Shown in pieces: positions 1 to 64,000 of a DNA stretch of 64,000 bases (positions are counted from its first letter, which is position 1; each line of letters begins with the position of its first letter). Under the pieces are notes generated by a model. That model saw nothing but the letters and a program-made list of their open reading frames with translations. It searched no databases and was not told the origin of the DNA. The stretch comes from Candidatus Nanopelagicales bacterium (GTDB taxonomy: Bacteria; Actinomycetota; Actinomycetes; S36-B12): assembly GCA_018402075.1 (NCBI GenBank), contig JAGYJP010000005.1:1-64000 (forward strand), in the 5' to 3' direction. The position numbers and the translations under genes were made by a program.

Positions 1-264
1 TGCGAACCCGGTCGACTGGCGGTGGGCGTTCTCGGCCTCTTCATCGTGAAAAATCTCGTAGAGCCATACCAAGTTTTCATCGTCTGGATCAACCGCGACC
101 ATATAGACCTCGGTGCCCGGTTCCTCACCGATTCCGTCAGCGTAGGTGTTCAGAATGTCCAATAGTGCCGCTCGCTGACCCTCTTGTGCGGTGAGGCGAA
201 CAATCAATGCCTGCCGACCCGGGAGAAACGCTTGCAGTGGTTCTCGTGCTGGAGTGTCAGGCAT
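1..264 (-). CDS. ABM-domain (antibiotic biosynthesis monooxygenase-like) protein, partial
   Basis: The gene runs off the left edge, so only the first 88 codons are visible. The start is ATG at 264, overlapping the fcl stop by 8 bases, which suggests translational coupling. The visible protein reads like the ABM/quinol monooxygenase fold: a strand with LIVRLTAQEGQRAALLDIL, then EEPGTEVYMVAVDPDDENLVWLYE and FHDEEAENAHRQS, the usual pattern of small dimeric ferredoxin-like enzymes. The family oxidises quinols or other aromatics without cofactor, but substrates are rarely predictable. Nothing ties it to glycan synthesis other than position. Confidence 0.7.
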   Translation of the reverse strand, partial: MPDTPAREPLQAFLPGRQALIVRLTAQEGQRAALLDILNTYADGIGEEPGTEVYMVAVDPDDENLVWLYEIFHDEEAENAHRQSTGFA

Positions 265-1195
265 TCTCGAGGTACCAGTCATAGGTGGACGTAACACCGT
301 CACGCAACTTGATGGATGGATACCAACCGAGGGCGTTAATGCGCGAGGTGTCAAGGAGTTTGCGTGGCATGCCATCGGGTTTGCTGGTGTCCCATTCGAT
401 CTCACCTTCGAAACCAATGACATTTGCAACGGTTTCCGCAAGGTCTTTGATCGGGAGGTCATCGCCCCAACCAATGTTGATTGTTTCGGAGGAGTCGTAT
501 TTCTGAAGCAACATCAGACATGCTTGCGCGAGGTCATCTACATGCAAAAACTCGCGACGCGGGGCGCCCGTTCCCCACACCGTCACTTTGTCTGAACCGG
601 ATTGCTTTGCTTCATGGAAACGGCGAATAAATGCTGGTAATACATGTGAAGTTTCGAGGTTGAAGTTGTCACGAGGTCCATAAAGGTTGGTCGGCATGGC
701 TGAAATCCACCGACGGTTGTACTGGGTACGGAAAGCTTCGATGTAATAAATTCCGGCGATCTTTGCCATGGCGTATGCCTGGTTGGTGGGTTCGAGTGGC
801 CCGGTCATCAAAGAAGATTCACGAATTGGTTGTGTTGCGTGTCGCGGGTAAATGCAGGAAGAACCCAGAAAGAGGAACCGTTCTACATTCGCTGCGTGTG
901 CGGCATCCATAACATTTGTTTGAATCAACAAATTGTCCTTGAGGAAGTCCACCGGGTAGGTGGAGTTCGCCATGATCCCGCCAACTCGTGCGGCTGCGTC
1001 AATAACAACGTCAGGTTGAGCTTCATGGATGGCATCAAGGGTGGCATCGCGATCGCGCAGATCAAGTTCCCCCGAACTCCACCCGATGACCTCGCCGGCA
1101 CCTGCGGCCTCGAGGGCGCGAACCAGGGCTGAACCGACCAAGCCGCGGTGTCCCGCTACATAAACTTTTGAATTCGACCAGTCAATGTCCGCCAT
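257..1195 (-). CDS. fcl: GDP-L-fucose synthase (GDP-4-keto-6-deoxymannose epimerase/reductase)
   Basis: Cytosolic extended SDR of 312 residues that would convert GDP-4-keto-6-deoxy-D-mannose to GDP-L-fucose, the step after Gmd (27226-28230). Visible: the nucleotide-binding GHRGLVGS near residues 14-21, the LGSSCIYPRHA segment, the catalytic pair in YAMAK, and NLYGPRDNF. The frame stays open upstream to 1315, but ATG 1195 is preceded by GGGAGGATTCCACA, a clear Shine-Dalgarno, and the family starts just before the glycine motif, so I use 1195. It is followed by the ABM gene with an 8-base overlap. Its partner gmd lies 26 kb away on the other strand. Confidence 0.92.
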   Translation of the reverse strand: MADIDWSNSKVYVAGHRGLVGSALVRALEAAGAGEVIGWSSGELDLRDRDATLDAIHEAQPDVVIDAAARVGGIMANSTYPVDFLKDNLLIQTNVMDAAHAANVERFLFLGSSCIYPRHATQPIRESSLMTGPLEPTNQAYAMAKIAGIYYIEAFRTQYNRRWISAMPTNLYGPRDNFNLETSHVLPAFIRRFHEAKQSGSDKVTVWGTGAPRREFLHVDDLAQACLMLLQKYDSSETINIGWGDDLPIKDLAETVANVIGFEGEIEWDTSKPDGMPRKLLDTSRINALGWYPSIKLRDGVTSTYDWYLENA

Positions 1196-1300
1196 TGTGG
1201 AATCCTCCCATAGGGTCGTGACCGAGTTTGTGCGGATGATCGATTCCCTCAAATGTGTGCCTTGCATGCGCGTAAGGATCTCTGATATTCTAAACCGGCG

Positions 1301-1341
1301 GACCTGCCCACACACGTGGATAAGCGGGTCTAGCTTTTTTT
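1301..1341 (+). terminator. terminator-like hairpin with T tract
   Basis: GACCTGC (1301-1307) can pair with GCGGGTC (1324-1330) including one G-U pair, and is followed by TAGC and seven T. This has the form of a plus-strand intrinsic terminator, yet no plus-strand gene lies upstream in the window. It sits between the DUF3800 stop and fcl, so it may instead isolate those two minus-strand units. Confidence 0.35.
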
Positions 1342-1350
1342 AGATGTCCA

Positions 1351-2064
1351 TTACAACTCAAGCATCAGTGAATCAGGCTTGCAGTGGGCTATATATCGGT
1401 CGTACCAGTCCCATGCGAATTTCTTTTTATTGTGTCGGCGCACGCTCTGATACGCGGTCCACGCGATGAGGTCAGCCATCTGAACCCATTGAGAGATATG
1501 AGAATGCTGATGATGCGGATCTTCGATGATTCGTCGAGTGCAGAGGTTCAGCCGTCGATGAATATCGAGGTAGCTCTTATCCGTTCCATCTCCATCCATA
1601 TAGACCAAAGCAAATCGCCTCTCTTGAGCACATTGGTTGTCCCAGTATTGAAGTAGTTCGGAATAGACGTCCGCTTTGATGTGATGGTAGTTCCGACCAC
1701 GTTCGGATGTACATCGATAAACAGTTCCAATCCGAATTCCATCAATTAGTCCAATTGCTGCCAAAGCATCTTGAACCAGTTCACGACGTAACTGCTTTGA
1801 CTTATTAAATTTGGAATTGAGTGATGGAGTTCCGCGCCCGCCAATCAATGCTGTCGCGTGGAGTTCCTCGGAGGGTGGCACACCATAGTGGGCGTATAGA
1901 GCCTTTCGTTGTTCCAGCCATCGCTGTAATACTGAAGACCAGTGATCGGCACTCACTTCCACCCAGCTGTAGACCACGTATCCATCATTGGGCGAACCCG
2001 AATCGTCGCAGTAGTACAAGGTGAACCCATACTCTCTGGTGGAGGGTAGCGATTCCGGCTTCAT
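1351..2064 (-). CDS. DUF3800 domain protein
   Basis: Protein of 237 residues resembling DUF3800, a family with an RNase H-like fold and unknown role, often found near mobile or defence genes. Visible: the N-terminal acidic strand YYCDDSGSPND near residues 18-28 where the family has its DESG-type motif, a central IGTVYRC strand, and YMDGDGTDKSY near residue 155. The C-terminal half has the helix VQMADLIAWTAYQSVRRH typical of the family. Start ATG 2064 has AGGA shortly upstream. It is the only gene here with no evident link to glycans and stands alone between units. Confidence 0.7.
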   Translation of the reverse strand: MKPESLPSTREYGFTLYYCDDSGSPNDGYVVYSWVEVSADHWSSVLQRWLEQRKALYAHYGVPPSEELHATALIGGRGTPSLNSKFNKSKQLRRELVQDALAAIGLIDGIRIGTVYRCTSERGRNYHHIKADVYSELLQYWDNQCAQERRFALVYMDGDGTDKSYLDIHRRLNLCTRRIIEDPHHQHSHISQWVQMADLIAWTAYQSVRRHNKKKFAWDWYDRYIAHCKPDSLMLEL

Positions 2065-2166
2065 ACATCCTGACTATCCAGTGCCTCACTTGTTCAGTAC
2101 ATGGCACCGGCTGAATGTGTGCATGCCCTTTCGTTAGGGAAAGTACTGTGGATAAGAACCACGGGA

Positions 2167-2172
2167 TACGGT
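2167..2172 (+). promoter_or_regulatory. -10 box TACGGT, leaderless promoter for the CoA-transferase
   Basis: TACGGT lies 6 bases before ATG 2179, so transcription would begin at the start codon. No Shine-Dalgarno is present. This decides the start over the upstream ATG at 2101. Confidence 0.55.
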
Positions 2173-2178
2173 TACGCA

Positions 2179-3417
2179 ATGCGCGTGGTCACAGTGGAGA
2201 AGCTTGAATCGATCCTTGCTCAACTAGGTCCCAATCCGCGCGTGGTGGCATCAGGCAACTTCGCGGCACCACACACACTGCTCGCGGCGGTGGATGCTGC
2301 TCTGCCCGAGTACCGGTTGCACATGTTGAATGCCCAGCCAGGAATTCCAGACCGACCCGGTGTGACATACGAGACAGCATTTGTGGGGCCAGGCATGCGG
2401 CACCACGAACGTCTCACCTACATTCCCGCGCGGCTGAGTTTGCTGCCGGAAATTTTTCGTAACCACTACCGACCAGATGTTGTCTTGCTGAATGCATCTG
2501 AACAAAGACACGACACCGTGAGTTTGGGTGTGGAAGTTAATGTATTGCCGTCCGCAATTGAAGCGACACGGGCCCACGGTGGACTTGTAATTGCACAGGC
2601 GAATAAACAGATGCCGTACACATATGGCGATGCACAGATCTACACCGACGAGATCGATTACTTGGTTGAAGTGGATGAATCCATTACCGAACACAGCCCT
2701 GGTGCCATTGATCAATGTAGTTCTGCGATTGGCGATCGCATTGCCGCACGCGTGCCCAACGGTGCAACCTTACAAATGGGAATTGGTGCTGTTCCAGATG
2801 CGGTGCTCTCGAGTTTGACAAAGGGGAAGGATTTACGGATTTGGACGGAAATGTTCAGCGATGGCGTGCTGAATCTGCACAAAGCTGGTGCACTAGATGT
2901 TGATCGACCGCTAACCGCTTCGTTTCTTTTTGGATCACGTGAGCTCTATGACTGGGTGCACCTGAACACCAGTGTTCGCATGATGCGCACGGAGCACACC
3001 AATAACCCCGGCCGGATTGAGAAACAAGCACTCATGACAAGTGTGAATGGTGCACTGCAAGTTGATCTCCTTGATCAAGCGAATGCCAGTCGCATTAAAG
3101 GTCAAATTTACTCCGGGTTCGGTGGACAAACGGATTTCGTTGTGGGCTCACTTCACTCCCGCGGGGGACAATCGTTTATCGCCCTTCCGTCATGGCACGC
3201 GAAAGCAAATGTGTCCACGATCCTTCCGTTGCTCACGAATCCGGTTACGAGTTTCCAACACACTGCCGTCGCAACGGAAAATGGAATTGCCGATGTATTC
3301 GGTCGCAGCCAAGGTGAACAGGCTCGTAACATCATTAATTTTGCTGCGCACCCGAGTGTTCGCGATGACCTGACCAAAGCGGCAATAGAAATGAGCCTCT
3401 TTGCAGACTACAATTAG
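2179..3417 (+). CDS. acetyl-CoA hydrolase/4-hydroxybutyrate CoA-transferase family protein
   Basis: Enzyme of 412 residues that would move CoA between acetyl-CoA and a short carboxylic acid through a glutamyl-CoA intermediate. Visible: N-terminal half with VGPGMRHHERLTYIPARLS and VVLLNASEQRHDTVSLGVEV; second half with LQMGIGAVPDAVLSSL followed by WTEMFSDGVLNL, where E224 is the expected catalytic glutamate; then YSGFGGQTDFVVG and the C-terminal TENGIADVFGRS. Length fits the family. The frame extends upstream to 2101, but the TANNNT box six bases before 2179 favours this start. It has no obvious role in glycan assembly; it may be chromosomal backbone. Confidence 0.8.
   Translation: MRVVTVEKLESILAQLGPNPRVVASGNFAAPHTLLAAVDAALPEYRLHMLNAQPGIPDRPGVTYETAFVGPGMRHHERLTYIPARLSLLPEIFRNHYRPDVVLLNASEQRHDTVSLGVEVNVLPSAIEATRAHGGLVIAQANKQMPYTYGDAQIYTDEIDYLVEVDESITEHSPGAIDQCSSAIGDRIAARVPNGATLQMGIGAVPDAVLSSLTKGKDLRIWTEMFSDGVLNLHKAGALDVDRPLTASFLFGSRELYDWVHLNTSVRMMRTEHTNNPGRIEKQALMTSVNGALQVDLLDQANASRIKGQIYSGFGGQTDFVVGSLHSRGGQSFIALPSWHAKANVSTILPLLTNPVTSFQHTAVATENGIADVFGRSQGEQARNIINFAAHPSVRDDLTKAAIEMSLFADYN
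3409..3414 (+). promoter_or_regulatory. -10 box TACAAT, leaderless promoter for the methyltransferase
   Basis: TACAAT overlaps the end of the CoA-transferase gene and lies 6 bases before GTG 3421, which has no Shine-Dalgarno. The gene could thus be expressed apart from its upstream neighbour. Confidence 0.5.
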
Positions 3418-3420
3418 GCC

Positions 3421-4113
3421 GTGCTCAACTTCGGTTCCAAGACCCCGCTTCCTCCGAGTAAGTACCGCATGGGTGGCAAACATTTCAAGAACGACAAAGC
3501 ATTCATTCGCACTTCGGTCAAAGACGTCAAACGATTGGAAAAATACTGTGGGCTCACGGTCGACTCCGCGATACTTGATTGGGGGTGCGGTGCCGGGCGC
3601 CTCGCAATTGGTATTAAAGAGCACTTGAAATCTATTCGCGACTATCACGGTGTTGATGTTCAACATGAACTCATTGACTGGTGTCAGGAGAATCTGGGGG
3701 GTCCCGGGTATCGGTTTACTTTTGTTGATGTGAGCAATGAGCGCTACAACCCCGACGGCTCACCGGAACGCACACTCAGTGCCGAGGCGCACAGTGTGGA
3801 TGTGTTTTACGCCTACTCGGTGTTCTCGCACATGAATGCCGCAGATACGGCCGGTTACTTGGAGATTCTGGGACACACCTTGACACCCACGGGCAAAGCA
3901 TTTGTCACGTGTTTCGTGGAAGAAGATGTTTCGGAGTGGGAGGAGAATCCGGCGGGATATGGCCCCCTGGAGTGGAAGGGACGGCTCCACTGCACTCGAT
4001 TTTCCCGCCAATATTTCGAATCGCTGGTGAGATCTGGTGGTCTGGCGGTCGACCGGTTTGAGTACGGCCAGGAAACAGATGGCCAAAGTTTGTATGTTTT
4101 ACGGCGACGCTAA
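3421..4113 (+). CDS. class I SAM-dependent methyltransferase
   Basis: Protein of 230 residues with a Rossmann methyltransferase core. Motif I is ILDWGCGAGR at residues 51-60, followed by YHGVDVQHELIDW (motif II acidic residue) and a post-motif FYAYSVFSHM. The C-terminal part, FSRQYFESLVRSGGLAVDRF, is a typical substrate lid. The start is GTG 3421, three bases after the preceding stop and six after a TACAAT box. The substrate cannot be read from sequence; O-methylation of a sugar is possible given the surroundings, but the gene sits outside the clear glycan block. Confidence 0.8.
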   Translation: MLNFGSKTPLPPSKYRMGGKHFKNDKAFIRTSVKDVKRLEKYCGLTVDSAILDWGCGAGRLAIGIKEHLKSIRDYHGVDVQHELIDWCQENLGGPGYRFTFVDVSNERYNPDGSPERTLSAEAHSVDVFYAYSVFSHMNAADTAGYLEILGHTLTPTGKAFVTCFVEEDVSEWEENPAGYGPLEWKGRLHCTRFSRQYFESLVRSGGLAVDRFEYGQETDGQSLYVLRRR

Positions 4114-4114
4114 A

Positions 4115-4162
4115 GGGAAAATCAGACCTCATGGGTTAGGTTCAAACCCATAACTGATTCCC
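4115..4162. repeat. two-tier inverted repeat between methyltransferase and first hydrolase
   Basis: Inner arms ATGGGTT (4131-4137) and AACCCAT (4145-4151) form a perfect 7 bp stem. Outer arms GGGAAAATCAG (4115-4125) and CTGATTCCC (4154-4162) pair with a two-base bulge. There is no T tract, so it may be an mRNA structure or protein-binding site rather than an intrinsic terminator. Confidence 0.45.
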
Positions 4163-4195
4163 GCCCGAACTTCCCTTATTTGAAAGGCTTGCAGA

Positions 4196-5440
4196 ATGCG
4201 TCGAACATTCATTGCGGCTGCGGCATCGGTTGCCGTCGTCGCTAGCTCTCTCACATTTGTCCCAGCGATACAGGCCGCTGGACCACTACCGGAACCCGCA
4301 TTTGGCATGCATGTGCCCCAGATCGCAAACGGTGCTAACCCCAGTGTTTCCTATGGATCCATTCGCATGTGGGACTCGGGAATCACGTGGGGGCAGGTAC
4401 AGCAAAAGAAAAACCTATTTTGGTGGAACGGTTTCGACGCTGCGATCGCTAATGCCAATGAGCAAGGTGCGAACGTGATGTATGTACTGGGAAGTACGCC
4501 CACGTGGGCGGCATCGGATAAGAAGCAGGGTACGTACCCCAATAAAGGGGCGGCATCGGTGCCCAAAATGAAGGATTGGAAAAACTGGGTGCAGGCCGTG
4601 ACCAAACGTCACGGTGACAGCATTGAGTCCTACCAAATCTGGAACGAAGCGGATCTGTCCAACTTTTGGGCCGGAACGCCCAAGCAAATGGCAGACCTGA
4701 CCAAGGCTGCAGCAAAGATTATTCGCAAGAACGACCCAACGGCCAAAATTGTTTCTGCCAGCAGCACGGTGCGATTGAAAAGCTCCTACAACCGATTCTT
4801 TCCCAAGTACCTCAACGAACTGAGAAAAGCGAACTGGCCGGTCGATGTCATTTCCGTTCACACCTACCCGGATGGTCAGGGAACCCCGCAGACCCGAGTT
4901 CAGTACATCAATCAGGTAAAGGCTGATATTCGCAAGGCGAAGGTGCCAGCATCCAAGCCCCTGTGGGATACCGAGGTGAACTACGGAATTCCCGGTCCAG
5001 GTAGCACCCGCGGGCAGTCCATTGGTGGTGCTCAGGCCGCCTCGTGGGTTGCTCAAACATATTTGGATAACCTACTTCTGGGCATTGACCGCAGTTACTG
5101 GTATTTCTGGGCACCCGCCGATGGCCGGGTGGGCATTAATTTGCAAGACGGAACCACGGGGGCTATTGGCTACCAAACTGTGAACAAGTGGTTGGCCGGC
5201 TCCTACTACACCTGCGGGGTTGTCGATGGGACGAACGTATGCCAGATGGGTGATTTGAATAACCCGGAGGCTGTCGCGTGGGTGTCCTCCGGTTCGGGGA
5301 CGTACACTGTTCCAGCAGGAGCAACGGTGCAATGTGATGCTCTCAATACCTGCACCGCAGTGACCCCAGGAACTCGAGTAGCGATTGGAAACATGCCCTT
5401 ATGGTTCGGAACACCCGCAGGACAAACCGGAAATCAGTAG
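4196..5440 (+). CDS. secreted glycoside hydrolase, GH-A clan-like (GH39/GH5 type)
   Basis: Protein of 414 residues with a Sec signal peptide (basic RR, hydrophobic stretch, AIQA-A cleavage region near residue 28). The body reads as a retaining TIM-barrel hydrolase: SIRMWDSGITW early, YQIWNEADLSNFW with the Asn-Glu acid/base pair near residues 151-152, ISVHTYPD, and PLWDTEVNYG with a likely nucleophile Glu near 260. The acid/base to nucleophile distance of about 108 residues fits the clan. RBS is AAAGG eight bases before ATG. It is homologous to the next gene. By analogy with PslG in the Psl locus it may trim the exported glycan; that is inference. Confidence 0.75.
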   Translation: MRRTFIAAAASVAVVASSLTFVPAIQAAGPLPEPAFGMHVPQIANGANPSVSYGSIRMWDSGITWGQVQQKKNLFWWNGFDAAIANANEQGANVMYVLGSTPTWAASDKKQGTYPNKGAASVPKMKDWKNWVQAVTKRHGDSIESYQIWNEADLSNFWAGTPKQMADLTKAAAKIIRKNDPTAKIVSASSTVRLKSSYNRFFPKYLNELRKANWPVDVISVHTYPDGQGTPQTRVQYINQVKADIRKAKVPASKPLWDTEVNYGIPGPGSTRGQSIGGAQAASWVAQTYLDNLLLGIDRSYWYFWAPADGRVGINLQDGTTGAIGYQTVNKWLAGSYYTCGVVDGTNVCQMGDLNNPEAVAWVSSGSGTYTVPAGATVQCDALNTCTAVTPGTRVAIGNMPLWFGTPAGQTGNQ

Positions 5441-6705
5441 TCGCAATTGGCACACTTGTGACTGTGGGGGCATTAGTCCTCAGCGCATGTGGCGGCGGCA
5501 GCAGTGAACCTGTTGCCACCGACACGGCCACAGACACCGCAGTCCCGGTAGAACCCAATGGCGTCCCGGCAAACACGGTTGGCTTGCATATTGAAGGTGT
5601 CGAGGGGGGCGCCTGGGCTTCGGCTCCATTCGGTTCGCTTCGGCTCTGGGATAACGGCACCGCCTGGTCACAAATCGAAACACAAAAAGGCGTGTACAAC
5701 TGGAACAACATCGATGGAGCTCTTGCGAACACTTCTGCCAAGGGCATGACCAATGTGATGCTGGTGCTTGGCACCACTCCCGAATGGGCAGCCAAAAAAG
5801 TCAAGGACACCGATTACCCACAGCCGGGTGCTGCGAGTGCACCTGCCGATCTTGCGGATTGGGACAACTGGGTGGAAACGGTGACCGCCAAATACAAGGG
5901 ACAGTTCGAGGCCTACCAGATCTGGAACGAAGTCAACCTCAAGAATTTCTTCAACGGTACCCCGGCGGAAATGGCCGAAATGACCAAGCGTGCCTATGAC
6001 ATCATTAAGGTAAATGATCCCGAAGCGCTCGTTGTTGCACCGTCACCATCATTGCGTTTAACCGCGGCATTTGATCGTTTCTATCCGGAGTACCTGACCG
6101 AACTGGGTGCGCTCGGTTGGCCGGTCGATGTCATGGCGATCCACACTTATCCAGATGCAACCGGTGACCCTGTGGCGCGCGGTGCGCTCATTAAGAAGGC
6201 ACAGGATGCCCTCGTAGCCGCGGGTGCACCGGATCTCCCCCTGTGGGATACCGAGTTGAACTACGGTCTGGCCGGTCCCGGTGACCTGCCCAAACAAGAA
6301 ATCACCGGCGCTCAGGCTGCTGGGTTCGTGGTGCGTACCTATATTGACGATCTGCGCTACGGCATTGAGCGTTCCTATTGGTATATCTGGACTTTACGTC
6401 CCTACGACCTACTCGGCGTGCAGGCCTACGCCGGCTCAGACGGTGAGCAGGGTTTCTTCGCTCTCGATGATTGGGTAATCGGCGCTGCCTACAACGGCTG
6501 CACCGAAGAAGGTGGCGTAGTTACCTGTGACTTCAGTGAGGGTGAATCAAATTGGATTGTGGCATGGGCGCAGTCAGGTGAAGCGACGTACACCACACCT
6601 GAAAACTCTCAACTGGTGTGTGACCCGCTCGCGAACTGCCAGGAAGCTGGACCGAACTCACCCATCACGCTCACCACGGTGCCGGTACGCATCTACCTGC
6701 AGTAG
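5401..6705 (+). CDS. lipoprotein glycoside hydrolase, paralogue of the upstream gene
   Basis: Protein of 434 residues. Its N-terminus is a lipoprotein signal (basic n-region, hydrophobic core, lipobox LSAC near residue 31) followed by a Ser/Thr/Asp linker, so it would be tethered outside the cell membrane. The catalytic layout mirrors its neighbour: YQIWNEVNLKNFF with Glu near residue 177 and PLWDTELNYG with Glu near 285, the same spacing. ATG 5401 lies 40 bases inside the upstream gene in another frame; later starts would destroy the signal peptide. A tandem duplication with one free and one anchored copy is likely. Confidence 0.75.
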   Translation: MVRNTRRTNRKSVVAIGTLVTVGALVLSACGGGSSEPVATDTATDTAVPVEPNGVPANTVGLHIEGVEGGAWASAPFGSLRLWDNGTAWSQIETQKGVYNWNNIDGALANTSAKGMTNVMLVLGTTPEWAAKKVKDTDYPQPGAASAPADLADWDNWVETVTAKYKGQFEAYQIWNEVNLKNFFNGTPAEMAEMTKRAYDIIKVNDPEALVVAPSPSLRLTAAFDRFYPEYLTELGALGWPVDVMAIHTYPDATGDPVARGALIKKAQDALVAAGAPDLPLWDTELNYGLAGPGDLPKQEITGAQAAGFVVRTYIDDLRYGIERSYWYIWTLRPYDLLGVQAYAGSDGEQGFFALDDWVIGAAYNGCTEEGGVVTCDFSEGESNWIVAWAQSGEATYTTPENSQLVCDPLANCQEAGPNSPITLTTVPVRIYLQ

Positions 6706-6719
6706 CCGGCGTCAATCAC

Positions 6720-7131
6720 ATGACACCTGACGATCTATTTACCAATGCTCATACGGCGTACTCGTTTACATCGGAACCGGTGGGTGACGCACAACTCGAG
6801 GAAATATACGAACTAATGAAGTTTGCACCCACTCCCACGAACTCGCAGTCGTTGCGCATACTCTTTGTGCGAACACCAGAGGGCAAGAAACGCTTGCCGG
6901 AGCACTTCCCACATGCCCCTTCAGGCGGGATATTTCATTCTGGCGGTGCGTTCGGTAGGGCTCGATGCTGGACCCATGGCGGGTTTCTCCACCATGGGTA
7001 TGGATTCCGAGTTCTTTGCGGGAACCAGTTGGAATTCCCTCTATGTGGTCAATATTGGGCATGCTGCACCCGAGGGAATAAAGCCCAGAAACCCCCGGTT
7101 GGCCAAGGAGGACGCCCTTATTTGGGGTTAG
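6720..7131 (+). pseudogene. nitroreductase family (RutE/malonic semialdehyde reductase-like) remnant
   Basis: The N-terminal frame from ATG 6720 reads LFTNAHTAYSFTSEPV, IYELMKFAPTPTNSQSLRI and RTPEGKKR, a recognisable FMN nitroreductase start. LPEHFPHAP then matches a segment that normally lies about 30 residues further on, so an internal piece is missing. A second deletion near 6921 shifts the frame: the C-terminal half (QAGYFILAVRSVGLDAGPM, FFAGTSWNSLYVVNIG, PRNPRL) continues in another frame to TAG 7131. Intact members are about 195 residues; roughly 130 remain. The two deletions make function very unlikely. Confidence 0.8.
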
Positions 7132-7217
7132 AAGCCGAGGCGTGGCTGAATTCGCTGGTAACCTGAACGCAGCAAGTTTTATGAATCTAGCTTCAATGGG
7201 GCGAGTGGAGGTGAACA

Positions 7218-8750
7218 GTGATCAATGAAACACCGAATCCGCAGAGCCTGAGTGATTCCAATATTTCCGATACCGGAGCTTGGCGCCGAATCGCTGTTGA
7301 AGCCCACACCACCCAAGGGTGGGCGAGTGCCCGAAAAAGGCATGATCGACCGGCAGCACGACGAGATCCACTGAGGGTGTATGCCACGCGAGCGGTGATA
7401 CTGGATTCGGTTGCCGTGTTCAGCGCTGCTGTGATTGGTTTCGTACTGCGGTGGACCATTCCCTACAACTTGAATATTTCCGATGGCATTTACGTGGTGT
7501 TCGCACTCGTTGTGGTGGTCTCTTGGCTCGGTGCATTGGTGCTGCGTGGTGCATATGACACCCGGATTCTGGGTGTGGGCTCTGAGGAATTCAAGCGCAT
7601 TGTGACAGCATCTGCAGGGTTATTCGGTGCGGTAGCGATTGTTGCGTTCGCATTCAAGTTGGATCTCTCTCGCGGATTCGTTCTCATTACTTTTGTTGTT
7701 GGCCTAACACTGCTGCTCATATTCCGTTGGTTGCTACGAGCGTGGTTGCGTCACGAGCGGCGTTATGGGAACTACTTGCACCGCACCATGGTGATTGGCA
7801 ACGGTGCTCGTCAAGAAGAAATATCCGATCTACTCGACCGAGATCCGGTGGCGGGATTCGTGGTGGTGGATATTGCTGAAGAGCCCCAGGAAGATTGCTC
7901 TGAAGAAGATCTCAAAGTGTGGCTCAATGAAGTCATGGCGCGCATTGAATTGGCAGATGTTGACACCGTTGCGGTCGCTGGATCACATGCACTCAGCCAA
8001 AACGTGATCAAGCGACTCTCATGGCGTCTTGAGGGTCCACGTGTGGATCTTCTGGTTGCACCAACTCTGGGTGACTTCACCGGTCCTCGAGTCACAATGC
8101 GTATGCAAGCTGATCTTCCCCTGATTCATTTGGACGAACCTCACTTGACCGGTTCAAAGCGTGTCATTAAGCGCACTATTGACATTGTGTTTGGCACCCT
8201 TTTGTTCATTCTTTTCCTGCCATTCATGATTATTGCGGCGGTTGGAACATTCTTCAGCAGCCGTGGACCAGCCTTCTACCGCCAAATGCGAATTGGCCGT
8301 GGTGGTGAAGTTATTACGGTGGTGAAATTCCGAACCATGCATGTGGGTGCTGACCAGGTGCGGGCCGAGATCATTGGCGCCCCCGATGACCGTATTGCCG
8401 AGCGGTACCAAAATGACCCTCGCATCACACCATTTGGTCGTTTCCTGCGTCGCTGGTCCATTGACGAAATGCCGCAGATCATTCATGTCATTGGTGGCAG
8501 CATGTCCCTGGTTGGCCCGCGCCCGGTGTTACTGGATGAAATTCCTCTTTTTGCCGACGAGGATCACCGGCGTCATCTGACCAAGCCCGGTTTGACCGGA
8601 CTGTGGCAGGTATCGGGACGCAAGGCGGTGGACTGGGATGAACGCATGCGACTTGATTTGGACTATGTCGAGCACTGGTCACCGGCACTGGATCTGGTAA
8701 TCGTGGCAAAGACCGTGAAAGTTGTGCTCACCGGCAAAGGCGCTTATTAA
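7218..8750 (+). CDS. polyprenyl-phosphate sugar phosphotransferase (WbaP/CpsE/ExoY type)
   Basis: Integral membrane enzyme of 510 residues that would transfer a sugar-1-phosphate from a nucleotide sugar to undecaprenyl phosphate, starting glycan assembly. The N-terminal half has four to five hydrophobic segments and a CoA-binding-like domain (TMVIGNGARQEEIS). The C-terminal catalytic domain begins KRTIDIVFGTLLFILFLPFM, with VVKFRTMHVGAD, RITPFGRFLRRWSIDEMPQ, GSMSLVGPRP and TGLWQVSGR, the signature of the bacterial sugar transferase family. Start is GTG 7218, chosen because GGAGGT lies seven bases upstream. The sugar is not predictable. It precedes the DUF4012 and membrane-protein genes. Confidence 0.92.
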   Translation: MINETPNPQSLSDSNISDTGAWRRIAVEAHTTQGWASARKRHDRPAARRDPLRVYATRAVILDSVAVFSAAVIGFVLRWTIPYNLNISDGIYVVFALVVVVSWLGALVLRGAYDTRILGVGSEEFKRIVTASAGLFGAVAIVAFAFKLDLSRGFVLITFVVGLTLLLIFRWLLRAWLRHERRYGNYLHRTMVIGNGARQEEISDLLDRDPVAGFVVVDIAEEPQEDCSEEDLKVWLNEVMARIELADVDTVAVAGSHALSQNVIKRLSWRLEGPRVDLLVAPTLGDFTGPRVTMRMQADLPLIHLDEPHLTGSKRVIKRTIDIVFGTLLFILFLPFMIIAAVGTFFSSRGPAFYRQMRIGRGGEVITVVKFRTMHVGADQVRAEIIGAPDDRIAERYQNDPRITPFGRFLRRWSIDEMPQIIHVIGGSMSLVGPRPVLLDEIPLFADEDHRRHLTKPGLTGLWQVSGRKAVDWDERMRLDLDYVEHWSPALDLVIVAKTVKVVLTGKGAY

Positions 8751-8774
8751 TTCAGTCTTAAATGGGTGGGAACG

Positions 8775-8780
8775 TAGACT
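8775..8780 (+). promoter_or_regulatory. -10 box TAGACT, leaderless promoter for the DUF4012 gene
   Basis: TAGACT lies exactly 6 bases before ATG 8787, which lacks a well-placed Shine-Dalgarno, in the 36-base gap after the sugar transferase. Confidence 0.5.
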
Positions 8781-8786
8781 GTCCAA

Positions 8787-10724
8787 ATGCCGCAATTAAC
8801 CGTGAAGAGAGGGCTGCTGGCCGCCCTCCTCGTGGTTGTGGGTGGGTTTGTCTTCTGGCTTCAGGTGGGATTGGTTTATTCCTTCCTGGCTCTGGGTTGG
8901 GGCGGTTTCGGATTGCAGAGCCATCTGTCCAAGGCAGCAGATGCCCTGACCAGTGGTGATTACGCTCTGGGACAGTCGGAATTTGAGCAGGCGCAAAGGT
9001 CATCAGATCTTGTGGAGAGTAGTGCGGGGACCTGGCAACTCAATGTGATCGGCGCGGTGCCAGGGTTCACGGTCTCGGTGGACAACTGGCGCGCATTAAC
9101 GGGGGCAACGACAAATATTTCAAACTCCACCGGTGAGTTGATCACTCTGTATGGTGATTTATCCGGTGACGCTGGGGGTCAAAATATTTTTTCCGATGGC
9201 GCCGTGGATCTGGTGCGATTGCAGCAACTACCACCGCGGGTGGCTTCGGCCAAAGATCAATTGGATCAGTCCGTTGAGCTTTTGCAATCTGTGTCGGCAA
9301 CAACGGTCTTTGCGAGTCCATTGGATCGAGTTCGCGACTTAGCCTTGCGTGAAACGCAGCCGGTGCAACAGGCAGTGAATGCACTGAATTCAATTGCTCC
9401 AGTTTTACCGGATGCATTAGGAGCAAATGGTGCCAAGAGATACCTGGTGGCGATTGGTAATCAAGCGGAGATGCGCGCGGCGGGCGGGGCGCCATTGACC
9501 CTGGTCATGGTGGAAATGGACAACGGTCGAATCTCCATTCCGATTAAGGGTCAGACAAGCACCCAACTTTTCCCGCCACTGAATGCTCCGGTGAATTGGT
9601 TCGGCCCTGCGCTTAATCCTTTCTTCGCTGGAAATCCCCGGTTGAGTCCATTTGTGGTGACCAACACTCACCCGAATTTGGTGTTTTCCGGGCGTGAAAT
9701 GGCGGCCGCGTGGGAAGGCGGTGGCTACCCCTCGGTTGATGGAGTCGTGACCGTGGATCTCACCGCTATCGCCGCTGTTTTGGAAGCCACCGGCCCGGTG
9801 CAGTCCGAAGTTTTTGGTGAAGTGAACGGTGAGAAACTCGGCCAAATTCTGTTGGTGGACGCATACGCTGACTTTGGCCAAGAAGATGCCGTTGTGCGAC
9901 AGGAAGCAAATCAGAAACTGCTCGATGACCTATTGGTTCGTTTACTTTCCGGCTCTGATCTGGTTAGCGCCGCGCAAGCAATGGCGAGCACCGCCCCGGG
10001 GCGTCATTTTCAATTATGGATGAGAGATCCAGTGCTGGAGCAATTGGCATTGGACAGTGGGTCAGCAGGTTTTGTGGATTCACCTGAAACCGGAGACTGG
10101 TCAGCGGTGTATACCCAGAACGGTAATCAGAGCAAGGTGGACGTGTTCCAGCAGCGCAATGTGTTGGTGACAGCAAATCTGCAGGAAGATGGCTCAGCGA
10201 AAATAACCCAACAGGTCACAATCACTAATGCCACACCGGCTGATCGCCCTGAAGGCCCACCCGAGCGAATTGGCTATGAAACCATGTGGTTGAAGAATGC
10301 CTACATCATGTACATCCCGGACCGTGCTCAGAACTTCAGCGTGGATTTCCCCACCGGGTTCAATGTGCGGCCGTTCAAGGGCCATGCATTTCAGCAGCTG
10401 GGGAGAGGTTGGGTGGACGATGGTTTCGGTAATCCCCTGATTCGAGTCGTGGGGTGGACGCCACCGGGTGGACAGTCGGCTGTGTCAGTGAGTTACACCC
10501 TTCCACCCGGCACCTTTATTTCGCCTGAGACAAATGAATTGGAATACACACTGCTAGCGGATCCGCAATCGCTTTTTATTGATTCCACGTTGACCGTTCA
10601 GGTCACCGGGCCTCAGGGCTACTCCCCGGTGCGGCAACCGGGCATGAATATCGCAAGTGGCACGGCAACGGTGAGTGCGGTGCAGTCTGGACCGGTGGAT
10701 GTCACCATAGGCTTCACTCGATGA
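8787..10724 (+). CDS. DUF4012 domain protein, membrane anchored
   Basis: Protein of 645 residues with one N-terminal transmembrane helix (about residues 8-40) and a large extracytoplasmic part. DUF4012 is recognised by the segment around residues 218-233, YLVAIGNQAEMRAAGG, and the following long beta-rich region with PSVDGVVTVDLTAIA. The C-terminal third (ANLQEDGSAKITQQVTI, SYTLPPG, FIDSTLTVQVTG) looks like a beta-sandwich. The domain is found near exopolysaccharide genes in Gram-positive bacteria, but its biochemical role is not known to me. The final ATGA overlaps the next gene, so the two are probably translated together. Confidence 0.8.
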   Translation: MPQLTVKRGLLAALLVVVGGFVFWLQVGLVYSFLALGWGGFGLQSHLSKAADALTSGDYALGQSEFEQAQRSSDLVESSAGTWQLNVIGAVPGFTVSVDNWRALTGATTNISNSTGELITLYGDLSGDAGGQNIFSDGAVDLVRLQQLPPRVASAKDQLDQSVELLQSVSATTVFASPLDRVRDLALRETQPVQQAVNALNSIAPVLPDALGANGAKRYLVAIGNQAEMRAAGGAPLTLVMVEMDNGRISIPIKGQTSTQLFPPLNAPVNWFGPALNPFFAGNPRLSPFVVTNTHPNLVFSGREMAAAWEGGGYPSVDGVVTVDLTAIAAVLEATGPVQSEVFGEVNGEKLGQILLVDAYADFGQEDAVVRQEANQKLLDDLLVRLLSGSDLVSAAQAMASTAPGRHFQLWMRDPVLEQLALDSGSAGFVDSPETGDWSAVYTQNGNQSKVDVFQQRNVLVTANLQEDGSAKITQQVTITNATPADRPEGPPERIGYETMWLKNAYIMYIPDRAQNFSVDFPTGFNVRPFKGHAFQQLGRGWVDDGFGNPLIRVVGWTPPGGQSAVSVSYTLPPGTFISPETNELEYTLLADPQSLFIDSTLTVQVTGPQGYSPVRQPGMNIASGTATVSAVQSGPVDVTIGFTR

Positions 10725-12673
10725 AAACACCCACGGTAATTCGCAGTGTTGCGCTGGTGTTGGCGATCGCGCTGATGTGGCTGGCGCCGCCGGTTGGATT
10801 TATTTCGGTGGCCGTGTTGTTTGTAATTCTGCCTCCGTGGGGGAGGACCATTACTGAACGCGCGGTGATCTCTGGAATTGTTCTCCTAGGACTCACAGCG
10901 GTGGTGTTCCCGCGTGCCAGTGATCTGCTCCCGGTCAATCATCTTTCTGCACGGGTGTTTTTCGCTGCGGTCCTCGTCGGTGCTTTCGCTCTGCGTTTAA
11001 TTCCGCGGTTCCGAACGGTGGGCTATCCACGACCCCGGATTCTCGATGTACTCATTGCGGTTTTTATTGCGCTTATTGCCTGGATTCCAATAAATGCATT
11101 CAGAGGTGCGAGTATTGAGGGAACCACTAGTGCGCTTTTTCATACTGGGTGGGATAACCACGGCCACTTCACCATGTTCTCTAACACGTTCACCCAGCAA
11201 AGCACCCTGTGGCAAACAATCGATGGCAGCGTTGCGTGGAATCAGTGGTATCCATCCCTGCACGGCACTTTCTGGTCACTGACTCAGTACGCCGTCAGCG
11301 ATGCAACACCGGGACGCCTAGCCCTGTTGGAACCATTTGCAATCTGGCAGGCGGCAACATTTGCGGTGTGTCTCGGTGCCATGGCCTGGATCAGTGGTGA
11401 CCTTGCTCGAAGGCTCGCGCAGTATTTTTCTTTGCCTCAGTACGCCGCTTACGTTGCCGCGATCGGCTTCATGATCTTTGGGTTCCTAGGGAGCGTCCAA
11501 CTGCTCTTGAGTGCAGGATTCACCAACTTCTTCATTGCTGTGGTTGTGGTCGCTGTCGGTTCATATCTAAGCGCTCGTTCCATGGCGAGTGCTCGAACTC
11601 TCGGTTGGTTCGTGATTCCGCTAGCGGGAATTGCTGTGATCGGACTGTGGACTCCCCTCGTCATTGCATTAGTCCCGGCAGGTGTTGTCACGGCGATTGC
11701 ATTGTGGCGCGAGCGCAAGGTGCTGGGAGTTACTTGGCTGATTGCGAGTGGCGCCCTCGGCGTGTATCTCGTGATTACTCAATCTCAGGCGGTGATCGGC
11801 GCAAGCGATGCCGAATCTGCACTGGACTTCAATAATGACATTGGTGCGGTGGGAATCGGTATGGTTCCCTTCAACCTCGCCCTCGGCCTGAGTGCACCGT
11901 TCATTGGAATTCTCCTGTCAATAGTGCTTGTTCGGGTCATGCCTAACGCCAAAACACTCATGGCCGCCCTGCTTGTCCCGGCAACTCTCGCCGGAGTGCT
12001 CGCCGCAGTGTTCATGTTTGGAGCTGATTCATCCGAGGTGCCGCGCATTGCAAGTTACTACGCCTTGAAGTCCCTTGATGCCAGCATGCTGATCCTGATC
12101 CCGGCCCTCGCAGGTATTGCTGCGGTCATTGTGGTGTCGGTTCTCGTGAAAGTAACTGCACCTGTTCGGGTGCTCGCGCTCGTCACGGTCGGCGTGCTCG
12201 CGGCGAGCTCCTTCGGTTACGTGGGAACCGACCCAGAACGTTTGTCGGTGGGCTTTAGTGCCGCACCGGGCGTGCAGGTGAATGCGGAGCGGAATAAGTG
12301 GATTTCCGATGCTCTGATTGGCCATGTTCTGATCAACTCCGCCCTCACCCAGGGTCAGGAGAATGATCACACCCCCATGCTGTGGGATGCATCTGGCCAA
12401 CTTCAAAACCTATGGGTGGCTTCATTGACCGGTGTGTTGTCCTCCGATCAAACCAATTTTTATGACGCACTGCCAGATTTCCCTTATGACAACCAAACAT
12501 TGGACGCCTTGAACTTTGCACTTTCAATTGGCGGCGACCTGAAGGTAAACGTGCTGTGGTTCCGCCCAGTTTCCGGTGAGTTGATCATTCCCTGGGTCGA
12601 GAGCAACACCACGGGTCGTGTCACCCAAGCGCAAGTTCCCATGATGAAGTCGGCGGTGTGCGAAGAGTGTTAG
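10721..12673 (+). CDS. large polytopic membrane protein, possible GT-C-like glycosyltransferase or polymerase
   Basis: Protein of 650 residues with more than ten hydrophobic segments spread from residue 5 to about 500 and a short C-terminal soluble part. The first large loop contains HTGWDNHGHFTMFSNTF and WNQWYPSLHGTFW, aromatic and acidic residues where GT-C enzymes keep catalytic acids. It overlaps the DUF4012 gene by ATGA. No O-antigen polymerase motif is evident. It could transfer a lipid-linked sugar outside the membrane, polymerise units, or be a transporter; I cannot decide. Its stop shares TTAG with the convergent rmlC stop. Confidence 0.6.
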   Translation: MKTPTVIRSVALVLAIALMWLAPPVGFISVAVLFVILPPWGRTITERAVISGIVLLGLTAVVFPRASDLLPVNHLSARVFFAAVLVGAFALRLIPRFRTVGYPRPRILDVLIAVFIALIAWIPINAFRGASIEGTTSALFHTGWDNHGHFTMFSNTFTQQSTLWQTIDGSVAWNQWYPSLHGTFWSLTQYAVSDATPGRLALLEPFAIWQAATFAVCLGAMAWISGDLARRLAQYFSLPQYAAYVAAIGFMIFGFLGSVQLLLSAGFTNFFIAVVVVAVGSYLSARSMASARTLGWFVIPLAGIAVIGLWTPLVIALVPAGVVTAIALWRERKVLGVTWLIASGALGVYLVITQSQAVIGASDAESALDFNNDIGAVGIGMVPFNLALGLSAPFIGILLSIVLVRVMPNAKTLMAALLVPATLAGVLAAVFMFGADSSEVPRIASYYALKSLDASMLILIPALAGIAAVIVVSVLVKVTAPVRVLALVTVGVLAASSFGYVGTDPERLSVGFSAAPGVQVNAERNKWISDALIGHVLINSALTQGQENDHTPMLWDASGQLQNLWVASLTGVLSSDQTNFYDALPDFPYDNQTLDALNFALSIGGDLKVNVLWFRPVSGELIIPWVESNTTGRVTQAQVPMMKSAVCEEC

Positions 12674-13269
12674 GCCTTAAGTTCCCGATACCAATCGATG
12701 CAAGCCTGATACTGCGGTAGCAGACCACTTTCGATTGCAGCAGCAAAGCTCGGAGCTTCAGCGTCTTTGGGGGAAAGGACCGAGTCTTTGCCCGCCGGCC
12801 ACGGCAATGCTAAATCCGGATCTAGTGGATGAATACCGTGTTCACCGGTGGGTGAGTATGGCTCCGAGCATAAGTATCCGACCGTGGCTGATTCACTCAA
12901 TGCGCAAAATCCGTGCCCGAGTCCTTCAGCAATATAGAGACCAACTCGGGTTTCAGCATTGAGCTCCACCGCCTCCCATTGCCCGAATGTGGGTGAACCC
13001 TGGCGGATATCCACAACAATGTCCAAAATGGCGCCGTCAAAACATTGAACATACTTGGCCTGCCCCGGGGGCACATCGGCAAAATGAATCCCACGAACCG
13101 TGCCCGCTTTAGAGACGGAAATATTCATTTGCTGGAGGTCGAATAGGTGACCAACAGTTTCTTCGAAAACAGATGATTTAAACGACTCCAAAAAAACCCC
13201 ACGGTCATCGGGCCGCAACACGGGAGTGAACTCCCACACACCTTCAATGGACAGGGCTCGTGATTGCAC
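12670..13269 (-). CDS. rmlC: dTDP-4-dehydrorhamnose 3,5-epimerase family protein
   Basis: Cupin-fold cytosolic epimerase of 199 residues. The catalytic His is H62 in RGIHFADVPPGQAKYV; QCFDGAILDIVVDIRQGSPTFGQW is the conserved jelly-roll core; GLGHGFCALSESATVGYL, SEPYSP (tyrosine) and GIHPLDPDLALPWP complete the family pattern. It would act on dTDP-4-keto-6-deoxyglucose made from the RmlA product (23819-24682), but no rmlB or rmlD is in the window. The start is GTG 13269 with TAGTCT six bases upstream. A sugar epimerase making another dTDP-deoxysugar is a possible alternative. Confidence 0.88.
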   Translation of the reverse strand: MQSRALSIEGVWEFTPVLRPDDRGVFLESFKSSVFEETVGHLFDLQQMNISVSKAGTVRGIHFADVPPGQAKYVQCFDGAILDIVVDIRQGSPTFGQWEAVELNAETRVGLYIAEGLGHGFCALSESATVGYLCSEPYSPTGEHGIHPLDPDLALPWPAGKDSVLSPKDAEAPSFAAAIESGLLPQYQACIDWYRELKA

Positions 13270-13275
13270 TCACTC

Positions 13276-13281
13276 AGACTA
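13276..13281 (-). promoter_or_regulatory. -10 box TAGTCT, leaderless promoter for rmlC
   Basis: On the minus strand TAGTCT is followed by six bases and then GTG 13269. No Shine-Dalgarno. It faces the divergent promoter at 13320. Confidence 0.55.
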
Positions 13282-13319
13282 GTCCACGTGCATGCTTGGG
13301 ACGCTTAACCCAATCGCAG

Positions 13320-13325
13320 TACGGT
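13320..13325 (+). promoter_or_regulatory. -10 box TACGGT, leaderless promoter for the DUF1972-type glycosyltransferase
   Basis: TACGGT ends 6 bases before ATG 13332, identical in hexamer and spacing to the box before 2179. TTGGGA at 13296-13301 is a possible -35 with an 18-base spacer. Confidence 0.6.
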
Positions 13326-13331
13326 TAGCGA

Positions 13332-14417
13332 ATGAGTACGCCGGTGAAGGTCGCCCTGATGGGAACCCGCGGAGTCCCCGCGTTGTACGGCGGATTCGAG
13401 ACAGCGGTGGAGCAGATTGGGTATCGCTTGGTGCAGCGCGGTTACCAGGTTACCGTGTATTGCCGTAACCCAGATCAAAAAATTACTGAGTACAAAGGCA
13501 TGAAGTTAGTCAACCTTCCAGCAATCCACCACCGGATGGCCGAAACTTTGAGTCACACTTCCCTGAGTGCCGCCCATGCGATTATTAAAGATCGACCTGA
13601 TGTGTGTCTACTGATGAATGCTGGCAATGCTCCTTTTCTCGGACCACTCAAGTTGGCGGGTATTCCCACTGCAATTCACCTTGATGGTTTGGAGTCGCGC
13701 CGCGAGAAGTGGCGCGGATTGGGTGCAAAATATTACCGCTGGGCCGAAAGATCAGCGGTGAAACACGGGACGTACATTATTTCCGATGCCCAAGCAATCG
13801 CTGCACATGTGAGCATTCAATATGGCCGTGACAGCGAAGTGATTGCGTACGGTGCAGATGTTATTTTCCCCGATAGTGATCGGCTTGCAGAACTTGATCT
13901 CACACCCGGTAACTATCACCTCATTCTGGCTCGGTTGGAACCGGAGAATCACATCCTCGAATCCGTTGTTGGATACACCCGCTCGAATCAAATAACACCG
14001 CTCGTGGTTGTTGGCTCAGCCCCGTATAGCGATTGGTATGTCGACAAGGTGAAGTCAGCGGCAGATTCACGCACCCGATTTGTGGGTGCGGTGTATGACC
14101 AAGAGCTACTTAATCAGCTGTATGCACACGCCGCCACCTATACCCACGGGCATTCGGTGGGTGGGACGAACCCGAGTCTTTTGCGGGCCATGGGCGCCGG
14201 TGCCGAGATTCTGGCTTTCGACTGCGATTTCAATCGCGAGGTGACGGACAATCTCGCTCTGTATTGGAACTCCGCTGAGGAGTACACCAAATTAATGAAT
14301 AATTACACCGCCACCGGAATGGGCCAGAAGTTACAGGCCCGAGTTGAAAGCACCTATCAATGGGATCGAGTCACCGATCAGTACGAGGAACTGATTAGAA
14401 AATTGGCGCGCACATGA
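13332..14417 (+). CDS. glycosyltransferase, DUF1972/rhamnosyltransferase-like (GT4)
   Basis: GT-B enzyme of 361 residues. The N-terminal block VALMGTRGVPALYGGFETAVEQIGYRL is the hallmark of the DUF1972 subfamily, whose studied members include rhamnosyltransferases. Other visible parts: AIHLDGLESRREKWRG, the donor-domain strand YHLILARLEPENHI, and HGHSVGGTNPSLLRAMGAGAEILAFD, the nucleotide-sugar-binding region. It lies next to rmlC, consistent with a dTDP-rhamnose-like donor, but that is inference. It overlaps the next GT2 gene by four bases. Confidence 0.85.
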   Translation: MSTPVKVALMGTRGVPALYGGFETAVEQIGYRLVQRGYQVTVYCRNPDQKITEYKGMKLVNLPAIHHRMAETLSHTSLSAAHAIIKDRPDVCLLMNAGNAPFLGPLKLAGIPTAIHLDGLESRREKWRGLGAKYYRWAERSAVKHGTYIISDAQAIAAHVSIQYGRDSEVIAYGADVIFPDSDRLAELDLTPGNYHLILARLEPENHILESVVGYTRSNQITPLVVVGSAPYSDWYVDKVKSAADSRTRFVGAVYDQELLNQLYAHAATYTHGHSVGGTNPSLLRAMGAGAEILAFDCDFNREVTDNLALYWNSAEEYTKLMNNYTATGMGQKLQARVESTYQWDRVTDQYEELIRKLART

Positions 14418-15172
14418 TTGCCGCGGTGTTGGTGACCCACAACTCGGAAGGTTTTCTTCCCGAACTTCTTGCCAGCATTGATCGCCAAACACTGAAACCA
14501 GATATTAGACTTGCGCTGGACGACCACTCCACCGACCGAACCCGTGAGCTATTGGCACAGAGTGGATTTACCGTGATAGGTGCCGAGGGTGTCAGTACCG
14601 ATATCACCACTCGAATCGCCCAAAATTTTGTGCAAGCGGTGACCGCCGCCCAGAACATGGGTGCAACACAGATTGTTCTTGGGGATCATGACGATATCTG
14701 GCATCCGCACCGTATTGCGCACCAAAGTAAGATCTTAAGCCAGCAAGACAGGGTGTCATTTATCGCAAGCAATGGCAGAACTCCTGCGGGAACAATCCGC
14801 ACCACCTTTCCTGTTCCAGAGAATTTCAATGAACTCGTTGCACGTGAGCAATGGAAATACGTTGCCAAACACAGTATTGCCACCGGTGGTGCCTGTGCTA
14901 TTGCACCAGATCGGCTCAGCACCATTGCCGTCCCCGATGGCTGGCTACATGATCGTTGGTGGAGTTTGCGGGCGGTGCGGGAACACTGCATGTGGATTGA
15001 TTCTGAATTAGTCATTGACTACCGAGTCACTCCCGGTCAACAGGTGGGGCTGGACACGGCCGGTCAACACAGTGGGCTGAGTTGGTTGTGGCATAAATTC
15101 CGCAACCTGCCCACAACACTGAAGAAGATGAAAGACATTGCAACACTCCTCGGTGAGACGAAAGCGAATTAG
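14414..15172 (+). CDS. family 2 glycosyltransferase
   Basis: GT-A enzyme of 252 residues without membrane segments. The start reads MIAAVLVTHNSEGFLPELLASI, followed by LALDDHSTDRT (nucleotide-binding acids) and QIVLGDHDDIWHPHR, which contains the DxD metal site. The acceptor half carries WKYVAKHSIATGGACAIAP. It is fused by ATGA overlap to the preceding DUF1972 gene and precedes a GT4, so these three probably build successive linkages. Donor and acceptor cannot be read. Confidence 0.82.
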   Translation: MIAAVLVTHNSEGFLPELLASIDRQTLKPDIRLALDDHSTDRTRELLAQSGFTVIGAEGVSTDITTRIAQNFVQAVTAAQNMGATQIVLGDHDDIWHPHRIAHQSKILSQQDRVSFIASNGRTPAGTIRTTFPVPENFNELVAREQWKYVAKHSIATGGACAIAPDRLSTIAVPDGWLHDRWWSLRAVREHCMWIDSELVIDYRVTPGQQVGLDTAGQHSGLSWLWHKFRNLPTTLKKMKDIATLLGETKAN

Positions 15173-15175
15173 GGT
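15170..15175 (+). promoter_or_regulatory. -10 box TAGGGT, leaderless promoter for the GT4 gene
   Basis: TAGGGT overlaps the stop of the GT2 gene and lies 6 bases before GTG 15182. Confidence 0.5.
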
Positions 15176-15181
15176 TACACC

Positions 15182-16960
15182 GTGTTGTGGATTGATGTCA
15201 CCGATATCGTGGAGTTCCTCGCCTCCGGAACCACGGTTTCAGGCGTGCAACGCGTTTCCGCCAATCTCACACCTCTGCTGCTGACCGACAACTCCCGTGC
15301 GGTAGTTCTTGACCGCAGCCGTGGTGATTTTATTGAACTGACCAACCAAGAAGTCGCGGATCTGATCACCAACGGTGTGCGGGGTGGAGTAGCGGTGGCG
15401 GCTCAACCGGCCCACGAGTGTCTTGACCGTGCCCGAACGGCTCAACCGGCGAATCTGATCCGGGAACCCAATGCGGTTCTCCTGGCTTTGGGGGCCGTGT
15501 GGATTAATGACCAACTCATGGCGGCAATTCGCCAGGCTGTTGCTACCGGGGTTCGTTTTGTTGATCTCTTCTATGACCTCACCCCCGTGTTGGATGCGGG
15601 TCACTCCGGGCAATTGCGACCTCTTTTTGAGCGTTATCTGGCACTTTTGAGTGATTGTGCTGAACGTGTACCCGCTATCTCGCAATCCAGCCGAAATGAT
15701 CTTGCCCGCTACACCGCAGGCAAGGAGTGGCGTACCCCACCCGGTTCAGCCACGGGGCTTCCTTCGGGCGTGATTCATGAAGAAGGCCCAGTGGCGAACA
15801 CGGAATCGGAGAATCGGTTAAATAGGTACGCCCTGATGGTCGGAACCATTGAGGCGCGCAAGAACCACCTTCTCGCATTCAATGTGTGGCAGGAATTAAT
15901 CAACACACACGGCGCGGATGCAATCCCAACATTGGTGTGTGTGGGCAAAGTCGGTTGGAATAGCGAGCCATTTCTGGAAAGAATGCGAGACTCCGACAAC
16001 CTGAACGGCAAAATCCAGTTGCGCACAGACGGTGTCACCGATGGTGAACTAGCCGAGTTATATCGAAATTGTGAATTCAGTATTTATCCGTCCGACTACG
16101 AAGGTTGGGGTTTACCTGTCACTGAAAGTTTGTATTTCGGAGCCCCGGTTGTAGCGGCGAATAATTCGTCTTTGCCCGAAGCTGGCGGGGACCTAGCGGT
16201 GTATTTCGAGACAGGTAATGTCACTGACTTTGTCACAGCAATTGAAGTCAATATGCTCAATGAGCAACAGCGCACCGCAATCAAGGAACGCATTGCGCTT
16301 CGCAATCGCACCCCAATTACGTGGCGGTCGGTAGCGCAGCAGATTCAACAGGAAGTGGACCTAGCGTTCACGGAGAGACCACTTGAGCGAGTGATTCCGA
16401 GTCTCAACGAGTGGCAGACCTACTCACTCGGGGCTCCGCACACAGACTTCACCGACCGCCTGATTGTTGGAGTTCAATATGCCCCCCAGCCGTGGGGTAT
16501 TCCTTCACACATCAATCAATCACTCAGCATTAATTTCATGCGCCCCAGTTCCCAAGATCTCACCGTGCATATTGGAACCCTCAATGAACCTGGTGTCGTC
16601 ACACTTGTGGCCAACACTGAGACACATACCTTTTCACGCGGCGAATTCATCAGCATCAGTGTTGGTGCAGGGCACGTGAACAGTCCAGTCGAAATACGCC
16701 TGATAGCAACCGATGTGGGTCCAAGTGATCAAGGATTTATTGGTTTAACGTCACTAACAGTTGAAGGAGAAAGCGCCATGGCTTCAGAGAATCTTGACAA
16801 GTTTGTCAATGAAAAACTTAAGGCCGAAAATGAAGCACTGCGCACCGATATCGAACAACTGAACAGTGAATTGGATTCAGCCCGCGCTGAACTCGAGCGG
16901 AAATCACAAGGCCTGCTCAGTCGCGCATCGAAGCGACTGAACAGGCCTGTGAAGGACTAA
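15182..16960 (+). CDS. family 4 glycosyltransferase with C-terminal beta and coiled-coil extension
   Basis: Protein of 592 residues. Residues 1-400 form a GT-B enzyme: N-terminal WIDVTDIVEFLASGTTVSGVQRV, donor-domain start YALMVGTIEARKNHLLAF, and the EX7E-type region FSIYPSDYEGWGLPVTESLYFGAPV. Residues about 410-540 look like a beta-sandwich of unknown role (SINFMRPSSQDLTVHIGTL). The last 50 residues, from SENLDKFVNEKLKAENEALR, are a predicted coiled coil, suggesting oligomerisation or docking. GTG start fixed by the upstream TAGGGT box. The stop lies four bases from the convergent Ig-like gene. Confidence 0.85.
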   Translation: MLWIDVTDIVEFLASGTTVSGVQRVSANLTPLLLTDNSRAVVLDRSRGDFIELTNQEVADLITNGVRGGVAVAAQPAHECLDRARTAQPANLIREPNAVLLALGAVWINDQLMAAIRQAVATGVRFVDLFYDLTPVLDAGHSGQLRPLFERYLALLSDCAERVPAISQSSRNDLARYTAGKEWRTPPGSATGLPSGVIHEEGPVANTESENRLNRYALMVGTIEARKNHLLAFNVWQELINTHGADAIPTLVCVGKVGWNSEPFLERMRDSDNLNGKIQLRTDGVTDGELAELYRNCEFSIYPSDYEGWGLPVTESLYFGAPVVAANNSSLPEAGGDLAVYFETGNVTDFVTAIEVNMLNEQQRTAIKERIALRNRTPITWRSVAQQIQQEVDLAFTERPLERVIPSLNEWQTYSLGAPHTDFTDRLIVGVQYAPQPWGIPSHINQSLSINFMRPSSQDLTVHIGTLNEPGVVTLVANTETHTFSRGEFISISVGAGHVNSPVEIRLIATDVGPSDQGFIGLTSLTVEGESAMASENLDKFVNEKLKAENEALRTDIEQLNSELDSARAELERKSQGLLSRASKRLNRPVKD

Positions 16961-16964
16961 CCGA

Positions 16965-18206
16965 CTAACGCCGCTTGCGCGGTGGTGCTGTAACAGTCAC
17001 AACGAATTGCGATGAACTCGCAGAGTAACCATTTCCACCGACAGATACCGCTGTAAGTGTGCAGGTACCTGCACCGAGTCCGGTAATGACAGCACCATTT
17101 ATGGAACATGGCCCGTTCTCACTGAGGAGTACTTGAGTATTAGAACTAGTGCTGAGGGTGAGTTGGATGGACCTTCCTGCTGTGATGGCAATGGGACGGC
17201 CAGGTCCCCACGGTCCACTGGGTGCGTTCACATTGATCGTGTCAGCCGGAAGGGGGGGTAAAACATTGACGACCTGTGACACCTGACCGGTCAACCCAGC
17301 GGGCGTGGTGCTGGTGAACTGGGTGATGATCGTTTGGTTGCCCTGTTGAGTTGGTGTCCACTGGGTCGTTGCTATTCCATTTGAGAGTGGAATTGAGCCA
17401 CTGAGGTATCCGCCATTGAGCTGGAAGGCTGCGGTACCGACGGTATTGCTCGGCGTGACCATTGCACTAAGCAGGGTTGGCACACCAACCCGGAATGTGG
17501 CGGGAAGGCGTAGCTCAACGACACCGGCATTTGGGACAATCTGCGAGGTTGATTGCGGAGCGGAAGACGCAGTGGTTGCATTCGAGCTGGGGTTATAGGA
17601 AGCCACCAGTGGGAATGGGCCCAATATCTGTGGCTGCCAATTGAAGTTCGCATATGAGCTCGAACTGCCGGCGATTGGGGTGAGTTGCTGAGTGCCAACT
17701 GGATTACCAAATCCAGTGTTCAAATTCACAATACCTTCTGGGGCGAGACTGCCGTCTAGAGCGCTCACCACAACAGCCACCACTGAAACTGCATTCGAGG
17801 TAGCCTGAGAGGGTACGAATAACTGGGTTGTGGTCGGCATTGCAGCAATGCTGATGGTTGTGGAGCCCACACCCAAGGCATTACCCAGACCGGAAATTGT
17901 CCAAGAACCAGCCAGATTCGGTGTCCAGTTCATGTATGCATAACCATTTGATCCGACCGTAGTCTGTTGACTTGATCCAGCGCTACCAAGGGCGAAGCCA
18001 ATAGTGATACCTTGCCCCCTCAGTGCTGGCGCGAAAATCAGGATTTCCTGTGTCATCCCGACCATGCCATTGGGAGTGGACACGAAACTTTTGGTTGTGG
18101 CGGCCGCGGGCGATATTGCCCCAGAACCGGCACTCAGGCCGAGTCCCATGGTCAGAATTGCGGCGACAAACACCCGGGCACTGCGAGAGCTACGAGAAAT
18201 TCGCAT
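16965..18206 (-). CDS. secreted Ig-like repeat protein
   Basis: Protein of 413 residues with a signal peptide (basic start, hydrophobic stretch, cleavage near residues 35-37). The mature part is Ser/Thr/Asn/Gly-rich and made of about four beta-sandwich repeats, each ending in a phrase like YAYMNWTPNLAGSW, YANFNWQPQILGPF or IATTQWTPTQQGNQ, the pattern of bacterial Ig-like (Big_3-type) domains. The last domain holds two cysteines (GPCSINGAVITGLGAGTCTL) that could form a disulfide. It ends in the basic tail PPRKRR with no sortase motif. A strong GAGGAGG lies before ATG. Probably a surface or matrix protein. Confidence 0.75.
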   Translation of the reverse strand: MRISRSSRSARVFVAAILTMGLGLSAGSGAISPAAATTKSFVSTPNGMVGMTQEILIFAPALRGQGITIGFALGSAGSSQQTTVGSNGYAYMNWTPNLAGSWTISGLGNALGVGSTTISIAAMPTTTQLFVPSQATSNAVSVVAVVVSALDGSLAPEGIVNLNTGFGNPVGTQQLTPIAGSSSSYANFNWQPQILGPFPLVASYNPSSNATTASSAPQSTSQIVPNAGVVELRLPATFRVGVPTLLSAMVTPSNTVGTAAFQLNGGYLSGSIPLSNGIATTQWTPTQQGNQTIITQFTSTTPAGLTGQVSQVVNVLPPLPADTINVNAPSGPWGPGRPIAITAGRSIQLTLSTSSNTQVLLSENGPCSINGAVITGLGAGTCTLTAVSVGGNGYSASSSQFVVTVTAPPRKRR

Positions 18207-18264
18207 TTATAACCTCCTCATTGGATTCATAGGATACCGTCCAACCTCCCAAGATCCGGCATTA

Positions 18265-18282
18265 CAGCCCTAGAAAGGGCTG
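18265..18282. repeat. hairpin in the divergent intergenic region before wzm
   Basis: CAGCCC (18265-18270), loop TAGAAA, GGGCTG (18277-18282): a perfect 6 bp stem between the Ig-like gene and wzm, just upstream of the TACCAT box. It could be an operator half-site arrangement; no T tract. Confidence 0.35.
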
Positions 18283-18287
18283 GTCGT

Positions 18288-18293
18288 TACCAT
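18288..18293 (+). promoter_or_regulatory. -10 box TACCAT upstream of the wzm leader ORF
   Basis: TACCAT lies exactly 6 bases before ATG 18300, the same geometry as the other leaderless starts in the window, implying transcription of the exporter operon begins at 18300. Confidence 0.5.
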
Positions 18294-18299
18294 GAACCC

Positions 18300-18374
18300 A
18301 TGCAGATCAGCGGGTTGCCGGAATCCCTCAGGGGATTGGGCGCCTACCAGCAGGCAGCAGGATCTGCGTGCTAG
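18300..18374 (+). CDS. 24-codon leader ORF overlapping the start of wzm
   Basis: ATG 18300 opens a 24-codon frame (MQISGLPESLRGLG, then AYQQAAGSAC) that ends at TAG 18372-18374, four bases into wzm. The TACCAT box six bases upstream supports real initiation here. It may be a leader peptide coupling translation into wzm. Alternatively one base is wrong and this is the true N-terminus of Wzm, since relatives usually have 15-20 residues before the first amphipathic segment. Confidence 0.4.
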   Translation: MQISGLPESLRGLGAYQQAAGSAC

Positions 18375-19168
18375 CCGATCTCTACCAGCGTCGGGCACTG
18401 ATCTGGGCGTTTGCCCATCGAGACTTTGCCACCCGCTACCGCTCTAGTGTGTTGGGGTGGGCGTGGTCGCTGCTGCAGCCGCTGGCCACCCTGCTGGTGT
18501 TCGCCGTGGTGTTCAGCGTGGTGTTCCGGATCCAACCGCCGCCGTTGGGTTCTGATCCTGACAAAGGCAGTTACGCAGCGTTCCTCTTCACCGGTTTGGT
18601 GACCTGGAACATGTTCAACTCGATCATTGTGCTGTCCATGTCGCAGTTGAAATCCAATGGCGAGTTGTTGCGCAAGGTGCAGTTCCCGGGGTGGGCACCG
18701 GTGCTGGGTGCGTCAATTGTTCAGCTTGTGCAGGTTGCGCTGGAGCTCATTGTGCTGATCCTCATGCTGTTGTTCTTGCTCAATGTGGGCTGGACCTGGA
18801 TTTTAGCCATTCCCATTTTGGTGGCCATGGCCTTCTTTGCCCAAGGAATTGGTTTGATGCTGTCTATTCTCAATGCCCGTTTTGGCGACGTTCAATACAT
18901 TGTTGTGGTGATTCTCGGTGCGTTGTATTTCCTCACACCGGTTATTTACCCCATGAGCATGGTGGAAGCCACCGCTTCCAACCTGGTTATTTTCATTGAA
19001 GCAAATCCGGTCACCTGGTTTGTTGAAGCGATGCATGATGTCATGTATTCCCTGCAGGCTCCCACCTGGTGGGTCATTCCCGGGCTTCTCGTTGTGGGAT
19101 TCGCCACGTTCGTGATCGGGCTCGCTGTGTTTAATCGCAGTAGCGAAGATATTGGAGAGTTGTTGTGA
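18368..19168 (+). CDS. wzm: ABC-2 type polysaccharide export permease
   Basis: Inner-membrane permease of 266 residues for lipid-linked glycan export. Visible: the cytoplasmic amphipathic start LADLYQRRALIWAFAHRDFATRYRS followed by VLGWAWSLLQPL, the classic Wzm/ABC2 entry, then six hydrophobic segments and the VQYIVVVILGALYFLTPVIYP region. It ends FNRSSEDIGELL, overlapping wzt by GTGA. The annotated start GTG 18368 has no Shine-Dalgarno or promoter box; it is reached from the leader ORF by overlap. It would pair with Wzt as a homodimeric pore. Confidence 0.9.
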   Translation: MLADLYQRRALIWAFAHRDFATRYRSSVLGWAWSLLQPLATLLVFAVVFSVVFRIQPPPLGSDPDKGSYAAFLFTGLVTWNMFNSIIVLSMSQLKSNGELLRKVQFPGWAPVLGASIVQLVQVALELIVLILMLLFLLNVGWTWILAIPILVAMAFFAQGIGLMLSILNARFGDVQYIVVVILGALYFLTPVIYPMSMVEATASNLVIFIEANPVTWFVEAMHDVMYSLQAPTWWVIPGLLVVGFATFVIGLAVFNRSSEDIGELL

Positions 19169-20388
19169 CCGATATCGCCGTGAGCATGGATCATGTGAGT
19201 AAGCGATTCATTCGCCACGTGGACAGACGAAATAGCTTGAAGGAACGCATTATCCGGGGTCGGGCGAGAACTTCGGAAGACTTTTGGGCGGTCAAAGATG
19301 TCAGTATTCAGATCCCCAAAGGCAGCGTTTACGGCTTGATCGGCCATAACGGTTCCGGGAAATCAACATTGCTCAAGCTCATGTCTGGCATTTATCGCCC
19401 CACCGAAGGAAAAATTCACACTGAGGGTCGCTTGGCCGCACTTATTGAGTTAGGTGCAGGTTTTCATCCGGATATGACCGGGTTGGAAAATATTCGCCTC
19501 AATGGGTCCATCCTTGGACTATCCCGCAAGGAAATTGACGATTCCACCCAGGACATTATTGATTTCAGTGGGTTACGGGAGTTCATTAATGATCCGGTCA
19601 AGCATTACTCCAGTGGAATGTATGTCCGTCTGGGATTCAGTGTTGCCGTCCACATGAAGCCCGACATTCTGGTGGTGGATGAAGTACTGGCAGTAGGCGA
19701 CGAAGAATTCCAACGCCGCTGCGAAGATCACCTGTACTCACTTCGGCGTGCAGGAAAAACAATTGTTGTGGTGAGCCACGGCATGGGTCAGCTCGAGGGG
19801 CTCTGTGACGAAATCAGTTGGCTGGAACACGGTCAAGTCCAAGAAACTGGGCCGGCCACCAAGGTGATTCGCTCCTATCTCGAGCGAGTGAATAACCAGG
19901 AGTCAATTCGCAATGCTGAGATTGCATCACTTCGTGGCGACGATCCCACCAGCATGCGGGCGGGAAGTGGGCAAATCCGTACGCGATCCATTGCGCTCAT
20001 GAGTGCGAATAACACACCACTCGATCACGCCGAGACTGGAACAACAACCCGCTTCACGGTGAAATTGCACGCCCAAGAAAACATTCTCGGACCCAATGTG
20101 CGCCTCGCAATTCAAAGTGAGGGTGGTGCACTTGTCACCATGCTGAACAATCACCGTCTAGGAATTGATCTGGGTCATGTTGAGGGTGATTTCACGGTGC
20201 TCGTGGACCTGCTCAACACCCCGCTGCTCCCCGGTCGCTATCGAATTCACATCGATGTCTTTGATCACACGGGTGCGAAACTATTGGACAACTGGAGTGA
20301 CGCACTTGAATTCCCTGTGCGCAGCCAACGCGGTGAGATCGGTCAAGGATTTGTTGAGTTACCCGCTAACTTCACTTTGGAATCCTGA
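19165..20388 (+). CDS. wzt: ABC transporter ATPase with C-terminal glycan-binding domain
   Basis: Protein of 407 residues. Residues 1-240 are the ATPase: Walker A GHNGSGKST near 60-68, signature HYSSGMYVRLGFS near 146-158, Walker B DILVVDEVLAVGDEEF near 167, and switch VSHG. Residues about 265-400 form an extra beta domain (GSGQIRTRSIALMSANN, VRLAIQSEGG, LLPGRYRIHIDVFD) matching the Wzt C-terminal carbohydrate-binding domain. In studied systems this domain recognises the modified end of a finished chain before export, so a chain-terminating modification is expected here; several methyltransferases in the locus are candidates. Confidence 0.93.
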   Translation: MTDIAVSMDHVSKRFIRHVDRRNSLKERIIRGRARTSEDFWAVKDVSIQIPKGSVYGLIGHNGSGKSTLLKLMSGIYRPTEGKIHTEGRLAALIELGAGFHPDMTGLENIRLNGSILGLSRKEIDDSTQDIIDFSGLREFINDPVKHYSSGMYVRLGFSVAVHMKPDILVVDEVLAVGDEEFQRRCEDHLYSLRRAGKTIVVVSHGMGQLEGLCDEISWLEHGQVQETGPATKVIRSYLERVNNQESIRNAEIASLRGDDPTSMRAGSGQIRTRSIALMSANNTPLDHAETGTTTRFTVKLHAQENILGPNVRLAIQSEGGALVTMLNNHRLGIDLGHVEGDFTVLVDLLNTPLLPGRYRIHIDVFDHTGAKLLDNWSDALEFPVRSQRGEIGQGFVELPANFTLES

Positions 20389-20399
20389 ACACGTCCGCA

Positions 20400-22121
20400 A
20401 TGAGCAATCCAACTCTCCACCAAAAACTGCGCTGGCACGCAGGCCGTAGTAAGCGGTGGCTCAAGCGGCGGGCTTATGAACGGTCTGTGGGCAAGGAGTA
20501 TCGGGAATGGCTGGCGCGCTCTGGCACGGCAACACCACAATCTGTGGACAACACAAACCCCATTGCCGTAATTGTCCCGGTATATAACCCACCCCTTGAT
20601 TTTCTGCGCGAATGCCTTGACTCGGTGACTAATCAGAGTGCCCGTAATTGGCAACTGATTGTCAGTGACGACGGCTCCACCGAACCCGAAGTCGTTAACT
20701 ACCTCAACGAATTTACCGAAAAAAACCAACAGGATCAACGGATAATTGTGATTCGCGGTGAGAACGGCGGCATCTCGGCGGCACAGAATCGAGGCCTCGA
20801 GTGTGTTACCACCGAGTACTTTGGTTGGCTGGATCACGATGACCGCTTGAACCCCATCTGCTTTGAGGTGTTCTCGGAAAACATTGACGTCAATCCCGGT
20901 GTGCAGGTCATGTATTCAGATGAAGACAAAATCGACACAAAGGGCAAACACTTTGAGTTGTACTGCAAACCGGATTTCTCCCCAGAACTGCTGCTCACCC
21001 AAATGTATTTATGCCACTTCACTGTTTTCAACACCGAACTCGTCAGAAAAGAAGGTGGGTTCCGCAGCGGGATGGATGGAGCACAGGATTTTGATCTGGC
21101 TTTGCGTTTGCTCCCACACTTGACCACCGTGGTGCATATTCCACTTCCTCTGTATCACTGGCGCTCGTGGAGCGAGAGCACCGCACAAAGTATTGATGCC
21201 AAGCCCTGGGCACAACAGGCAGGTGCTCGTGCCCAGCAGGACTACATTGACCGTGAATTCGGCGGCGGTCAGGTCACACCGTCTGCTGTGAAGGGTTTGA
21301 ACGAGGTTCACCCCCGAATTTCCAACCCAGCGAAAGTTTCGGTCATCATTCCCACGATCGGTACCGCCGACAAAAAAACCGGCGTTCCCATGGTCAACCA
21401 CGCAATTGCCACCCTTCGATCCAAAGAGACTGTCACGGAATTCGAGGTTGTGGTTGTGACCACGGGTGAGTTACCACCAATACCAGGAGCAGATAAACAA
21501 ATTGTGTATCGCACCGAGAATTTCAATTTCGCGGAAGCGATCAACCTCGGACGGACAGCGGCCACGGGGCAATATCTGCTCATTCTTAACGATGACACAA
21601 CGGCAGCCGGTGATCTCCCCATCACGAGGTTGCTCGAAGTTGGCCAGAATCCCAATGTGGGGATCACGGGAGCGAAACTCAGCTACCCGGACGGTCGTTT
21701 GCAGCATGTGGGCATGGTCATGCTTCCCAGTGGACCCACCCACCCGTGGATCTCTAAGAGCGCAAATGAATACGGCTACTTTGGTGCCACTCTGACCCCA
21801 CGGAACTACTCCGCTGTCACGGCTGCTGCTTTTTTGGTCAGAACCACCCTTTTTGATCAGCTACAGGGCTTTGACACCGTCTTTGCCAGGGACTTCAACG
21901 ACGTCGATTTCTGCCTGCGAATGCGCGATTCCGGCTACCGGGTTGCCTGGACCCCGTATTGCCATTTCACCCATCACGAGGGCGCATCCATTATTCGGCG
22001 CAAATCAGACCCGAAGGAACTCGCAATTTTCCAGGAACGGTGGGCAAAGAAGTACGCTGTGGATCCGTACTATTCCCCAGCATTGAAACCTGATCTTGAT
22101 CGCATGTATGAAGCCCGCTAA
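20400..22121 (+). CDS. family 2 glycosyltransferase, two GT-A regions
   Basis: Protein of 573 residues, about twice the usual GT2 length. The first region has IAVIVPVYNPPLDFLRECLDSV, LIVSDDGSTEP and YFGWLDHDDRLNP with its DxD, then the LYHWRSW acceptor segment. The second region resumes at KVSVIIPTIGT, with YLLILNDDTTAAGD as its metal-binding stretch and GFDTVFARDFNDVDFCLRM near the end. Such tandem GT2 proteins often act on polysaccharides or surface proteins. It starts 11 bases after the wzt stop and probably belongs to the exporter operon. Confidence 0.83.
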   Translation: MSNPTLHQKLRWHAGRSKRWLKRRAYERSVGKEYREWLARSGTATPQSVDNTNPIAVIVPVYNPPLDFLRECLDSVTNQSARNWQLIVSDDGSTEPEVVNYLNEFTEKNQQDQRIIVIRGENGGISAAQNRGLECVTTEYFGWLDHDDRLNPICFEVFSENIDVNPGVQVMYSDEDKIDTKGKHFELYCKPDFSPELLLTQMYLCHFTVFNTELVRKEGGFRSGMDGAQDFDLALRLLPHLTTVVHIPLPLYHWRSWSESTAQSIDAKPWAQQAGARAQQDYIDREFGGGQVTPSAVKGLNEVHPRISNPAKVSVIIPTIGTADKKTGVPMVNHAIATLRSKETVTEFEVVVVTTGELPPIPGADKQIVYRTENFNFAEAINLGRTAATGQYLLILNDDTTAAGDLPITRLLEVGQNPNVGITGAKLSYPDGRLQHVGMVMLPSGPTHPWISKSANEYGYFGATLTPRNYSAVTAAAFLVRTTLFDQLQGFDTVFARDFNDVDFCLRMRDSGYRVAWTPYCHFTHHEGASIIRRKSDPKELAIFQERWAKKYAVDPYYSPALKPDLDRMYEAR

Positions 22122-22142
22122 CCAGCAAACTACGGAGTGCGC

Positions 22143-23822
22143 ATGAAACCCATTAAGACCCGCGGTGGGCGCGTGCTGACGGCCGTGGGAAACCTGCCAT
22201 TGCTTACCATGGACAGAGTGGAGGAAATCTCACAGATTTTTGACGCGGATCCACGTATCGCAACAGTGTCTTTGGTGGGCAGTTCCACGAACTCGGGAAT
22301 AGTGGTCAGACAGTCTGCCCCAGCAGGTGTTGTGACAGTATTTGCACTCGACTTCACCGACCTGGTGGGTGAGATCGATCCAGAGGATCCCGTTTCCATA
22401 GATGTGTGGGTGCAGTCGGCAACAGATCGCGGGCTTCGTCACAACTGGTTATTGTCCAATCACCGCGATGTTTTGAGCGCTGATGAAATTGCTGTCTCAG
22501 AGGTCGATCAATACGAGTTACATGATCCCAGTGGAGCGGCAGCGCACTACATGAGCCGCAGGACAACTCAACCCAATGCACTCACCGTGACCATTGACGT
22601 CACCTGGTTGGGTCCGCATGAAACCGGTGCACAGGTTCTCACCACAGCCGCGATTACGGCCCTTGCCAATCAGCCGAATATTGCATCCATCACTCTCACT
22701 GGTCTTGCCGAACTACCCACGTACGCCGTTCACGTCACCGAAAATCCCAAAGTAACCCTGCAACCACTTGATGCTGAACCCGAACAGGCAGACATTGTGT
22801 GGTACCCCAATCAGATCGATCAGCGGAGCAATATTGCGCAAGCTCGCCAATTGGGCCGAAGGGTCGTCACCACCTACCTGGATCTGATCGCCTACGACAT
22901 TCCTCGCTACCACGGTTCCACCGAAGCATGGTTGGCCTACCGATCCTTGCAACGCAAAATCGCATTGAGTGTTGACGGAATTACCACCATCAGTGTGGAT
23001 GTTGCTCGTCAACTCCTTGCCGAAGTCCCACGACTATCCGCCAAACGTGTGCAACCACTGCCCCTTGGTCTTGATCACGTCTCTCGTGAGCAAGTGCCCG
23101 TGCAACCGGATGCGGATCTTGCTGAAATCAAGCAGTCACTCACCACCAAGCCATTCATTGTGGTCCTCGGCAATGATTTCCAACATAAAAATCGCGACTT
23201 TGCCATTGCCGTGTGGGAGAAGGTTCTTGAGTCGGGAACCCCGTGTGATCTGGTGCTCGTGGGTTTGCATGTGAAAAGCAGTAGTTCGCGCGAACGCGAG
23301 GTTGAGTTGATTCGTAGGCATGTGGATCTGCGTGGTTCGGTGTACACAGCCGAACATGTGAGTAGTGCCAGTCGCGCATGGCTGCTCTCCAAAGCAGCGG
23401 TTGCCCTGTACCCGTCCAGTGCTGAAGGTTTCGGTTTCGTACCGTATGAAGCAGCAGCCATGGGTACTCCTGCGACATTCACTCACTTCGGTCCACTCGC
23501 TGAGATTGCGCAACTGAATGACATTCCCACCAATTGGAATATTGAGGCTTATGCCAACGACATTATTTTGCTGCTCACTGACCAAAACGCCAGTGACAAG
23601 CGGGTAAGTGACTTACACAAAGCAATCACCGAACACACCTGGAATGGATTCGCTGAAGGTTTGGCTGAATTCTTCACTCAGATCGTTCAACTGCCACCAA
23701 TTCTCACGAGCACTGTTGCGGATGGCGGCAAGGACACAGCAGCTCTCGCCGCGGTTCTTTCTAGTAAATCATGGCGTGCTTTAGAAAAAGCTCGCAATTT
23801 AAAATCAAAAATTAAGCGCTAG
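22143..23822 (+). CDS. family 4 glycosyltransferase
   Basis: GT-B protein of 559 residues. The first 230 residues are poorly conserved and may be an acceptor domain; from residue 230 on, [16 protein letters not shown] and [14 protein letters not shown] lead into the donor domain [22 protein letters not shown]. The nucleotide-sugar site is [27 protein letters not shown] chose ATG 22143 over the GTG six bases upstream because GGAG at 22134-22137 is correctly placed for it. The end shares the tetramer CTAG with the convergent rmlA stop. Confidence 0.82.
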
Positions 23823-24682
23823 TTCTTCACGAGGCGAACGAGGTATTCCCCGTATCCACTCTTCATGAGATCTTCTGCCAGTGACAGCAATTGTGAATCG
23901 GTGATCCACCTATTGCGCCAAGCAATTTCCTCCACGCAACCGACCTTTGTGCCCGTGCGGTCTTCCATCACGCGAACAAATTCACCGGCATCCTGCAAGG
24001 AACGGAAGGTTCCTGTGTCCAGCCATGCGGTCCCACGTTCCAGAACAGTCACTGTCAGTGCACCTTGCTGGAGGTAATGGTCATTGACAGCGGTGATTTC
24101 CAACTCACCGCGTGTCGAGGGTGCAATTGATTTGGCAACTCCCACAACACTGGAGTCATAGAAATACAACCCAGGAACAGCAAAGTCACTTTTGGGTTGA
24201 GTGGGTTTCTCTTCAATGGAAAGAGCAACTCCATTTTCGTCGAATTCAACAACGCCGTATTCCGAGGGGTTCGCGACTTGGTAGGCGAAGACGTGCCCGC
24301 CAGCAACCGACGTTAATTCACCAAGCTTGCGACCAAGGGATGGACCATAAAAAAGATTGTCTCCAAGGACAAGTGCTGCGCTATCGCCATCAAGGAAAGA
24401 TTCCGCAATTAAGAACGCTTGTGCCAAACCCTCAGGCTTGGGTTGTACGGCATAAGCAAGACTCATGCCCCATTGGGATCCATCGCCCAATAAACGTGAA
24501 AACGATTCCGAATCCTCGGGAGTGGTGATGATTAAAACTTCACGCAGACCAGCGGCCATCAGGGTGGCGAGGGGGTAGTGGATCATGGGCTTGTCGTATA
24601 CCGGCAATAGCTGTTTGCTCACGCCTTTGGTAATTGGCCAGAGCCTGCTCCCAGTTCCTCCGGCAAGAATGATCCCTTTCAT
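23819..24682 (-). CDS. rmlA: glucose-1-phosphate thymidylyltransferase
   Basis: Cytosolic nucleotidyltransferase of 287 residues that makes dTDP-glucose from dTTP and glucose-1-phosphate. Visible: N-terminal [20 protein letters not shown] with the catalytic Arg and Lys, [21 protein letters not shown] with the metal-binding Asp, [16 protein letters not shown], and [12 protein letters not shown]. Length and motifs match the short RmlA class. Leaderless start ATG 24682 with TAATCT six bases upstream. It supplies the pathway in which RmlC acts; the dehydratase and reductase genes must lie elsewhere. Confidence 0.95.
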
Positions 24683-24688
24683 GCCCCG

Positions 24689-24694
24689 AGATTA
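24689..24694 (-). promoter_or_regulatory. -10 box TAATCT, leaderless promoter for rmlA
   Basis: On the minus strand TAATCT is followed by CGGGGC and ATG 24682. This is the hexamer closest to the TATAAT consensus among the minus-strand sites. Confidence 0.6.
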
Positions 24695-24816
24695 GTCTGT
24701 GGCTTCCCCTCACTGTGAAACACTCGGAAAACCAGCGGTCGAGTGGCGGGCAAGCCTGACAGACTCTGAGGAGTCCTGAGTCGTGCGACCAACAAAAATC
24801 TCAGTGTCTACGAGGC

Positions 24817-24822
24817 TATAGT
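24817..24822 (+). promoter_or_regulatory. -10 box TATAGT before the metallo-beta-lactamase-fold gene
   Basis: TATAGT lies 7 bases before GTG 24830. No Shine-Dalgarno is visible, so a leaderless start is likely. Confidence 0.55.
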
Positions 24823-24829
24823 TAGTTAC

Positions 24830-26179
24830 GTGAAGGTTACGTATTACACCAATGCATGCGTAAGAATTAGTAGTTCCGAAGGTGCGAATATCTTGTGCGA
24901 TCCTTGGGTAAATGGCGGGGCCTTTTTGGGGAGTTGGTTTCATTGGCCACCAATAACTAATGATCTCGAAAATCAACTGATCGATGCCCCGTGTGACGGC
25001 ATCTATATTTCACATCTGCACCCCGATCATTACGATCCAAAGTTCATCGCGAAATTTTCGCGAGCAAGACCAGAAGTGCCCATCTACATTGCTGAGTTCG
25101 GCCACCCCTGGTTAAAGAGATCAATCAAGGCAGTCGTTGGAAACATGACGGAAGTCGTGGAACTCCCAACATTGCATGAAGTGCAAGTGGCACCAGGACT
25201 TACGTTGAGTATCTTTGCTGCGGATACATGCAACCCGAGGGTTTGTGGCGTCAGTGTTCCGTGCCAACCGGATTCAGATTTGAGAGGAATTGATTCGATC
25301 GGTGTCTTTCGCGCTGACGGTCTAATAGTTGTAAACGCTAATGATGCTATGGGCGTTCAGCTCATTCCTCGTATCGCCGCAAATATTGGACAAGCTGATC
25401 TTTTAATGGGTCACTATGGTGGGGCAAGCCCTTTCCCGCAATGTTTCCCCGGTGTCAAAGACAAGCGAGCTGCGGCTGACAAAGTTATGGACACGGCATG
25501 CAACATGTTGATATCAGCTGCTAACGCCCTCGATGTCAAGTACGTGATGCCTTTTGCCGGACAGTACGTTCTAGGTGGACGATTAAGCCATTTGAATCCC
25601 GAAAGAGCAACGCTACCCTTGGATGAAGCGGTTGAATACTTAAGGAAGTTAACTTCCAAGGAAGTTATATCTGTCATGCCGGGGGGTGAAATTAATTTAT
25701 CGACGGGCTTTAAAAGCACTGACTATCAAGAGCCCTCTGGAGATGTATATCAGGCTTACATGGTGAAGATCTCGAAAATAAGTTTCGCATACGAAGATGT
25801 TGTTGCTAAGTCGTGGAGTGATATTTCGAATGATCTTATCAATGCGGCTCAATCGGTTGTGGAAAGAAGTTTTCGAGCTCGAATTGCGATCCCAAACAGT
25901 TTTGTTATTGGAGATGGAACTGACTGGGTAACTATTAATCTAGATCCCAACCACGTAGATACATCAGCTGAATTTGGCGTGAAACCTCGATTCGAAAACG
26001 TGACCACCATCACGGTGCCTCATGAATTGCTCAGGAGATTATCAACCCGAAAAAAGGATTACAAGGGATTTACACCAATGCATTGGAATCAAGCAGATGT
26101 TGGCTCTCATTTTATTTGGGATCGCGTTGGTGAATTTGATTTGGCATCACATAGCTTATTGAACTTTTATGGTGTATAG
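24830..26179 (+). CDS. metallo-beta-lactamase-fold hydrolase/oxygenase, CMAH/UlaG-like
   Basis: Protein of 449 residues. The metal site is HLHPDHYD, with H62, H64, D66 and H67. Further on, VVNANDAMG and LLMGHYGGASPFPQCFP resemble the region of CMP-N-acetylneuraminate hydroxylases and UlaG-type enzymes where the third ligand group and substrate loop lie. The C-terminal 140 residues form a separate domain ending GVGEFD-like. No Rieske domain is present. Base composition is visibly more AT-rich than rmlA or gmd on either side, so recent acquisition is likely. It could modify a nucleotide-activated nonulosonic acid, but the Pse genes are 25 kb away; substrate unknown. Confidence 0.65.
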   Translation: MKVTYYTNACVRISSSEGANILCDPWVNGGAFLGSWFHWPPITNDLENQLIDAPCDGIYISHLHPDHYDPKFIAKFSRARPEVPIYIAEFGHPWLKRSIKAVVGNMTEVVELPTLHEVQVAPGLTLSIFAADTCNPRVCGVSVPCQPDSDLRGIDSIGVFRADGLIVVNANDAMGVQLIPRIAANIGQADLLMGHYGGASPFPQCFPGVKDKRAAADKVMDTACNMLISAANALDVKYVMPFAGQYVLGGRLSHLNPERATLPLDEAVEYLRKLTSKEVISVMPGGEINLSTGFKSTDYQEPSGDVYQAYMVKISKISFAYEDVVAKSWSDISNDLINAAQSVVERSFRARIAIPNSFVIGDGTDWVTINLDPNHVDTSAEFGVKPRFENVTTITVPHELLRRLSTRKKDYKGFTPMHWNQADVGSHFIWDRVGEFDLASHSLLNFYGV

Positions 26180-26247
26180 GAAAGTACGCCAGCGTCCATT
26201 AATTGGTCTCATGAGGATCAGTTGGTCACCTGTAGACACAATAGGAG

Positions 26248-27135
26248 TTAATTTCTCTTTCTCCGCAAACCATTCCAACTGCCTTTGAGTTTTTCTAATC
26301 GGTTAGTTTCAACCGTTACCCCGAGAACAGCGTTCATGCCGACTCTGCGCAAGGTTCGAAATGCGTGCTTGGGTGATTGACGGAACTCTGCTGGCGCTAG
26401 GCGCAGCCTGTTGCGCATCATGGTCGCTCGACGCTCTCCACTGTGACCCGTTGCCAAAACGGTCTTGCCAAGAATCTGAACCGGACGCGATGCACCCAGA
26501 TTGTGATCCACAACAAGCTCAGGTGCCAGGGCAATCCGGTATCCCTGCTCCCGCAGACGCAAGCAAGCGGCGGCATCTACCGCATCGATTCCTAAACTCT
26601 CATCAAATCCGCCAACAGCATTCATGGCTGACACCGACCACAGCGTTCCCGATTGAATTACTTCTTCGGTGCATGAGATCTCGCCACGCCCTGTGATGAT
26701 CCGGGTGATTGGGTAGTGCAGTTGTCCACCGTTATCCATTACCTGACCTGCGCCCACCGCACCAATTCGAATTTCCTCGCTCCAGAGTGAAGTCCACGAT
26801 TCCGCAAAATCGACAATCTCCGCAATGTAACCGGGGTCAATCTGTGAGTCCTGATCGAAGGTGAGTAACCATGTCGCACCCACCTCTGTTGCATAAGCCA
26901 GCCCAACATTCAGGCTTCGGGCGATTCCACGGTTGTGATGATGCCGAACAACCCGGACTCCGTCCAGCTCACCAAGTTGCCTGAGGATTGGGTCAGCGGT
27001 GACCGGAGAAGAATCGTCGGACACCAGTACGGGTGTTCCGCCTGCTGTGATACTGCGTGCGAGTTCGTAGGTGGCAACACCGGGCGAGTAGGTGGCAATG
27101 AGTGCCACTACGGAAAGGTCATGGGCCGCCGGCAC
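26248..27135 (-). CDS. rhamnosyltransferase-like family 2 glycosyltransferase
   Basis: GT-A enzyme of 295 residues. N-terminal VVALIATYSPGVATYELARSI, nucleotide site VLVSDDSSPV, HNRGIARSLNVGLAYATE, and the metal motif TFDQDSQIDPGY match the group often annotated as rhamnosyltransferases (RfbF/WbbL-like). The acceptor half has GTLWSVSAMNAVGGFDESLGIDAVDA. A short basic tail follows. The start GTG 27135 is supported by TATGCT six bases upstream. It may use the dTDP-sugar made through RmlA and RmlC. Confidence 0.82.
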   Translation of the reverse strand: MPAAHDLSVVALIATYSPGVATYELARSITAGGTPVLVSDDSSPVTADPILRQLGELDGVRVVRHHHNRGIARSLNVGLAYATEVGATWLLTFDQDSQIDPGYIAEIVDFAESWTSLWSEEIRIGAVGAGQVMDNGGQLHYPITRIITGRGEISCTEEVIQSGTLWSVSAMNAVGGFDESLGIDAVDAAACLRLREQGYRIALAPELVVDHNLGASRPVQILGKTVLATGHSGERRATMMRNRLRLAPAEFRQSPKHAFRTLRRVGMNAVLGVTVETNRLEKLKGSWNGLRRKRN

Positions 27136-27141
27136 GGTTTC

Positions 27142-27147
27142 AGCATA
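27142..27147 (-). promoter_or_regulatory. -10 box TATGCT, leaderless promoter for the GT2 gene
   Basis: On the minus strand TATGCT lies 6 bases before GTG 27135, in the divergent gap facing gmd. Confidence 0.55.
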
Positions 27148-27225
27148 TCCCCGCAGGAGAAGCGGGACGGCGGTCGTGGGGCGATAAGGTTGGACGAATA
27201 GTTTTTATGGGGCCAGGAGGCAAAT

Positions 27226-28230
27226 GTGAGTGAGACCAAGCGTGCCTTTATTACCGGCGTCACAGGTCAAGACGGCTCCTACATGGCCCAGCAACTCCTA
27301 GACAAGGGCTATGAAGTCCACGGTCTGGTCCGCCGGTCCTCCAGCTTCAACCGCGGGCGTATTGATCATCTGCACCACGACGATCACCTACCCGGCCGAA
27401 ACCTCTACCTGCATTACGGCGATGTCACCGATGCCGCCCGCATGCACCAATTGATCTCGGAATTACACCCCCAGGAGGTCTACAACCTGGCCGCCCAGTC
27501 ACACGTCCGGGTCTCTTTTGACGAGCCCCTCTACACGGCTGAGGCCACCGGTATTTCGACTCTGAATGTCCTCGAGGCGATTCGCAGCGTTGATAAATCC
27601 ATTCGCTTCTATCAAGCCAGTACCAGTGAAATGTTTGGTGCCAGCCCACCCCCGCAAAATGAAGACACCCCGTTTTATCCGCGTAGCCCCTATGGAGCCG
27701 CGAAGGTCTACAGCTATTGGATCACCCGGAATTACCGTGAGGCGTATGACATGTTCGCCGTCAACGGGCAGTTGTTTAACCACGAATCACCTCGACGCGG
27801 TGAAACATTTGTGACCCGAAAGATCACCATGGCGGTTGCCAAAATCAAGAAGGGGCTCCAAAAGGAATTATGGATGGGCAACCTCGACTCGATTCGAGAT
27901 TGGGGATACGCACCCGAGTACACCGACGGCATGTGGCGCATGCTCCAGGTAGATGAGCCCGATGACTTTGTCCTTGCTACCGGCACCGCCTACACAATCA
28001 AGGATTTCCTAGCGTTGTCATTTGAGCATGCGGGCCTGAATTGGGAAGACTACGTCAAATTTGATCCCAAGTTTTTGCGCCCAACTGAAGTGGATGAATT
28101 GATTGGCGACGCTGGGAAAGCAAAAGCGAAGTTGGGTTGGGAAGCAAAGGTGCACCCACCAGAGTTAGCGAAAATCATGGTTGACGCTGATATCGCCCGA
28201 CTTGATGGCGCTCCCGAGGGGCAGTTCTAG
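27226..28230 (+). CDS. gmd: GDP-mannose 4,6-dehydratase
   Basis: Extended SDR of 334 residues that turns GDP-D-mannose into GDP-4-keto-6-deoxymannose, feeding Fcl (257-1195). Visible: ITGVTGQDGSYMAQQLL with the NADP-binding glycines, LVRRSSSFNRGRIDHL, the active-site T133 and E135 in ASTSEMFG, Y156 and K160 in SPYGAAK, then LFNHESPRRGETFVTRKI and WGYAPEYTDGMW. Start GTG 27226 has AGGAGG eight bases upstream. It opens a plus-strand run that continues for 10 kb. Confidence 0.95.
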   Translation: MSETKRAFITGVTGQDGSYMAQQLLDKGYEVHGLVRRSSSFNRGRIDHLHHDDHLPGRNLYLHYGDVTDAARMHQLISELHPQEVYNLAAQSHVRVSFDEPLYTAEATGISTLNVLEAIRSVDKSIRFYQASTSEMFGASPPPQNEDTPFYPRSPYGAAKVYSYWITRNYREAYDMFAVNGQLFNHESPRRGETFVTRKITMAVAKIKKGLQKELWMGNLDSIRDWGYAPEYTDGMWRMLQVDEPDDFVLATGTAYTIKDFLALSFEHAGLNWEDYVKFDPKFLRPTEVDELIGDAGKAKAKLGWEAKVHPPELAKIMVDADIARLDGAPEGQF

Positions 28231-28238
28231 CCACGACA

Positions 28239-29240
28239 ATGCCTCACAATTCCAAGAAAGCGTTAGTCACCGGTGTTGCTGGACAGGATGGCACCATTTT
28301 GTCCCAGGCCTTGATCCAGGGAGGCTTTCACGTCACCGGCCTGATCAAGCCCGGCACGAGTGCCGACTCACTGTTGCGCTACGCACCAGAGGTGGATATT
28401 CGGGAAGTGGAACTCAGTGATCAAGATGCAGTCGAAAAAGTAGTTGTCGATACCGAGCCGCAGGAGATCTACAACTTCGGTGGCATAAGTTCCATCGTGG
28501 AATCGGTAAATTACCCGGAGCTCACGCATCAGGTCAATGTTGGATCAGTTCAAGCGATTCTCCGTGGCATGCAAGCACTTCAGAAAAAATCCTTTGCGCC
28601 AAAGCTGGTCACAGCGGCTAGTGGAACAATTTTTGAGGGGGTTGATAAAGCACCGCAAACCGAGGAAACCATTCCTATTCCAAAGTCACCATATGCTCAG
28701 TCAAAAGCGGAAGTAATCGAATTACTTAAGGCTGCACGGGGAACAAATCGACTCTTTGCGACTGCAGCTATTTTGTATAACCACGAATCACCACTGCGCG
28801 GTGAGGGTTTTGTTACCAGAAAAATCTCCATGGCTGTTGCCAAGATTTCTCAGGGACAGCAAGACATTCTGGAGTTGGGTGACATTGAAGTTGCACGGGA
28901 CTGGGGCTGGGCACCCGATTATGTCCGGTGCATGCGGCTTATGCTCGGTGCGCCAACACCCAGCAATTACATTCTGGCAACGGGTATTTCGCACCGACTG
29001 TCATTCTTTGTGCAGCGGGCTTTTGCCGCGGTGGGAATCACCAATTGGCAGGACTTTGTGGTGAGCACAACCGACAACATGCGAAAAGTAGATACCAACC
29101 TGTTGGTCGGTGACAGTCGCAAGGCATACATTGAATTGGGTTGGCGACACACGGTCGACTTCGATCACATGGCCGCTGAAATGGTGAAATACGACATTCA
29201 ACTCCTGAACAACCCCAATGCGCTCTGGCGCGAAAGTTAG
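28239..29240 (+). CDS. GDP-mannose 4,6-dehydratase paralogue lacking the catalytic glutamate
   Basis: Extended SDR of 333 residues, clearly homologous to the preceding gmd (LVTGVAGQDGTILSQALI, ILYNHESPLRGEGFVTRKI, RDWGWAPDYVRCM). Y152 and K156 are kept in SPYAQSK, but the STSE of true Gmd is replaced by ASGT, so the general-base Glu becomes Thr130. Dehydration is therefore doubtful. It may instead reduce or epimerise the 4-keto sugar, as Rmd or Fcl-type enzymes do, giving for example GDP-rhamnose. It begins 8 bases after the gmd stop. Confidence 0.8.
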   Translation: MPHNSKKALVTGVAGQDGTILSQALIQGGFHVTGLIKPGTSADSLLRYAPEVDIREVELSDQDAVEKVVVDTEPQEIYNFGGISSIVESVNYPELTHQVNVGSVQAILRGMQALQKKSFAPKLVTAASGTIFEGVDKAPQTEETIPIPKSPYAQSKAEVIELLKAARGTNRLFATAAILYNHESPLRGEGFVTRKISMAVAKISQGQQDILELGDIEVARDWGWAPDYVRCMRLMLGAPTPSNYILATGISHRLSFFVQRAFAAVGITNWQDFVVSTTDNMRKVDTNLLVGDSRKAYIELGWRHTVDFDHMAAEMVKYDIQLLNNPNALWRES

Positions 29241-29243
29241 AGT
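29238..29243 (+). promoter_or_regulatory. -10 box TAGAGT, internal promoter before the double glycosyltransferase
   Basis: TAGAGT overlaps the preceding stop codon and lies 6 bases before ATG 29250, which lacks a Shine-Dalgarno. Confidence 0.5.
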
Positions 29244-29249
29244 TTCACC

Positions 29250-32066
29250 ATGGCTGCTGGTGAATCATTAAGTGACAAAATCAAGAAGTCACCCAGGGTC
29301 GCCTTGTATTGGGGAAAATTGGCAATCCAAAAAATGCCGCCCCCGGTCCAGCGCAAACTCAATAGCCGGCGCCACTTAAAAATCGTAACCGAACAACTCC
29401 GTACGCATACCAATCCCGGGTACTTACAACCTCGCTACCAGGTCACTGACACTATTGCTGACACCGTGAATATTCGGTGGCTTCGACCCGAGCGCACAAC
29501 CCCGTTCCCCACTCGTGGACTCGAGCCAGGAGTGTTCACTGATGCAGACGCAGAAGTTGTCCAAGAATGGATGAGCACTCACACCTTGGACAGTGATCAG
29601 GACTTGATCGATCGACTGGATGGCATGAGTGATGAGTTCGGGCGCTTTCGAACAGCATTGCGTACACGTGTACTTCTCAACTCCCAAAAGCCGGTAAATA
29701 ATCTCAAAAGCATCATTGATACACCGGGACGAGTGCTCATTGACGTGCGCTGTTTGCAGGCTCCGCAGTATGCAACGCGAGGAATTGGAAAGTACGCCTA
29801 TGAATTGCTCGGAGCGGTGCGCGAGCAGGTTGGTGACTCACTGATCACGCTGCTCATTGATCCGGATTTGATGGATCTCCCGCCCGAAGTCGCTGGCGAC
29901 TGTGAAACCGTGTATTCGGTTACGTCGGAAGACGTTCAAAGGTTCGGAGTCTTCTTTGAACCTTCCCCTATGACAGCAACGGTGCTACCGATCTTGGATG
30001 TTCTCCATAGTGAGATCTATAAAGTATCAATTTTTCACGACTTTATCCCCATGCATTACCCGAATGTGTATCTCACAGACGCCACGACGAGGGTCGAATA
30101 CAGCACGGGCTTCGATTCGCTGTATTACTACGATGAATTTTACTGTAACTCACACAGCACTCGAGAAGATCTTCAGTCACGCCTTTCCCAATCGCTAGGA
30201 CATCCGCTCAACCGAAAGTTTCAGGTTGTGTGGCCGGAGGCAATCTCCGAGCACACCACCGATGTTGTCTCACATTCCACGAAAGAGGGGCCGATCATTG
30301 TGATGACGGGGGATGAACCCCGGAAGAATAACCTTGGAATGCTCTCGGCTATTGGCTTGGCAACCACCAACGATCCAGAGCGCAACGTGATTGTGGTGGG
30401 CATGTCCAAGCAGTGGGTAACTGTCCACCACACATCAATTTTGGCGGCAATGCGCCCGGGTGAAGTAGAAACAGCCCAACGCCTCAATGATCAGGAATTA
30501 GTTGATCTGCTCTCGACCGCAAGCGTCACGGTCGTGGCCTCATTTGACGAGGGACTCTCCCTTCCGGTGATTGAAGCTGTGCGAGCTGGTTCCCCGGTCG
30601 CAGGATCTGCAATTCCTGAACATCTGGAACTGCTTGGGGATCAACGGGTTCGTAATCAGGAAGTTTTGGTACCTGCGAGTGACACGAAGGCGCTAGCTAG
30701 GGCAATTAATCGGGCGCGAGGAAACCGGGAATTGCATGCGAAGCAATTGCAGCACCTGAACACCCACAGCCATGTATCGACCCCGCAAGCTGCGACCAAT
30801 ACTCTCAGCGGGTTTGTAGCGGAGGACCGAAAGCCACTACCCACACGACCTAGGGTGAGAAATTCACCACCCAGAATCGCAATGGCAACACCATGGCCGC
30901 CCCAGCAATCCGGTGTGGCTGATTTCTCTCAAGCAATAGCTCTAGAGCTCGCCAAGATTTCTGATCTCACACTGTTCACGACCACCGATGCACAGCCGGA
31001 AGGCTTGAAGCATCGAAATGTTTATGAACTGATTGACACTCCTGAAGTCGGTCAGGAATTCGATTACATCATCTCTGTTCTTGGCAATAGCAGTTTCCAC
31101 TTACCATTTTTCGATTTGTTGAATTATCAGAACGCAAGTGTTATTTCCCACGACACCAGATTTATCGAGTATTACGCTGCAGTGCGCGGCGGCGGAGTAG
31201 AACAACTGATGCTCAAGACAGTTGAGCCACACCCTCGTGGGCGCATTGAACCACCGTTCAATCAACAGATTGACGACATGCGATTGATCCAGAACATGGG
31301 ATTTTGGGAAGTTGCGCGTCGGGCAAATCAAGTAATCCTACATACTCCGATGGCGGTGCCAATCATTGCTGAACAGGTTGGATATCCACCGAACATTCTC
31401 CCATTCGCCAACTATCGTGCTCCCGAATCACAATGGCTGTCCAAGGATTCTCGTGAACGAGCAAAGATTAATCTCGGATTTGACCGGCATCCTGAAGGAA
31501 CAATTCATTTAGCCTCCTTCGGATTTGTTGATTCCCGTACCAAAATGGCCGACGTCCTCGTTGAATCGGCGGCTTGGCTTACCCAGTGGGGATATCCCGT
31601 TGCGTTGTACTTCGTGGGTTCAGCGCAACCCGATGTTGCCGCCGAACTCACTGCCCGGGCACAGGAAGTGAAGTTGGTGGATTTTGTTATCACGGGGTTC
31701 ACCACCGAGGCGGAGTATCGTGACTATCTGGTTGCAATTGATCTAGGTGTGCAACTTCGGATCAGTCCCTATCTGGGTGTTGCGGGTCCATTAAGTGACA
31801 TGGCGGCCTTCGGGACCCGAGCTATTGGTAGTCGCGGTGTGTGCATTGACGTTGACACGCCCGAGTTCATTGATCAGCTCCCTGACGATGTCAGCTCCGT
31901 GATGGTCGCCCAGGCGATTGAAAAGCGAATTACCCATCCACACGACCCCAGAATTATTGAGGCACAGCGAGTCGAATACCTCAATCGAAAATCCCCGAAG
32001 CGCTACGCAGAAGAACTCTTGCGAATGTTGGAAAACCCGAATCAACGCGGCATGGCGGTGCGCTGA
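29250..32066 (+). CDS. double GT4 glycosyltransferase fusion
   Basis: Protein of 938 residues with two GT-B modules. After a 150-residue N-terminal region, module one begins GRVLIDVRCLQAPQYATRG, with YDEFYCNSHSTREDL, PIIVMTGDEPRKNNLGM and ASFDEGLSLPVIEAVRAGSPV as its donor site. Module two begins RIAMATPWPPQQSGVADFSQAI near residue 545, with FASFGFVDSRTKMADVLV and the weaker donor region LGVAGPLSDMAAFGTRA. Such fusions can add two residues in succession, as KfoC- or WbdA-like bifunctional enzymes do. The stop overlaps the next ATG by one base. Confidence 0.85.
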   Translation: MAAGESLSDKIKKSPRVALYWGKLAIQKMPPPVQRKLNSRRHLKIVTEQLRTHTNPGYLQPRYQVTDTIADTVNIRWLRPERTTPFPTRGLEPGVFTDADAEVVQEWMSTHTLDSDQDLIDRLDGMSDEFGRFRTALRTRVLLNSQKPVNNLKSIIDTPGRVLIDVRCLQAPQYATRGIGKYAYELLGAVREQVGDSLITLLIDPDLMDLPPEVAGDCETVYSVTSEDVQRFGVFFEPSPMTATVLPILDVLHSEIYKVSIFHDFIPMHYPNVYLTDATTRVEYSTGFDSLYYYDEFYCNSHSTREDLQSRLSQSLGHPLNRKFQVVWPEAISEHTTDVVSHSTKEGPIIVMTGDEPRKNNLGMLSAIGLATTNDPERNVIVVGMSKQWVTVHHTSILAAMRPGEVETAQRLNDQELVDLLSTASVTVVASFDEGLSLPVIEAVRAGSPVAGSAIPEHLELLGDQRVRNQEVLVPASDTKALARAINRARGNRELHAKQLQHLNTHSHVSTPQAATNTLSGFVAEDRKPLPTRPRVRNSPPRIAMATPWPPQQSGVADFSQAIALELAKISDLTLFTTTDAQPEGLKHRNVYELIDTPEVGQEFDYIISVLGNSSFHLPFFDLLNYQNASVISHDTRFIEYYAAVRGGGVEQLMLKTVEPHPRGRIEPPFNQQIDDMRLIQNMGFWEVARRANQVILHTPMAVPIIAEQVGYPPNILPFANYRAPESQWLSKDSRERAKINLGFDRHPEGTIHLASFGFVDSRTKMADVLVESAAWLTQWGYPVALYFVGSAQPDVAAELTARAQEVKLVDFVITGFTTEAEYRDYLVAIDLGVQLRISPYLGVAGPLSDMAAFGTRAIGSRGVCIDVDTPEFIDQLPDDVSSVMVAQAIEKRITHPHDPRIIEAQRVEYLNRKSPKRYAEELLRMLENPNQRGMAVR

Positions 32067-33199
32067 TGCGAATCGGGATCGATCTTGAGCAATTTGTTAC
32101 TGACCCTTTTGCATCTGGAGTGCAGCGAGTGGTGCAGTATCTCGCGAAAGAGTGGCCGACCGGGGTCCCTGCTGACTGGATTGTCCCGGTCGGTGACAGT
32201 ACCTACAAGCTTCTGAGCAGCGAGCAAGCATCCGAGCTCCTCACAATTCCGTTTGCGAATCCCATGCACGTATCGGAACTCCCTGGTGCAATTGCGGCAG
32301 CGATAGACACGGCAGTTGCTCCAGTGATCACGGAGGCTGACCTCTACACAACCTATGACCTCTGGTTTCTTCCTGAAGTGTGTTACACCCCCAAAGTCCT
32401 CAAGCGTTTCGAGAAAATTCAGACGACCACAAAGACCGCCATGATTGGGTTTGATGCACTTCCCATGAGCGACCCGTATAACTACAAGTTCACTCCGGGA
32501 ACACTGGCCACGGTAAGTGAGTACTTTCGGTTAATCGCGACCACAGATATTTTGCTGTGCATAAGTGACTTCACCAAGAATCAAGCGGAAAACTTTCTCC
32601 GGCGCCGCAAGGACCTGACCACAAAGGTTATTCACCCGGGTGGGGATCACGTGCCACGTGCACCACATGGTTTATCCAGTAAGCCGGTCACCTATCTCAG
32701 GCTTGGCACCATGGAAGCCCGCAAACAGCCTGTGGAGATTTTGCAAGCCTTTCTCGACTCTGACTCCGCAAAGGTCGGAACGGCACTGCTTCATTTTGTG
32801 GGTGCCCCCGCCCGGGTCGATGTCGAGATCAACTTCGCCGTTGAACGCGCAATTGCCAGCGGTGCCCCGGTCTGCTGGACAAAAGACGCCAGTGATCAAC
32901 GTGCAACTGAATTGATAACAACGTCGGATGTATTTCTCTCCTATGGTCGAGAGGGGTACGGCATCCCGGTTTTGGAAGCAATTCGGCTTGGCACGCCCGT
33001 GCTATTTGATGGCGAGCAGCCTGCTGCTGAACTAATGATCGGTCACGGTGCATATCGAGTCCCGATTGATCAGGCATTCCAAAGATCGGTACCACCCCCG
33101 GTGACCATTGCTGATCAGGAATCAATCCCTCTTTGGCGGGATTACGCCAAACAGATTGCCGCTATTCTGAGCTCTTCCATGAAAGAAGGCAGTCAGTGA
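32066..33199 (+). CDS. family 4 glycosyltransferase
   Basis: GT-B enzyme of 377 residues with N-terminal MRIGIDLEQFVTDPFASGVQRVVQYL, resembling the start of the GT4 at 15182. The donor domain begins VTYLRLGTMEARKQPVEILQAF, and VFLSYGREGYGIPVLEAIRLGTPVLF is the nucleotide-sugar site with its conserved glutamate. It is joined to its upstream neighbour by TGATG and to its downstream neighbour by GTGA, so it is translated as part of a block of three GT4 genes. Confidence 0.83.
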   Translation: MRIGIDLEQFVTDPFASGVQRVVQYLAKEWPTGVPADWIVPVGDSTYKLLSSEQASELLTIPFANPMHVSELPGAIAAAIDTAVAPVITEADLYTTYDLWFLPEVCYTPKVLKRFEKIQTTTKTAMIGFDALPMSDPYNYKFTPGTLATVSEYFRLIATTDILLCISDFTKNQAENFLRRRKDLTTKVIHPGGDHVPRAPHGLSSKPVTYLRLGTMEARKQPVEILQAFLDSDSAKVGTALLHFVGAPARVDVEINFAVERAIASGAPVCWTKDASDQRATELITTSDVFLSYGREGYGIPVLEAIRLGTPVLFDGEQPAAELMIGHGAYRVPIDQAFQRSVPPPVTIADQESIPLWRDYAKQIAAILSSSMKEGSQ

Positions 33200-34269
33200 G
33201 AGTCGCTATTGACGAGCAAATTTTTGCCCTGCAAAAACATGGTGGGATCTCACGTCTGTTTTACGAATTAATCTCGCAATACACAACTGATCCAAGTTAC
33301 GGGGTAGACGTTTTACCTTTTGATCGCCCAATCATTAATGATTACGTTTTACTGGACTATCAGTTAAACCATTATTTGGGCGCGGTGGGATCTTCAAGTA
33401 CCGTCACAGGTTTGTTCAAACAAGCTGCACCAGGAAAATATGACAAAGATGCCGAGATTGTGCATCACACCTTTTATTTACCTCCAGGTTTGTACCGCTA
33501 TCGAAATGCCAAAAGGATTGTCACCGTCTATGACATGATCCCGGAGCTCATGCGTCACACCAAGAGAAGACTTGACTTTGCGACACGCAAACGCAAGTTT
33601 CTTGAGGCAGCCGACCATGTCACGTGTATTTCGCAGTCAACCCTGAATGATGTAAAAAGAATCTGGCCAGATATTCAAGTTCCCATGACGGTTACTTATC
33701 TGGGAGTGAATCCAGCCTTTAGCCCGGATACACCACATGATTCGACTCTTCCTGAGAATTACCTACTTCATGTGGGTAATCGAGCTGGATACAAGGATGC
33801 CTGGACTCTCACTCGGGCATTTCAAGCTCTCGCACCTGATTTCCCTGATCTTGTTCTGTTGTATGTGGGTGGTGGTAAGCCGACCCCAGCAGAATTGAAA
33901 GAGTGGGGACCCACCATCAGATGGCTGGAAGCGACCGAGAGTCAACTTCCAGCACTGTATGCCCAGGCCCGACTCTGTGTTGTCCCTTCACGCTATGAAG
34001 GCTTCGGTTTACCGGCCCTTGAGGGGCTGGCATCTGGTACCCCTCAGTTACTGGCTAACACATCATCCTTGCCCGAGGTGGGTGGACACGCAGCCAAGTA
34101 CTTCACCCCGGGAAACATTCCGCAACTCACCAACTTGATGACTGAAGTACTCACCAACAACCGATTGGCAGCGGAAATGTCCGCAGCGGGCCCGGTGCAG
34201 GCAAGTAAATTCACATGGAATGCCTTTGCAGGTGCCACCGCTCACGTTTATCGCGAGACATTGGGCTAG
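33196..34269 (+). CDS. family 4 glycosyltransferase (mannosyltransferase-like)
   Basis: GT-B enzyme of 357 residues. N-terminal VAIDEQIFALQKHGGISRLFYELISQY and IVTVYDMIPELM are typical of the WbdA/MtfB-like GT4 group. The donor half has YLLHVGNRAGYKDAWTLTRAF and VVPSRYEGFGLPALEGLASGTPQLL, then TSSLPEVGGHAAKYFTP. I use GTG 33196, which overlaps the previous stop (GTGA) and matches the family's short N-terminus, in place of an upstream in-frame start at 33133. Given gmd nearby, a GDP-sugar donor is plausible. Confidence 0.84.
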   Translation: MRVAIDEQIFALQKHGGISRLFYELISQYTTDPSYGVDVLPFDRPIINDYVLLDYQLNHYLGAVGSSSTVTGLFKQAAPGKYDKDAEIVHHTFYLPPGLYRYRNAKRIVTVYDMIPELMRHTKRRLDFATRKRKFLEAADHVTCISQSTLNDVKRIWPDIQVPMTVTYLGVNPAFSPDTPHDSTLPENYLLHVGNRAGYKDAWTLTRAFQALAPDFPDLVLLYVGGGKPTPAELKEWGPTIRWLEATESQLPALYAQARLCVVPSRYEGFGLPALEGLASGTPQLLANTSSLPEVGGHAAKYFTPGNIPQLTNLMTEVLTNNRLAAEMSAAGPVQASKFTWNAFAGATAHVYRETLG

Positions 34270-34272
34270 CGT
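34267..34272 (+). promoter_or_regulatory. -10 box TAGCGT, internal promoter before the DPM1-like GT2
   Basis: TAGCGT overlaps the preceding TAG stop and lies 6 bases before ATG 34279. Confidence 0.5.
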
Positions 34273-34278
34273 CTGACC

Positions 34279-35004
34279 ATGGTCCCCCGCAAGATCCTGA
34301 TTGCGATCCCCGCATGGAATGAAGTGCTGTCGATCGGGGGCGTTATTCGCGAGATCACACAACACCGACCTGATGTCGATATTTTGGTAGTGAATGACGG
34401 CTCCACGGATGACACCGCCGGGGTCGCTCAATTAGCGGGCGCCAACGTTGTGAGCCTGCCCTTCAATGTGGGTGTCGGGGGAGCCATGCGCACGGCTTTC
34501 CTTTATGCCCAGCGCGAAGGGTACGAGTGCGTTGTTCAAGTTGATGCTGATGGACAACATGAACCAGCCGAACTCGATCGATTAATTGAAGGGCTGGCCT
34601 CGTGCGACATCGTGGTGGGCTCGCGTTTTCATCCGAATTCCACCTATCACGTTCGCGGACCACGCCGCTGGGCCATGCGGATGCTCTCGCTGACGCTAAG
34701 CCGGATGGCCAAAACACCAATCAGTGATCCGACTTCGGGCTTTCGATCCGCGGGAACGCGGGCCATTGATCTGTTCAGTGCAAACTACCCGGCCGAGTAT
34801 CTGGGTGACACGGTTGGATCACTCTCGATTGCAATCCGCACGGGATTGAAGATCGAGGAGGTACCGGTCACCATGTATTTCCGTGAATACGGTCGCCCCA
34901 GCAAAAATGCGTTGTGGTCCGCTCTGTATTTAGGTCGCGCATCGTTGGCAATAGTAGTGAACTCGATTAAGCGCCCGGGTTCCAAAGTTGAGGAGAACGC
35001 ATAA
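34279..35004 (+). CDS. DPM1-like polyprenyl-phosphate glycosyltransferase (GT2)
   Basis: GT-A enzyme of 241 residues. ILIAIPAWNEVLSIGGVIREI, ILVVNDGSTDDT, LPFNVGVGGAMRTAFLYA and VVQVDADGQHEP (metal-binding DAD) match the short, soluble dolichyl/polyprenyl-phosphate mannosyltransferase-like group. Later, DPTSGFRSAGTRAIDLF and VPVTMYFREYGRPSKN are also characteristic. It overlaps a DUF2304 gene by one base (TAATG), a frequent pairing in which the small membrane protein probably anchors the enzyme. The product would be a lipid-linked sugar used outside the membrane. Confidence 0.85.
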   Translation: MVPRKILIAIPAWNEVLSIGGVIREITQHRPDVDILVVNDGSTDDTAGVAQLAGANVVSLPFNVGVGGAMRTAFLYAQREGYECVVQVDADGQHEPAELDRLIEGLASCDIVVGSRFHPNSTYHVRGPRRWAMRMLSLTLSRMAKTPISDPTSGFRSAGTRAIDLFSANYPAEYLGDTVGSLSIAIRTGLKIEEVPVTMYFREYGRPSKNALWSALYLGRASLAIVVNSIKRPGSKVEENA

Positions 35005-35360
35005 TGGCCGCCAGCATTCTCGCGGGATTCTTCGCAGCTCTGCTTTTCATTTTTGTTCTTTGGTTGATGCGAAAGGGAGTGCTCAAGGAAAAGTACGCAG
35101 TGCTCTGGCTCGTATTTACCGGCGGGGCTCTCTTCTTTTCAGTCTTCCCGGGAGCACTGAAATGGATCAGTGACTCAATCGGTGTAACCATCCCATCAAA
35201 TCTGGTCTTCTTTGTCACACTTGTCGTGTTAATTCTTGTTAACGTTCAACTCAGTTTCGAACTAAGTCGCCATGAAGCAAGAATTCGCCGTCTAGCTGAA
35301 GAGACAGCGCTCTTGAGTGAAAGACTGCGCCGATTAGAGGAGTCAGATGGCCCAGGCTGA
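35004..35360 (+). CDS. DUF2304 small membrane protein
   Basis: Protein of 118 residues with three hydrophobic helices (about residues 4-20, 32-50 and 64-82) and a charged C-terminal coiled coil (SFELSRHEARIRRLAEET). This layout and KEKYAVLWLVFTGGALFF fit DUF2304, which is usually encoded beside DPM1-like glycosyltransferases, as here. It probably recruits that enzyme to the membrane. Its end overlaps the next gene by 14 bases. Confidence 0.82.
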   Translation: MAASILAGFFAALLFIFVLWLMRKGVLKEKYAVLWLVFTGGALFFSVFPGALKWISDSIGVTIPSNLVFFVTLVVLILVNVQLSFELSRHEARIRRLAEETALLSERLRRLEESDGPG

Positions 35361-36273
35361 CATCTCAGTTCTAGTTCTGGGATTTAATCGGCCAGATCGG
35401 GTCAAGCAGCTCATTGAACGACTCAGGATCATTAAACCCCGAGAAATATTCTTTGCTGTAGATGGTCCACGCGGGCATCTGTCAAAGGACGCGGAACTTG
35501 TCAAACAAACCCAGGTGCTTGCCTTGGAGTTTGATTGGGGCTGCATCGTTCACACCCTCTTCCAGTCTGAGAATCTGGGGTGTGCGCATGGTGTGACGGC
35601 AGGAATTAATTGGTTTTTCACGCACGTGGAGGAAGGAATAATCCTCGAGGACGATGTCCTCCCCGATCCATCATTCTTCCCATTTTGTTCAGAACTCCTC
35701 GAGAGATATCGGGATGACCAACGGGTGTGGTGCATTAGTGGATCGAATCGAATTCCCAGTGAGAAACTTTCAGAGCAGTTTTCGTATCGCTTTTCCAGTA
35801 TTCCCCAAGTGTGGGGCTGGGCCACGTGGCGTGACCGGTGGGAAAAGTACTCCCTAGATATTGGTAACTGGCGCTCCCGAGGACTTTCCAATCTCAGCCT
35901 TTTTAAAACCGTGAATTATTCGCCCAGTGCATTTGCCTATTGGTCCGCCAACTTCGATCTCATGACGCGCATGGCGGTGGATACCTGGGATATACAACTG
36001 GTGAATGCAGCAATGCGAAATAGAGCGTTGGCAGTGATCCCTCGTGTTAATCTCGTTGAGAACATTGGCTGGGGAGAAAGTGCAACTCACACGCGCGAAG
36101 TACCACGCTCACTCCAAGCCGTTCAGGAAATCTCCGTTCCACTGAAGCACCCACCTGTTCGAGTTGATACACAAGCCGATCGACAGATGAATCGATTGGT
36201 CTATCAAGCAACACCGATAGGCTTATGGCAACAATTTTTGCGCTATCGGGCGAACAGTAGGGGAGTGAACTGA
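35347..36273 (+). CDS. GT-A glycosyltransferase of the HlpA/GNT-I-like group
   Basis: Protein of 308 residues. [53 protein letters not shown] and the metal motif [17 protein letters not shown] are shared with eukaryotic GNT-I-like enzymes and bacterial HlpA-type proteins. The [14 protein letters not shown] and [16 protein letters not shown] segments recur in the gene at 43211, which is a paralogue. GAGGAG lies seven bases before ATG. Substrate unknown; it is coupled to the UDP-xylose synthase gene by TGATG. Confidence 0.75.
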
Positions 36274-37217
36274 TGTCCAAGAGAGTGTTGGTAACAGGTG
36301 GTGCCGGATTCATTGGCTCTCACCTATGTGAACGACTCTTGGCATCTGGTGATCAAGTCCTGTGCGTGGACAACTTTTATTCGTCAACCCGGGAAAACGT
36401 TGCCCATCTCTTACCCCACCCGAGTTTTGAATTGCTGCGCCATGACGTGACTTTCCCCCTCTTTGTGGAAGTGGATCAGATTTATCACTTGGCGTGTCCC
36501 GCCTCACCGATCCACTACCAGCGTGACCCGGTGCAAACCACCAAGACAGCTGTTCATGGGTCCATCAACATGTTGGGTCTTGCTAAAAGAACAAGAGCTC
36601 GAGTGCTATTAACATCAACTTCAGAGGTCTATGGAGACCCGGAGGTGCACCCGCAAACCGAGGACTATTGGGGCAATGTGAATCCCATTGGTCCCCGAGC
36701 TTGCTATGACGAAGGTAAGCGCGCTGCTGAAACTTTGTTTTTTGATTACTGGCGTCAACACAATCTTGAGATCAAGGTAGTGCGACTGTTTAATACCTAT
36801 GGTCCGCGAATGCACCCAGAAGATGGCCGAGTGGTTTCCAACTTCATCATGGCAGCCTTAACCGGTAACCCCATAACACTGTACGGCGATGGAAGTCAGA
36901 CACGCTCATTCTGTTATGTAGATGACCTGATCGATGGCCTGACCACCATGATGGAAAGTGATGTGTCAATTACCGGACCAATCAACCTGGGTAACCCCGG
37001 TGAGTTCACGGTGCGGGAGTTAGCGGACATGATCGTGTCGAAGGTCCCCACCACCAGTGAGATGGTGTTTCGGCCATTGCCACAAGACGACCCGATTCGC
37101 CGACAACCTGACATCACGCGAGCCAAGGAGCAACTGGGTTGGGCACCAACTATTCCGCTGGATCAAGGTCTTGATCGCACAATTGCCTATTTCAAAGAAC
37201 TGGTGAAAGCGAATTAA
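36273..37217 (+). CDS. uxs: UDP-glucuronate decarboxylase (UDP-xylose synthase)
   Basis: Extended SDR of 314 residues converting UDP-glucuronate to UDP-xylose. Visible: [19 protein letters not shown] with NAD-binding glycines, [33 protein letters not shown] which is diagnostic for [18 protein letters not shown]145 and K149 in [10 protein letters not shown], and [20 protein letters not shown]. It closes the 27-37 kb plus-strand run and overlaps the preceding glycosyltransferase by one base. Its stop shares TTAA with the convergent gene. It implies xylose or a xylose-derived sugar in the glycan. Confidence 0.92.
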
Positions 37218-38446
37218 TTGCTGGATGGTTCAGCGGGTGCGCTCACCCCGGTGAGAGATCGCAACCCTCGGGCCTGGAGAGCCGCCTCGATGCGACCCCA
37301 GAAATCTGTATGGGCGAGTTCAAGTGCTCGTTTTTGGGCCGACAGTTGCCGCTGGCGTAATTCGATTGGATCAGAAAGGGCTGCCTTGGCCGCTGCCTCT
37401 AGAAGTGAGACGTTGTCGAAGAATCCATACTGATCGGGATAAAAGAAGTGCTTCGTTCCTTCTTTGTCATCGGTCAGGCACAGACACCTAGCCAAGGCCG
37501 CCTCTTGGAGTCGGATTTTGTATTGCTCGCCCGGGCCGCCCGCTGCAGCGCTGAAATTGATGGTCAATTGACTTTGGGCTAGCCCATACATGTAGTCCAA
37601 ATATGAGGGTTGATTCACCCGGCTTTCCATAAAGTCTGTAGTGACATCTGGTCGGTGCGGGTTCACCGCAACGTTCACGCCATCGCTGCGTAACTGGTCA
37701 ATAAGTTGAACCCGATAGTCGTACAGGGCGCCAATAAAGGTGAGATCGTAAATCTTTTCCGCCCCGGAAATTCGTTCCAGAATCGCTTCGGTGGTGGCAC
37801 GGGATAGTGGCATGGTCATTGGCCCGGCTTCCACCCGACCTTTGACCGTCAGCCCCGATATTGGTTGGCACAGTTCAGCGACAAGCAATTGTGAATTGAT
37901 GCGTGCAAGTCTTTTTGCCCGAACACTTAACCAGGGATAGGCCCAGTCCCACATCACGCCAATAAACACACCATTCCAATATTCATTGAGCAGGGTCATG
38001 GGGATATCCCACGACCATTGGTCACCCTTATTGGGATCGGTTTCGATTTGACCAACAACATGGGTTGCCCGTGTGCGAATGATTTCTTCCAGTAGATGTG
38101 TGTGATACGCAAAGTCAGGATCGGAGGAATCTGTGCCACACAGTGTTACCCGATCAGCACCCAAAATTTCCACCAAGGATTGGTAGATCTCAAAGAAATG
38201 ATTCTGCCCGGCAATATGCCAGGTGGGGGCATTGGGACCGTAGTGAGGAATGACCACTACATGTAATTCGCGGGTCGGATTCTGGGAACTTTGGGCCAGC
38301 AACGGACCTAAATACTTCAGGGCTGCCACGTGTGACCTAATTTCCTTATCACGTTGTCGATTCCACACGCGGTAGTGCAAATCCGGAAAAATCTTGTGAA
38401 GTGGAGCTGTTAACCATCCAATCAGGGACACCGACGGCTCAGCCAC
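37214..38446 (-). CDS. CgeB/YkvP-like glycosyltransferase
   Basis: Protein of 410 residues. The N-terminal domain has [19 protein letters not shown] and [11 protein letters not shown]; the C-terminal half has [46 protein letters not shown] and [14 protein letters not shown], the pattern of GT-B proteins related to spore protein CgeB, where the glutamate of the RLQEA segment contacts the donor. AAGGAT precedes the GTG start. It is paired with a GT2 (8-base overlap) in a short minus-strand unit. A second CgeB-like gene lies at 55672. Confidence 0.7.
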
Positions 38447-39221
38447 GACGAAATCCTTTCACAGCGTGACCTAGTCCAGTCTTCCCGTATTGCACACAGG
38501 TATCAGATAATTCACGAATCTTGGCGAATCCCTGTGGGTGAAAAACTTCTACTCGAGCCCGGTGGAATTCGCTGATCGCGGCCCGCCAGTGCACGGTAGA
38601 TGCCCCTCCCTGTTGAAAGCGCGCAATCACAAATCCCAGCTCAAGTGGTTGTGCCCGTTGGTGAGCCCGAAGCATGAGTTGGTAGTCACTCGCGATGGCA
38701 AAGCTTTGATCAAAACCTCCTAGGTTCCGCATCAATTCACGGCTCATGATGGTTCCTTGATGTGAGGGGAATAATCCCCGTGCAAAAAAGTGATCCGCCT
38801 CCGTGGGGTAGTCCCACTCCGGCTCCGCCAGGCTCCGACCACTCTCGGATGTGAAATCAACCCGACCAAATGCCCACTGCGGCCGGTTGTGTTCCAGTTG
38901 CTCAATTAAGGCCCCCAAGACCGCCGAGTTAGCCAATGTGTCACCGGCGTTGAGAAAGAAGAGATAGTCACCGAGGGCTTCATGCGCCCCGAAATTCATG
39001 GCTGAATAGATACCATCGGGTTTCTGGTGGCAATAGCGAATCTGTGTGATCCCTGCATTCAGAGTGATGTCCTCAAGGCGTGGGGTCGAGCCATCTACCA
39101 CAACTATTTCCCAGGATTGACTTTTCTCTCCCGACAGGTCCTGATCACGAACGGATTCAAGTGTGTGCCCTAACCCGATTGGATCATCCTTAACTACAGT
39201 AATCACGGACAGGATGGGCAC
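38439..39221 (-). CDS. family 2 glycosyltransferase, WcaA-like
   Basis: GT-A enzyme of 260 residues: LSVITVVKDDPIGLGHTLESV, WEIVVVDGSTPRLED, QKPDGIYSAMNFGAHEALGDYLFFLNAGD as nucleotide and metal site (NAGD takes the place of DxD, usual for colanic-acid WcaA/WcaE-like enzymes), then LFPSHQGTIMSRELM. Start GTG 39221 is supported by TAAAGT six bases upstream. It overlaps the CgeB-like gene downstream by 8 bases. Confidence 0.82.
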   Translation of the reverse strand: MPILSVITVVKDDPIGLGHTLESVRDQDLSGEKSQSWEIVVVDGSTPRLEDITLNAGITQIRYCHQKPDGIYSAMNFGAHEALGDYLFFLNAGDTLANSAVLGALIEQLEHNRPQWAFGRVDFTSESGRSLAEPEWDYPTEADHFFARGLFPSHQGTIMSRELMRNLGGFDQSFAIASDYQLMLRAHQRAQPLELGFVIARFQQGGASTVHWRAAISEFHRARVEVFHPQGFAKIRELSDTCVQYGKTGLGHAVKGFRRG

Positions 39222-39227
39222 GAACCG

Positions 39228-39233
39228 ACTTTA
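39228..39233 (-). promoter_or_regulatory. -10 box TAAAGT, leaderless promoter for the WcaA-like gene
   Basis: On the minus strand TAAAGT is followed by CGGTTC and GTG 39221. It sits in a 36-base gap shared with the divergent gene at 39258. Confidence 0.55.
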
Positions 39234-39257
39234 ACAGGGTGAGCGAAAGGAGTATGG

Positions 39258-40193
39258 GTGTCGAACGCACCGGATCTATTCCTTGGGCTGGTTACTCACC
39301 CAGCCTCTGCCTTTAACCGTGACAATCGGTCGAGTAAGTCGTTGGAGCAGTTGGCGCTGGCGCTGACCCAACTTGGGCTGAGCGTTGAGTATTTGGTCAG
39401 TGATCGCAATGACTACTCACCGGCTGAATATCCGGTCACACGTGAATCGCTGGTGAAAGCCGCGACCGCCCAATCCGTTCTGGAGCGTGACTGGCGCGAT
39501 TTTGTTAGCGGTAGGGCGGGCGGCGGCATTATTCCAAAGGCGCGAAACCATGCCATGTATCTCGGCATGCGGGCTAAGCGGACTTTGGCTGCCTTCCGAG
39601 GTAAAGACTCGGCTGCAGCCAGGTCTTTTCAGCGGCTGATCAACATAGATCTTTCCCACCTGCGAGTTTTGAGTGCGGGAGTTGATTCAGGTGCTTCAGG
39701 CATAGTCATTCTTGAAGATGATGCCTCACTGCCCCACCCGGACCGCATTGAAGATTTAGCCCGGGTGCTGACTCAAGCGGGTGAGCAGAAAATCGACTTC
39801 ATAAATTTGTCGCAGTCCATATCTGCTCCGGAACTCGGTATTAGTGCAATCGTGAGTCGAGCTCGACCTGTTGACCTCAGTGATCGTGTCACCGTTATTG
39901 AACTGGATACCCCGCTAACCAACACCGTGTGCGCAAACTATTACTCGCATAGTTTCGCCAAAATATTTCAGGAACATATTTCACCGCCGAACCTCACTCC
40001 GGTAAAGCCGATTGACTGGCGGCTCAATGAAGTGATGCTTGCCCACCCGAACACTCGTACCTGGTGGGTAGAACCAGGATATTTCTCCAGGGCTCAATGC
40101 ATCAGAAGGCGGATCAAAGTAGCTAACTCTGAATTAATAGCGCAAAACATATGGTGCAGTGAAGTCACGCCAATTGTGGCGTCGAAAATCTAG
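39258..40193 (+). CDS. putative GT-A-like glycosyltransferase of unknown family
   Basis: Protein of 311 residues that I do not recognise with certainty. A central strand ends in GIVILEDDASLPHPDRIEDL, which looks like a GT-A metal site (EDD) such as that of LPS family 25 enzymes. Residues 1-60 contain LVTHPASAFNRDNRSSKSLE, not the usual GT25 start. KIDFINLSQSIS and VCANYYSHSFAKIFQEH follow. RBS AAAGGAG precedes the GTG. Its 3' end overlaps the convergent gene by 60 bases. Alternative: a glycan-related protein without transferase activity. Confidence 0.55.
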   Translation: MSNAPDLFLGLVTHPASAFNRDNRSSKSLEQLALALTQLGLSVEYLVSDRNDYSPAEYPVTRESLVKAATAQSVLERDWRDFVSGRAGGGIIPKARNHAMYLGMRAKRTLAAFRGKDSAAARSFQRLINIDLSHLRVLSAGVDSGASGIVILEDDASLPHPDRIEDLARVLTQAGEQKIDFINLSQSISAPELGISAIVSRARPVDLSDRVTVIELDTPLTNTVCANYYSHSFAKIFQEHISPPNLTPVKPIDWRLNEVMLAHPNTRTWWVEPGYFSRAQCIRRRIKVANSELIAQNIWCSEVTPIVASKI

Positions 40194-41066
40194 ATAGTCC
40201 TTGATAAGGGGCCAGCCGGTGAGTTCCTTAATTTGAGGTGTGAATGGAATCCCGACACCCGCTAATTGGGTATTGGCGATCTTTATGTCAGCTAGATAGG
40301 GGCGGTACAGATTGTGAACGGTGGCACGCGGGAGTCGGTAGGTGCCGACATATGCACGCGATGTACTTGCCAAGCGAAGCCGATGAAAGTGGAAAAGGAC
40401 TGCATCAGCGGGTGAGAAAATTGTGGCATTCCACGGCGCTTGTGTTTTCTCCACCGATGTCAGTACTTGCACGGATTCTGGAAACTGTTCCACCCAGTTG
40501 TCCAAATACTTCTGGTCACCGAATCGATCAGGTTCAGCTTGCGCGAAGCACCAATCGACACACTTTTCCTGCCAGTCCCTCCGGATAGCGAGCGAGCCCG
40601 TACGGGTGAATGGCATGAACTGAACACAATAAATGCCAAAGCGAATATTGGCCGCGTGTTCAGGGGAATAGGCATGGGGTGTGATGAGTGATTGCGCATC
40701 CCCCATTTCGGCAAGGATCTGTGAAGGGGATTTGGTAAACCAGACATCAGCATCTAGATAGGTAACACGATCCACATTGGGTGCGCGATCAAAAACAAAG
40801 TCGACACTAAATGGTGTGAGTGTCCAGCAGTACTCGGCAATTGACCGTCCGGACTTCACTGCAAGTAACTCCTTGGTTTCTACTGACTCCAAGGGCAAAG
40901 TCGTGACATGTTCGAGCTTTAGTTCGTGAATGGCTCGCTCGGTGGTGCGATCCATGCAAATAACCCATAAATGAAAATCCTCAGCATTTCTCATGAGGGA
41001 TTTATGGAGAGCTAAGCCATTAGGCAGGAATGTTGAATCAAATAGGGTGACGAAGTGCTCTGTCAT
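40134..41066 (-). CDS. family 8-like glycosyltransferase
   Basis: GT-A protein of 310 residues. HFVTLFDSTFLPNGLALHKSLMRN and FHLWVICMD match the opening of GT8-like or related nucleotide-diphospho-sugar transferases, and VDRVTYLDADVWFTKSP carries the DxD metal motif. RFGDQKYLDNWVEQFP and NATIFSPADAVLFHFH complete the usual pattern, the last His likely binding metal. It starts 5 bases after the aminotransferase stop, so it is cotranscribed with the aminotransferase and SDR upstream. It may add an amino sugar, by context. Confidence 0.75.
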   Translation of the reverse strand: MTEHFVTLFDSTFLPNGLALHKSLMRNAEDFHLWVICMDRTTERAIHELKLEHVTTLPLESVETKELLAVKSGRSIAEYCWTLTPFSVDFVFDRAPNVDRVTYLDADVWFTKSPSQILAEMGDAQSLITPHAYSPEHAANIRFGIYCVQFMPFTRTGSLAIRRDWQEKCVDWCFAQAEPDRFGDQKYLDNWVEQFPESVQVLTSVEKTQAPWNATIFSPADAVLFHFHRLRLASTSRAYVGTYRLPRATVHNLYRPYLADIKIANTQLAGVGIPFTPQIKELTGWPLIKDYLDFRRHNWRDFTAPYVLRY

Positions 41067-41070
41067 GAAG

Positions 41071-42180
41071 TCAGGATTCCAGCGGCTTAAATGAGTTCAC
41101 GGCAGCAATGACGGACTCCACTTCAGCATCAGTGAGTTGAGGCTGGCACGGCAAAGACAGGCACGTTGCGGCGTGTGTATGCGCATGTGGCAGACCCTGT
41201 GGATCAGTAGCAATTCCTTGCAGAGCAACTTGGTGATCTGCAGATACGGGGTAATGAATAAGTGTTTCTATTCCACTCTTCTTGAGGTGGTCCTGAAGTT
41301 GCTCGCGGAATTTCGTTGTGACAACAAATAGGTGATACACATGTTGCTCGGTGCTCAAGGGTGGTGCAAGTGTTGTGACCCATGGGTTTGAGATCTCCGC
41401 CAGGTAACGTGCGGCAATTTCCTGGCGCCGCTGGGTAAATTCAGTCAGGTACCCGAGGCGCACCCGCAACATGGCGGCCTGAACTTCATCTAGTCGGCTA
41501 TTCATGCCAATTACCAAATGTTCATACCTGTTGGTCTGTCCGTAATTGCGCAGCATGCGGGCAAGTTCCGCGATATCGGTCCTGGTGGTTACCAAGGCTC
41601 CAGCATCGCCAATTGCACCCAGATTCTTTGTTGGATAAAAGCTGAACGCTCCAGCGACACCGAAAGCTCCGCAACCAATGCCCTGGTCTTTTGCGCCGTG
41701 GCTTTGTGCGCAATCCTCAATCAATGCAATACCAAGTGAGTCGCTCAGTTGAACCCAGGCAGCCATATTGCGCACCTGACCGTAGAGATGCACCAAAATC
41801 ACAGCACGTGTTGATTCGGTTAGGCAGCGCTTCACACTCTCCGGGTCAAGTAACCCGGTAGCTGGATCAATATCGGCCAGTACTGGAGTCGCTCCTGCCC
41901 GCAAAATTGCAAGTATGGTCGCAACAGCTGTCATGGGAGTAGTGATGACTTGATCGCCAGGACCAATATTGAGTGCCCGTAAAGCAATTTCGAGTGCATC
42001 GAGTCCGTTTGCAACCCCAACTGCATGCTCTATTGCACAAAAGTTTGCCCACTCGGATTCAAAGTCGGTGACTTGTTTGCCCAGAATGTAATGATGCGAT
42101 TCAAGAACTGTTCGCGCGGCAGCGAGTTCAGCTTCAACAATCTCGTGGGGTTCCTTGTTGAACCCGTTCATGGAAATCAC
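41071..42180 (-). CDS. DegT/DnrJ/EryC1/StrS sugar aminotransferase
   Basis: PLP enzyme of 369 residues expected to aminate a nucleotide-linked keto sugar. Visible: SHHYILGKQVTDFE at the start, AVGVANGLDALEIALRAL, the PLP-binding acid in ALIEDCAQSHGA, the Schiff-base Lys in SFYPTKNLGAIGDAG, and NSRLDEVQAAMLRVRL. The frame extends to 42234, but GTG 42180 has AAGGG seven bases upstream and its MISMNGF lines up with the family's MIPFNDL start. It lies 10 bases after the SDR stop, so both probably act on the same sugar. Confidence 0.88.
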   Translation of the reverse strand: MISMNGFNKEPHEIVEAELAAARTVLESHHYILGKQVTDFESEWANFCAIEHAVGVANGLDALEIALRALNIGPGDQVITTPMTAVATILAILRAGATPVLADIDPATGLLDPESVKRCLTESTRAVILVHLYGQVRNMAAWVQLSDSLGIALIEDCAQSHGAKDQGIGCGAFGVAGAFSFYPTKNLGAIGDAGALVTTRTDIAELARMLRNYGQTNRYEHLVIGMNSRLDEVQAAMLRVRLGYLTEFTQRRQEIAARYLAEISNPWVTTLAPPLSTEQHVYHLFVVTTKFREQLQDHLKKSGIETLIHYPVSADHQVALQGIATDPQGLPHAHTHAATCLSLPCQPQLTDAEVESVIAAVNSFKPLES

Positions 42181-42190
42181 AGTCAAGCCC

Positions 42191-43195
42191 TTAATCGTTC
42201 CAGTATTGGGTTGAATTATTGCGGTAAAAATCAATTGTGCGCTTAATGCCCTCAGCGAGTGACACCCTGGGCTTCCAGCCTAGTTCCTTTTCAATCAGAG
42301 TGGTGTCTGCGTAATAGTCACCAATGTCAATTTTCTTGCGTTCAACCGGGAAGGGAACCAATTCGTACTGCGCACCAAGGACAACCTCACAAATCAATTG
42401 CGCCAGTTGCTCAAGGGAGACCACTTCACTGTTGCCCAGATTGAAAACTCTGCCGGCGGCATTGGGTGAGGTCGCAGCGAGGAGAAGGGCATTGACCGCG
42501 TCATCAACATAGTTAAAGTCACGAAGCTGTTTCCCGTCACCAAATACCTGAATCACCTGTCCGGTGAGGGCTTGTTTGATCCAGATACCCAGAAATGTTT
42601 GCCGTGCATCCATGACCCGCATACCGGGACCATAAGTATTTGTGAGGCGTAAAGCGGAGGCGGGAATTCCATAAACATCCTGGTAGAGAAGGTGGTACCA
42701 CTCGCCGGCAAGTTTGTTGATGCCATTGACATCGACGGGACGAATGGGGTGGTCTTCGGTCACGGGGAGGAAGTCTGGTCTCCCGTACAGCTGTCGGGTA
42801 CTTGCAAAGACGATCCGTGCCTGCGGATTGAGGGCTCGGCACACCTCGAGAATGGACAGTTGCGCGTCCGCATTAATTGCGAGATCGGTATGTGGATCTG
42901 CCATAGAGTCCAGATGGCTGGTCTGCCCGGCCAGGTTGAAAATGAAGTCTGTGTCAGGAACTAAATTATCAATCAGGGTGCGATCACGGATATCGCCGAT
43001 GTGCACGGAGACCTGATCTTTGATGGATTCGATATTGAACCGGTTGCCACCGTATTCGGGAACGAGATTGTCAATAAGCGTTACCCGTGCCCCGGCAGCC
43101 ACCAGCTCCTTGGCTACATGGGACCCGATGAACCCCAGCCCACCGGTGATGAGAATACGTGATCCACGAAACTCCTCACTGGGACTTGGCGCCAT
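42191..43195 (-). CDS. NAD-dependent epimerase/dehydratase (extended SDR) with Asn in place of the catalytic Tyr
   Basis: SDR of 334 residues. ILITGGLGFIGSHVAKELV is the NAD site; NLAGQTSHLDSM, FASTRQLYGRPDFLPVTEDHP and RLTNTYGPGMRVMDARQTFLGIW follow. Where most relatives have YxxxK it has VDVNGINKLAGE, so the Tyr is N157 while K161 is kept. The frame extends upstream to 43282, but ATG 43195 has TACGCT seven bases before it and begins just before the glycine motif. Its gene precedes the DegT aminotransferase, suggesting it prepares the keto sugar. Whether it is an epimerase, decarboxylase or dehydratase is open. Confidence 0.8.
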   Translation of the reverse strand: MAPSPSEEFRGSRILITGGLGFIGSHVAKELVAAGARVTLIDNLVPEYGGNRFNIESIKDQVSVHIGDIRDRTLIDNLVPDTDFIFNLAGQTSHLDSMADPHTDLAINADAQLSILEVCRALNPQARIVFASTRQLYGRPDFLPVTEDHPIRPVDVNGINKLAGEWYHLLYQDVYGIPASALRLTNTYGPGMRVMDARQTFLGIWIKQALTGQVIQVFGDGKQLRDFNYVDDAVNALLLAATSPNAAGRVFNLGNSEVVSLEQLAQLICEVVLGAQYELVPFPVERKKIDIGDYYADTTLIEKELGWKPRVSLAEGIKRTIDFYRNNSTQYWND

Positions 43196-43202
43196 GGAGA
43201 GC

Positions 43203-43208
43203 AGCGTA
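43203..43208 (-). promoter_or_regulatory. -10 box TACGCT, leaderless promoter for the SDR gene
   Basis: On the minus strand TACGCT is followed by seven bases and ATG 43195. It overlaps the Shine-Dalgarno region of the divergent gene starting at 43211. Confidence 0.45.
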
Positions 43209-43210
43209 AC

Positions 43211-44143
43211 GTGATCTATGCTCATACGGTGCCCGCCGATCCTGCTCCGGTAGTTCTCTTCGCCTACCGACGACCTAATCACTTGGAGCGGTCTTTACGC
43301 TCATTGGCTGCAAATTCACTTGCTCATTCCACCCAGGTGACCATTTATTGCGATGGGCCTCGAGGATCGCAGGACCGTGAAGCGGTTGAACTCACCAGGG
43401 CGGTCGCGAGAAATGCCCAGGGTTTTGCCAGCCTCACCGTCAGGGAGCGGGAGGGGAACCTCGGTCTGGCACAGTCAGTGATTACCGGCGTGACCGAGGC
43501 ATTGGAATCACATGACAGGGTGATCGTGATGGAAGACGATCTCGTGGTTTCCACCGACTTCCTGGACTACATGAATCAGGGGCTCGGCCTTTATCGGGAT
43601 GTGGATCAAGTGATCAGCATTCACGGCTACATGTACGCCGTGCCACCTATCCTGCCTCAGTCAGTTTTCCTTCGCGGTGCTGATTGTTGGGGTTGGGCCA
43701 CCTGGCGTCGCGGGTGGGAACTTTTTGAACCTGACTCTAGGAAGCTACTTGAGGAACTGGATCGATCACCTGATCGGGCGGACTTTGATTTCAATGGTGC
43801 ATTTCCGTATCGGCAGATGCTGAAGGATCAAGCCGAGGGCGGAATTGATTCTTGGGCAATTCGTTGGTACGCCTCTGCTTTCCTACAGAACAAACTCACG
43901 TTGTACCCCGGCCAAAGTTTGGTGGAGAACATTGGACAGGAAGGCAGTGGAACCCATTCCGAATCTGCTTCCTCACACGAAGTGCAAGCAACAAGAATTG
44001 TTTTGCCCCTTGAAACAATTGAGGTATGTGAATCCGAGTTAGCTCGGAACACTGTTTCACAGACCCTCCTCGGTGCGCGGAATGATTCCTCCCATTCCCT
44101 GAAGTCGTTTATTCATAAAGTCTCGCGAAAAAAGAATCCATGA
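43211..44143 (+). CDS. GT-A glycosyltransferase of the HlpA/GNT-I-like group, paralogue of 35347
   Basis: Protein of 310 residues. PVVLFAYRRPNHLERSLRSL, YCDGPRGSQDREAVE, EGNLGLAQSVITGV and the metal motif RVIVMEDDLVVSTDFLDYM match the gene at 35347, as do WGWATWRRGWELFEPDS and LVENIGQEGSGTHSE. The two are about as long and likely diverged from one ancestor. GGAGAG lies ten bases before GTG 43211. It overlaps the next gene by ATGA. Donor unknown. Confidence 0.75.
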   Translation: MIYAHTVPADPAPVVLFAYRRPNHLERSLRSLAANSLAHSTQVTIYCDGPRGSQDREAVELTRAVARNAQGFASLTVREREGNLGLAQSVITGVTEALESHDRVIVMEDDLVVSTDFLDYMNQGLGLYRDVDQVISIHGYMYAVPPILPQSVFLRGADCWGWATWRRGWELFEPDSRKLLEELDRSPDRADFDFNGAFPYRQMLKDQAEGGIDSWAIRWYASAFLQNKLTLYPGQSLVENIGQEGSGTHSESASSHEVQATRIVLPLETIEVCESELARNTVSQTLLGARNDSSHSLKSFIHKVSRKKNP

Positions 44144-45930
44144 ATCAACATCTACCGGTGAATCAATGGCGGGTGTTATTTTTCTCACCCAATGCCGGCT
44201 TATGGCAGACCAGTCAACTTGAACATGAATTAGCAAACGCACTGGCCCAACAAGGTGCTCAGGTCACAGTTATTCGCTGTAACGGACTTTTTGATTCTTT
44301 CTGTCCCACAATGCAAGCAGACCAGTTGACTGCGGAATCTACGAGTGCTGAGAGAGCAAGTATTTGCAGAGCCTGCCGCCGAGAAGAGGAAACACTCAGA
44401 AGCGTTGCGCATTACTCGACCACTTGGATTGACAATTACTTGAGTGATTCCGACCGTTGGGAAGTTGATGCACAGATCAGTTCGGTCAATCCAAGAAACT
44501 GGTCCGATATCCAACAGTTGGGGATATCCATTGGAAAATACGCAACGTACTTATCCATGCTCCATTACAAAGTGCCTGATGTCACAGCATCGGAAAACTC
44601 CTGGAATGAATACCTGAGTGACTTGAAAAATTCAATCTACGCAATCAAATCACTGCCGACGATTGTAGAAGAAACAAAACCTACACACGCTGTTGTGTAT
44701 AACCCGCTATACCCGACCAACCGAGTGTTCACGGAATTGGTTCTGCAAAAGCCGGATATTCAATATGTGGGCCTGAGTGCTTCAGGTTATGTTCCGGAGC
44801 GGCTTGCCACCCTGGCGCTGTATCGAAGTATTAAGTCAAGTCAAACTGTTGTGGATTCACAAACAATCACGGAGTCTGCGAGTGTGCCCATGTCCGAATT
44901 GGAAATCAGGTTGGTGGCGCGACATGTAGGCCAACTCGTGCAGGGGAGTGACCCTTGGGTCTACTCGACCCCACCCACTGCACTTGGTATCGATGTGATC
45001 AAGCGGAAACTAGGAATCAGTACGGATCGTCCCGCTGCACTTGTGGTGATTGGCAGCCCAGATGAAACCCGGTCATCGGCACTCGTAGATGCCGAATTTG
45101 AGCGAGTCCCCATTGATCAAGTGTCATCAGTTCAAGAATTCATTCAACAGATCCTTGAGGTGGCTCGTCATGAACCACACATCAATTTTGTTTTTAGATT
45201 GCACCCACGCCTAGCACCAAATAAACGGGAAAAACTTCGATCTCCTGATCTAGATGCAATTGAAGAACTCCTTTCAGACTTACCAGACAATGTTGTCACC
45301 AATGTGCCCAATGACGGAATAGGCCTTTATGACGTTGCCAGGATTGCGCAGGTGGGCATTAACCATGCATCAAGTGCCGGATTGGAGTTACTTGCTCTAG
45401 GAATTCCTGTGGTTCATTACGATCCTCCGCGCCTCAATGCTTACCCACCGGGTCTTGGGTTGGAGGTCGCTCGTTGTGATCACGAAGGCATGCGTCAGGC
45501 CTTAGCCCAAGCACTAGACACACCTATTTCTGCAGAAAATTCGGTTGCCGCGTGGCGTTGGTACGCGGTGACGTTGCTGCGTGCAGTTACGCATAAATCA
45601 TGGGACACCCCGCAACCTGATGACTCGACGCAATCCCCACCGAAACTTCAATGGCTTCGTAACGCGCTGCCGGAAAGTTTCAGGGAACGAGTATCACGTA
45701 CTCAGTCGCAGCGCAAGCGCACGAAACAAATCACCGATACCCAACAATCAGATAATTCACCTGTGTGGATCAACGAATGCATCACTCGGATGGCTGGCTT
45801 TGATAATTCCACCGTGTGGAATCCGACTGCCATAACGCGCGGGACACCCTTGTCCGAGGCCGAGGAGAAACAGCGAGTGATCAAAGAAGTACAGAAGATC
45901 TGGAACAACATTTCCGGAGCGGGGAACTAG
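44140..45930 (+). CDS. putative capsule-type GT-B glycosyltransferase with cysteine cluster
   Basis: Protein of 596 residues that I place only by overall layout. The start, WRVLFFSPNAGLWQTSQLEHELANAL, is GT-B-like. A short cysteine group follows (RCNGLFDSFCP, then SICRACRREEE, residues about 47-90) and might bind a metal. The middle has THAVVYNPLYPTNRVFTELV, and the C-terminal domain has INFVFRLHPRLAPNKRE and VGINHASSAGLELLALGIPVVHYDPP, which resembles the donor region of capsule enzymes such as KpsC/KpsS. A charged tail of about 90 residues ends it. The stop shares CTAG with convergent pseI. Confidence 0.6.
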   Translation: MNQHLPVNQWRVLFFSPNAGLWQTSQLEHELANALAQQGAQVTVIRCNGLFDSFCPTMQADQLTAESTSAERASICRACRREEETLRSVAHYSTTWIDNYLSDSDRWEVDAQISSVNPRNWSDIQQLGISIGKYATYLSMLHYKVPDVTASENSWNEYLSDLKNSIYAIKSLPTIVEETKPTHAVVYNPLYPTNRVFTELVLQKPDIQYVGLSASGYVPERLATLALYRSIKSSQTVVDSQTITESASVPMSELEIRLVARHVGQLVQGSDPWVYSTPPTALGIDVIKRKLGISTDRPAALVVIGSPDETRSSALVDAEFERVPIDQVSSVQEFIQQILEVARHEPHINFVFRLHPRLAPNKREKLRSPDLDAIEELLSDLPDNVVTNVPNDGIGLYDVARIAQVGINHASSAGLELLALGIPVVHYDPPRLNAYPPGLGLEVARCDHEGMRQALAQALDTPISAENSVAAWRWYAVTLLRAVTHKSWDTPQPDDSTQSPPKLQWLRNALPESFRERVSRTQSQRKRTKQITDTQQSDNSPVWINECITRMAGFDNSTVWNPTAITRGTPLSEAEEKQRVIKEVQKIWNNISGAGN

Positions 45931-46978
45931 GTCAACATATCGAGAGACAATGGTGTGCCCGCAGGGACATTGGCGGAGAAAACCCGGCCCAGCACTTCGG
46001 GGAGAAGCTTTGGGTGAAGGCCGTTATGCGGCCGGATCGACCGCACGTTTTCAGCTGTGACTATTTCTCCTGATATGACATCTGCGACAACAAAGAGTGA
46101 CCGCGAAAATCTGCGGCTACTTTTTCCGGCTTCGCTCAACTCAAATGTTGACATTCCAAGGCCACTTTCAAGCTCGCGAATGTGGTTGACCAACTCCTTG
46201 AATTCACTGGCTGAAGTGCTGAATCCTGAGTCGAGTCCTCCAGCACTGCGATCTAGGGTGATATGTCGCTCAAGCACCCGTGCTCCAAGAGTCACGGCAG
46301 CAAGGGCCGCGGTTGGTGTCATGGTGTGATCTGAATAGCCGGGAATGACATCAAACTTTTGTGCAATCGTTGGGATCGTGCGCAGGTTCAGATCCTGGGC
46401 GGGAGCAGGATATGCAGAGGTGCATTTGAGGACAACGATCTGATCATTGCCTTCATCGCGACATGCAGCAACGGCAGCGGAAATGTCAGCTTCACTGGCA
46501 ATACCAGTGGAAATCAGGACGGGTTTTCTTTGGCGGGCGACATGGCGAATGAGAGGAATGTCCACTATTTCAAATGATGCAATCTTGAAGGCCGGAACAT
46601 TGAGATTGGCCAAGTAGTCAACAGCGGTGGGATCAAATGGTGAGGAAAAAGCGGCCATTCCATGTGATTGAGCCAACTCAAATAACTCTTGGTGCCATTC
46701 CCAGGGCATGTACCCCTCTGAATAAATGGAATACAGGGTGCGTCCGTCCCAGGCTGTGCCATGTTCAATCTACGAAAAATCAGAGAATCAGACTCGAAGG
46801 TGATGAGGTCCGGGGTGATAGTCGAAACTTCACAGCATTGGCGGTATTGCAGAGGCAGCAGCACGAACGGTTGCTTGGGCTCTGCCGAAATCCTGCTGGT
46901 GATTCGCGGAGACTTCAGCAATGATGTAAGTCGGCAAGCCTGGACCAACGTCAGTGCCACCAATTTTCAAAGACCCAT
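45927..46978 (-). pseudogene. pseI: pseudaminic acid synthase, N-terminal part frame-disrupted
   Basis: The last 260 codons are intact and read as a PEP-dependent nonulosonic acid synthase: MPWEWHQELFELAQ, AFSSPFDPTAVDYL, VPAFKIASFEIVDIPL, ISTGIASEAD, LKCTSAYPAP, YSDHTMTPTAALAAV and a C-terminal SAF domain with NGLHPKLLPEVLG. AFKIASFE favours PseI over NeuB. The first 90 codons are recognisable (KIGGTDVGPGLPTYIIAEVSANH, VKF, TITPDLITFESDS, GTAWDGRTLYSIYSEGY) but lie in different frames; one missing base near each of 46974, 46846, 46825 and 46761 would restore them. Real decay or sequence error cannot be told apart here. Start inferred at ATG 46978. Confidence 0.8.
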
Positions 46979-47616
46979 GATAACTCTATGCACCCCGCTG
47001 CGTACCAGGTAACGTCATCAAGAGATTTCATGGGTATGAGGAGTGCATGTTCGAGAGTGTCCGGGTGACTGCCGAGGAGAATCGTAGTTATTTCCGCAGC
47101 AAGTGAGGCTGCTGCACCTTTCGCTGAGTCCTCGACCGTGATCGCCTGGTCTGAGTCACATTGAGTTTGGAGCGCAAGTAGATATGGATCAGCATGCGGC
47201 TTTCCAAATTCGGTGGAATCCGCCCAATGACACATTTTGAACATGGATTCCAATTGATGCCGGTCAAGCCATTTGGAAACCCGGTTCACCGGGCTAGAGG
47301 TAACAATTGCAAGCTCGATGCCTAGGGTCTGCGCTGCAGTGAGGAGCGATCCGGCCTGGGTGCTAGTTGTAGTTGTGTGTCAATGGTGTCAATAATTCCA
47401 AATATCATCAAAGATTAGTTCAGGCTCGCGGAGGTCATATTCTTTTTTCAGTTCAGCAACAACGATGGGCAGTGGCGGCCCATTGGAACTTTGGAACTCA
47501 GCAGTGGATCCTTCGATGTTGAATTCACGGAGAAATCTGGAGATACGCCGAGTGCAGTGCTGTGAAAATGGAGTCAACGAGTGTTCCATCGAAATCTAGG
47601 AATAGGCAGTTTTCAT
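46951..47616 (-). pseudogene. HAD-superfamily hydrolase, frame-disrupted
   Basis: Pieces of one HAD-IA phosphatase-like protein are visible in several frames: motif I LFLDFDGTLVDS just after ATG 47616, FLREFNIEGSTAEFQSS and LPIVVAELKKEYDLREPELIFDD, then GSLLTAAQTLGIELAIVTSSPV (motif II), and EFGKPHADPYLLALQ with VEDSAKGAAASLAAE (motifs III and IV). Each join needs a one-base change, for instance an A lost from AAAA at about 47610. Its end overlaps the pseI start. HAD phosphatases accompany nonulosonic acid genes in some clusters, where they may dephosphorylate the 9-phosphate intermediate. Confidence 0.7.
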
Positions 47617-47619
47617 GAT

Positions 47620-48422
47620 TTCTGTGAAAGATGAAGAGCCTGTTTTGACCGAAGTCACCGAACGGGGATCCTAACTCTGTGTGGTGGGCGATTCAGCTTT
47701 GTTGCGGCTTCTACTAGCGGATGTTTGTAGTCAATCTGTCCCGCCGTTAGTCGATGGCGCAAGTGCGTATAGCAATCGTGTCATGCAAACTTGAAATGTC
47801 AACAATCCCTTGAAGTGTGAGTCCGCACTTTGGCGAACTCAAGGAATGACACTTCATCGATGAAGGGGATTAAAGGAAGCCGGAGGCGAGGTTGAAGTCC
47901 CAGAGTTGTGTGAGATTATTTTGGCGTGCATACGATTGTTGACTATTCTCAATCGTAGATGTAACCGTTAGTAGCAACTCGCTCGGCAATGGACTTCAGT
48001 CCTCGCCTCTGGTTCTCACCAGACTCTAAATTGATGAGACAGCGAACGGTGAAGTAATATCAAAGTCGGTGGGTAACCTTCAATTTCTCAAGTTGCATGG
48101 CATCACCAACGCGGAAAGTGCAACGTTCATAGGTGTGCGCGGATCGTGCAGAACCGCGAGCATGTTCCACCATCTCGGGAACAAAATCGATACCGAATAT
48201 TTGACTCTTTGAAAACTTTGATGCAATGTAGACGCAGTTAACCCGTTTCCGCACCCTACTTCGAGAACAGGAGCTGGCGTTGCGTCAACTGACGTACCGA
48301 GCAAATGCACTGTTCAAGGCAGATAACTCAATGATTTTGCCTGTCTGAGTGGTCGCTTCTGATCGCTTCACCGTGTTCTTGAGCCCAACTATTCAATGGT
48401 CGTATATCTCTTCCTTATTCAT
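47620..48422 (-). pseudogene. SAM-dependent methyltransferase, frame-disrupted
   Basis: Start is probably ATG 48422 (MNKEEIYDH, then NSWAQEHGEAIRS after a lost base). Motif I is PAPVLEVGCGNGLTASTLHQ near 48260, followed in another frame by IFGIDFVPEMVEHARGS and CTFRVGDAMQLEKLK, then VRCLINLESGENQRRGLKSIA, IENSQQSYARQNNLTQLWDF and LHDTIAIRT. These are the ordered blocks of one roughly 260-residue class I methyltransferase, interrupted by at least four small frameshifts. Substrate unknown; it probably belonged with pseI and the HAD gene in one minus-strand operon. Confidence 0.65.
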
Positions 48423-48429
48423 GCTCGAC

Positions 48430-49100
48430 CTATCTCTGCCATATAGTCTGTAGTTATGCGTGGCAATGCCAGTATCCTATGGTCATCAATGGCACTTGAA
48501 TCCTTCCGTTCCTACACCGGACCCCGAAGTAGACATTGGTGCCTTGTCTGATGGAGAGTGGAATGGATCGTTATTGCGAGTCACTCAGTTTTCGAAGTTT
48601 CACTGACAGTAGTCCCTATTCCTATGGGCATCTGCCGCTGCGCGGGGGGTGGGCCGAGTGATCCCCTCTTCCTCGCAGTGACCGGTGTAACCCACCAGGA
48701 GGGCCTTGTCCTGGCAAGCGGGCGAACGATGTCACTGATGGGGGTATCTGGGAATTCGCTCCATCCGGGGGTGCAGAGACTGCCCATTGAGCATCAGATT
48801 CTTACAGAAGCGACGAGGAGCTTGGTGTCTCGGTCGATCATTGTCCATTGGTAGCCCTGTGCACTGTTTGTAGATTCCAGTGCCCACCGCCGACCTGATC
48901 ATCCCATTGCGGGTTAACCTCAGTGTGGCACACTTTGTAAGCACATTTGTGCCGGGGTGAGAGTACGAAAGAGTTGAGGTTGTGCGCTGGTCAAGTTGAG
49001 GCTTTTCTGGAATCATAACCTGCAGACTTGAGTGCCGTAACACCTTCATTTCGGGTCTCATCGATGAAGGAAAATTAGGTATTTTTCAATAGTAAATGCT
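48430..49100 (-). other. unassigned stretch, possibly another frame-disrupted gene
   Basis: No long open frame exists on either strand. On the minus strand short readable runs occur, such as FIDETRNEGVTALKSAGYD, TEVNPQWDDQVGGGHWNLQ, GQWTMIDRDTKLLVASV and DKALLVGYTGHCEEEG, in shifting frames. They look like protein-coding sequence with one-base indels, as in the flanking genes, but I do not recognise a family. A missing pathway gene such as pseG could be hidden here; I see no positive sign of it. Confidence 0.35.
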
Positions 49101-49104
49101 GACG

Positions 49105-49800
49105 TCATTCGGTGACCGCGGTCAGCGCGATTCCACGATCCATGGGCAGTGGCCCATCGCTTGCCCAGAAGTATAGATTTCTACGTTGCGTGGTGCACGG
49201 TTTCCAAGACTTGAACGTTCTTAAAACCATGGTTCAAGGAAGCGAACAAGATCGGATTTGTCGTGGAATTCGTATTCAAAGGCGTGCTTGCCAATGTCGT
49301 CGGGCTCAATGATGGTGTAACCGGAAAGAATTCCGCCCTCAGCCAACCGCGACTTTATGGTTCCCATCAGCTTGATTTCAGTTTCCGTGAAATGCTCAAT
49401 AGCCGCGTCCCAAATAACATTGTCGTAGAACCTCTCAGGAATATCGGTTCTGATGTCACCGAGGAGGTAGCGAATATTTGAGTAGGAGCAATTCTTCTTA
49501 GCTGTCGCGATCGCCGAGGGATCAAAATCGATCGAGGTAATTGATTCGGGCTTGAGCACTGTAGAAGTGATAGGTGTTGAAACCGTCGCCACAGCAGAGT
49601 TCCAAAACCTTGGGCAGTCGGCTCCCACAACGGGTTGCTTGCAGGGCAAGCGAGGAGTAGACACCGCGCTCCCACGGGAATGACTGTCTATTCGCGACCA
49701 TGCCAGTGTTGGTCAATGAAGTGATCAAAATATTCGGGGGTTATCACCGCCCCATTCCACTTGGGATGTGAGTTCGTGGGCAGCTGAAGCAACTTTGTGG
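49105..49800 (-). pseudogene. second SAM-dependent methyltransferase, frame-disrupted
   Basis: Ordered blocks in different frames: ASAAHELTSQVEWGG, YFDHFIDQHWHGRE, RQSFPWERGVYSSLALQ, motif I LPKVLELCCGDGFNTYHFYS near 49610, then a one-base shift to SITSIDFDPSAIATAKKN, NIRYLLGDIRTDIPERFYDNV, WDAAIEHFTETEIKLM and LAEGGILSGYTIIEPDD. After another shift FKNVQVLETVHH and ATRNLYFWASDGPLPM end the protein. This is a single class I methyltransferase of about 220 residues with three or more one-base frameshifts. The exact start is unclear. Confidence 0.7.
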
Positions 49801-49833
49801 TTAGCCCTGCTTAAGCCAAGGGAAATAGGCACC

Positions 49834-49850
49834 AAACGAAAAGTTCGTTT
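49834..49850. repeat. short perfect hairpin upstream of the C-methyltransferase gene
   Basis: AAACGAA, loop AAG, TTCGTTT gives a 7 bp stem. It lies in the roughly 250-base gap between the disrupted methyltransferase and the gene at 50051. A direct repeat TAGGCACC flanks it on both sides. I see nothing else in this gap. Confidence 0.35.
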
Positions 49851-50050
49851 TGCTTTAGGCACCGCCCTGTTATGAATGTGCTGACTGTGCTCAACGAGAT
49901 CATGGGCCACGCGCCTGTACCCCTTAGTTCTTTGGATCGAGCTACTGACTTCGCTAGTCTAGGACGAGACAATAATTGATTAATCGGTTATCCGAGTGCG
50001 TTGGGACCTAGTCAGCCGTGAATCTTGTAATCAGAGGGAGAGCCAAAACT

Positions 50051-51292
50051 GTGGCGAAATTGAAGAACTGCCGGGTCTGTGGCACAACGGACCTCGTTGA
50101 AATCCTCAATTTCGGTGATTTGGCCCTCACCGGGGTGTTCCCCGCCTCTCGTGAAGAGGAAATCTCCTCGGGTGAAGTACGCCTCATGGTCTGCAATGAC
50201 TGCGGCTTGGTTCAACTTGGTGACACCTTCCCACCCGAAGAAATGTACGGGGACAACTATGGCTACCGGAGTGGTCTCAATGCCTCGATGGTTGCTCACT
50301 TGGCGAGAATTGCCCGCCGCCTAGAAGTCCGGGCGAACCTGCTCCCCGCCCAAACAGTCCTCGATATCGGGGCAAATGACGGTACTTTGCTGCGCAGTTA
50401 CAGCGTGCCCGGCCTTACAAAAATCGGAATTGATCCAACAATTTCCAAATTCAGTGAGTTCTACGAAGCAGAAAAGGCAACCAACCCGGTCACGACGGTT
50501 CCCGATTTCTTTAACGCCAAGAACTTTGATGCGGTCAGTAAAGACCGGGCGAGCATTGTCACATCAATTGCCATGTTTTACGACCTTGATGACCCGGTAG
50601 CTTTTGCCCAGGACGTAAGGCATTGCCTGACCCCCGAGGGAATCTGGTATTTCGAGCAAAGCTACATGCCCTGGATGCTGCGTAGTGGCGCCTACGACAC
50701 GATCTGCCACGAGCACTTGGAGTATTACTCCCTGACAACAATCAAGCGAATCCTTGATGATGCCGGACTGTATTTGATCGATGCGGCAACCAATGCTGTT
50801 AATGGCGGTTCTGTCTCAGTTCTCGCCTCACCATCACCAGGAGCAGGGATTTCTGTTTACGCTCAATGGCTCCTTGAACAAGAAGAGCAAGCAAAAGTAC
50901 ATGACCCGCAAACATGGATAGAATTTCGGAACCGGGTGGAGGAACGTCAACATGACCTTAGGTCACTCCTGGAACGACTCAAAGATTCAGGTGCGAGCGT
51001 CATGGGGCTAGGGGCCTCAACTAAAGGCAATGTTCTCGTTATGACCACACCGGTAACGCAGGAACTGATGTCTAAGGTGGGTGATGTTAATCCCTACAAA
51101 TACGGGCGCTTCCTGCCCGGTTCCCAGATACCCATTGTCAGCGAGGAAGAGGTGCTCGCGGAGAACCCGGACTACCTCTTGATTCTGCCGTGGCATTTCC
51201 GTGAAACTTTTATGGATCGCTTGCAGCCATATCTTGCCGGCGGCGGCCGTTTGATTTTCCCACTCCCCGACCTTGAAGTTGTTGGCTACTAA
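50051..51292 (+). CDS. nucleotide-sugar C-methyltransferase (TylC3-like) with zinc-binding domain
   Basis: Protein of 413 residues with the three-part layout of NDP-hexose C-methyltransferases: an N-terminal zinc ribbon (CRVCG and CNDCG), a SAM-binding core with TVLDIGANDGTLLRSY and the conserved FEQSYMPWML and CHEHLEYYSL segments, and a C-terminal Rossmann-like domain with VMGLGASTKGNVL. The HEH is thought to act in deprotonation next to the keto group. It would add a methyl branch to a keto sugar. GTG 50051 has GAGGGAG ten bases upstream and excludes a longer start at 50018. The keto-sugar source is not obvious from the next gene. Confidence 0.88.
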   Translation: MAKLKNCRVCGTTDLVEILNFGDLALTGVFPASREEEISSGEVRLMVCNDCGLVQLGDTFPPEEMYGDNYGYRSGLNASMVAHLARIARRLEVRANLLPAQTVLDIGANDGTLLRSYSVPGLTKIGIDPTISKFSEFYEAEKATNPVTTVPDFFNAKNFDAVSKDRASIVTSIAMFYDLDDPVAFAQDVRHCLTPEGIWYFEQSYMPWMLRSGAYDTICHEHLEYYSLTTIKRILDDAGLYLIDAATNAVNGGSVSVLASPSPGAGISVYAQWLLEQEEQAKVHDPQTWIEFRNRVEERQHDLRSLLERLKDSGASVMGLGASTKGNVLVMTTPVTQELMSKVGDVNPYKYGRFLPGSQIPIVSEEEVLAENPDYLLILPWHFRETFMDRLQPYLAGGGRLIFPLPDLEVVGY

Positions 51293-51302
51293 AGCTGTGT
51301 CA

Positions 51303-52250
51303 ATGGATAACTTTGGGATCATGCTGAAGTCTTATGGTCCCGACTTGCAATATGCCCAGCGTTTTCTTGAGTCCTTTCTCGCATATGCAACTGAACCGAT
51401 CCCGCTTTTTGTTGTTGTGCCCGACCAAGACATCCCTGCGTTTACTGAGGTGTTTGTTAGTCATGCAACAGTGTTGCCCGAGTCATTGTGGGCGGACCAA
51501 TTAGTGGACTACCCAATCCACGGTAACAATCCTGGTTACATCAATCAAGAGATCATTAAATTAGCTTTTGCCGAAAGCGGCTATCTCAGGAACTATCTCT
51601 GCGCCGATTCGGAGGCGGTCTTCATTCGTCCATTTAGTTCTCACGACTTCATGGACCCCACCGGAGTCCCTTACTCGTTCATAACTGAAGATCACGAATT
51701 GCATGTCGATCCGATTTACTTTGATGCATATTGGACTGCTAGGCAGCAGTTTCTTCTACAGATTCGTGAATTCCTCGAGCTTCCAGCAACTCCGATCGCA
51801 ACTTGTCACAACATGGCGGTGTTTTCCAGCGAGCAGGTACTCAACCTCAAAGAGTATCTGGCGGATCGTGGATTGAACTGGGCGAGTGCATTGGAGATTT
51901 CACCCTATGAATTCGGGTGGTATAACTTCTGGACTGAGAAGGTGCAGGGAACTTCTAGAAAAATTCGTGAGCCAATTGTGTTAATGCTGCATCAACCACA
52001 CCAGCACCTCGAGTATTCACTGAAAGGAATCTCCGAAAACGACCTTGCTCGAGGCTATGTTGCAGTATTGATAAACTCCGGTTTTGCTCAAGATCACGGT
52101 GTCATTGACTTCCAGGAACCAATTGCCAACACGCTTTCTCGGTATATCAGCTATCGGGTTCTTTTCGGTGCCGTATTTGAAAGAACGTTTGTTCGCGCAC
52201 CTCGTATTCGTTCGCTCCTTGGTCGAGGACGCAAGCCACGTACTAGTTGA
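51303..52250 (+). CDS. DUF6492-type putative glycosyltransferase
   Basis: Protein of 315 residues, paralogous to 56826-57854. Shared landmarks: LKSYGPDLQYAQRFLESF, PLFVVVPDQDIPAF, PGYINQEIIKLAFAE, CADSEAVFIRPF (a DxD-like acidic site), EISPYEFGWYNFW, HQHLEYSLKGI and VINSGFAQDHGVIDF. The fold is probably GT-A, but the family has no characterised activity that I know. ATG 51303 is used because it opens right at the conserved start; an in-frame GTG 51297 is possible. It lies 10 bases after the C-methyltransferase gene and so may transfer the branched sugar. It converges on pseH. Confidence 0.65.
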   Translation: MDNFGIMLKSYGPDLQYAQRFLESFLAYATEPIPLFVVVPDQDIPAFTEVFVSHATVLPESLWADQLVDYPIHGNNPGYINQEIIKLAFAESGYLRNYLCADSEAVFIRPFSSHDFMDPTGVPYSFITEDHELHVDPIYFDAYWTARQQFLLQIREFLELPATPIATCHNMAVFSSEQVLNLKEYLADRGLNWASALEISPYEFGWYNFWTEKVQGTSRKIREPIVLMLHQPHQHLEYSLKGISENDLARGYVAVLINSGFAQDHGVIDFQEPIANTLSRYISYRVLFGAVFERTFVRAPRIRSLLGRGRKPRTS

Positions 52251-52827
52251 TCAAATAAGCATGGGCAAAGCTGTCAACCGGTGCACCATTGATGAGATGG
52301 TGATCGCGTAAGAGACCTTCTTGGGTGAAACCGAAATCCTCGAGGATTTCAATCAATTCCGACCGAATGCTGTACGTCTCGGTGGTGAGTTTATGGAAGC
52401 CAATTCTGCGAGCAAGTTGGACAAGAAGCTTCAGGTACTCACACCAATCCTGGGAAAAGATATGGTGCTCAGACCGATCTATATCGGTTAAAAACGACAC
52501 CTCAGCGCGGCGATCAGACCAGACAATATGCACGAAACCGCCATAACCAACAAGTAGGGAATCCTCGAGGAAAGCAAACAGAATCTGTTTAGGCTGTTCC
52601 TGGGCTAGTTGCGGCAGGACTAAGTTCGAAAAGTAGTTATCTTGATCAGCCACGGATAAAGGATTTTGTTGCCGCAGGACGTCAATCTGGGCATTGCGCC
52701 ATTCTCGGATTGCATGACGATCATTCCAGTGAATAGGTCTGAGTTGGTATCGGTTATCGGCACTTGTGGCGGTGAGCTCGGGGAAGAAGCGATAGCCCGA
52801 ATCCCACTGGGGGTCATGCTCAACCAT
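52243..52827 (-). CDS. pseH: UDP-4-amino-sugar N-acetyltransferase (GNAT)
   Basis: GNAT enzyme of 194 residues expected to acetylate the 4-amino group of the PseC product with acetyl-CoA. Visible: YQLRPIHWNDRHAIREWRNAQ, VLRQQNPLSVADQDNYF, ILFAFLEDSLLVGYGGFVHI and AEVSFLTDIDRSEHHIF, and the C-terminal ELIEILEDFGFTQEGLLRDHHLING. This is the RimJ/RimL-like layout of PseH proteins. It overlaps the pseC stop by 8 bases and ends the pseF-pseB-pseC-pseH unit. Confidence 0.85.
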   Translation of the reverse strand: MVEHDPQWDSGYRFFPELTATSADNRYQLRPIHWNDRHAIREWRNAQIDVLRQQNPLSVADQDNYFSNLVLPQLAQEQPKQILFAFLEDSLLVGYGGFVHIVWSDRRAEVSFLTDIDRSEHHIFSQDWCEYLKLLVQLARRIGFHKLTTETYSIRSELIEILEDFGFTQEGLLRDHHLINGAPVDSFAHAYLIN

Positions 52828-53923
52828 GAAATTCCAGAACGTCTGTCAAGGTTGCAATCACAATGTCCTGTTCTGACTCGGTGAGTCCAGGGAAAGTAGG
52901 AATACTGATCAGTCCGTTATAGACGGAGTCGGCGTGGGGGTAGCCACCCGGTGGGATCGCGATGTCGGTACTCACACCGTGGTGGTGAACGGGGACGTAG
53001 TGCACTTGCACACCTATTCCGCGTTTGCGTAAATCAGCAAATACTTCGCGTCGTTGGGGAACCCGAATGGCAAAAAGGTGGTAGCCGTGGAGCGCACCTG
53101 CAGGTGCGCCGGGGGGTAACTCAAGGGGTAGTTCTGACAGTTTCTCCCGGTACCGCTCGGCAATAGCGTTACGTTCGGCAATGAACCGGTCAAGTTTCCC
53201 CAACTGACTAAGACCCAAAGCGGCCTGAATGTCAGTTAATCGGTAGTTGTAACCGAGGTTAGCCGCGTTGTATTCCCAGGACAGTGGATCCGTATTCGTC
53301 TTGATTCCATGGGAGCGGAATTCCTTAAGCGCTTGGGCATAATCCGCGTTGTTGGTGGTGACTGCGCCACCTTCGCCCGTGGTGATTGGCTTGACCGGGT
53401 GAAATGAAAAAACGCACATGTCACTGTGTGTTGTGGCGCCAATCTTCTCGGTTGTACTCCGCGCACCCAGGGCGTGGGATGCATCTTCGATGATCACCCG
53501 TGGGCGAGCGGGTAGAGCACCGAGTTCCACCGGGAGTCCTGCATAGTGCACAGGAATCACGGCTTGAATGTTTTCGGTGATCTGTTTGGTATCAATATTG
53601 AAAGTAGACGGATCGATGTCAATTAACGCCGGTGTGGCGCCGACATAGCGAGCACAATTTGCACTTGCGATAAAAGTCAATGGACTCGTGTGAACCACGT
53701 CTCCGGGTCCCAAACCTGCGACAGCGCACGCAGCATGGAGGGCCGCCGTGGCTGATGAAAATGTGACCGCGTATTTCGCTCCAACGTAGTCGGCGAGAGC
53801 CTCTTCGAATTCGGTAACGGCCGGACCGGTGGTCAACCAGTCGCTCTTGAGAACTTTTTCAACAGCGGCAATGTCAGCGGCATCCACCTGCTGGCGGCCG
53901 TAGGGAATCATGGATTGGCTCAC
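52820..53923 (-). CDS. pseC: UDP-4-amino-4,6-dideoxy-N-acetyl-altrosamine transaminase
   Basis: PLP aminotransferase of 367 residues in pseudaminic acid synthesis. Visible: MIPYGRQQVDAADIAAVEKVLKS start, DWLTTGPAVTEFEEALADYVGA, FSSATAALHAAC, the cofactor-binding acid in VIIEDASHALGA, Schiff-base Lys in SFHPVKPITTGEGGAV, and NYRLTDIQAALGLSQL. YGRQ plus the SFHPVK pattern fits PseC. It starts one base before the end of pseB, so it is coupled to it. It takes the 4-keto sugar made by PseB. Confidence 0.93.
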   Translation of the reverse strand: MSQSMIPYGRQQVDAADIAAVEKVLKSDWLTTGPAVTEFEEALADYVGAKYAVTFSSATAALHAACAVAGLGPGDVVHTSPLTFIASANCARYVGATPALIDIDPSTFNIDTKQITENIQAVIPVHYAGLPVELGALPARPRVIIEDASHALGARSTTEKIGATTHSDMCVFSFHPVKPITTGEGGAVTTNNADYAQALKEFRSHGIKTNTDPLSWEYNAANLGYNYRLTDIQAALGLSQLGKLDRFIAERNAIAERYREKLSELPLELPPGAPAGALHGYHLFAIRVPQRREVFADLRKRGIGVQVHYVPVHHHGVSTDIAIPPGGYPHADSVYNGLISIPTFPGLTESEQDIVIATLTDVLEFHG

Positions 53924-54898
53924 TTAGCCTCGAGCAATCCAGTTTTGCAATTCCGGAATCGTTAACCATTGGTCATTAGTGTCGGAGGAGTAAGAGAAAC
54001 CTTCTGCAACCGCTTCACCCTCTGAATCCTTGAACCACCACTCCTTAACTGTTGGCTGCACTACGTAGCGATCTGCTTGGCGCAGTGTCCGGTAGCTGTC
54101 GTCAGAGGCAATCATTTCCTCGTGGAGTTTCTCACCCGGACGAACACCAACAACATAAGTTTCGACACCCGGCTTGAGAGCTTCGACCAGATCCATGATT
54201 CGCATGCTGGGTATCCGTGGGACGTATAGTTCCCCACCATGCATAGTGTCGAATGAGTCAATCACAAACTGAACAGCCTGGGGCAGGGTTATCCAGAATC
54301 GGGTCATGTTGGGATCGGTAATGGGAAGTGGTTTGTTCTCAGCGATTAATTCCTGGAAGAACGGAATCACGGACCCTCGACTGCCCATGACATTGCCGTA
54401 GCGCACAACCGCCATAGACGTGTTGTAACTGTAGCTGTAATTGTTAGCTGCAACAAATAATTTGTCGGCCGTCAGTTTTGTTGCCCCATACAAATTGATG
54501 GGTGAGGACGCCTTATCAGTTGAGAGTGCAACGACCTTTTTCACACCAGCATCAATGGCTGCGTCAATAACATTCTGACTGCCGAGAATATTTGTTTGTA
54601 CATACTCGAACGGGTTGTACTCAGCGGTATCAACTTGTTTGAGGGCTGCGGCGTGGACCACGTAGTCCACACCGTGGAAGGCCCGGATCAAACGATCTTT
54701 GTCGCGGATGTCACCGAGAAACCAGCGAATTCGTTTGTCGGTGAAGTGTGCCCGCATCTCTGACTGCTTGAGTTCGTCGCGGGAAAGGATCGCAACCCGG
54801 CGAGGATTGTGAGTTGTCAAAACCTCTTGGAGGAATGCCTTACCAAAGGAACCTGTGCCCCCGGTGATCAAAATCGAGGATTCATCAATGACTGACAC
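53924..54898 (-). CDS. pseB: UDP-N-acetylglucosamine 4,6-dehydratase (inverting)
   Basis: SDR of 324 residues, the first committed enzyme of pseudaminic acid synthesis. Visible: ILITGGTGSFGKAFLQEVL, SRDELKQSEMRAHF, FLGDIRDKDRLIRAF, VVHAAALKQVDTAEYNPFE, and the catalytic LSTDKASSPINLYGATKL with its Asp, Tyr and Lys, all typical of PseB/FlaA1. VRYGNVMGSRGSVIPFF and MTRFWITLPQAVQF follow. GTG 54898 is preceded by AAGGAG. It lies 9 bases after pseF. Confidence 0.95.
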   Translation of the reverse strand: MSVIDESSILITGGTGSFGKAFLQEVLTTHNPRRVAILSRDELKQSEMRAHFTDKRIRWFLGDIRDKDRLIRAFHGVDYVVHAAALKQVDTAEYNPFEYVQTNILGSQNVIDAAIDAGVKKVVALSTDKASSPINLYGATKLTADKLFVAANNYSYSYNTSMAVVRYGNVMGSRGSVIPFFQELIAENKPLPITDPNMTRFWITLPQAVQFVIDSFDTMHGGELYVPRIPSMRIMDLVEALKPGVETYVVGVRPGEKLHEEMIASDDSYRTLRQADRYVVQPTVKEWWFKDSEGEAVAEGFSYSSDTNDQWLTIPELQNWIARG

Positions 54899-54907
54899 TT
54901 AGTCTCC

Positions 54908-55654
54908 TTATGTGAGTTTTCCGTGCTGGTTAAGACTACCGGTCTCCGTTACGGACGTGTTTTCTCGCACCGTGAGCAGTGTTTCAGCTCGTATCCAGTC
55001 TTCCTCGGTATCCAGATCCACAGTTTCGGCGTGTGAAAGTGGAAACCCATGGGCTCGGGTTAATGCGGGTTCGCTCTGTGACCAAGTGAGTGCACTGCCC
55101 CAGATAAACGCCCCGGCATCGTGCCAACTTTCGGGCAAGTCTTGGGTGCGCGTCGAGGCGTACTCGGGTGAAAGCATGGTCAACTCACCACCATCACTGA
55201 TTTCCAGTGCCCGTTGGATGGGATGCGGGTAACGCACGACCGCTGTGAGAAATGAATTGGAGCTGGCCGGATGAGCCAGCATTGCCTCAAAGACCTGCCA
55301 ACTATTGACCAGTTCATCGGGGTGCACGGTGACGGCGGTGGTGTAGAAGCAACAGATTGGTGTGGTCGGGTCATAGTCCACTGTGGCTTCGGCGATCACA
55401 GGGAGTAAAGGGGTGTGGTCGTCAGCTAAAGTAAGGGGTCGGTTGTGAACTTGGGCACCCTTAGCTCGGGCAAGTTCAGCTATCTGGTCCGAGTCGGTGC
55501 TCACCACAATCGATTCGAATATCCCAGATTCCTGACAGATCCGAATCGCGCGGGTAATCAAGGGAACCCCAAGCATGGATCGAGAGTTTTTCCCGGGAAT
55601 CCGCTTGGATCCGGCGCGTGCCGCAATAATGGCAATCGGTTGAGCGGTGGTCAC
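54908..55654 (-). CDS. pseF: CMP-pseudaminic acid synthetase (pseudaminate cytidylyltransferase)
   Basis: Cytidylyltransferase of 248 residues that activates the nonulosonic acid with CTP. The opening IAIIAARAGSKRIPGKNSRSMLG is the CMP-sialate synthetase signature; VVSTDSDQIAELARAKGAQV, NRPLTLADDHTPLLPVIAEA and CCFYTTAVTVHPDEL follow, and YPHPIQRALEI with QDLPESWHDAGAFIWG is typical of PseF. GTG 55654 has TAGGCT six bases upstream, so it is a leaderless start and the first gene of its unit. Confidence 0.92.
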   Translation of the reverse strand: MTTAQPIAIIAARAGSKRIPGKNSRSMLGVPLITRAIRICQESGIFESIVVSTDSDQIAELARAKGAQVHNRPLTLADDHTPLLPVIAEATVDYDPTTPICCFYTTAVTVHPDELVNSWQVFEAMLAHPASSNSFLTAVVRYPHPIQRALEISDGGELTMLSPEYASTRTQDLPESWHDAGAFIWGSALTWSQSEPALTRAHGFPLSHAETVDLDTEEDWIRAETLLTVRENTSVTETGSLNQHGKLT

Positions 55655-55659
55655 CCCAC

Positions 55660-55666
55660 TAGCCTA
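55660..55666. promoter_or_regulatory. overlapping divergent -10 boxes for pseF and the CgeB-like gene
   Basis: Plus strand TAGCCT (55660-55665) stands 6 bases before GTG 55672; minus strand TAGGCT (55661-55666) stands 6 bases before GTG 55654. The two hexamers overlap by five bases and only 17 bases separate the start codons, so one RNA polymerase would exclude the other. Confidence 0.6.
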
Positions 55667-55671
55667 GGCGG

Positions 55672-56838
55672 GTGGAGCAGGCTCAGTTGTATTCGCGCGG
55701 GTTCAACCCGCCCGAAACACATCGACTTTGGCGGGATCAGATACTCCCCAGATTGATTATTCCCTTATTCTGGGTCTATTGGCTGTTTCTACTACCAGCT
55801 CGGGTGCTGGGGACGGGTGCTCGCCGCCGCAACCGCGACCAAATACCTCAAGTAGCAATTGAGTCGGGAATCATTGGCTGGACCCATGTGTACTTCGAAG
55901 AACTTCTGGGTTCGGCCCAGGATTTTTTTGGATCGAATCATGTGCAGAAGCAAGTGATTGACCGTGATCAGCCGTACTACCCGCAATTTGTGGTTAACCA
56001 AAGACAAAGTAAAGCAAATACCGTAGTACTTGACGTGCGAACTCCTAGACAGAGTTGGCCACGTTCACTGGTTGAGGGATTTCGGGTGGCCTGGTACCTG
56101 AACCGACATGGAATCACACCAATTGTGATTCTCACCGATGCCTTTTATCGTCGACACCGCTGGCAGGCGGCAGTTCTGACCGCATTTCACGGGTGCGTGG
56201 TTACTTTCGCTCACACAGATATTGCAGGCAAAATTTTCCCGCACTCTCGAATAAGTGGTCCTCTGTTCATGCCGATCTCCCGAAAACGTGTCGCAGAATT
56301 GGAATTGGCAAAAGCTCGTTTTACAGCCAGCCGCAGTTCGACCGCACCTCTGGTAATTCAATTCATCGGCTCGATGTATTCGCCTCGAGATGAATTCCTT
56401 CAGGTGGTTAAAGAAAAACTTGCTGATAAAGGAATTGAGCTCACGATCAATTCGGATAAAGCCGGTACATCCAATAACGATTACTGGCGGGTTTTGGTAG
56501 AGTCAGACATGATTTTCACCACCACACTGCAAGGTCCCACCCGCGGATCCATGGATTGGATTTGGGTGCGCCAGGCAGTATTCCGCTACGCCGAGACGAT
56601 GGCTGCTGGAACGGCTCTAGTCGCACAGTGTGTTGAGGGTGGATTCCCGTACTTCACTAAAGACGCGGACTACCTCGAGTTTGAGGGCGTTGACCAAGCC
56701 GTTGCCGCACTCACTGCACTTGCAACGGATTCTGACTTACGTCAGCGAATCGCAGACAGTGGCCATACCACCATGACGCAGTACGTCAACGACAGTGTTT
56801 TTTGGAAAGTTGTTGCCGAGTGTTGTCAACCGGATTGA
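55672..56838 (+). CDS. CgeB-like GT-B glycosyltransferase with N-terminal hydrophobic segment
   Basis: Protein of 388 residues. A hydrophobic helix lies near residues 26-48 (LIIPLFWVYWLFLLPARVLG), then IGWTHVYFEELLGSAQDFFG. The centre has GITPIVILTDAFYRRHRWQAA; the C-terminal half has VIQFIGSMYSPRDEFLQVVKEKL, FTTTLQGPTRGSMDWIW and QAVFRYAETMAAGTALVAQ, the glutamate-containing donor region. It resembles 37214-38446 in that region. Starting opposite pseF from a shared promoter, it might transfer pseudaminic acid, but the sequence does not show this. Confidence 0.6.
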   Translation: MEQAQLYSRGFNPPETHRLWRDQILPRLIIPLFWVYWLFLLPARVLGTGARRRNRDQIPQVAIESGIIGWTHVYFEELLGSAQDFFGSNHVQKQVIDRDQPYYPQFVVNQRQSKANTVVLDVRTPRQSWPRSLVEGFRVAWYLNRHGITPIVILTDAFYRRHRWQAAVLTAFHGCVVTFAHTDIAGKIFPHSRISGPLFMPISRKRVAELELAKARFTASRSSTAPLVIQFIGSMYSPRDEFLQVVKEKLADKGIELTINSDKAGTSNNDYWRVLVESDMIFTTTLQGPTRGSMDWIWVRQAVFRYAETMAAGTALVAQCVEGGFPYFTKDADYLEFEGVDQAVAALTALATDSDLRQRIADSGHTTMTQYVNDSVFWKVVAECCQPD

Positions 56839-57854
56839 ACTAGTCGGCGCACACCGGGAATCTTCAAAGCGATCGCGCCTAACCAGACACGGAGTTTGCG
56901 TAGTGGTGTTCGTCGAATAAATACGTCACGCTTCAATTTGAAACCGAATGCCCGAAGCAACTGTGGCAAAGGGACATAGGCAGCAAGAGTGTCTTTCAGT
57001 GAGTTTTCTGCATCCATCACGCCATGACCTCGGGAGAAATTTGAGTTCACTACTACCGCCAAGAATCCGCGCGCAGCATCTTTCTTGCGAATCCCACGGA
57101 GCTGATACTCCAAATGTTGTTGCGCATTGTGAAATGTCTTGACCAGTGGTTCGCGAGGAATAATCTCGATTACGCCCGTGTGGAGTAACCAAGTGTTGTA
57201 CCAGGTTGGCTCATAGGGCGAAATTGCGAGAGCATCCTTGTAATCCCAACCTCGCGGTTCCATAAAATCGGTAACAAACGACTTAAGCACCTTGGCTGAG
57301 AAAACTGCGTGACCGTGGACGGTGAATAGCCACGGACCGGTGTACCCGATAGCCTCACGAATCTTCTCCAGAGATTTCATGCGATTCACCCACGTGGATT
57401 GGTAATAGTCGGGTTCGACAATTAACTCGCGGTCTTCTGTGAGAAATGTGAAAGGAACCCGATCGTGGTGCAGGAAATCACGGTGGGTGAAGGGGCGAAT
57501 GAACTCGGCATCAGAGTCCACACAGAAGTAGTTCTCACAGAGACCCAATTCCCAGAAAGAAAGTTTGACAATCTCTTGGTTGATATATCCGGAAGAAAAT
57601 CCAGCCGTTGGTCCTCGAACGAGATGCGAGGCGAACAATTCTTCGGACAGAATGTCGACATCAGGGTGAGCGAATTCCGAGAAAATTCCTAGATCACTTT
57701 CAGGAACAACAAGGAAGACCGGTAGGTGCTCAACATTGAATGACTCAATAGAGTCCATGAGACGTCGGGTGTATTTTAGGTCAGGTGCATATGACTTGAT
57801 CAGCAGACCAATAGCTGAATTGCTCACAGTGTTCAAACTGCTCATACTGCTCAC
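56826..57854 (-). CDS. DUF6492-type putative glycosyltransferase, paralogue of 51303
   Basis: Protein of 342 residues. It shares with 51303 the start LLIKSYAPDLKYTRRLMDSI, PVFLVVPESDLGIF, SGYINQEIVKLSFWE, CVDSDAEFIRPF, AISPYEPTWYNTW, AQQHLEYQLRGIRKKD and VVNSNFSRGHGVMD. The conserved DSDAEFIRPF suggests a metal-dependent GT-A active site. A basic C-terminal tail (KLKRDVFIRRTPLRKLRVWL) may bind the membrane. Start ATG 57854 overlaps the stop of the methyltransferase gene upstream by four bases, so the two are coupled. It overlaps the convergent gene by 13 bases. Confidence 0.65.
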   Translation of the reverse strand: MSSMSSLNTVSNSAIGLLIKSYAPDLKYTRRLMDSIESFNVEHLPVFLVVPESDLGIFSEFAHPDVDILSEELFASHLVRGPTAGFSSGYINQEIVKLSFWELGLCENYFCVDSDAEFIRPFTHRDFLHHDRVPFTFLTEDRELIVEPDYYQSTWVNRMKSLEKIREAIGYTGPWLFTVHGHAVFSAKVLKSFVTDFMEPRGWDYKDALAISPYEPTWYNTWLLHTGVIEIIPREPLVKTFHNAQQHLEYQLRGIRKKDAARGFLAVVVNSNFSRGHGVMDAENSLKDTLAAYVPLPQLLRAFGFKLKRDVFIRRTPLRKLRVWLGAIALKIPGVRRLVQSG

Positions 57855-58669
57855 CGGGCACGCGCCGGAATCGCCATCCGTCCTTGCCAGTTTACTAGCA
57901 GACCCTTATCAGTTCGCGTACTCGGTTCAATACCGTCAAAAACAAATTGGGATCCACGTAGGGCTAATCGGGAATCCAATTCTGACTGCGAAATGATCCA
58001 CGCAGGATATGAACCGGTGTAGATGTGAGCTGGTACTCGCTGTATCACTGGAATGTTGGTTGGGCTTGTGGATATTGGTGTGCGGTCAATAATGATTGTG
58101 GCTTGAGTTTCCTGGATGACCTTTGATAGCAACGCAAATGGGTCGGCTAAGTATTGCAAGACACTGGAAAAAAGAATTACATTGGGTGAGATAGTTGACA
58201 TGGCGAGATCGAGATCTGTGAAGAAACTGACTTCGTTCGTCGGTAAATCTCTACCGAAATTTACAAAACTTTCTTGCTCAACGACAGCCCACGCAACGTT
58301 TAGCCCAGTAAGGATGGTTCGGTGTTGCCAATACACCGAGCCCAGTGCGCCGCCAAAATCGACAACGCGCAAGTACCCATCGCGCGCATGCGTTCCAAGG
58401 AGCCCGGCCAGGACTGGCCAGCGGATAGCGGGCTCGGTGAAGAGAAACCCATCGCGCTCAAAGGCAGCATTTCCGGCGAGGATGGTGCGGGTGGCTGAGT
58501 CAACTCGCAAGGTGATTTCCGGATCGGAATAGCCGACAGACTCTTCAATTGCCTGATCCCAAGAATTGACTTGGTGAAACCGTGTTGAGTATCTGCTGTG
58601 TTGTGCGGCCCAATTGCTTATGGCGGGAGGAACCAAGGCAGCACGTAAATTGTTTAGCATCGTAAACAC
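57851..58669 (-). CDS. TIGR04325-type putative methyltransferase
   Basis: Protein of 272 residues resembling the TIGR04325 (LIC12133-like) family found in LPS and capsule loci. Visible: VNSWDQAIEESVGYSDPEI, then LRVVDFGGALGSVYWQHR as the SAM-binding glycine strand, WAVVEQESFVNFGRDL, ILFSSVLQYLADPFALLSKV, TIIIDRTPIS and VQRVPAHIYTGSYPAWIIS. The family's methylation target is not established. The start is GTG 58669; ATG 58660 is also in frame and neither has a clear Shine-Dalgarno. It is coupled to the DUF6492 gene downstream, so it may modify that enzyme's product. Confidence 0.75.
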   Translation of the reverse strand: MFTMLNNLRAALVPPAISNWAAQHSRYSTRFHQVNSWDQAIEESVGYSDPEITLRVDSATRTILAGNAAFERDGFLFTEPAIRWPVLAGLLGTHARDGYLRVVDFGGALGSVYWQHRTILTGLNVAWAVVEQESFVNFGRDLPTNEVSFFTDLDLAMSTISPNVILFSSVLQYLADPFALLSKVIQETQATIIIDRTPISTSPTNIPVIQRVPAHIYTGSYPAWIISQSELDSRLALRGSQFVFDGIEPSTRTDKGLLVNWQGRMAIPARAR

Positions 58670-59513
58670 TCAGGAGATATGGGCTGGAGTCGGTGTTTAC
58701 TGGTCTGGCAGATTCGACAGCTATCCATGTCCACCCTGTTCAAATCGTTATCGAGCAGAATGGCATTTCGACGCAAGACTCCTGATGGTCGAGCAAAGAC
58801 TTCCACGTCCCACTCCTCCCAAGGGGTAGTTTCATTTACCCATTTGTCTAACTTCCAGTTGGCGATCGGTGCCGCGACGAATTTAAATCTCGCGATTTTA
58901 ATACGTATTCAAGAAAGCGAATAGGCCTTCTGGCCGTATGGACGGCCTGAAAGCCAAATCTCTGGTTCTCTCCTGGCTAAGCCGTTCGTCACGAGCAATC
59001 TCCACCTTAATTTGGATTCATCGCTAATAGTACTTAAAGGCGTTGTGTGGGACGCGAAAACACTGGCATTAATAATCAAAATTGTTGGACGAGTGGCAGT
59101 AAACGACTATGTGAATGATTGTCCTCACGCCTAGGCTGTCGGGGGCGCCCACCTAATTCTCAGGCCGAATTACCCAAGAGATTCTTCTGAATTTCGGACT
59201 GGGGAACAGTGATTGCGATGACGAACTGGAAAACCGAAATCACTTCGTTCTCACGTTACATAAGACGGGGAGCATAGGAGAGAAAGAGTGGCCTTTTCGT
59301 TGGCGAAAAGGCTGCAACCACAGTTCGAGGTAGAAATATATGAGTGGTGTCTGTGTTCTCGGGAGGGACCCCTCATCATAAGTAGATTCTTGTGGAAATT
59401 GGAATGCTCACAAAAACAATTGACTGGTAAATTCTACTATGCTCGGCATTCAAAGGGAAAAAGTCTCATAAATTGTGTGTGACTGGTTCTTGGATGTGAA
59501 AGATGTGATAGCG
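58670..59513. other. gap without a convincing gene
   Basis: About 840 bases between the methyltransferase and the right-hand operon. No frame of useful length shows a family motif. The frame from GTG 59288 reads AFSLAKRLQPQFEVEIYEW, slightly like the start of a GT4 enzyme, but then loses sense; it could be a remnant. A hairpin GGCCGT/ACGGCC lies at 58932-58947 and a longer one at 59291-59312. The gap marks a change to more AT-rich sequence. Confidence 0.5.
59291..59312. repeat. perfect 9 bp hairpin
   Basis: GCCTTTTCG (59291-59299), loop TTGG, CGAAAAGGC (59304-59312). Neither side has a long T tract. It may be an mRNA leader structure or boundary element for the operon that begins about 200 bases downstream. 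Confidence 0.5.
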
Positions 59514-60458
59514 GTGAAAAAGAAATTAGTGTCAATCGTTGTTCCTGCGTACAACGAGACAGATTGCGTTGATGAGTTGGCTCTCCAATTGACGAATCTT
59601 TTCGACGTGGAATCAGATTATGACTGGGAAGTGATAGTCGTCGAAAATGGATCGATTGATGACACATGGAATAAACTGCAACGCATCCATGAACAAGATC
59701 ATCGTTTTAAGATTGTTCGACTGGCTCGAAACTTTCGAATGGATGGAGGGTTGACCGCAGGCCTCAATTTTGTAAGTGGCGACGCATGTGTGTTGATGAC
59801 TGCCGATTTGCAGGATCCCCCAGAACTCATTCATGAGTTCCTCCGACAGTGGGAAAATGGTTACGAAAATATCTACGGTGTGGTTACCGAACGTCAGGGT
59901 ACCGGGCCTATTCGAACCTTTAATTCAAAAGCATTTTATTGGCTGGCAAGAAAATTGACTGATGGAAAAATTCCCAGCAACGCCAGCGACTTTCGATTGT
60001 TAGACCGAACTGCTTATGAGGCTGTTTGCTCGATGGAGGAACGCAATCGTTTTGTTCGAGGACTGGTCGCTTGGGTAGGCTTTAAGTCAATCGGCATTCC
60101 GTTCCAGAGACCACCAAGGTTTGCTGGCGTGTCTAATGCTCATTCGTTAAAAGTCATTGAGTTAGCCTTCAAAGGAATTTTCGCCCACACGTATATCCCA
60201 CTTCGATTTATAACCATCTTAGGAATTTCCATTTCTGCAATTTCGTTTTTGGGACTAATAACCTTATCGATTTTGTGGCTCGCGCGAGGCGTTCCATTTG
60301 TCGGGTTCGGGACGATTGTAGCTTTGGTTCTTTTGCTTTTTGGCGTCTTGACCTTCATGATCGGTATCGTCAGCGAATACGTGGGCCTCATCTATGAGGA
60401 AGTCAAAGCAAGGCCCAATTACATCGTTTCGCAATCCTTAGGGTTTCACAATGAGTAG
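59514..60458 (+). CDS. GtrB/ArnC-like polyprenyl-phosphate glycosyltransferase (GT2)
   Basis: Protein of 314 residues. GT-A part: VSIVVPAYNETDCVDELALQL, WEVIVVENGSIDDT, LARNFRMDGGLTAGLNFVSGD, VLMTADLQDPPELIHEF with the metal-binding DLQD, and NASDFRLLDRTAY. Two C-terminal transmembrane helices (about residues 228-250 and 260-285) anchor it. This is the layout of enzymes that make undecaprenyl-phosphate sugars. GTG 59514 fits the family length, though in-frame GTG codons at 59475 and 59496 exist and none has a clear Shine-Dalgarno. It overlaps the SDR gene by 8 bases. Confidence 0.85.
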   Translation: MKKKLVSIVVPAYNETDCVDELALQLTNLFDVESDYDWEVIVVENGSIDDTWNKLQRIHEQDHRFKIVRLARNFRMDGGLTAGLNFVSGDACVLMTADLQDPPELIHEFLRQWENGYENIYGVVTERQGTGPIRTFNSKAFYWLARKLTDGKIPSNASDFRLLDRTAYEAVCSMEERNRFVRGLVAWVGFKSIGIPFQRPPRFAGVSNAHSLKVIELAFKGIFAHTYIPLRFITILGISISAISFLGLITLSILWLARGVPFVGFGTIVALVLLLFGVLTFMIGIVSEYVGLIYEEVKARPNYIVSQSLGFHNE

Positions 60459-61134
60459 TCGAGCAATTGTGTTTGGAGCGAGCGGGGCCCTTGGATCCAC
60501 AATTTGCCAGAATCTTGAGTCGAACCATGTGGATGTTCTCAGAGTTTCAAGGAAGGAGTCCCGTGACACTGGGTGGCTTTCACTGGCAACACCTGATTGG
60601 CCAAATGAGATTGAGCCACTTAGTGTCAATCAAGTTATCTGGGCTCAAGGGTTGAACGCAGAGGGAAGTATCCTCAACTCCGGTGTTGACCAGTTGGAGT
60701 CTCTCTTTGAAGTCAATGTGCTTTTTGTCGCTCAAACATTACGTGCGCTAATTGACCGAAATGTATTTGAGCAGCCTGCCAGACTAGTCATCGTTAGTTC
60801 CGTTTGGCAACAAACGGCCCGTAATGAAAAACTTGCCTATGTCACAACAAAAGCGGCACTTTCTGGCTTGGTGCGCTCGCTAGTTATTGACCTCGGTCCC
60901 CTAAAAATTTCAGTAAATGCGGTGCTCCCCGGTGTTGTTGAAACTCCGATGTCTCGAAAATACCTCACAGCGGAGCAGATTCGAGACCTTGAGAAAAGTA
61001 CACCAAATGGCCAATTGGTATCACCGGATGAAGTTGCCCATGTTTGTACTTGGCTCTCGAGTCCCATGAGTTCTGGAGTCAATGGCCAATTCATCACAGT
61101 GGATGGTGGCTGGAACGAAGTTCGATATGTCTGA
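60451..61134 (+). CDS. classical short-chain dehydrogenase/reductase
   Basis: Protein of 227 residues. IVFGASGALGSTICQNL is the NAD(P)-binding glycine motif; WAQGLNAEGSI replaces the usual NNAG; catalytic Ser is in LVIVSSVWQQ, Tyr and Lys in AYVTTKAALSGLVRSL; the end VNGQFITVDGGW is standard. Short N-terminal spacing suggests NADPH preference is not decided. Set between the GT2 and the cyclase with 8-base overlaps on both sides, it probably reduces or oxidises a keto group on the intermediate made by the next two enzymes. Confidence 0.85.
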   Translation: MSSRAIVFGASGALGSTICQNLESNHVDVLRVSRKESRDTGWLSLATPDWPNEIEPLSVNQVIWAQGLNAEGSILNSGVDQLESLFEVNVLFVAQTLRALIDRNVFEQPARLVIVSSVWQQTARNEKLAYVTTKAALSGLVRSLVIDLGPLKISVNAVLPGVVETPMSRKYLTAEQIRDLEKSTPNGQLVSPDEVAHVCTWLSSPMSSGVNGQFITVDGGWNEVRYV

Positions 61135-62194
61135 ATTCAGCGTCTCGACCTCTCGTGGCAGTTATCAGGTTCAAATTGGAGAGAATCTAGTTACTCGTGC
61201 GACTACCAATGCTGACTTAGTCCTAATTGATGATTATGTTGGAAGACTTCTTCTAGATGCTCCCAACCCGTCAACGATTTCCGTCCCAGGAAACGAGGAG
61301 ACTAAAACACTCGCGGGGTGTGAAGACATCCTTCGACAGATGAACATCTTGGGAACTAAAAGAGGCGACGTCCTCGTTGCCGTGGGCGGAGGTGCCATAC
61401 AAGACGCGGCCACCTTGGTGGCCTCCTTATATATGCGTGGCATCCCTTGGATCTACTGCCCATCTACGGCAATGTCCATGGCAGATTCATGCATCGGTGG
61501 GAAGAGTTCGATCAACGTTGCAGGGATTAAGAATCTAGTCGGCAATATTTATCCGCCACAGCAAGTCTTGATTGACCCCTCGCTTGCTGCTGGACTATCA
61601 ATTGAGGCTAAAATTTCCGGACTAGGTGAAGCTGTCAAGATATGTTTTGCAACGGGTGAATCGGCATTTGGTAAATACCTGGAATTAGCAGAATCCCCGG
61701 AACTATTCGGCAAAACTCCAAGGACCGAAGACCTTCTACTGCACGTACTGTCTGCAAAGAAGTGGTTCATCGAGGTGGACGAATTTGACAGGAAGGAGAG
61801 ACAGCTTCTCAACTTTGGACATACATTTGCTCACGCCCTCGAATCGGCATCAGGGTTTGCCCTTCCGCATGGAATAGCCGTCGTTCTCGGCATACTGGGG
61901 GCAATTTCACATCCGGCATCCGTTCAATCTTCAGGAACCCAAGCGTTGAAGCACTACTGCCAAGAACTTCTTGCCCCGATTGGGGAGTTAGTGACTTCGA
62001 CTTCCGAGAGGGTGGATTGGACTCTGTTTGAGCAGGCTGTCCTTACGGATAAGAAGGGCTCCCGCAACGATATTCGGCTTGTTCTACCGGTGTCCTCAGG
62101 GGGCCTGGGGCTTGTCTCATTCCCTCGAGGTTCCGAATCATTAAAGGCCATTAGGGAATCAATGGCTCAGAGTTTAGGACAAGTGATCGCATGA
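61127..62194 (+). CDS. 3-dehydroquinate synthase-like sugar-phosphate cyclase
   Basis: Protein of 355 residues in the dehydroquinate synthase superfamily of NAD- and metal-dependent cyclases. Visible: VLVAVGGGAIQDAATLVASLYMRG (NAD site), ADSCIGGKSSINVAG with K126, GLGEAVKICF with metal ligand E168, KERQLLNFGHTFAHALE with H232 and H236, and LPHGIAVVLGI with H248. H232 and H248 are 16 apart, as in true synthases. Departures from housekeeping enzymes (STAMSMADSCIGGKSSIN for TTLLAQVDSSVGGKTGVN; AHALE for GHA-E) and the context argue for a specialised cyclase acting on another sugar phosphate, such as a heptulose. It overlaps both neighbours. Confidence 0.82.
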   Translation: MSEFSVSTSRGSYQVQIGENLVTRATTNADLVLIDDYVGRLLLDAPNPSTISVPGNEETKTLAGCEDILRQMNILGTKRGDVLVAVGGGAIQDAATLVASLYMRGIPWIYCPSTAMSMADSCIGGKSSINVAGIKNLVGNIYPPQQVLIDPSLAAGLSIEAKISGLGEAVKICFATGESAFGKYLELAESPELFGKTPRTEDLLLHVLSAKKWFIEVDEFDRKERQLLNFGHTFAHALESASGFALPHGIAVVLGILGAISHPASVQSSGTQALKHYCQELLAPIGELVTSTSERVDWTLFEQAVLTDKKGSRNDIRLVLPVSSGGLGLVSFPRGSESLKAIRESMAQSLGQVIA

Positions 62195-64000
62195 AGTACT
62201 CGGATCAGTTTGTCGATTGGCTTTGTGAAGAGGGCTACACCCATTGCTTCTATGTCGCTGGTGGAAACATTATGCACCTTCTCAATTCAGTTCGAACGAG
62301 GATGGTGTGCGTGTCCTTTGTACACGAAGTTGGCGCCGGAATCGCGGCTGAATATTTCAATGAGTCGAACGAAGACGGAGGTGGAAGAGCCTTTGCATTG
62401 GTAACAGCGGGCCCTGGTTTAACCAACATACTTACAGCTATGGCTGGAGCGTACTTAGAGAGCCGCGATCTCCTCGTTGTTGGAGGCCAGGTGAAAAGCG
62501 ATGATCTCACCACAGGTGGCTTAAGACAACGAGGCATCCAAGAAATCGATGGGATGGCTCTGGCGCAACCAATTACGGTAAAGACTCTACGGATTCGTGA
62601 GCCACTAAGTCGGACCGAGATAGTAAATGCGGTACGGGAAGGTCGCTCTGGGCGTAAAGGTCCTGTATTCATTGACTTTTGTCTTGACGCGCAGGGTGCT
62701 CCTCCTGTAGAGGAATCCATCACAAATTCAGCGAAGGATCAATTTGTTGCCTTCGTCCCTGAAGTTGACAGGAACCTTGTAACTCAGGTGGTCCAATTGC
62801 TTTCTGAAGCGGAGCGCCCCCTGATTTTGCTGGGTGGGGGTGTAAGCAGAAAAAAGGCCGAGCAAATTATGCCGGAACTTGAGAAACTGGGCGTTCCTAT
62901 CTCCACGACATGGAATGCTGCTGATCGGATTGGCAGCGAGCATCCGCTCTACTTCGGTCGGCCAAATACTTGGGGAATGCGGTGGTCAAATGTCCTGATT
63001 CAGCAGGCAGATTTGGTCCTAGCACTAGGTACCCGATTGGGATTGCAGCAGACCGGTTTTAATTGGCAAAAATTTGCTCCGCTGGCCAAAGTAGTGCAAG
63101 TTGACATTGATGAACATGAATTGTTGAAAGGACACCCAATCTTGGATATCGCGGTGAGAGCGGATGCAAGCGAATTCCTTGAGCTACTAACGACGGAGAT
63201 CAATTCAAAGCCAGATGGGACAGGTGCTAGTGGTGAATGGGAGACTTGGGTCAACTTTGGACGTGATGTGGCCGGGCTACTCCCAACCAACGATCCCCTA
63301 AACGCCCACGCTGAAGGGTTCGTGGACCCTTATGAATTTATTCAGATCCTCAGTGCCGCACTCGAAGACAACGATGTAATCGTCCCGTGCAGCAGTGGAG
63401 GTGCCTTCACTGTGATGATGCAAGCATTTGCTCAAAAGGATGGCCAGCGGATCATCACCAATAAGGGTCTTGCCAGCATGGGCTACGGCCTATCTGGAGC
63501 AATTGGCGCGGCGTTAGCTAATAAAGGCAGTAGGACGATTTTAGTTGAGGGAGACGGTGGATTTGCCCAGAATTTACAAGAGTTAGGCACTGTCGCGGCT
63601 CAGCGGCTGAATCTGAAAATCTTTATATTTGCAAATTCCGGCTACGCATCCATCCGAATGACTCAGCGAAACTACTTTGAGGGCGCTTACATGGGTTGCG
63701 ACACTTCGACAGGTCTAGGCTTGCCCGACTGGGATTCCCTTTTTAAGGCTTACCGAATTCCAGTCATGGAATTGAACCCGACGATTCCCCTAGATGAGAA
63801 TGCAATGCAATTTTTGCTGGAACCCGGGCCTGCCGCTTTCATAGTGCCAATTGACCCGGAACAAACATACTTCCCAAAGATAAGTAGTCGAATCACAAAG
63901 AATGGCACTATGGAGTCAAACCCACTACACCTCATGCATCCACTGTTATCCGATCAGGTTAGAGACACGGTCATGCCCTATTTACAGGAGAGCTTTAGAT
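62191..64000 (+). CDS. acetolactate-synthase-like TPP-dependent enzyme, partial at right edge
   Basis: At least 603 codons are visible with no stop before the edge. The three-domain TPP fold is clear: residues 1-165 with the cofactor-activating E46 in SFVHEVGAG and VTAGPGLTNILTAMAGAYLE; a central domain with PLILLGGGVSRKK and VLALGTRLGLQQ; and a TPP/magnesium domain with ILVEGDGGFAQNLQEL (G454 on) and FIFANSGYASIRMTQRNYF. It resembles IlvB-type enzymes of O-antigen loci rather than housekeeping IlvB. It may move a two-carbon unit from pyruvate to a sugar (as YerE does) or cleave a diketone ring (as IolD does). ATG 62191 overlaps the cyclase stop. Confidence 0.82.
   Translation, partial: MKYSDQFVDWLCEEGYTHCFYVAGGNIMHLLNSVRTRMVCVSFVHEVGAGIAAEYFNESNEDGGGRAFALVTAGPGLTNILTAMAGAYLESRDLLVVGGQVKSDDLTTGGLRQRGIQEIDGMALAQPITVKTLRIREPLSRTEIVNAVREGRSGRKGPVFIDFCLDAQGAPPVEESITNSAKDQFVAFVPEVDRNLVTQVVQLLSEAERPLILLGGGVSRKKAEQIMPELEKLGVPISTTWNAADRIGSEHPLYFGRPNTWGMRWSNVLIQQADLVLALGTRLGLQQTGFNWQKFAPLAKVVQVDIDEHELLKGHPILDIAVRADASEFLELLTTEINSKPDGTGASGEWETWVNFGRDVAGLLPTNDPLNAHAEGFVDPYEFIQILSAALEDNDVIVPCSSGGAFTVMMQAFAQKDGQRIITNKGLASMGYGLSGAIGAALANKGSRTILVEGDGGFAQNLQELGTVAAQRLNLKIFIFANSGYASIRMTQRNYFEGAYMGCDTSTGLGLPDWDSLFKAYRIPVMELNPTIPLDENAMQFLLEPGPAAFIVPIDPEQTYFPKISSRITKNGTMESNPLHLMHPLLSDQVRDTVMPYLQESFR

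Follow-up and report, generated by a model that had tools for sequence, protein, structure and literature searches.

Four genes at the end of the analysed DNA (a stretch of 64,000 nucleotides, hereafter the window), where they close a surface-sugar locus, may well form the core, conserved across genomes, of a cassette that has spread by horizontal transfer and makes a C4-branched, carbocycle-bearing deoxy sugar, a reading given about even confidence. The genes belonged to recognizable families and their linkage was conserved in other genomes, while the cyclase and the TPP enzyme formed clades of their own and kept their catalytic residues intact.

All four ORFs lay on the same (+) strand. They encoded a polyprenyl-phosphate glycosyltransferase of ArnC/GtrB/PgfS type (GT2, PF00535, 59514..60458, with an alternative in-frame GTG start at 59475), a short-chain dehydrogenase/reductase (SDR, PF13561/PF00106, 60451..61134), a cyclase of the DHQ-synthase superfamily (CYC, PF01761 and PF24621, 61127..62194) and a YerE/JanthE-like ThDP-dependent carboligase (TPP enzyme, PF02776, PF00205 and PF02775, 62191..64000, ORF 62191-63999), with overlaps of 8 bases between GT2 and SDR, 8 between SDR and CYC, and 4 between CYC and the TPP gene. 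The TPP gene reached no stop codon before the window end at 64000, and its product had 603 residues here against 607 in the nearest homologues, so about the last four residues were missing; the closest homologue was 96% identical and lay on a contig of 30.6 kb. For CYC the ATG at 61127 was preferred to the longer frame opening at 61082, since many homologues begin at a matching MSE or similar. The GC content of 59514-64000 was 0.487 against 0.523 for 1-58669, and GC3 was 0.43-0.49 in the cassette genes against 0.50-0.57 in seven hand-picked other genes of the window; the AT-richness is real but modest, equally low GC being found in other 1-kb bins (e.g. 0.462 at 25-26 kb). A gap of about 840 bases (58670..59513) separated the set from a divergent methyltransferase-like gene. 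Apart from the GT2 frame, no ORF longer than 81 aa started in it, it had no Rfam match, and no RNA family exceeded its gathering score anywhere in the window. Scanning of the gap gave one promoter-like site (1.2 expected) and three terminator-like sites (0.8 expected). An earlier note on this DNA had described four genes with small overlaps, richer in AT than their surroundings and preceded by a gene-free gap, and this description holds.

The best NCBIfam matches of GT2 were PgfS (234.8 bits, cut-off 500) and ArnC (133.4 bits, cut-off 529), so it resembles ArnC/GtrB-type polyprenyl-phosphate glycosyltransferases below the equivalog cut-offs, a resemblance only. The SDR contained the cofactor motif GASGALG and the catalytic motif YVTTK.

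CYC scored below the cut-offs of both TIGR04425 (248.8 bits, its best NCBIfam match, cut-off 400) and aroB (TIGR01357, 215.0 bits, cut-off 305). In a tree of 59 of the 60 rows (L116 was dropped as an incomplete sequence) it fell in a separate clade A with support 100/100 and not with AroB. The checked DHQS catalytic residues were kept in CYC and in 25 of 25 clade-A rows, whereas 14 positions were fixed at 90% or more in these 25 rows and present at 15% or less in 25 rows of AroB type; several of the 14 lie next to the K125-S126-S127 loop. The earlier claim that the cyclase keeps its metal ligands and key Lys but differs in its loops was thus confirmed. Two PF01761 matches were also found in all seven genomes of relatives searched (G001-G007), in each of which an SDR adjoined the cyclase; the condition that the note gave for its own refutation, a cyclase grouping with aroB as the sole copy, thus failed in relatives.

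A further version, built on the examples given in the earlier note, has the set make a cyclitol of valiolone or inosose type from sedoheptulose 7-phosphate (S7P) or glucose-6-phosphate and modify it in the manner of IolD or YerE. The enzymes concerned share the superfamily, and fold comparison retrieved DOIS (2d2x) at rank 26 and EEVS (4p53) at rank 32, behind the top DHQS entries, to which the predicted fold of CYC was nearest. All residues aligned to DHQS K250, R264, N268, H275 and K356 were kept in CYC. The one annotated DOIS compared (L107) had K/G/E/H/N at these five positions, and the two annotated S7P cyclases (L108 and L109) had M/(K or E)/D/P/(V or A); CYC carried neither the DOIS substitutions nor the EEVS-type ones, and the tree placed DOIS and the S7P cyclases away from its clade. 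The valiolone and 2-deoxy-scyllo-inosose chemistry therefore found no support in this active site of DHQS type, and this version is very improbable. Because the DHQS residues are kept and several are changed in DOIS and the S7P cyclases, a DAHP-like substrate is likelier for CYC than S7P or glucose-6-phosphate, judged from the alignment. Among the kept residues are the Arg and Lys that in DHQS presumably bind the carboxylate.

The closest solved structure to the TPP enzyme was 8rph (JanthE), with 286 bits and about 31% identity, while the TPP protein of locus L140 matched JanthE with 423 bits. The window enzyme retained the catalytic Glu (E46) and the ThDP motif (G454-D455-G456, N482). The TPP enzymes and JanthE formed one clade (support 100/99). 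Together with 5ahk, which we take to be PpYerE, they were separated (96/96) from eight further TPP enzymes encoded by the same set of genomes in a midpoint-rooted tree with several long branches and two flagged long-branch joins, the eight being labelled as acetolactate synthases without individual checks. The score against acetolactate synthase (acolac_lg, TIGR00118) was 227.3 bits, below the cut-off of 538. Of the 53 NCBIfam matches, the 25 that were listed included no IolD model, and the suggested ring opening of IolD type found no supporting evidence. Ten genomes carried a complete cassette TPP enzyme, and nine of them had at least one further TPP match (none in G003 at the threshold used); the note's other refuting condition, that the TPP enzyme is the only acetolactate synthase, thus failed in relatives as well. 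Homologues do carry the names 3-dehydroquinate synthase and acetolactate synthase large subunit. Against their being housekeeping or duplicated genes of the shikimate and branched-chain amino-acid pathways stand the failure of both proteins to reach the cut-offs of aroB and acolac_lg, the separate clades of both enzymes and the second copies in relatives' genomes, which leave that explanation next to no probability.

The cassette was counted by tblastn in 13 clade-A loci from Actinomycetota and alphaproteobacteria, as ORF picking gave spurious long frames in the GC-rich L094. Some of the loci are near relatives of each other (L140/L141, L091/L092, L002/L090) and do not count as independent, and the 80 cyclase loci kept, among at least 581 relatives in at least 594 stretches, are not a census. 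The cyclase was present in 13/13 loci, and GT2, SDR, the TPP gene and an HpcH/HpaI-like gene in 12/13 each. L090 had no SDR match, the TPP gene of L096 was split over two frames, and L001 retained only a 42-residue TPP remnant between the cyclase and the HpcH-like gene, with SDR, cyclase and HpcH-like gene kept. RfbF was found in 9/13, RfbG (at least 90 bits) in 8/13 and RfbH in 6/13 loci; at least one CDP-glucose gene occurred in 11/13, and the two loci lacking one lay on contigs 4.3 and 5.6 kb long. In the 75 other cyclase loci (L006-L080), mostly AroB-type, the TPP enzyme, the HpcH-like protein and RfbF each occurred in none. From these co-occurrence counts the linkage is more than chance. 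The order GT2-SDR-CYC-TPP, which the earlier note had proposed to look for elsewhere, was common to five of the 13 loci (L004, L091, L092, L096 and L161).

In L140, RfbF (474 bits, equivalog cut-off 300) and RfbG (509 bits, cut-off 278) both exceeded the cut-offs, and a GtrA gene near GT2 lay with a methyltransferase gene between the TPP gene and GT2. RfbG of L092 (199.8 bits, cut-off 278) and RfbF of L090 (293.7 bits, cut-off 300) were below them. HpcH/HpaI aldolases make hydroxylated 2-keto acids. The HpcH-like protein was divergent, scoring 25-31 bits against Pfam with a TM of about 0.50-0.60; the model of the L004 protein had pLDDT 88 and an HpcH/HpaI aldolase as best PDB match (E 2e-8), and E113 and D143, presumably the acidic metal ligands, did not vary across 11 aligned rows, one of which was an HpcH/HpaI protein scoring 120 Pfam bits. 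GT2 and the TPP enzyme of the three alphaproteobacterial loci were only 31-36% identical to those of the window. At E 1e-100 no plasmid record matched the TPP enzyme, all plasmid matches to the cyclase were below 60% identity, and no relative of the TPP enzyme was seen in one scan of viral contigs.

From these data we infer a biosynthetic route, including all substrates, the order of the TPP and cyclase steps and the horizontal spread. CDP-glucose would be made and converted into CDP-4-keto-6-deoxyglucose by RfbF and RfbG, with 3-deoxygenation by RfbH in some relatives. The HpcH/HpaI-type aldolase would join pyruvate and a sugar phosphate into a 2-keto-3-deoxy acid that resembles DAHP and ends in a phosphate. 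This acid would be decarboxylated by the TPP enzyme, which would transfer the acyl chain to the C4 ketone and give a tertiary alcohol, so that the branch would be a DAHP-like chain bearing the sugar where DAHP has its carboxylate. The cyclase could then act on the branch by oxidation, phosphate elimination, reduction and closure of a cyclohexane ring, SDR could reduce a ketone, either that of the ring or the acyl one, and GT2 would load the sugar onto polyprenyl phosphate for flipping and side-chain attachment. In the window, whose end cuts the TPP gene, no orthologue of RfbF, RfbG, RfbH, the HpcH-like protein or an epimerase was found, so the aldolase and CDP-glucose steps rest on the relatives, and in this organism they would be encoded beyond base 64000 or elsewhere. 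The narrower proposal, that the cyclase closes a DAHP-like chain grafted in YerE manner on C4 of a CDP-deoxyhexose and yields a C12 sugar with a C-C bond between hexose and carbocycle, is put forward tentatively. The idea of an uncommon branched carbocyclic sugar as a side decoration, contained in the earlier note, finds support in the conserved cassette, the YerE-like TPP enzyme and the CDP-glucose and GtrA neighbours in relatives, its valiolone or inosose precursors excepted.

Several observations speak against the cassette reading. The kept Arg and Lys, presumed carboxylate binders, fit a free keto acid better than a decarboxylated substrate; L001 has the TPP remnant only and L090 no SDR match; the HpcH-like protein is divergent, and RfbF or RfbG of some relatives is below the cut-offs; GT2 and TPP identity is low in the alphaproteobacteria, some loci are kin, and the controls are mostly AroB-type. 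Some of these would suit a route in which the acid is cyclized first: a DAHP isomer supplied by the aldolase would be closed by the cyclase to an acid like dehydroquinate, which the SDR would reduce to a quinate-like cyclitol acid, to be joined to a separate, pyruvate-derived, yersiniose-like sugar of the TPP enzyme. All checked DHQS residues, including the presumed carboxylate binders, are indeed kept in CYC, L001 dispenses with an intact TPP gene while keeping SDR, cyclase and HpcH-like gene, and in the sister clade B an SDR adjoined the cyclase in 4/5 loci, which had neither the cassette TPP enzyme nor the cassette HpcH-like family. However, no ligase or acyltransferase was found among the conserved neighbours as annotated, and the TPP-cyclase linkage in 12/13 loci would be left unexplained; we regard this route as rather unlikely. 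Less probable still is an open-chain branched sugar of caryophyllose or erwiniose type, in which the cyclase would merely dehydrate or dephosphorylate the donor and form no ring; the YerE-like enzyme, the CDP-glucose genes and the aldolase would presumably suffice for it, whereas the checked DHQS catalytic residues are kept in 25/25 clade-A rows and SDR is paired with the cyclase in 12/13 loci.

Bradyrhizose was considered for its inositol-fused ring. According to the accessible parts of the literature this C10 sugar of photosynthetic Bradyrhizobium has two rings and can form its hemiacetal through O4, O5 or O9, and its synthesis has been linked to a cluster of 11 genes that includes a 4,6-dehydratase gene. 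A search for the photosystem family PF00124 matched 75 of 397 genomes of the order and was used to pick G1035, taken as a photosynthetic Bradyrhizobium. In its genus the cyclase profile matched at E 1e-45 in 258 of 265 genomes and at about 1e-110 (clade A) in two; G1035 itself had no clade-A cyclase and no cassette TPP enzyme, its best TPP match being 145 bits. The cassette is probably not the bradyrhizose pathway, G1035 being only presumed to be such a strain and to produce the sugar. A literature search, mostly of titles and abstract openings, found no paper on the cyclase, the YerE-like enzyme and the CDP-glucose genes together, which agrees with the earlier remark that no glycan pathway of exactly this combination is described. 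The available part of PMC4275268 names both the 3-dehydroquinate synthase BPSL3168 and the CDP-glucose genes BPSS0419-0420; it was rejected as a described cassette because these locus tags belong to different series.

If the proposal is true, the hexose-carbocycle sugar would represent a class of surface monosaccharide that has not been described. We know of no earlier ring closure by the DHQ-synthase superfamily on an NDP-sugar; closure on the sugar would be a new reaction for the superfamily, and bacterial surfaces would gain a kind of monosaccharide new to them. The cassette also gives JanthE-like enzymes regular partners (cyclase, SDR, HpcH/HpaI-like and CDP-glucose genes), and with them a specific, testable product prediction.

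Compared with known systems, CYC is the same as AroB in fold and checked catalytic residues and differs by its separate clade, the 14 clade-specific positions and its gene neighbours; in 7/7 genomes of relatives the cyclase occurred in addition to another PF01761 gene. TIGR04425, its best match below cut-off, is described as an AroB-related putative sugar phosphate phospholyase (cyclizing), and the literature search found no paper carrying that accession. JanthE (8rph-8rpj, Janthinobacterium sp. HH01), the closest solved relative of the TPP enzyme, is a YerE-like lyase with CDG where the window enzyme has the canonical GDG, and its physiological substrates were not identified (PMC12188165). 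As far as the accessible text of PMC12247030 goes, YerE acts on CDP-3,6-dideoxy-4-keto-glucose, and ErwE and MMAR_2332 prefer hydroxylated 2-keto acids; caryophyllose has a hydroxylated C6 chain at C4 (PMC7821131, accessible part). The likeness to these YerE-like C4-branching pathways (yersiniose A, erwiniose, caryophyllose) lies in a ThDP enzyme of the JanthE clade and in CDP-glucose genes alongside in 11/13 cassette relatives, but the accessible descriptions of those pathways name no cyclase, whereas the present cassette regularly includes an SDR and a cyclase of DHQS type.

Four genes on the same strand were read as ORFs within the final 4.5 kb of the window, with overlaps of 8, 8 and 4 bases. 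They encode a GT2 enzyme of the ArnC/GtrB/PgfS type (59514-60458, +), a classical SDR whose GASGALG and YVTTK motifs are intact (60451-61134, +), a cyclase of the DHQ-synthase superfamily (61127-62194, +) and a ThDP-dependent (TPP) enzyme (62191-64000, +), which is open at the window end with no stop and is about 4 residues short of its nearest homologues. The gap to the preceding divergent gene was about 840 bases, with no other ORF above 81 aa, and the GC content of the cassette was 0.487 vs 0.523 in the rest of the window. The overlapping set, the gene-free gap and the AT-richness described in the earlier note were confirmed, the last as a modest difference.

The whole window is a large polysaccharide locus including pseudaminic-acid genes. 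Within 52243-55654, PseB (486 bits) and PseC (425 bits) scored above the equivalog cut-offs and PseF just under (202.8 vs 205.7); a small protein there was read by eye as PseH-like, with no NCBIfam match. A PseI-like gene in 45927-50018 was barely above its cut-off (341.3 bits), covering model positions 74-327 only, and the adjoining 3.3 kb or so had no ORF longer than 147 aa; the short ORFs there resembled by eye pieces of a HAD hydrolase and of methyltransferases, so this stretch reads as decayed or frameshifted. Two neighbouring similar secreted proteins (414 and 434 aa) in 4196-6705 were taken, by reading alone, as glycoside-hydrolase-type paralogues.

The window cyclase scored under the cut-offs of both TIGR04425 (248.8 bits, cut-off 400) and the aroB model (215 bits, cut-off 305). 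In a midpoint-rooted tree of 59 cyclases, with the DOIS and Ebo rows as long branches, it fell in a clade of 25 rows (clade A, support 100/100), which joined a sister clade of five rows (clade B) at 100/99, both set apart from the AroB rows, one DOIS, two annotated S7P cyclases and one Ebo-cluster enzyme. The catalytic residues of DHQS that were checked (A. nidulans numbering) were kept in 25/25 clade-A rows, and several of them were changed in the DOIS and both S7P cyclases. Fourteen positions, several flanking the K125 loop, distinguished clade A from 25 AroB-type rows, and the predicted fold (pLDDT 86.5) was nearest to DHQS entries, before DOIS and EEVS. Taken together, these kept residues, clade-specific positions and predicted fold make a DAHP-like substrate likelier than S7P or glucose-6-phosphate.

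The closest solved relative of the window TPP enzyme was 8rph (286 bits), which is JanthE, a YerE-like enzyme coupling 2-keto acids to ketones according to parts of PMC12188165. The GDG...N motif and catalytic Glu were retained. In a 28-row tree with several long branches, the cassette enzymes and JanthE formed one clade (100/99), the cassette rows by themselves being weakly supported (69/51). These, 5ahk and a second TPP enzyme of locus L095 were split at 96/96 from eight other same-genome enzymes, labelled ALS as a set and not one by one; the second TPP enzyme of locus L103 also fell outside. The second enzyme of L095 (L095:2538-4235) grouped with 5ahk at 99/96, flagged as a long-branch join, which suggests a yersiniose-type pathway next to the cassette in that locus.

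Starting from the cyclase, 13 clade-A loci were gathered in 13 genomes, namely five named contigs (L001-L005, from Actinomycetota and Rhizobium sp. AC27/96) and eight added genomes, with L140/L141, L091/L092 and L002/L090 as near kin. By tblastn, the cyclase was found in 13/13, GT2, SDR, the TPP gene and an HpcH/HpaI-aldolase-like (HpcH-like) gene each in 12/13, RfbF in 9/13, RfbG (at least 90 bits) in 8/13 and RfbH in 6/13. The TPP gene of L096 was spread over two frames, L090 had no SDR match, and GT2 and TPP were more distant (31-36% identity) in the three alphaproteobacterial loci. At least one CDP-glucose gene was present in 11/13, the other two loci lying on contigs only 4.3 and 5.6 kb long. 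Among 75 control cyclase loci from the matches listed (L006-L080; two of clade B, many AroB-type), TPP, HpcH-like and RfbF gave no tblastn match, and RfbG (3), RfbH (2), SDR (2) and GT2 (1) gave matches of at most 133 bits. The window order, which the earlier note proposed to seek elsewhere, recurred in five of the 13 (L004, L091, L092, L096 and L161). In L001 a 42-residue TPP remnant (L001:2809-2934) lies between the cyclase and HpcH-like genes, and no further TPP match in its genome exceeded 152 bits; judged from sequence, the enzyme was lost in this lineage (or in assembly), with SDR, cyclase and HpcH-like gene kept.

The RfbF, RfbG, RfbH and HpcH-like partners were not found within the window. 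In relatives, equivalog cut-offs were exceeded by RfbF (474 bits) and RfbG (509 bits) of L140 (genome G1281), where TPP is separated from GT2 by a GtrA-family gene and a methyltransferase, and by RfbH of L004 (702 vs 423). L092 had RfbF above (334 vs 300) and RfbG below (200 vs 278), and L090 RfbF below (294 vs 300) and RfbG above (358). Two HpcH-like representatives had no PDB sequence match at E 0.01; the best structural matches of the L004 model (pLDDT 88) were HpcH/HpaI aldolases, and E113 and D143 were invariant in an alignment including one clear HpcH/HpaI protein.

The chain of caryophyllose has a 2'-deoxy 1',3',4',5'-hydroxy pattern, that of a decarboxylated 7-deoxy DAHP skeleton. Passages of PMC7821131 describe caryophyllose as a C12 sugar whose C4 bears a hydroxylated C6 chain. 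The review PMC12247030 states that YerE transfers activated acetaldehyde to CDP-3,6-dideoxy-4-keto-glucose, and it gives hydroxylated 2-keto acids as the preferred substrates of ErwE and MMAR_2332. The cassette TPP enzyme would graft a DAHP-like chain on C4 of a CDP-4-keto-6-deoxy sugar, with phosphate retained at the chain end, and the cyclase would close the ring after branching. The main argument for this order is that the grafted sugar would offer a DHQS-type enzyme the array ketone-CH2-CHOH-CHOH-CHOH-CH2-O-P, the same as in DAHP. Conserved carboxylate-side residues in the cyclase favour its action on the free keto acid, the ring being joined later to a separately made branched sugar; this appears rather unlikely, and because of these residues the order of branching before ring closure is tentative. 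FGGY-type carbohydrate kinase genes near a clade-A (L140:5017-6468) and a clade-B cyclase (L102:11215-12399) could possibly supply the phosphate that a DHQS-type reaction requires.

Clade B (L006, L007, L097, L101 and L102) is probably, from its gene content, a second and different carbocycle cassette. SDR adjoins the cyclase in 4/5 loci, a Gfo/Idh-type oxidoreductase is present in 4/5, and L101 carries an unambiguous HpcH/HpaI gene as well as a CTP_transf_3 gene; no YerE-like enzyme was seen in the five.

At the thresholds used, cyclases of either clade were found in 3/396 genomes of one phylum sample (two being seeds), 7/296 of one order (two seeds, one of clade B), 4/224 of one class (one new) and 3/397 of a rhizobial order sample (the clade-A seed and two of clade B), and clade A in 2/265 of one genus, presumably Bradyrhizobium. 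This patchy occurrence across phyla suggests horizontal transfer. Two PF01761 matches were present in 7/7 relatives' genomes (G001-G007); the full cassette TPP enzyme was found in 10 of 12 genomes searched, nine of these ten having at least one further TPP match and G003 none at the threshold used. The possibility, raised earlier, that the cassette enzymes are the sole AroB and IlvB copies was thus rejected in relatives.

No description of the fixed combination of cyclase, YerE-like enzyme and CDP-glucose genes was found in the open-licence literature searched, mostly at listing level. According to PMC12247030, more than 200 YerE-like enzymes are predicted, the vast majority lacking a known sugar structure. 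Every enzyme family is already known, and the cassette is read as a variation on established YerE-type pathways to branched sugars.
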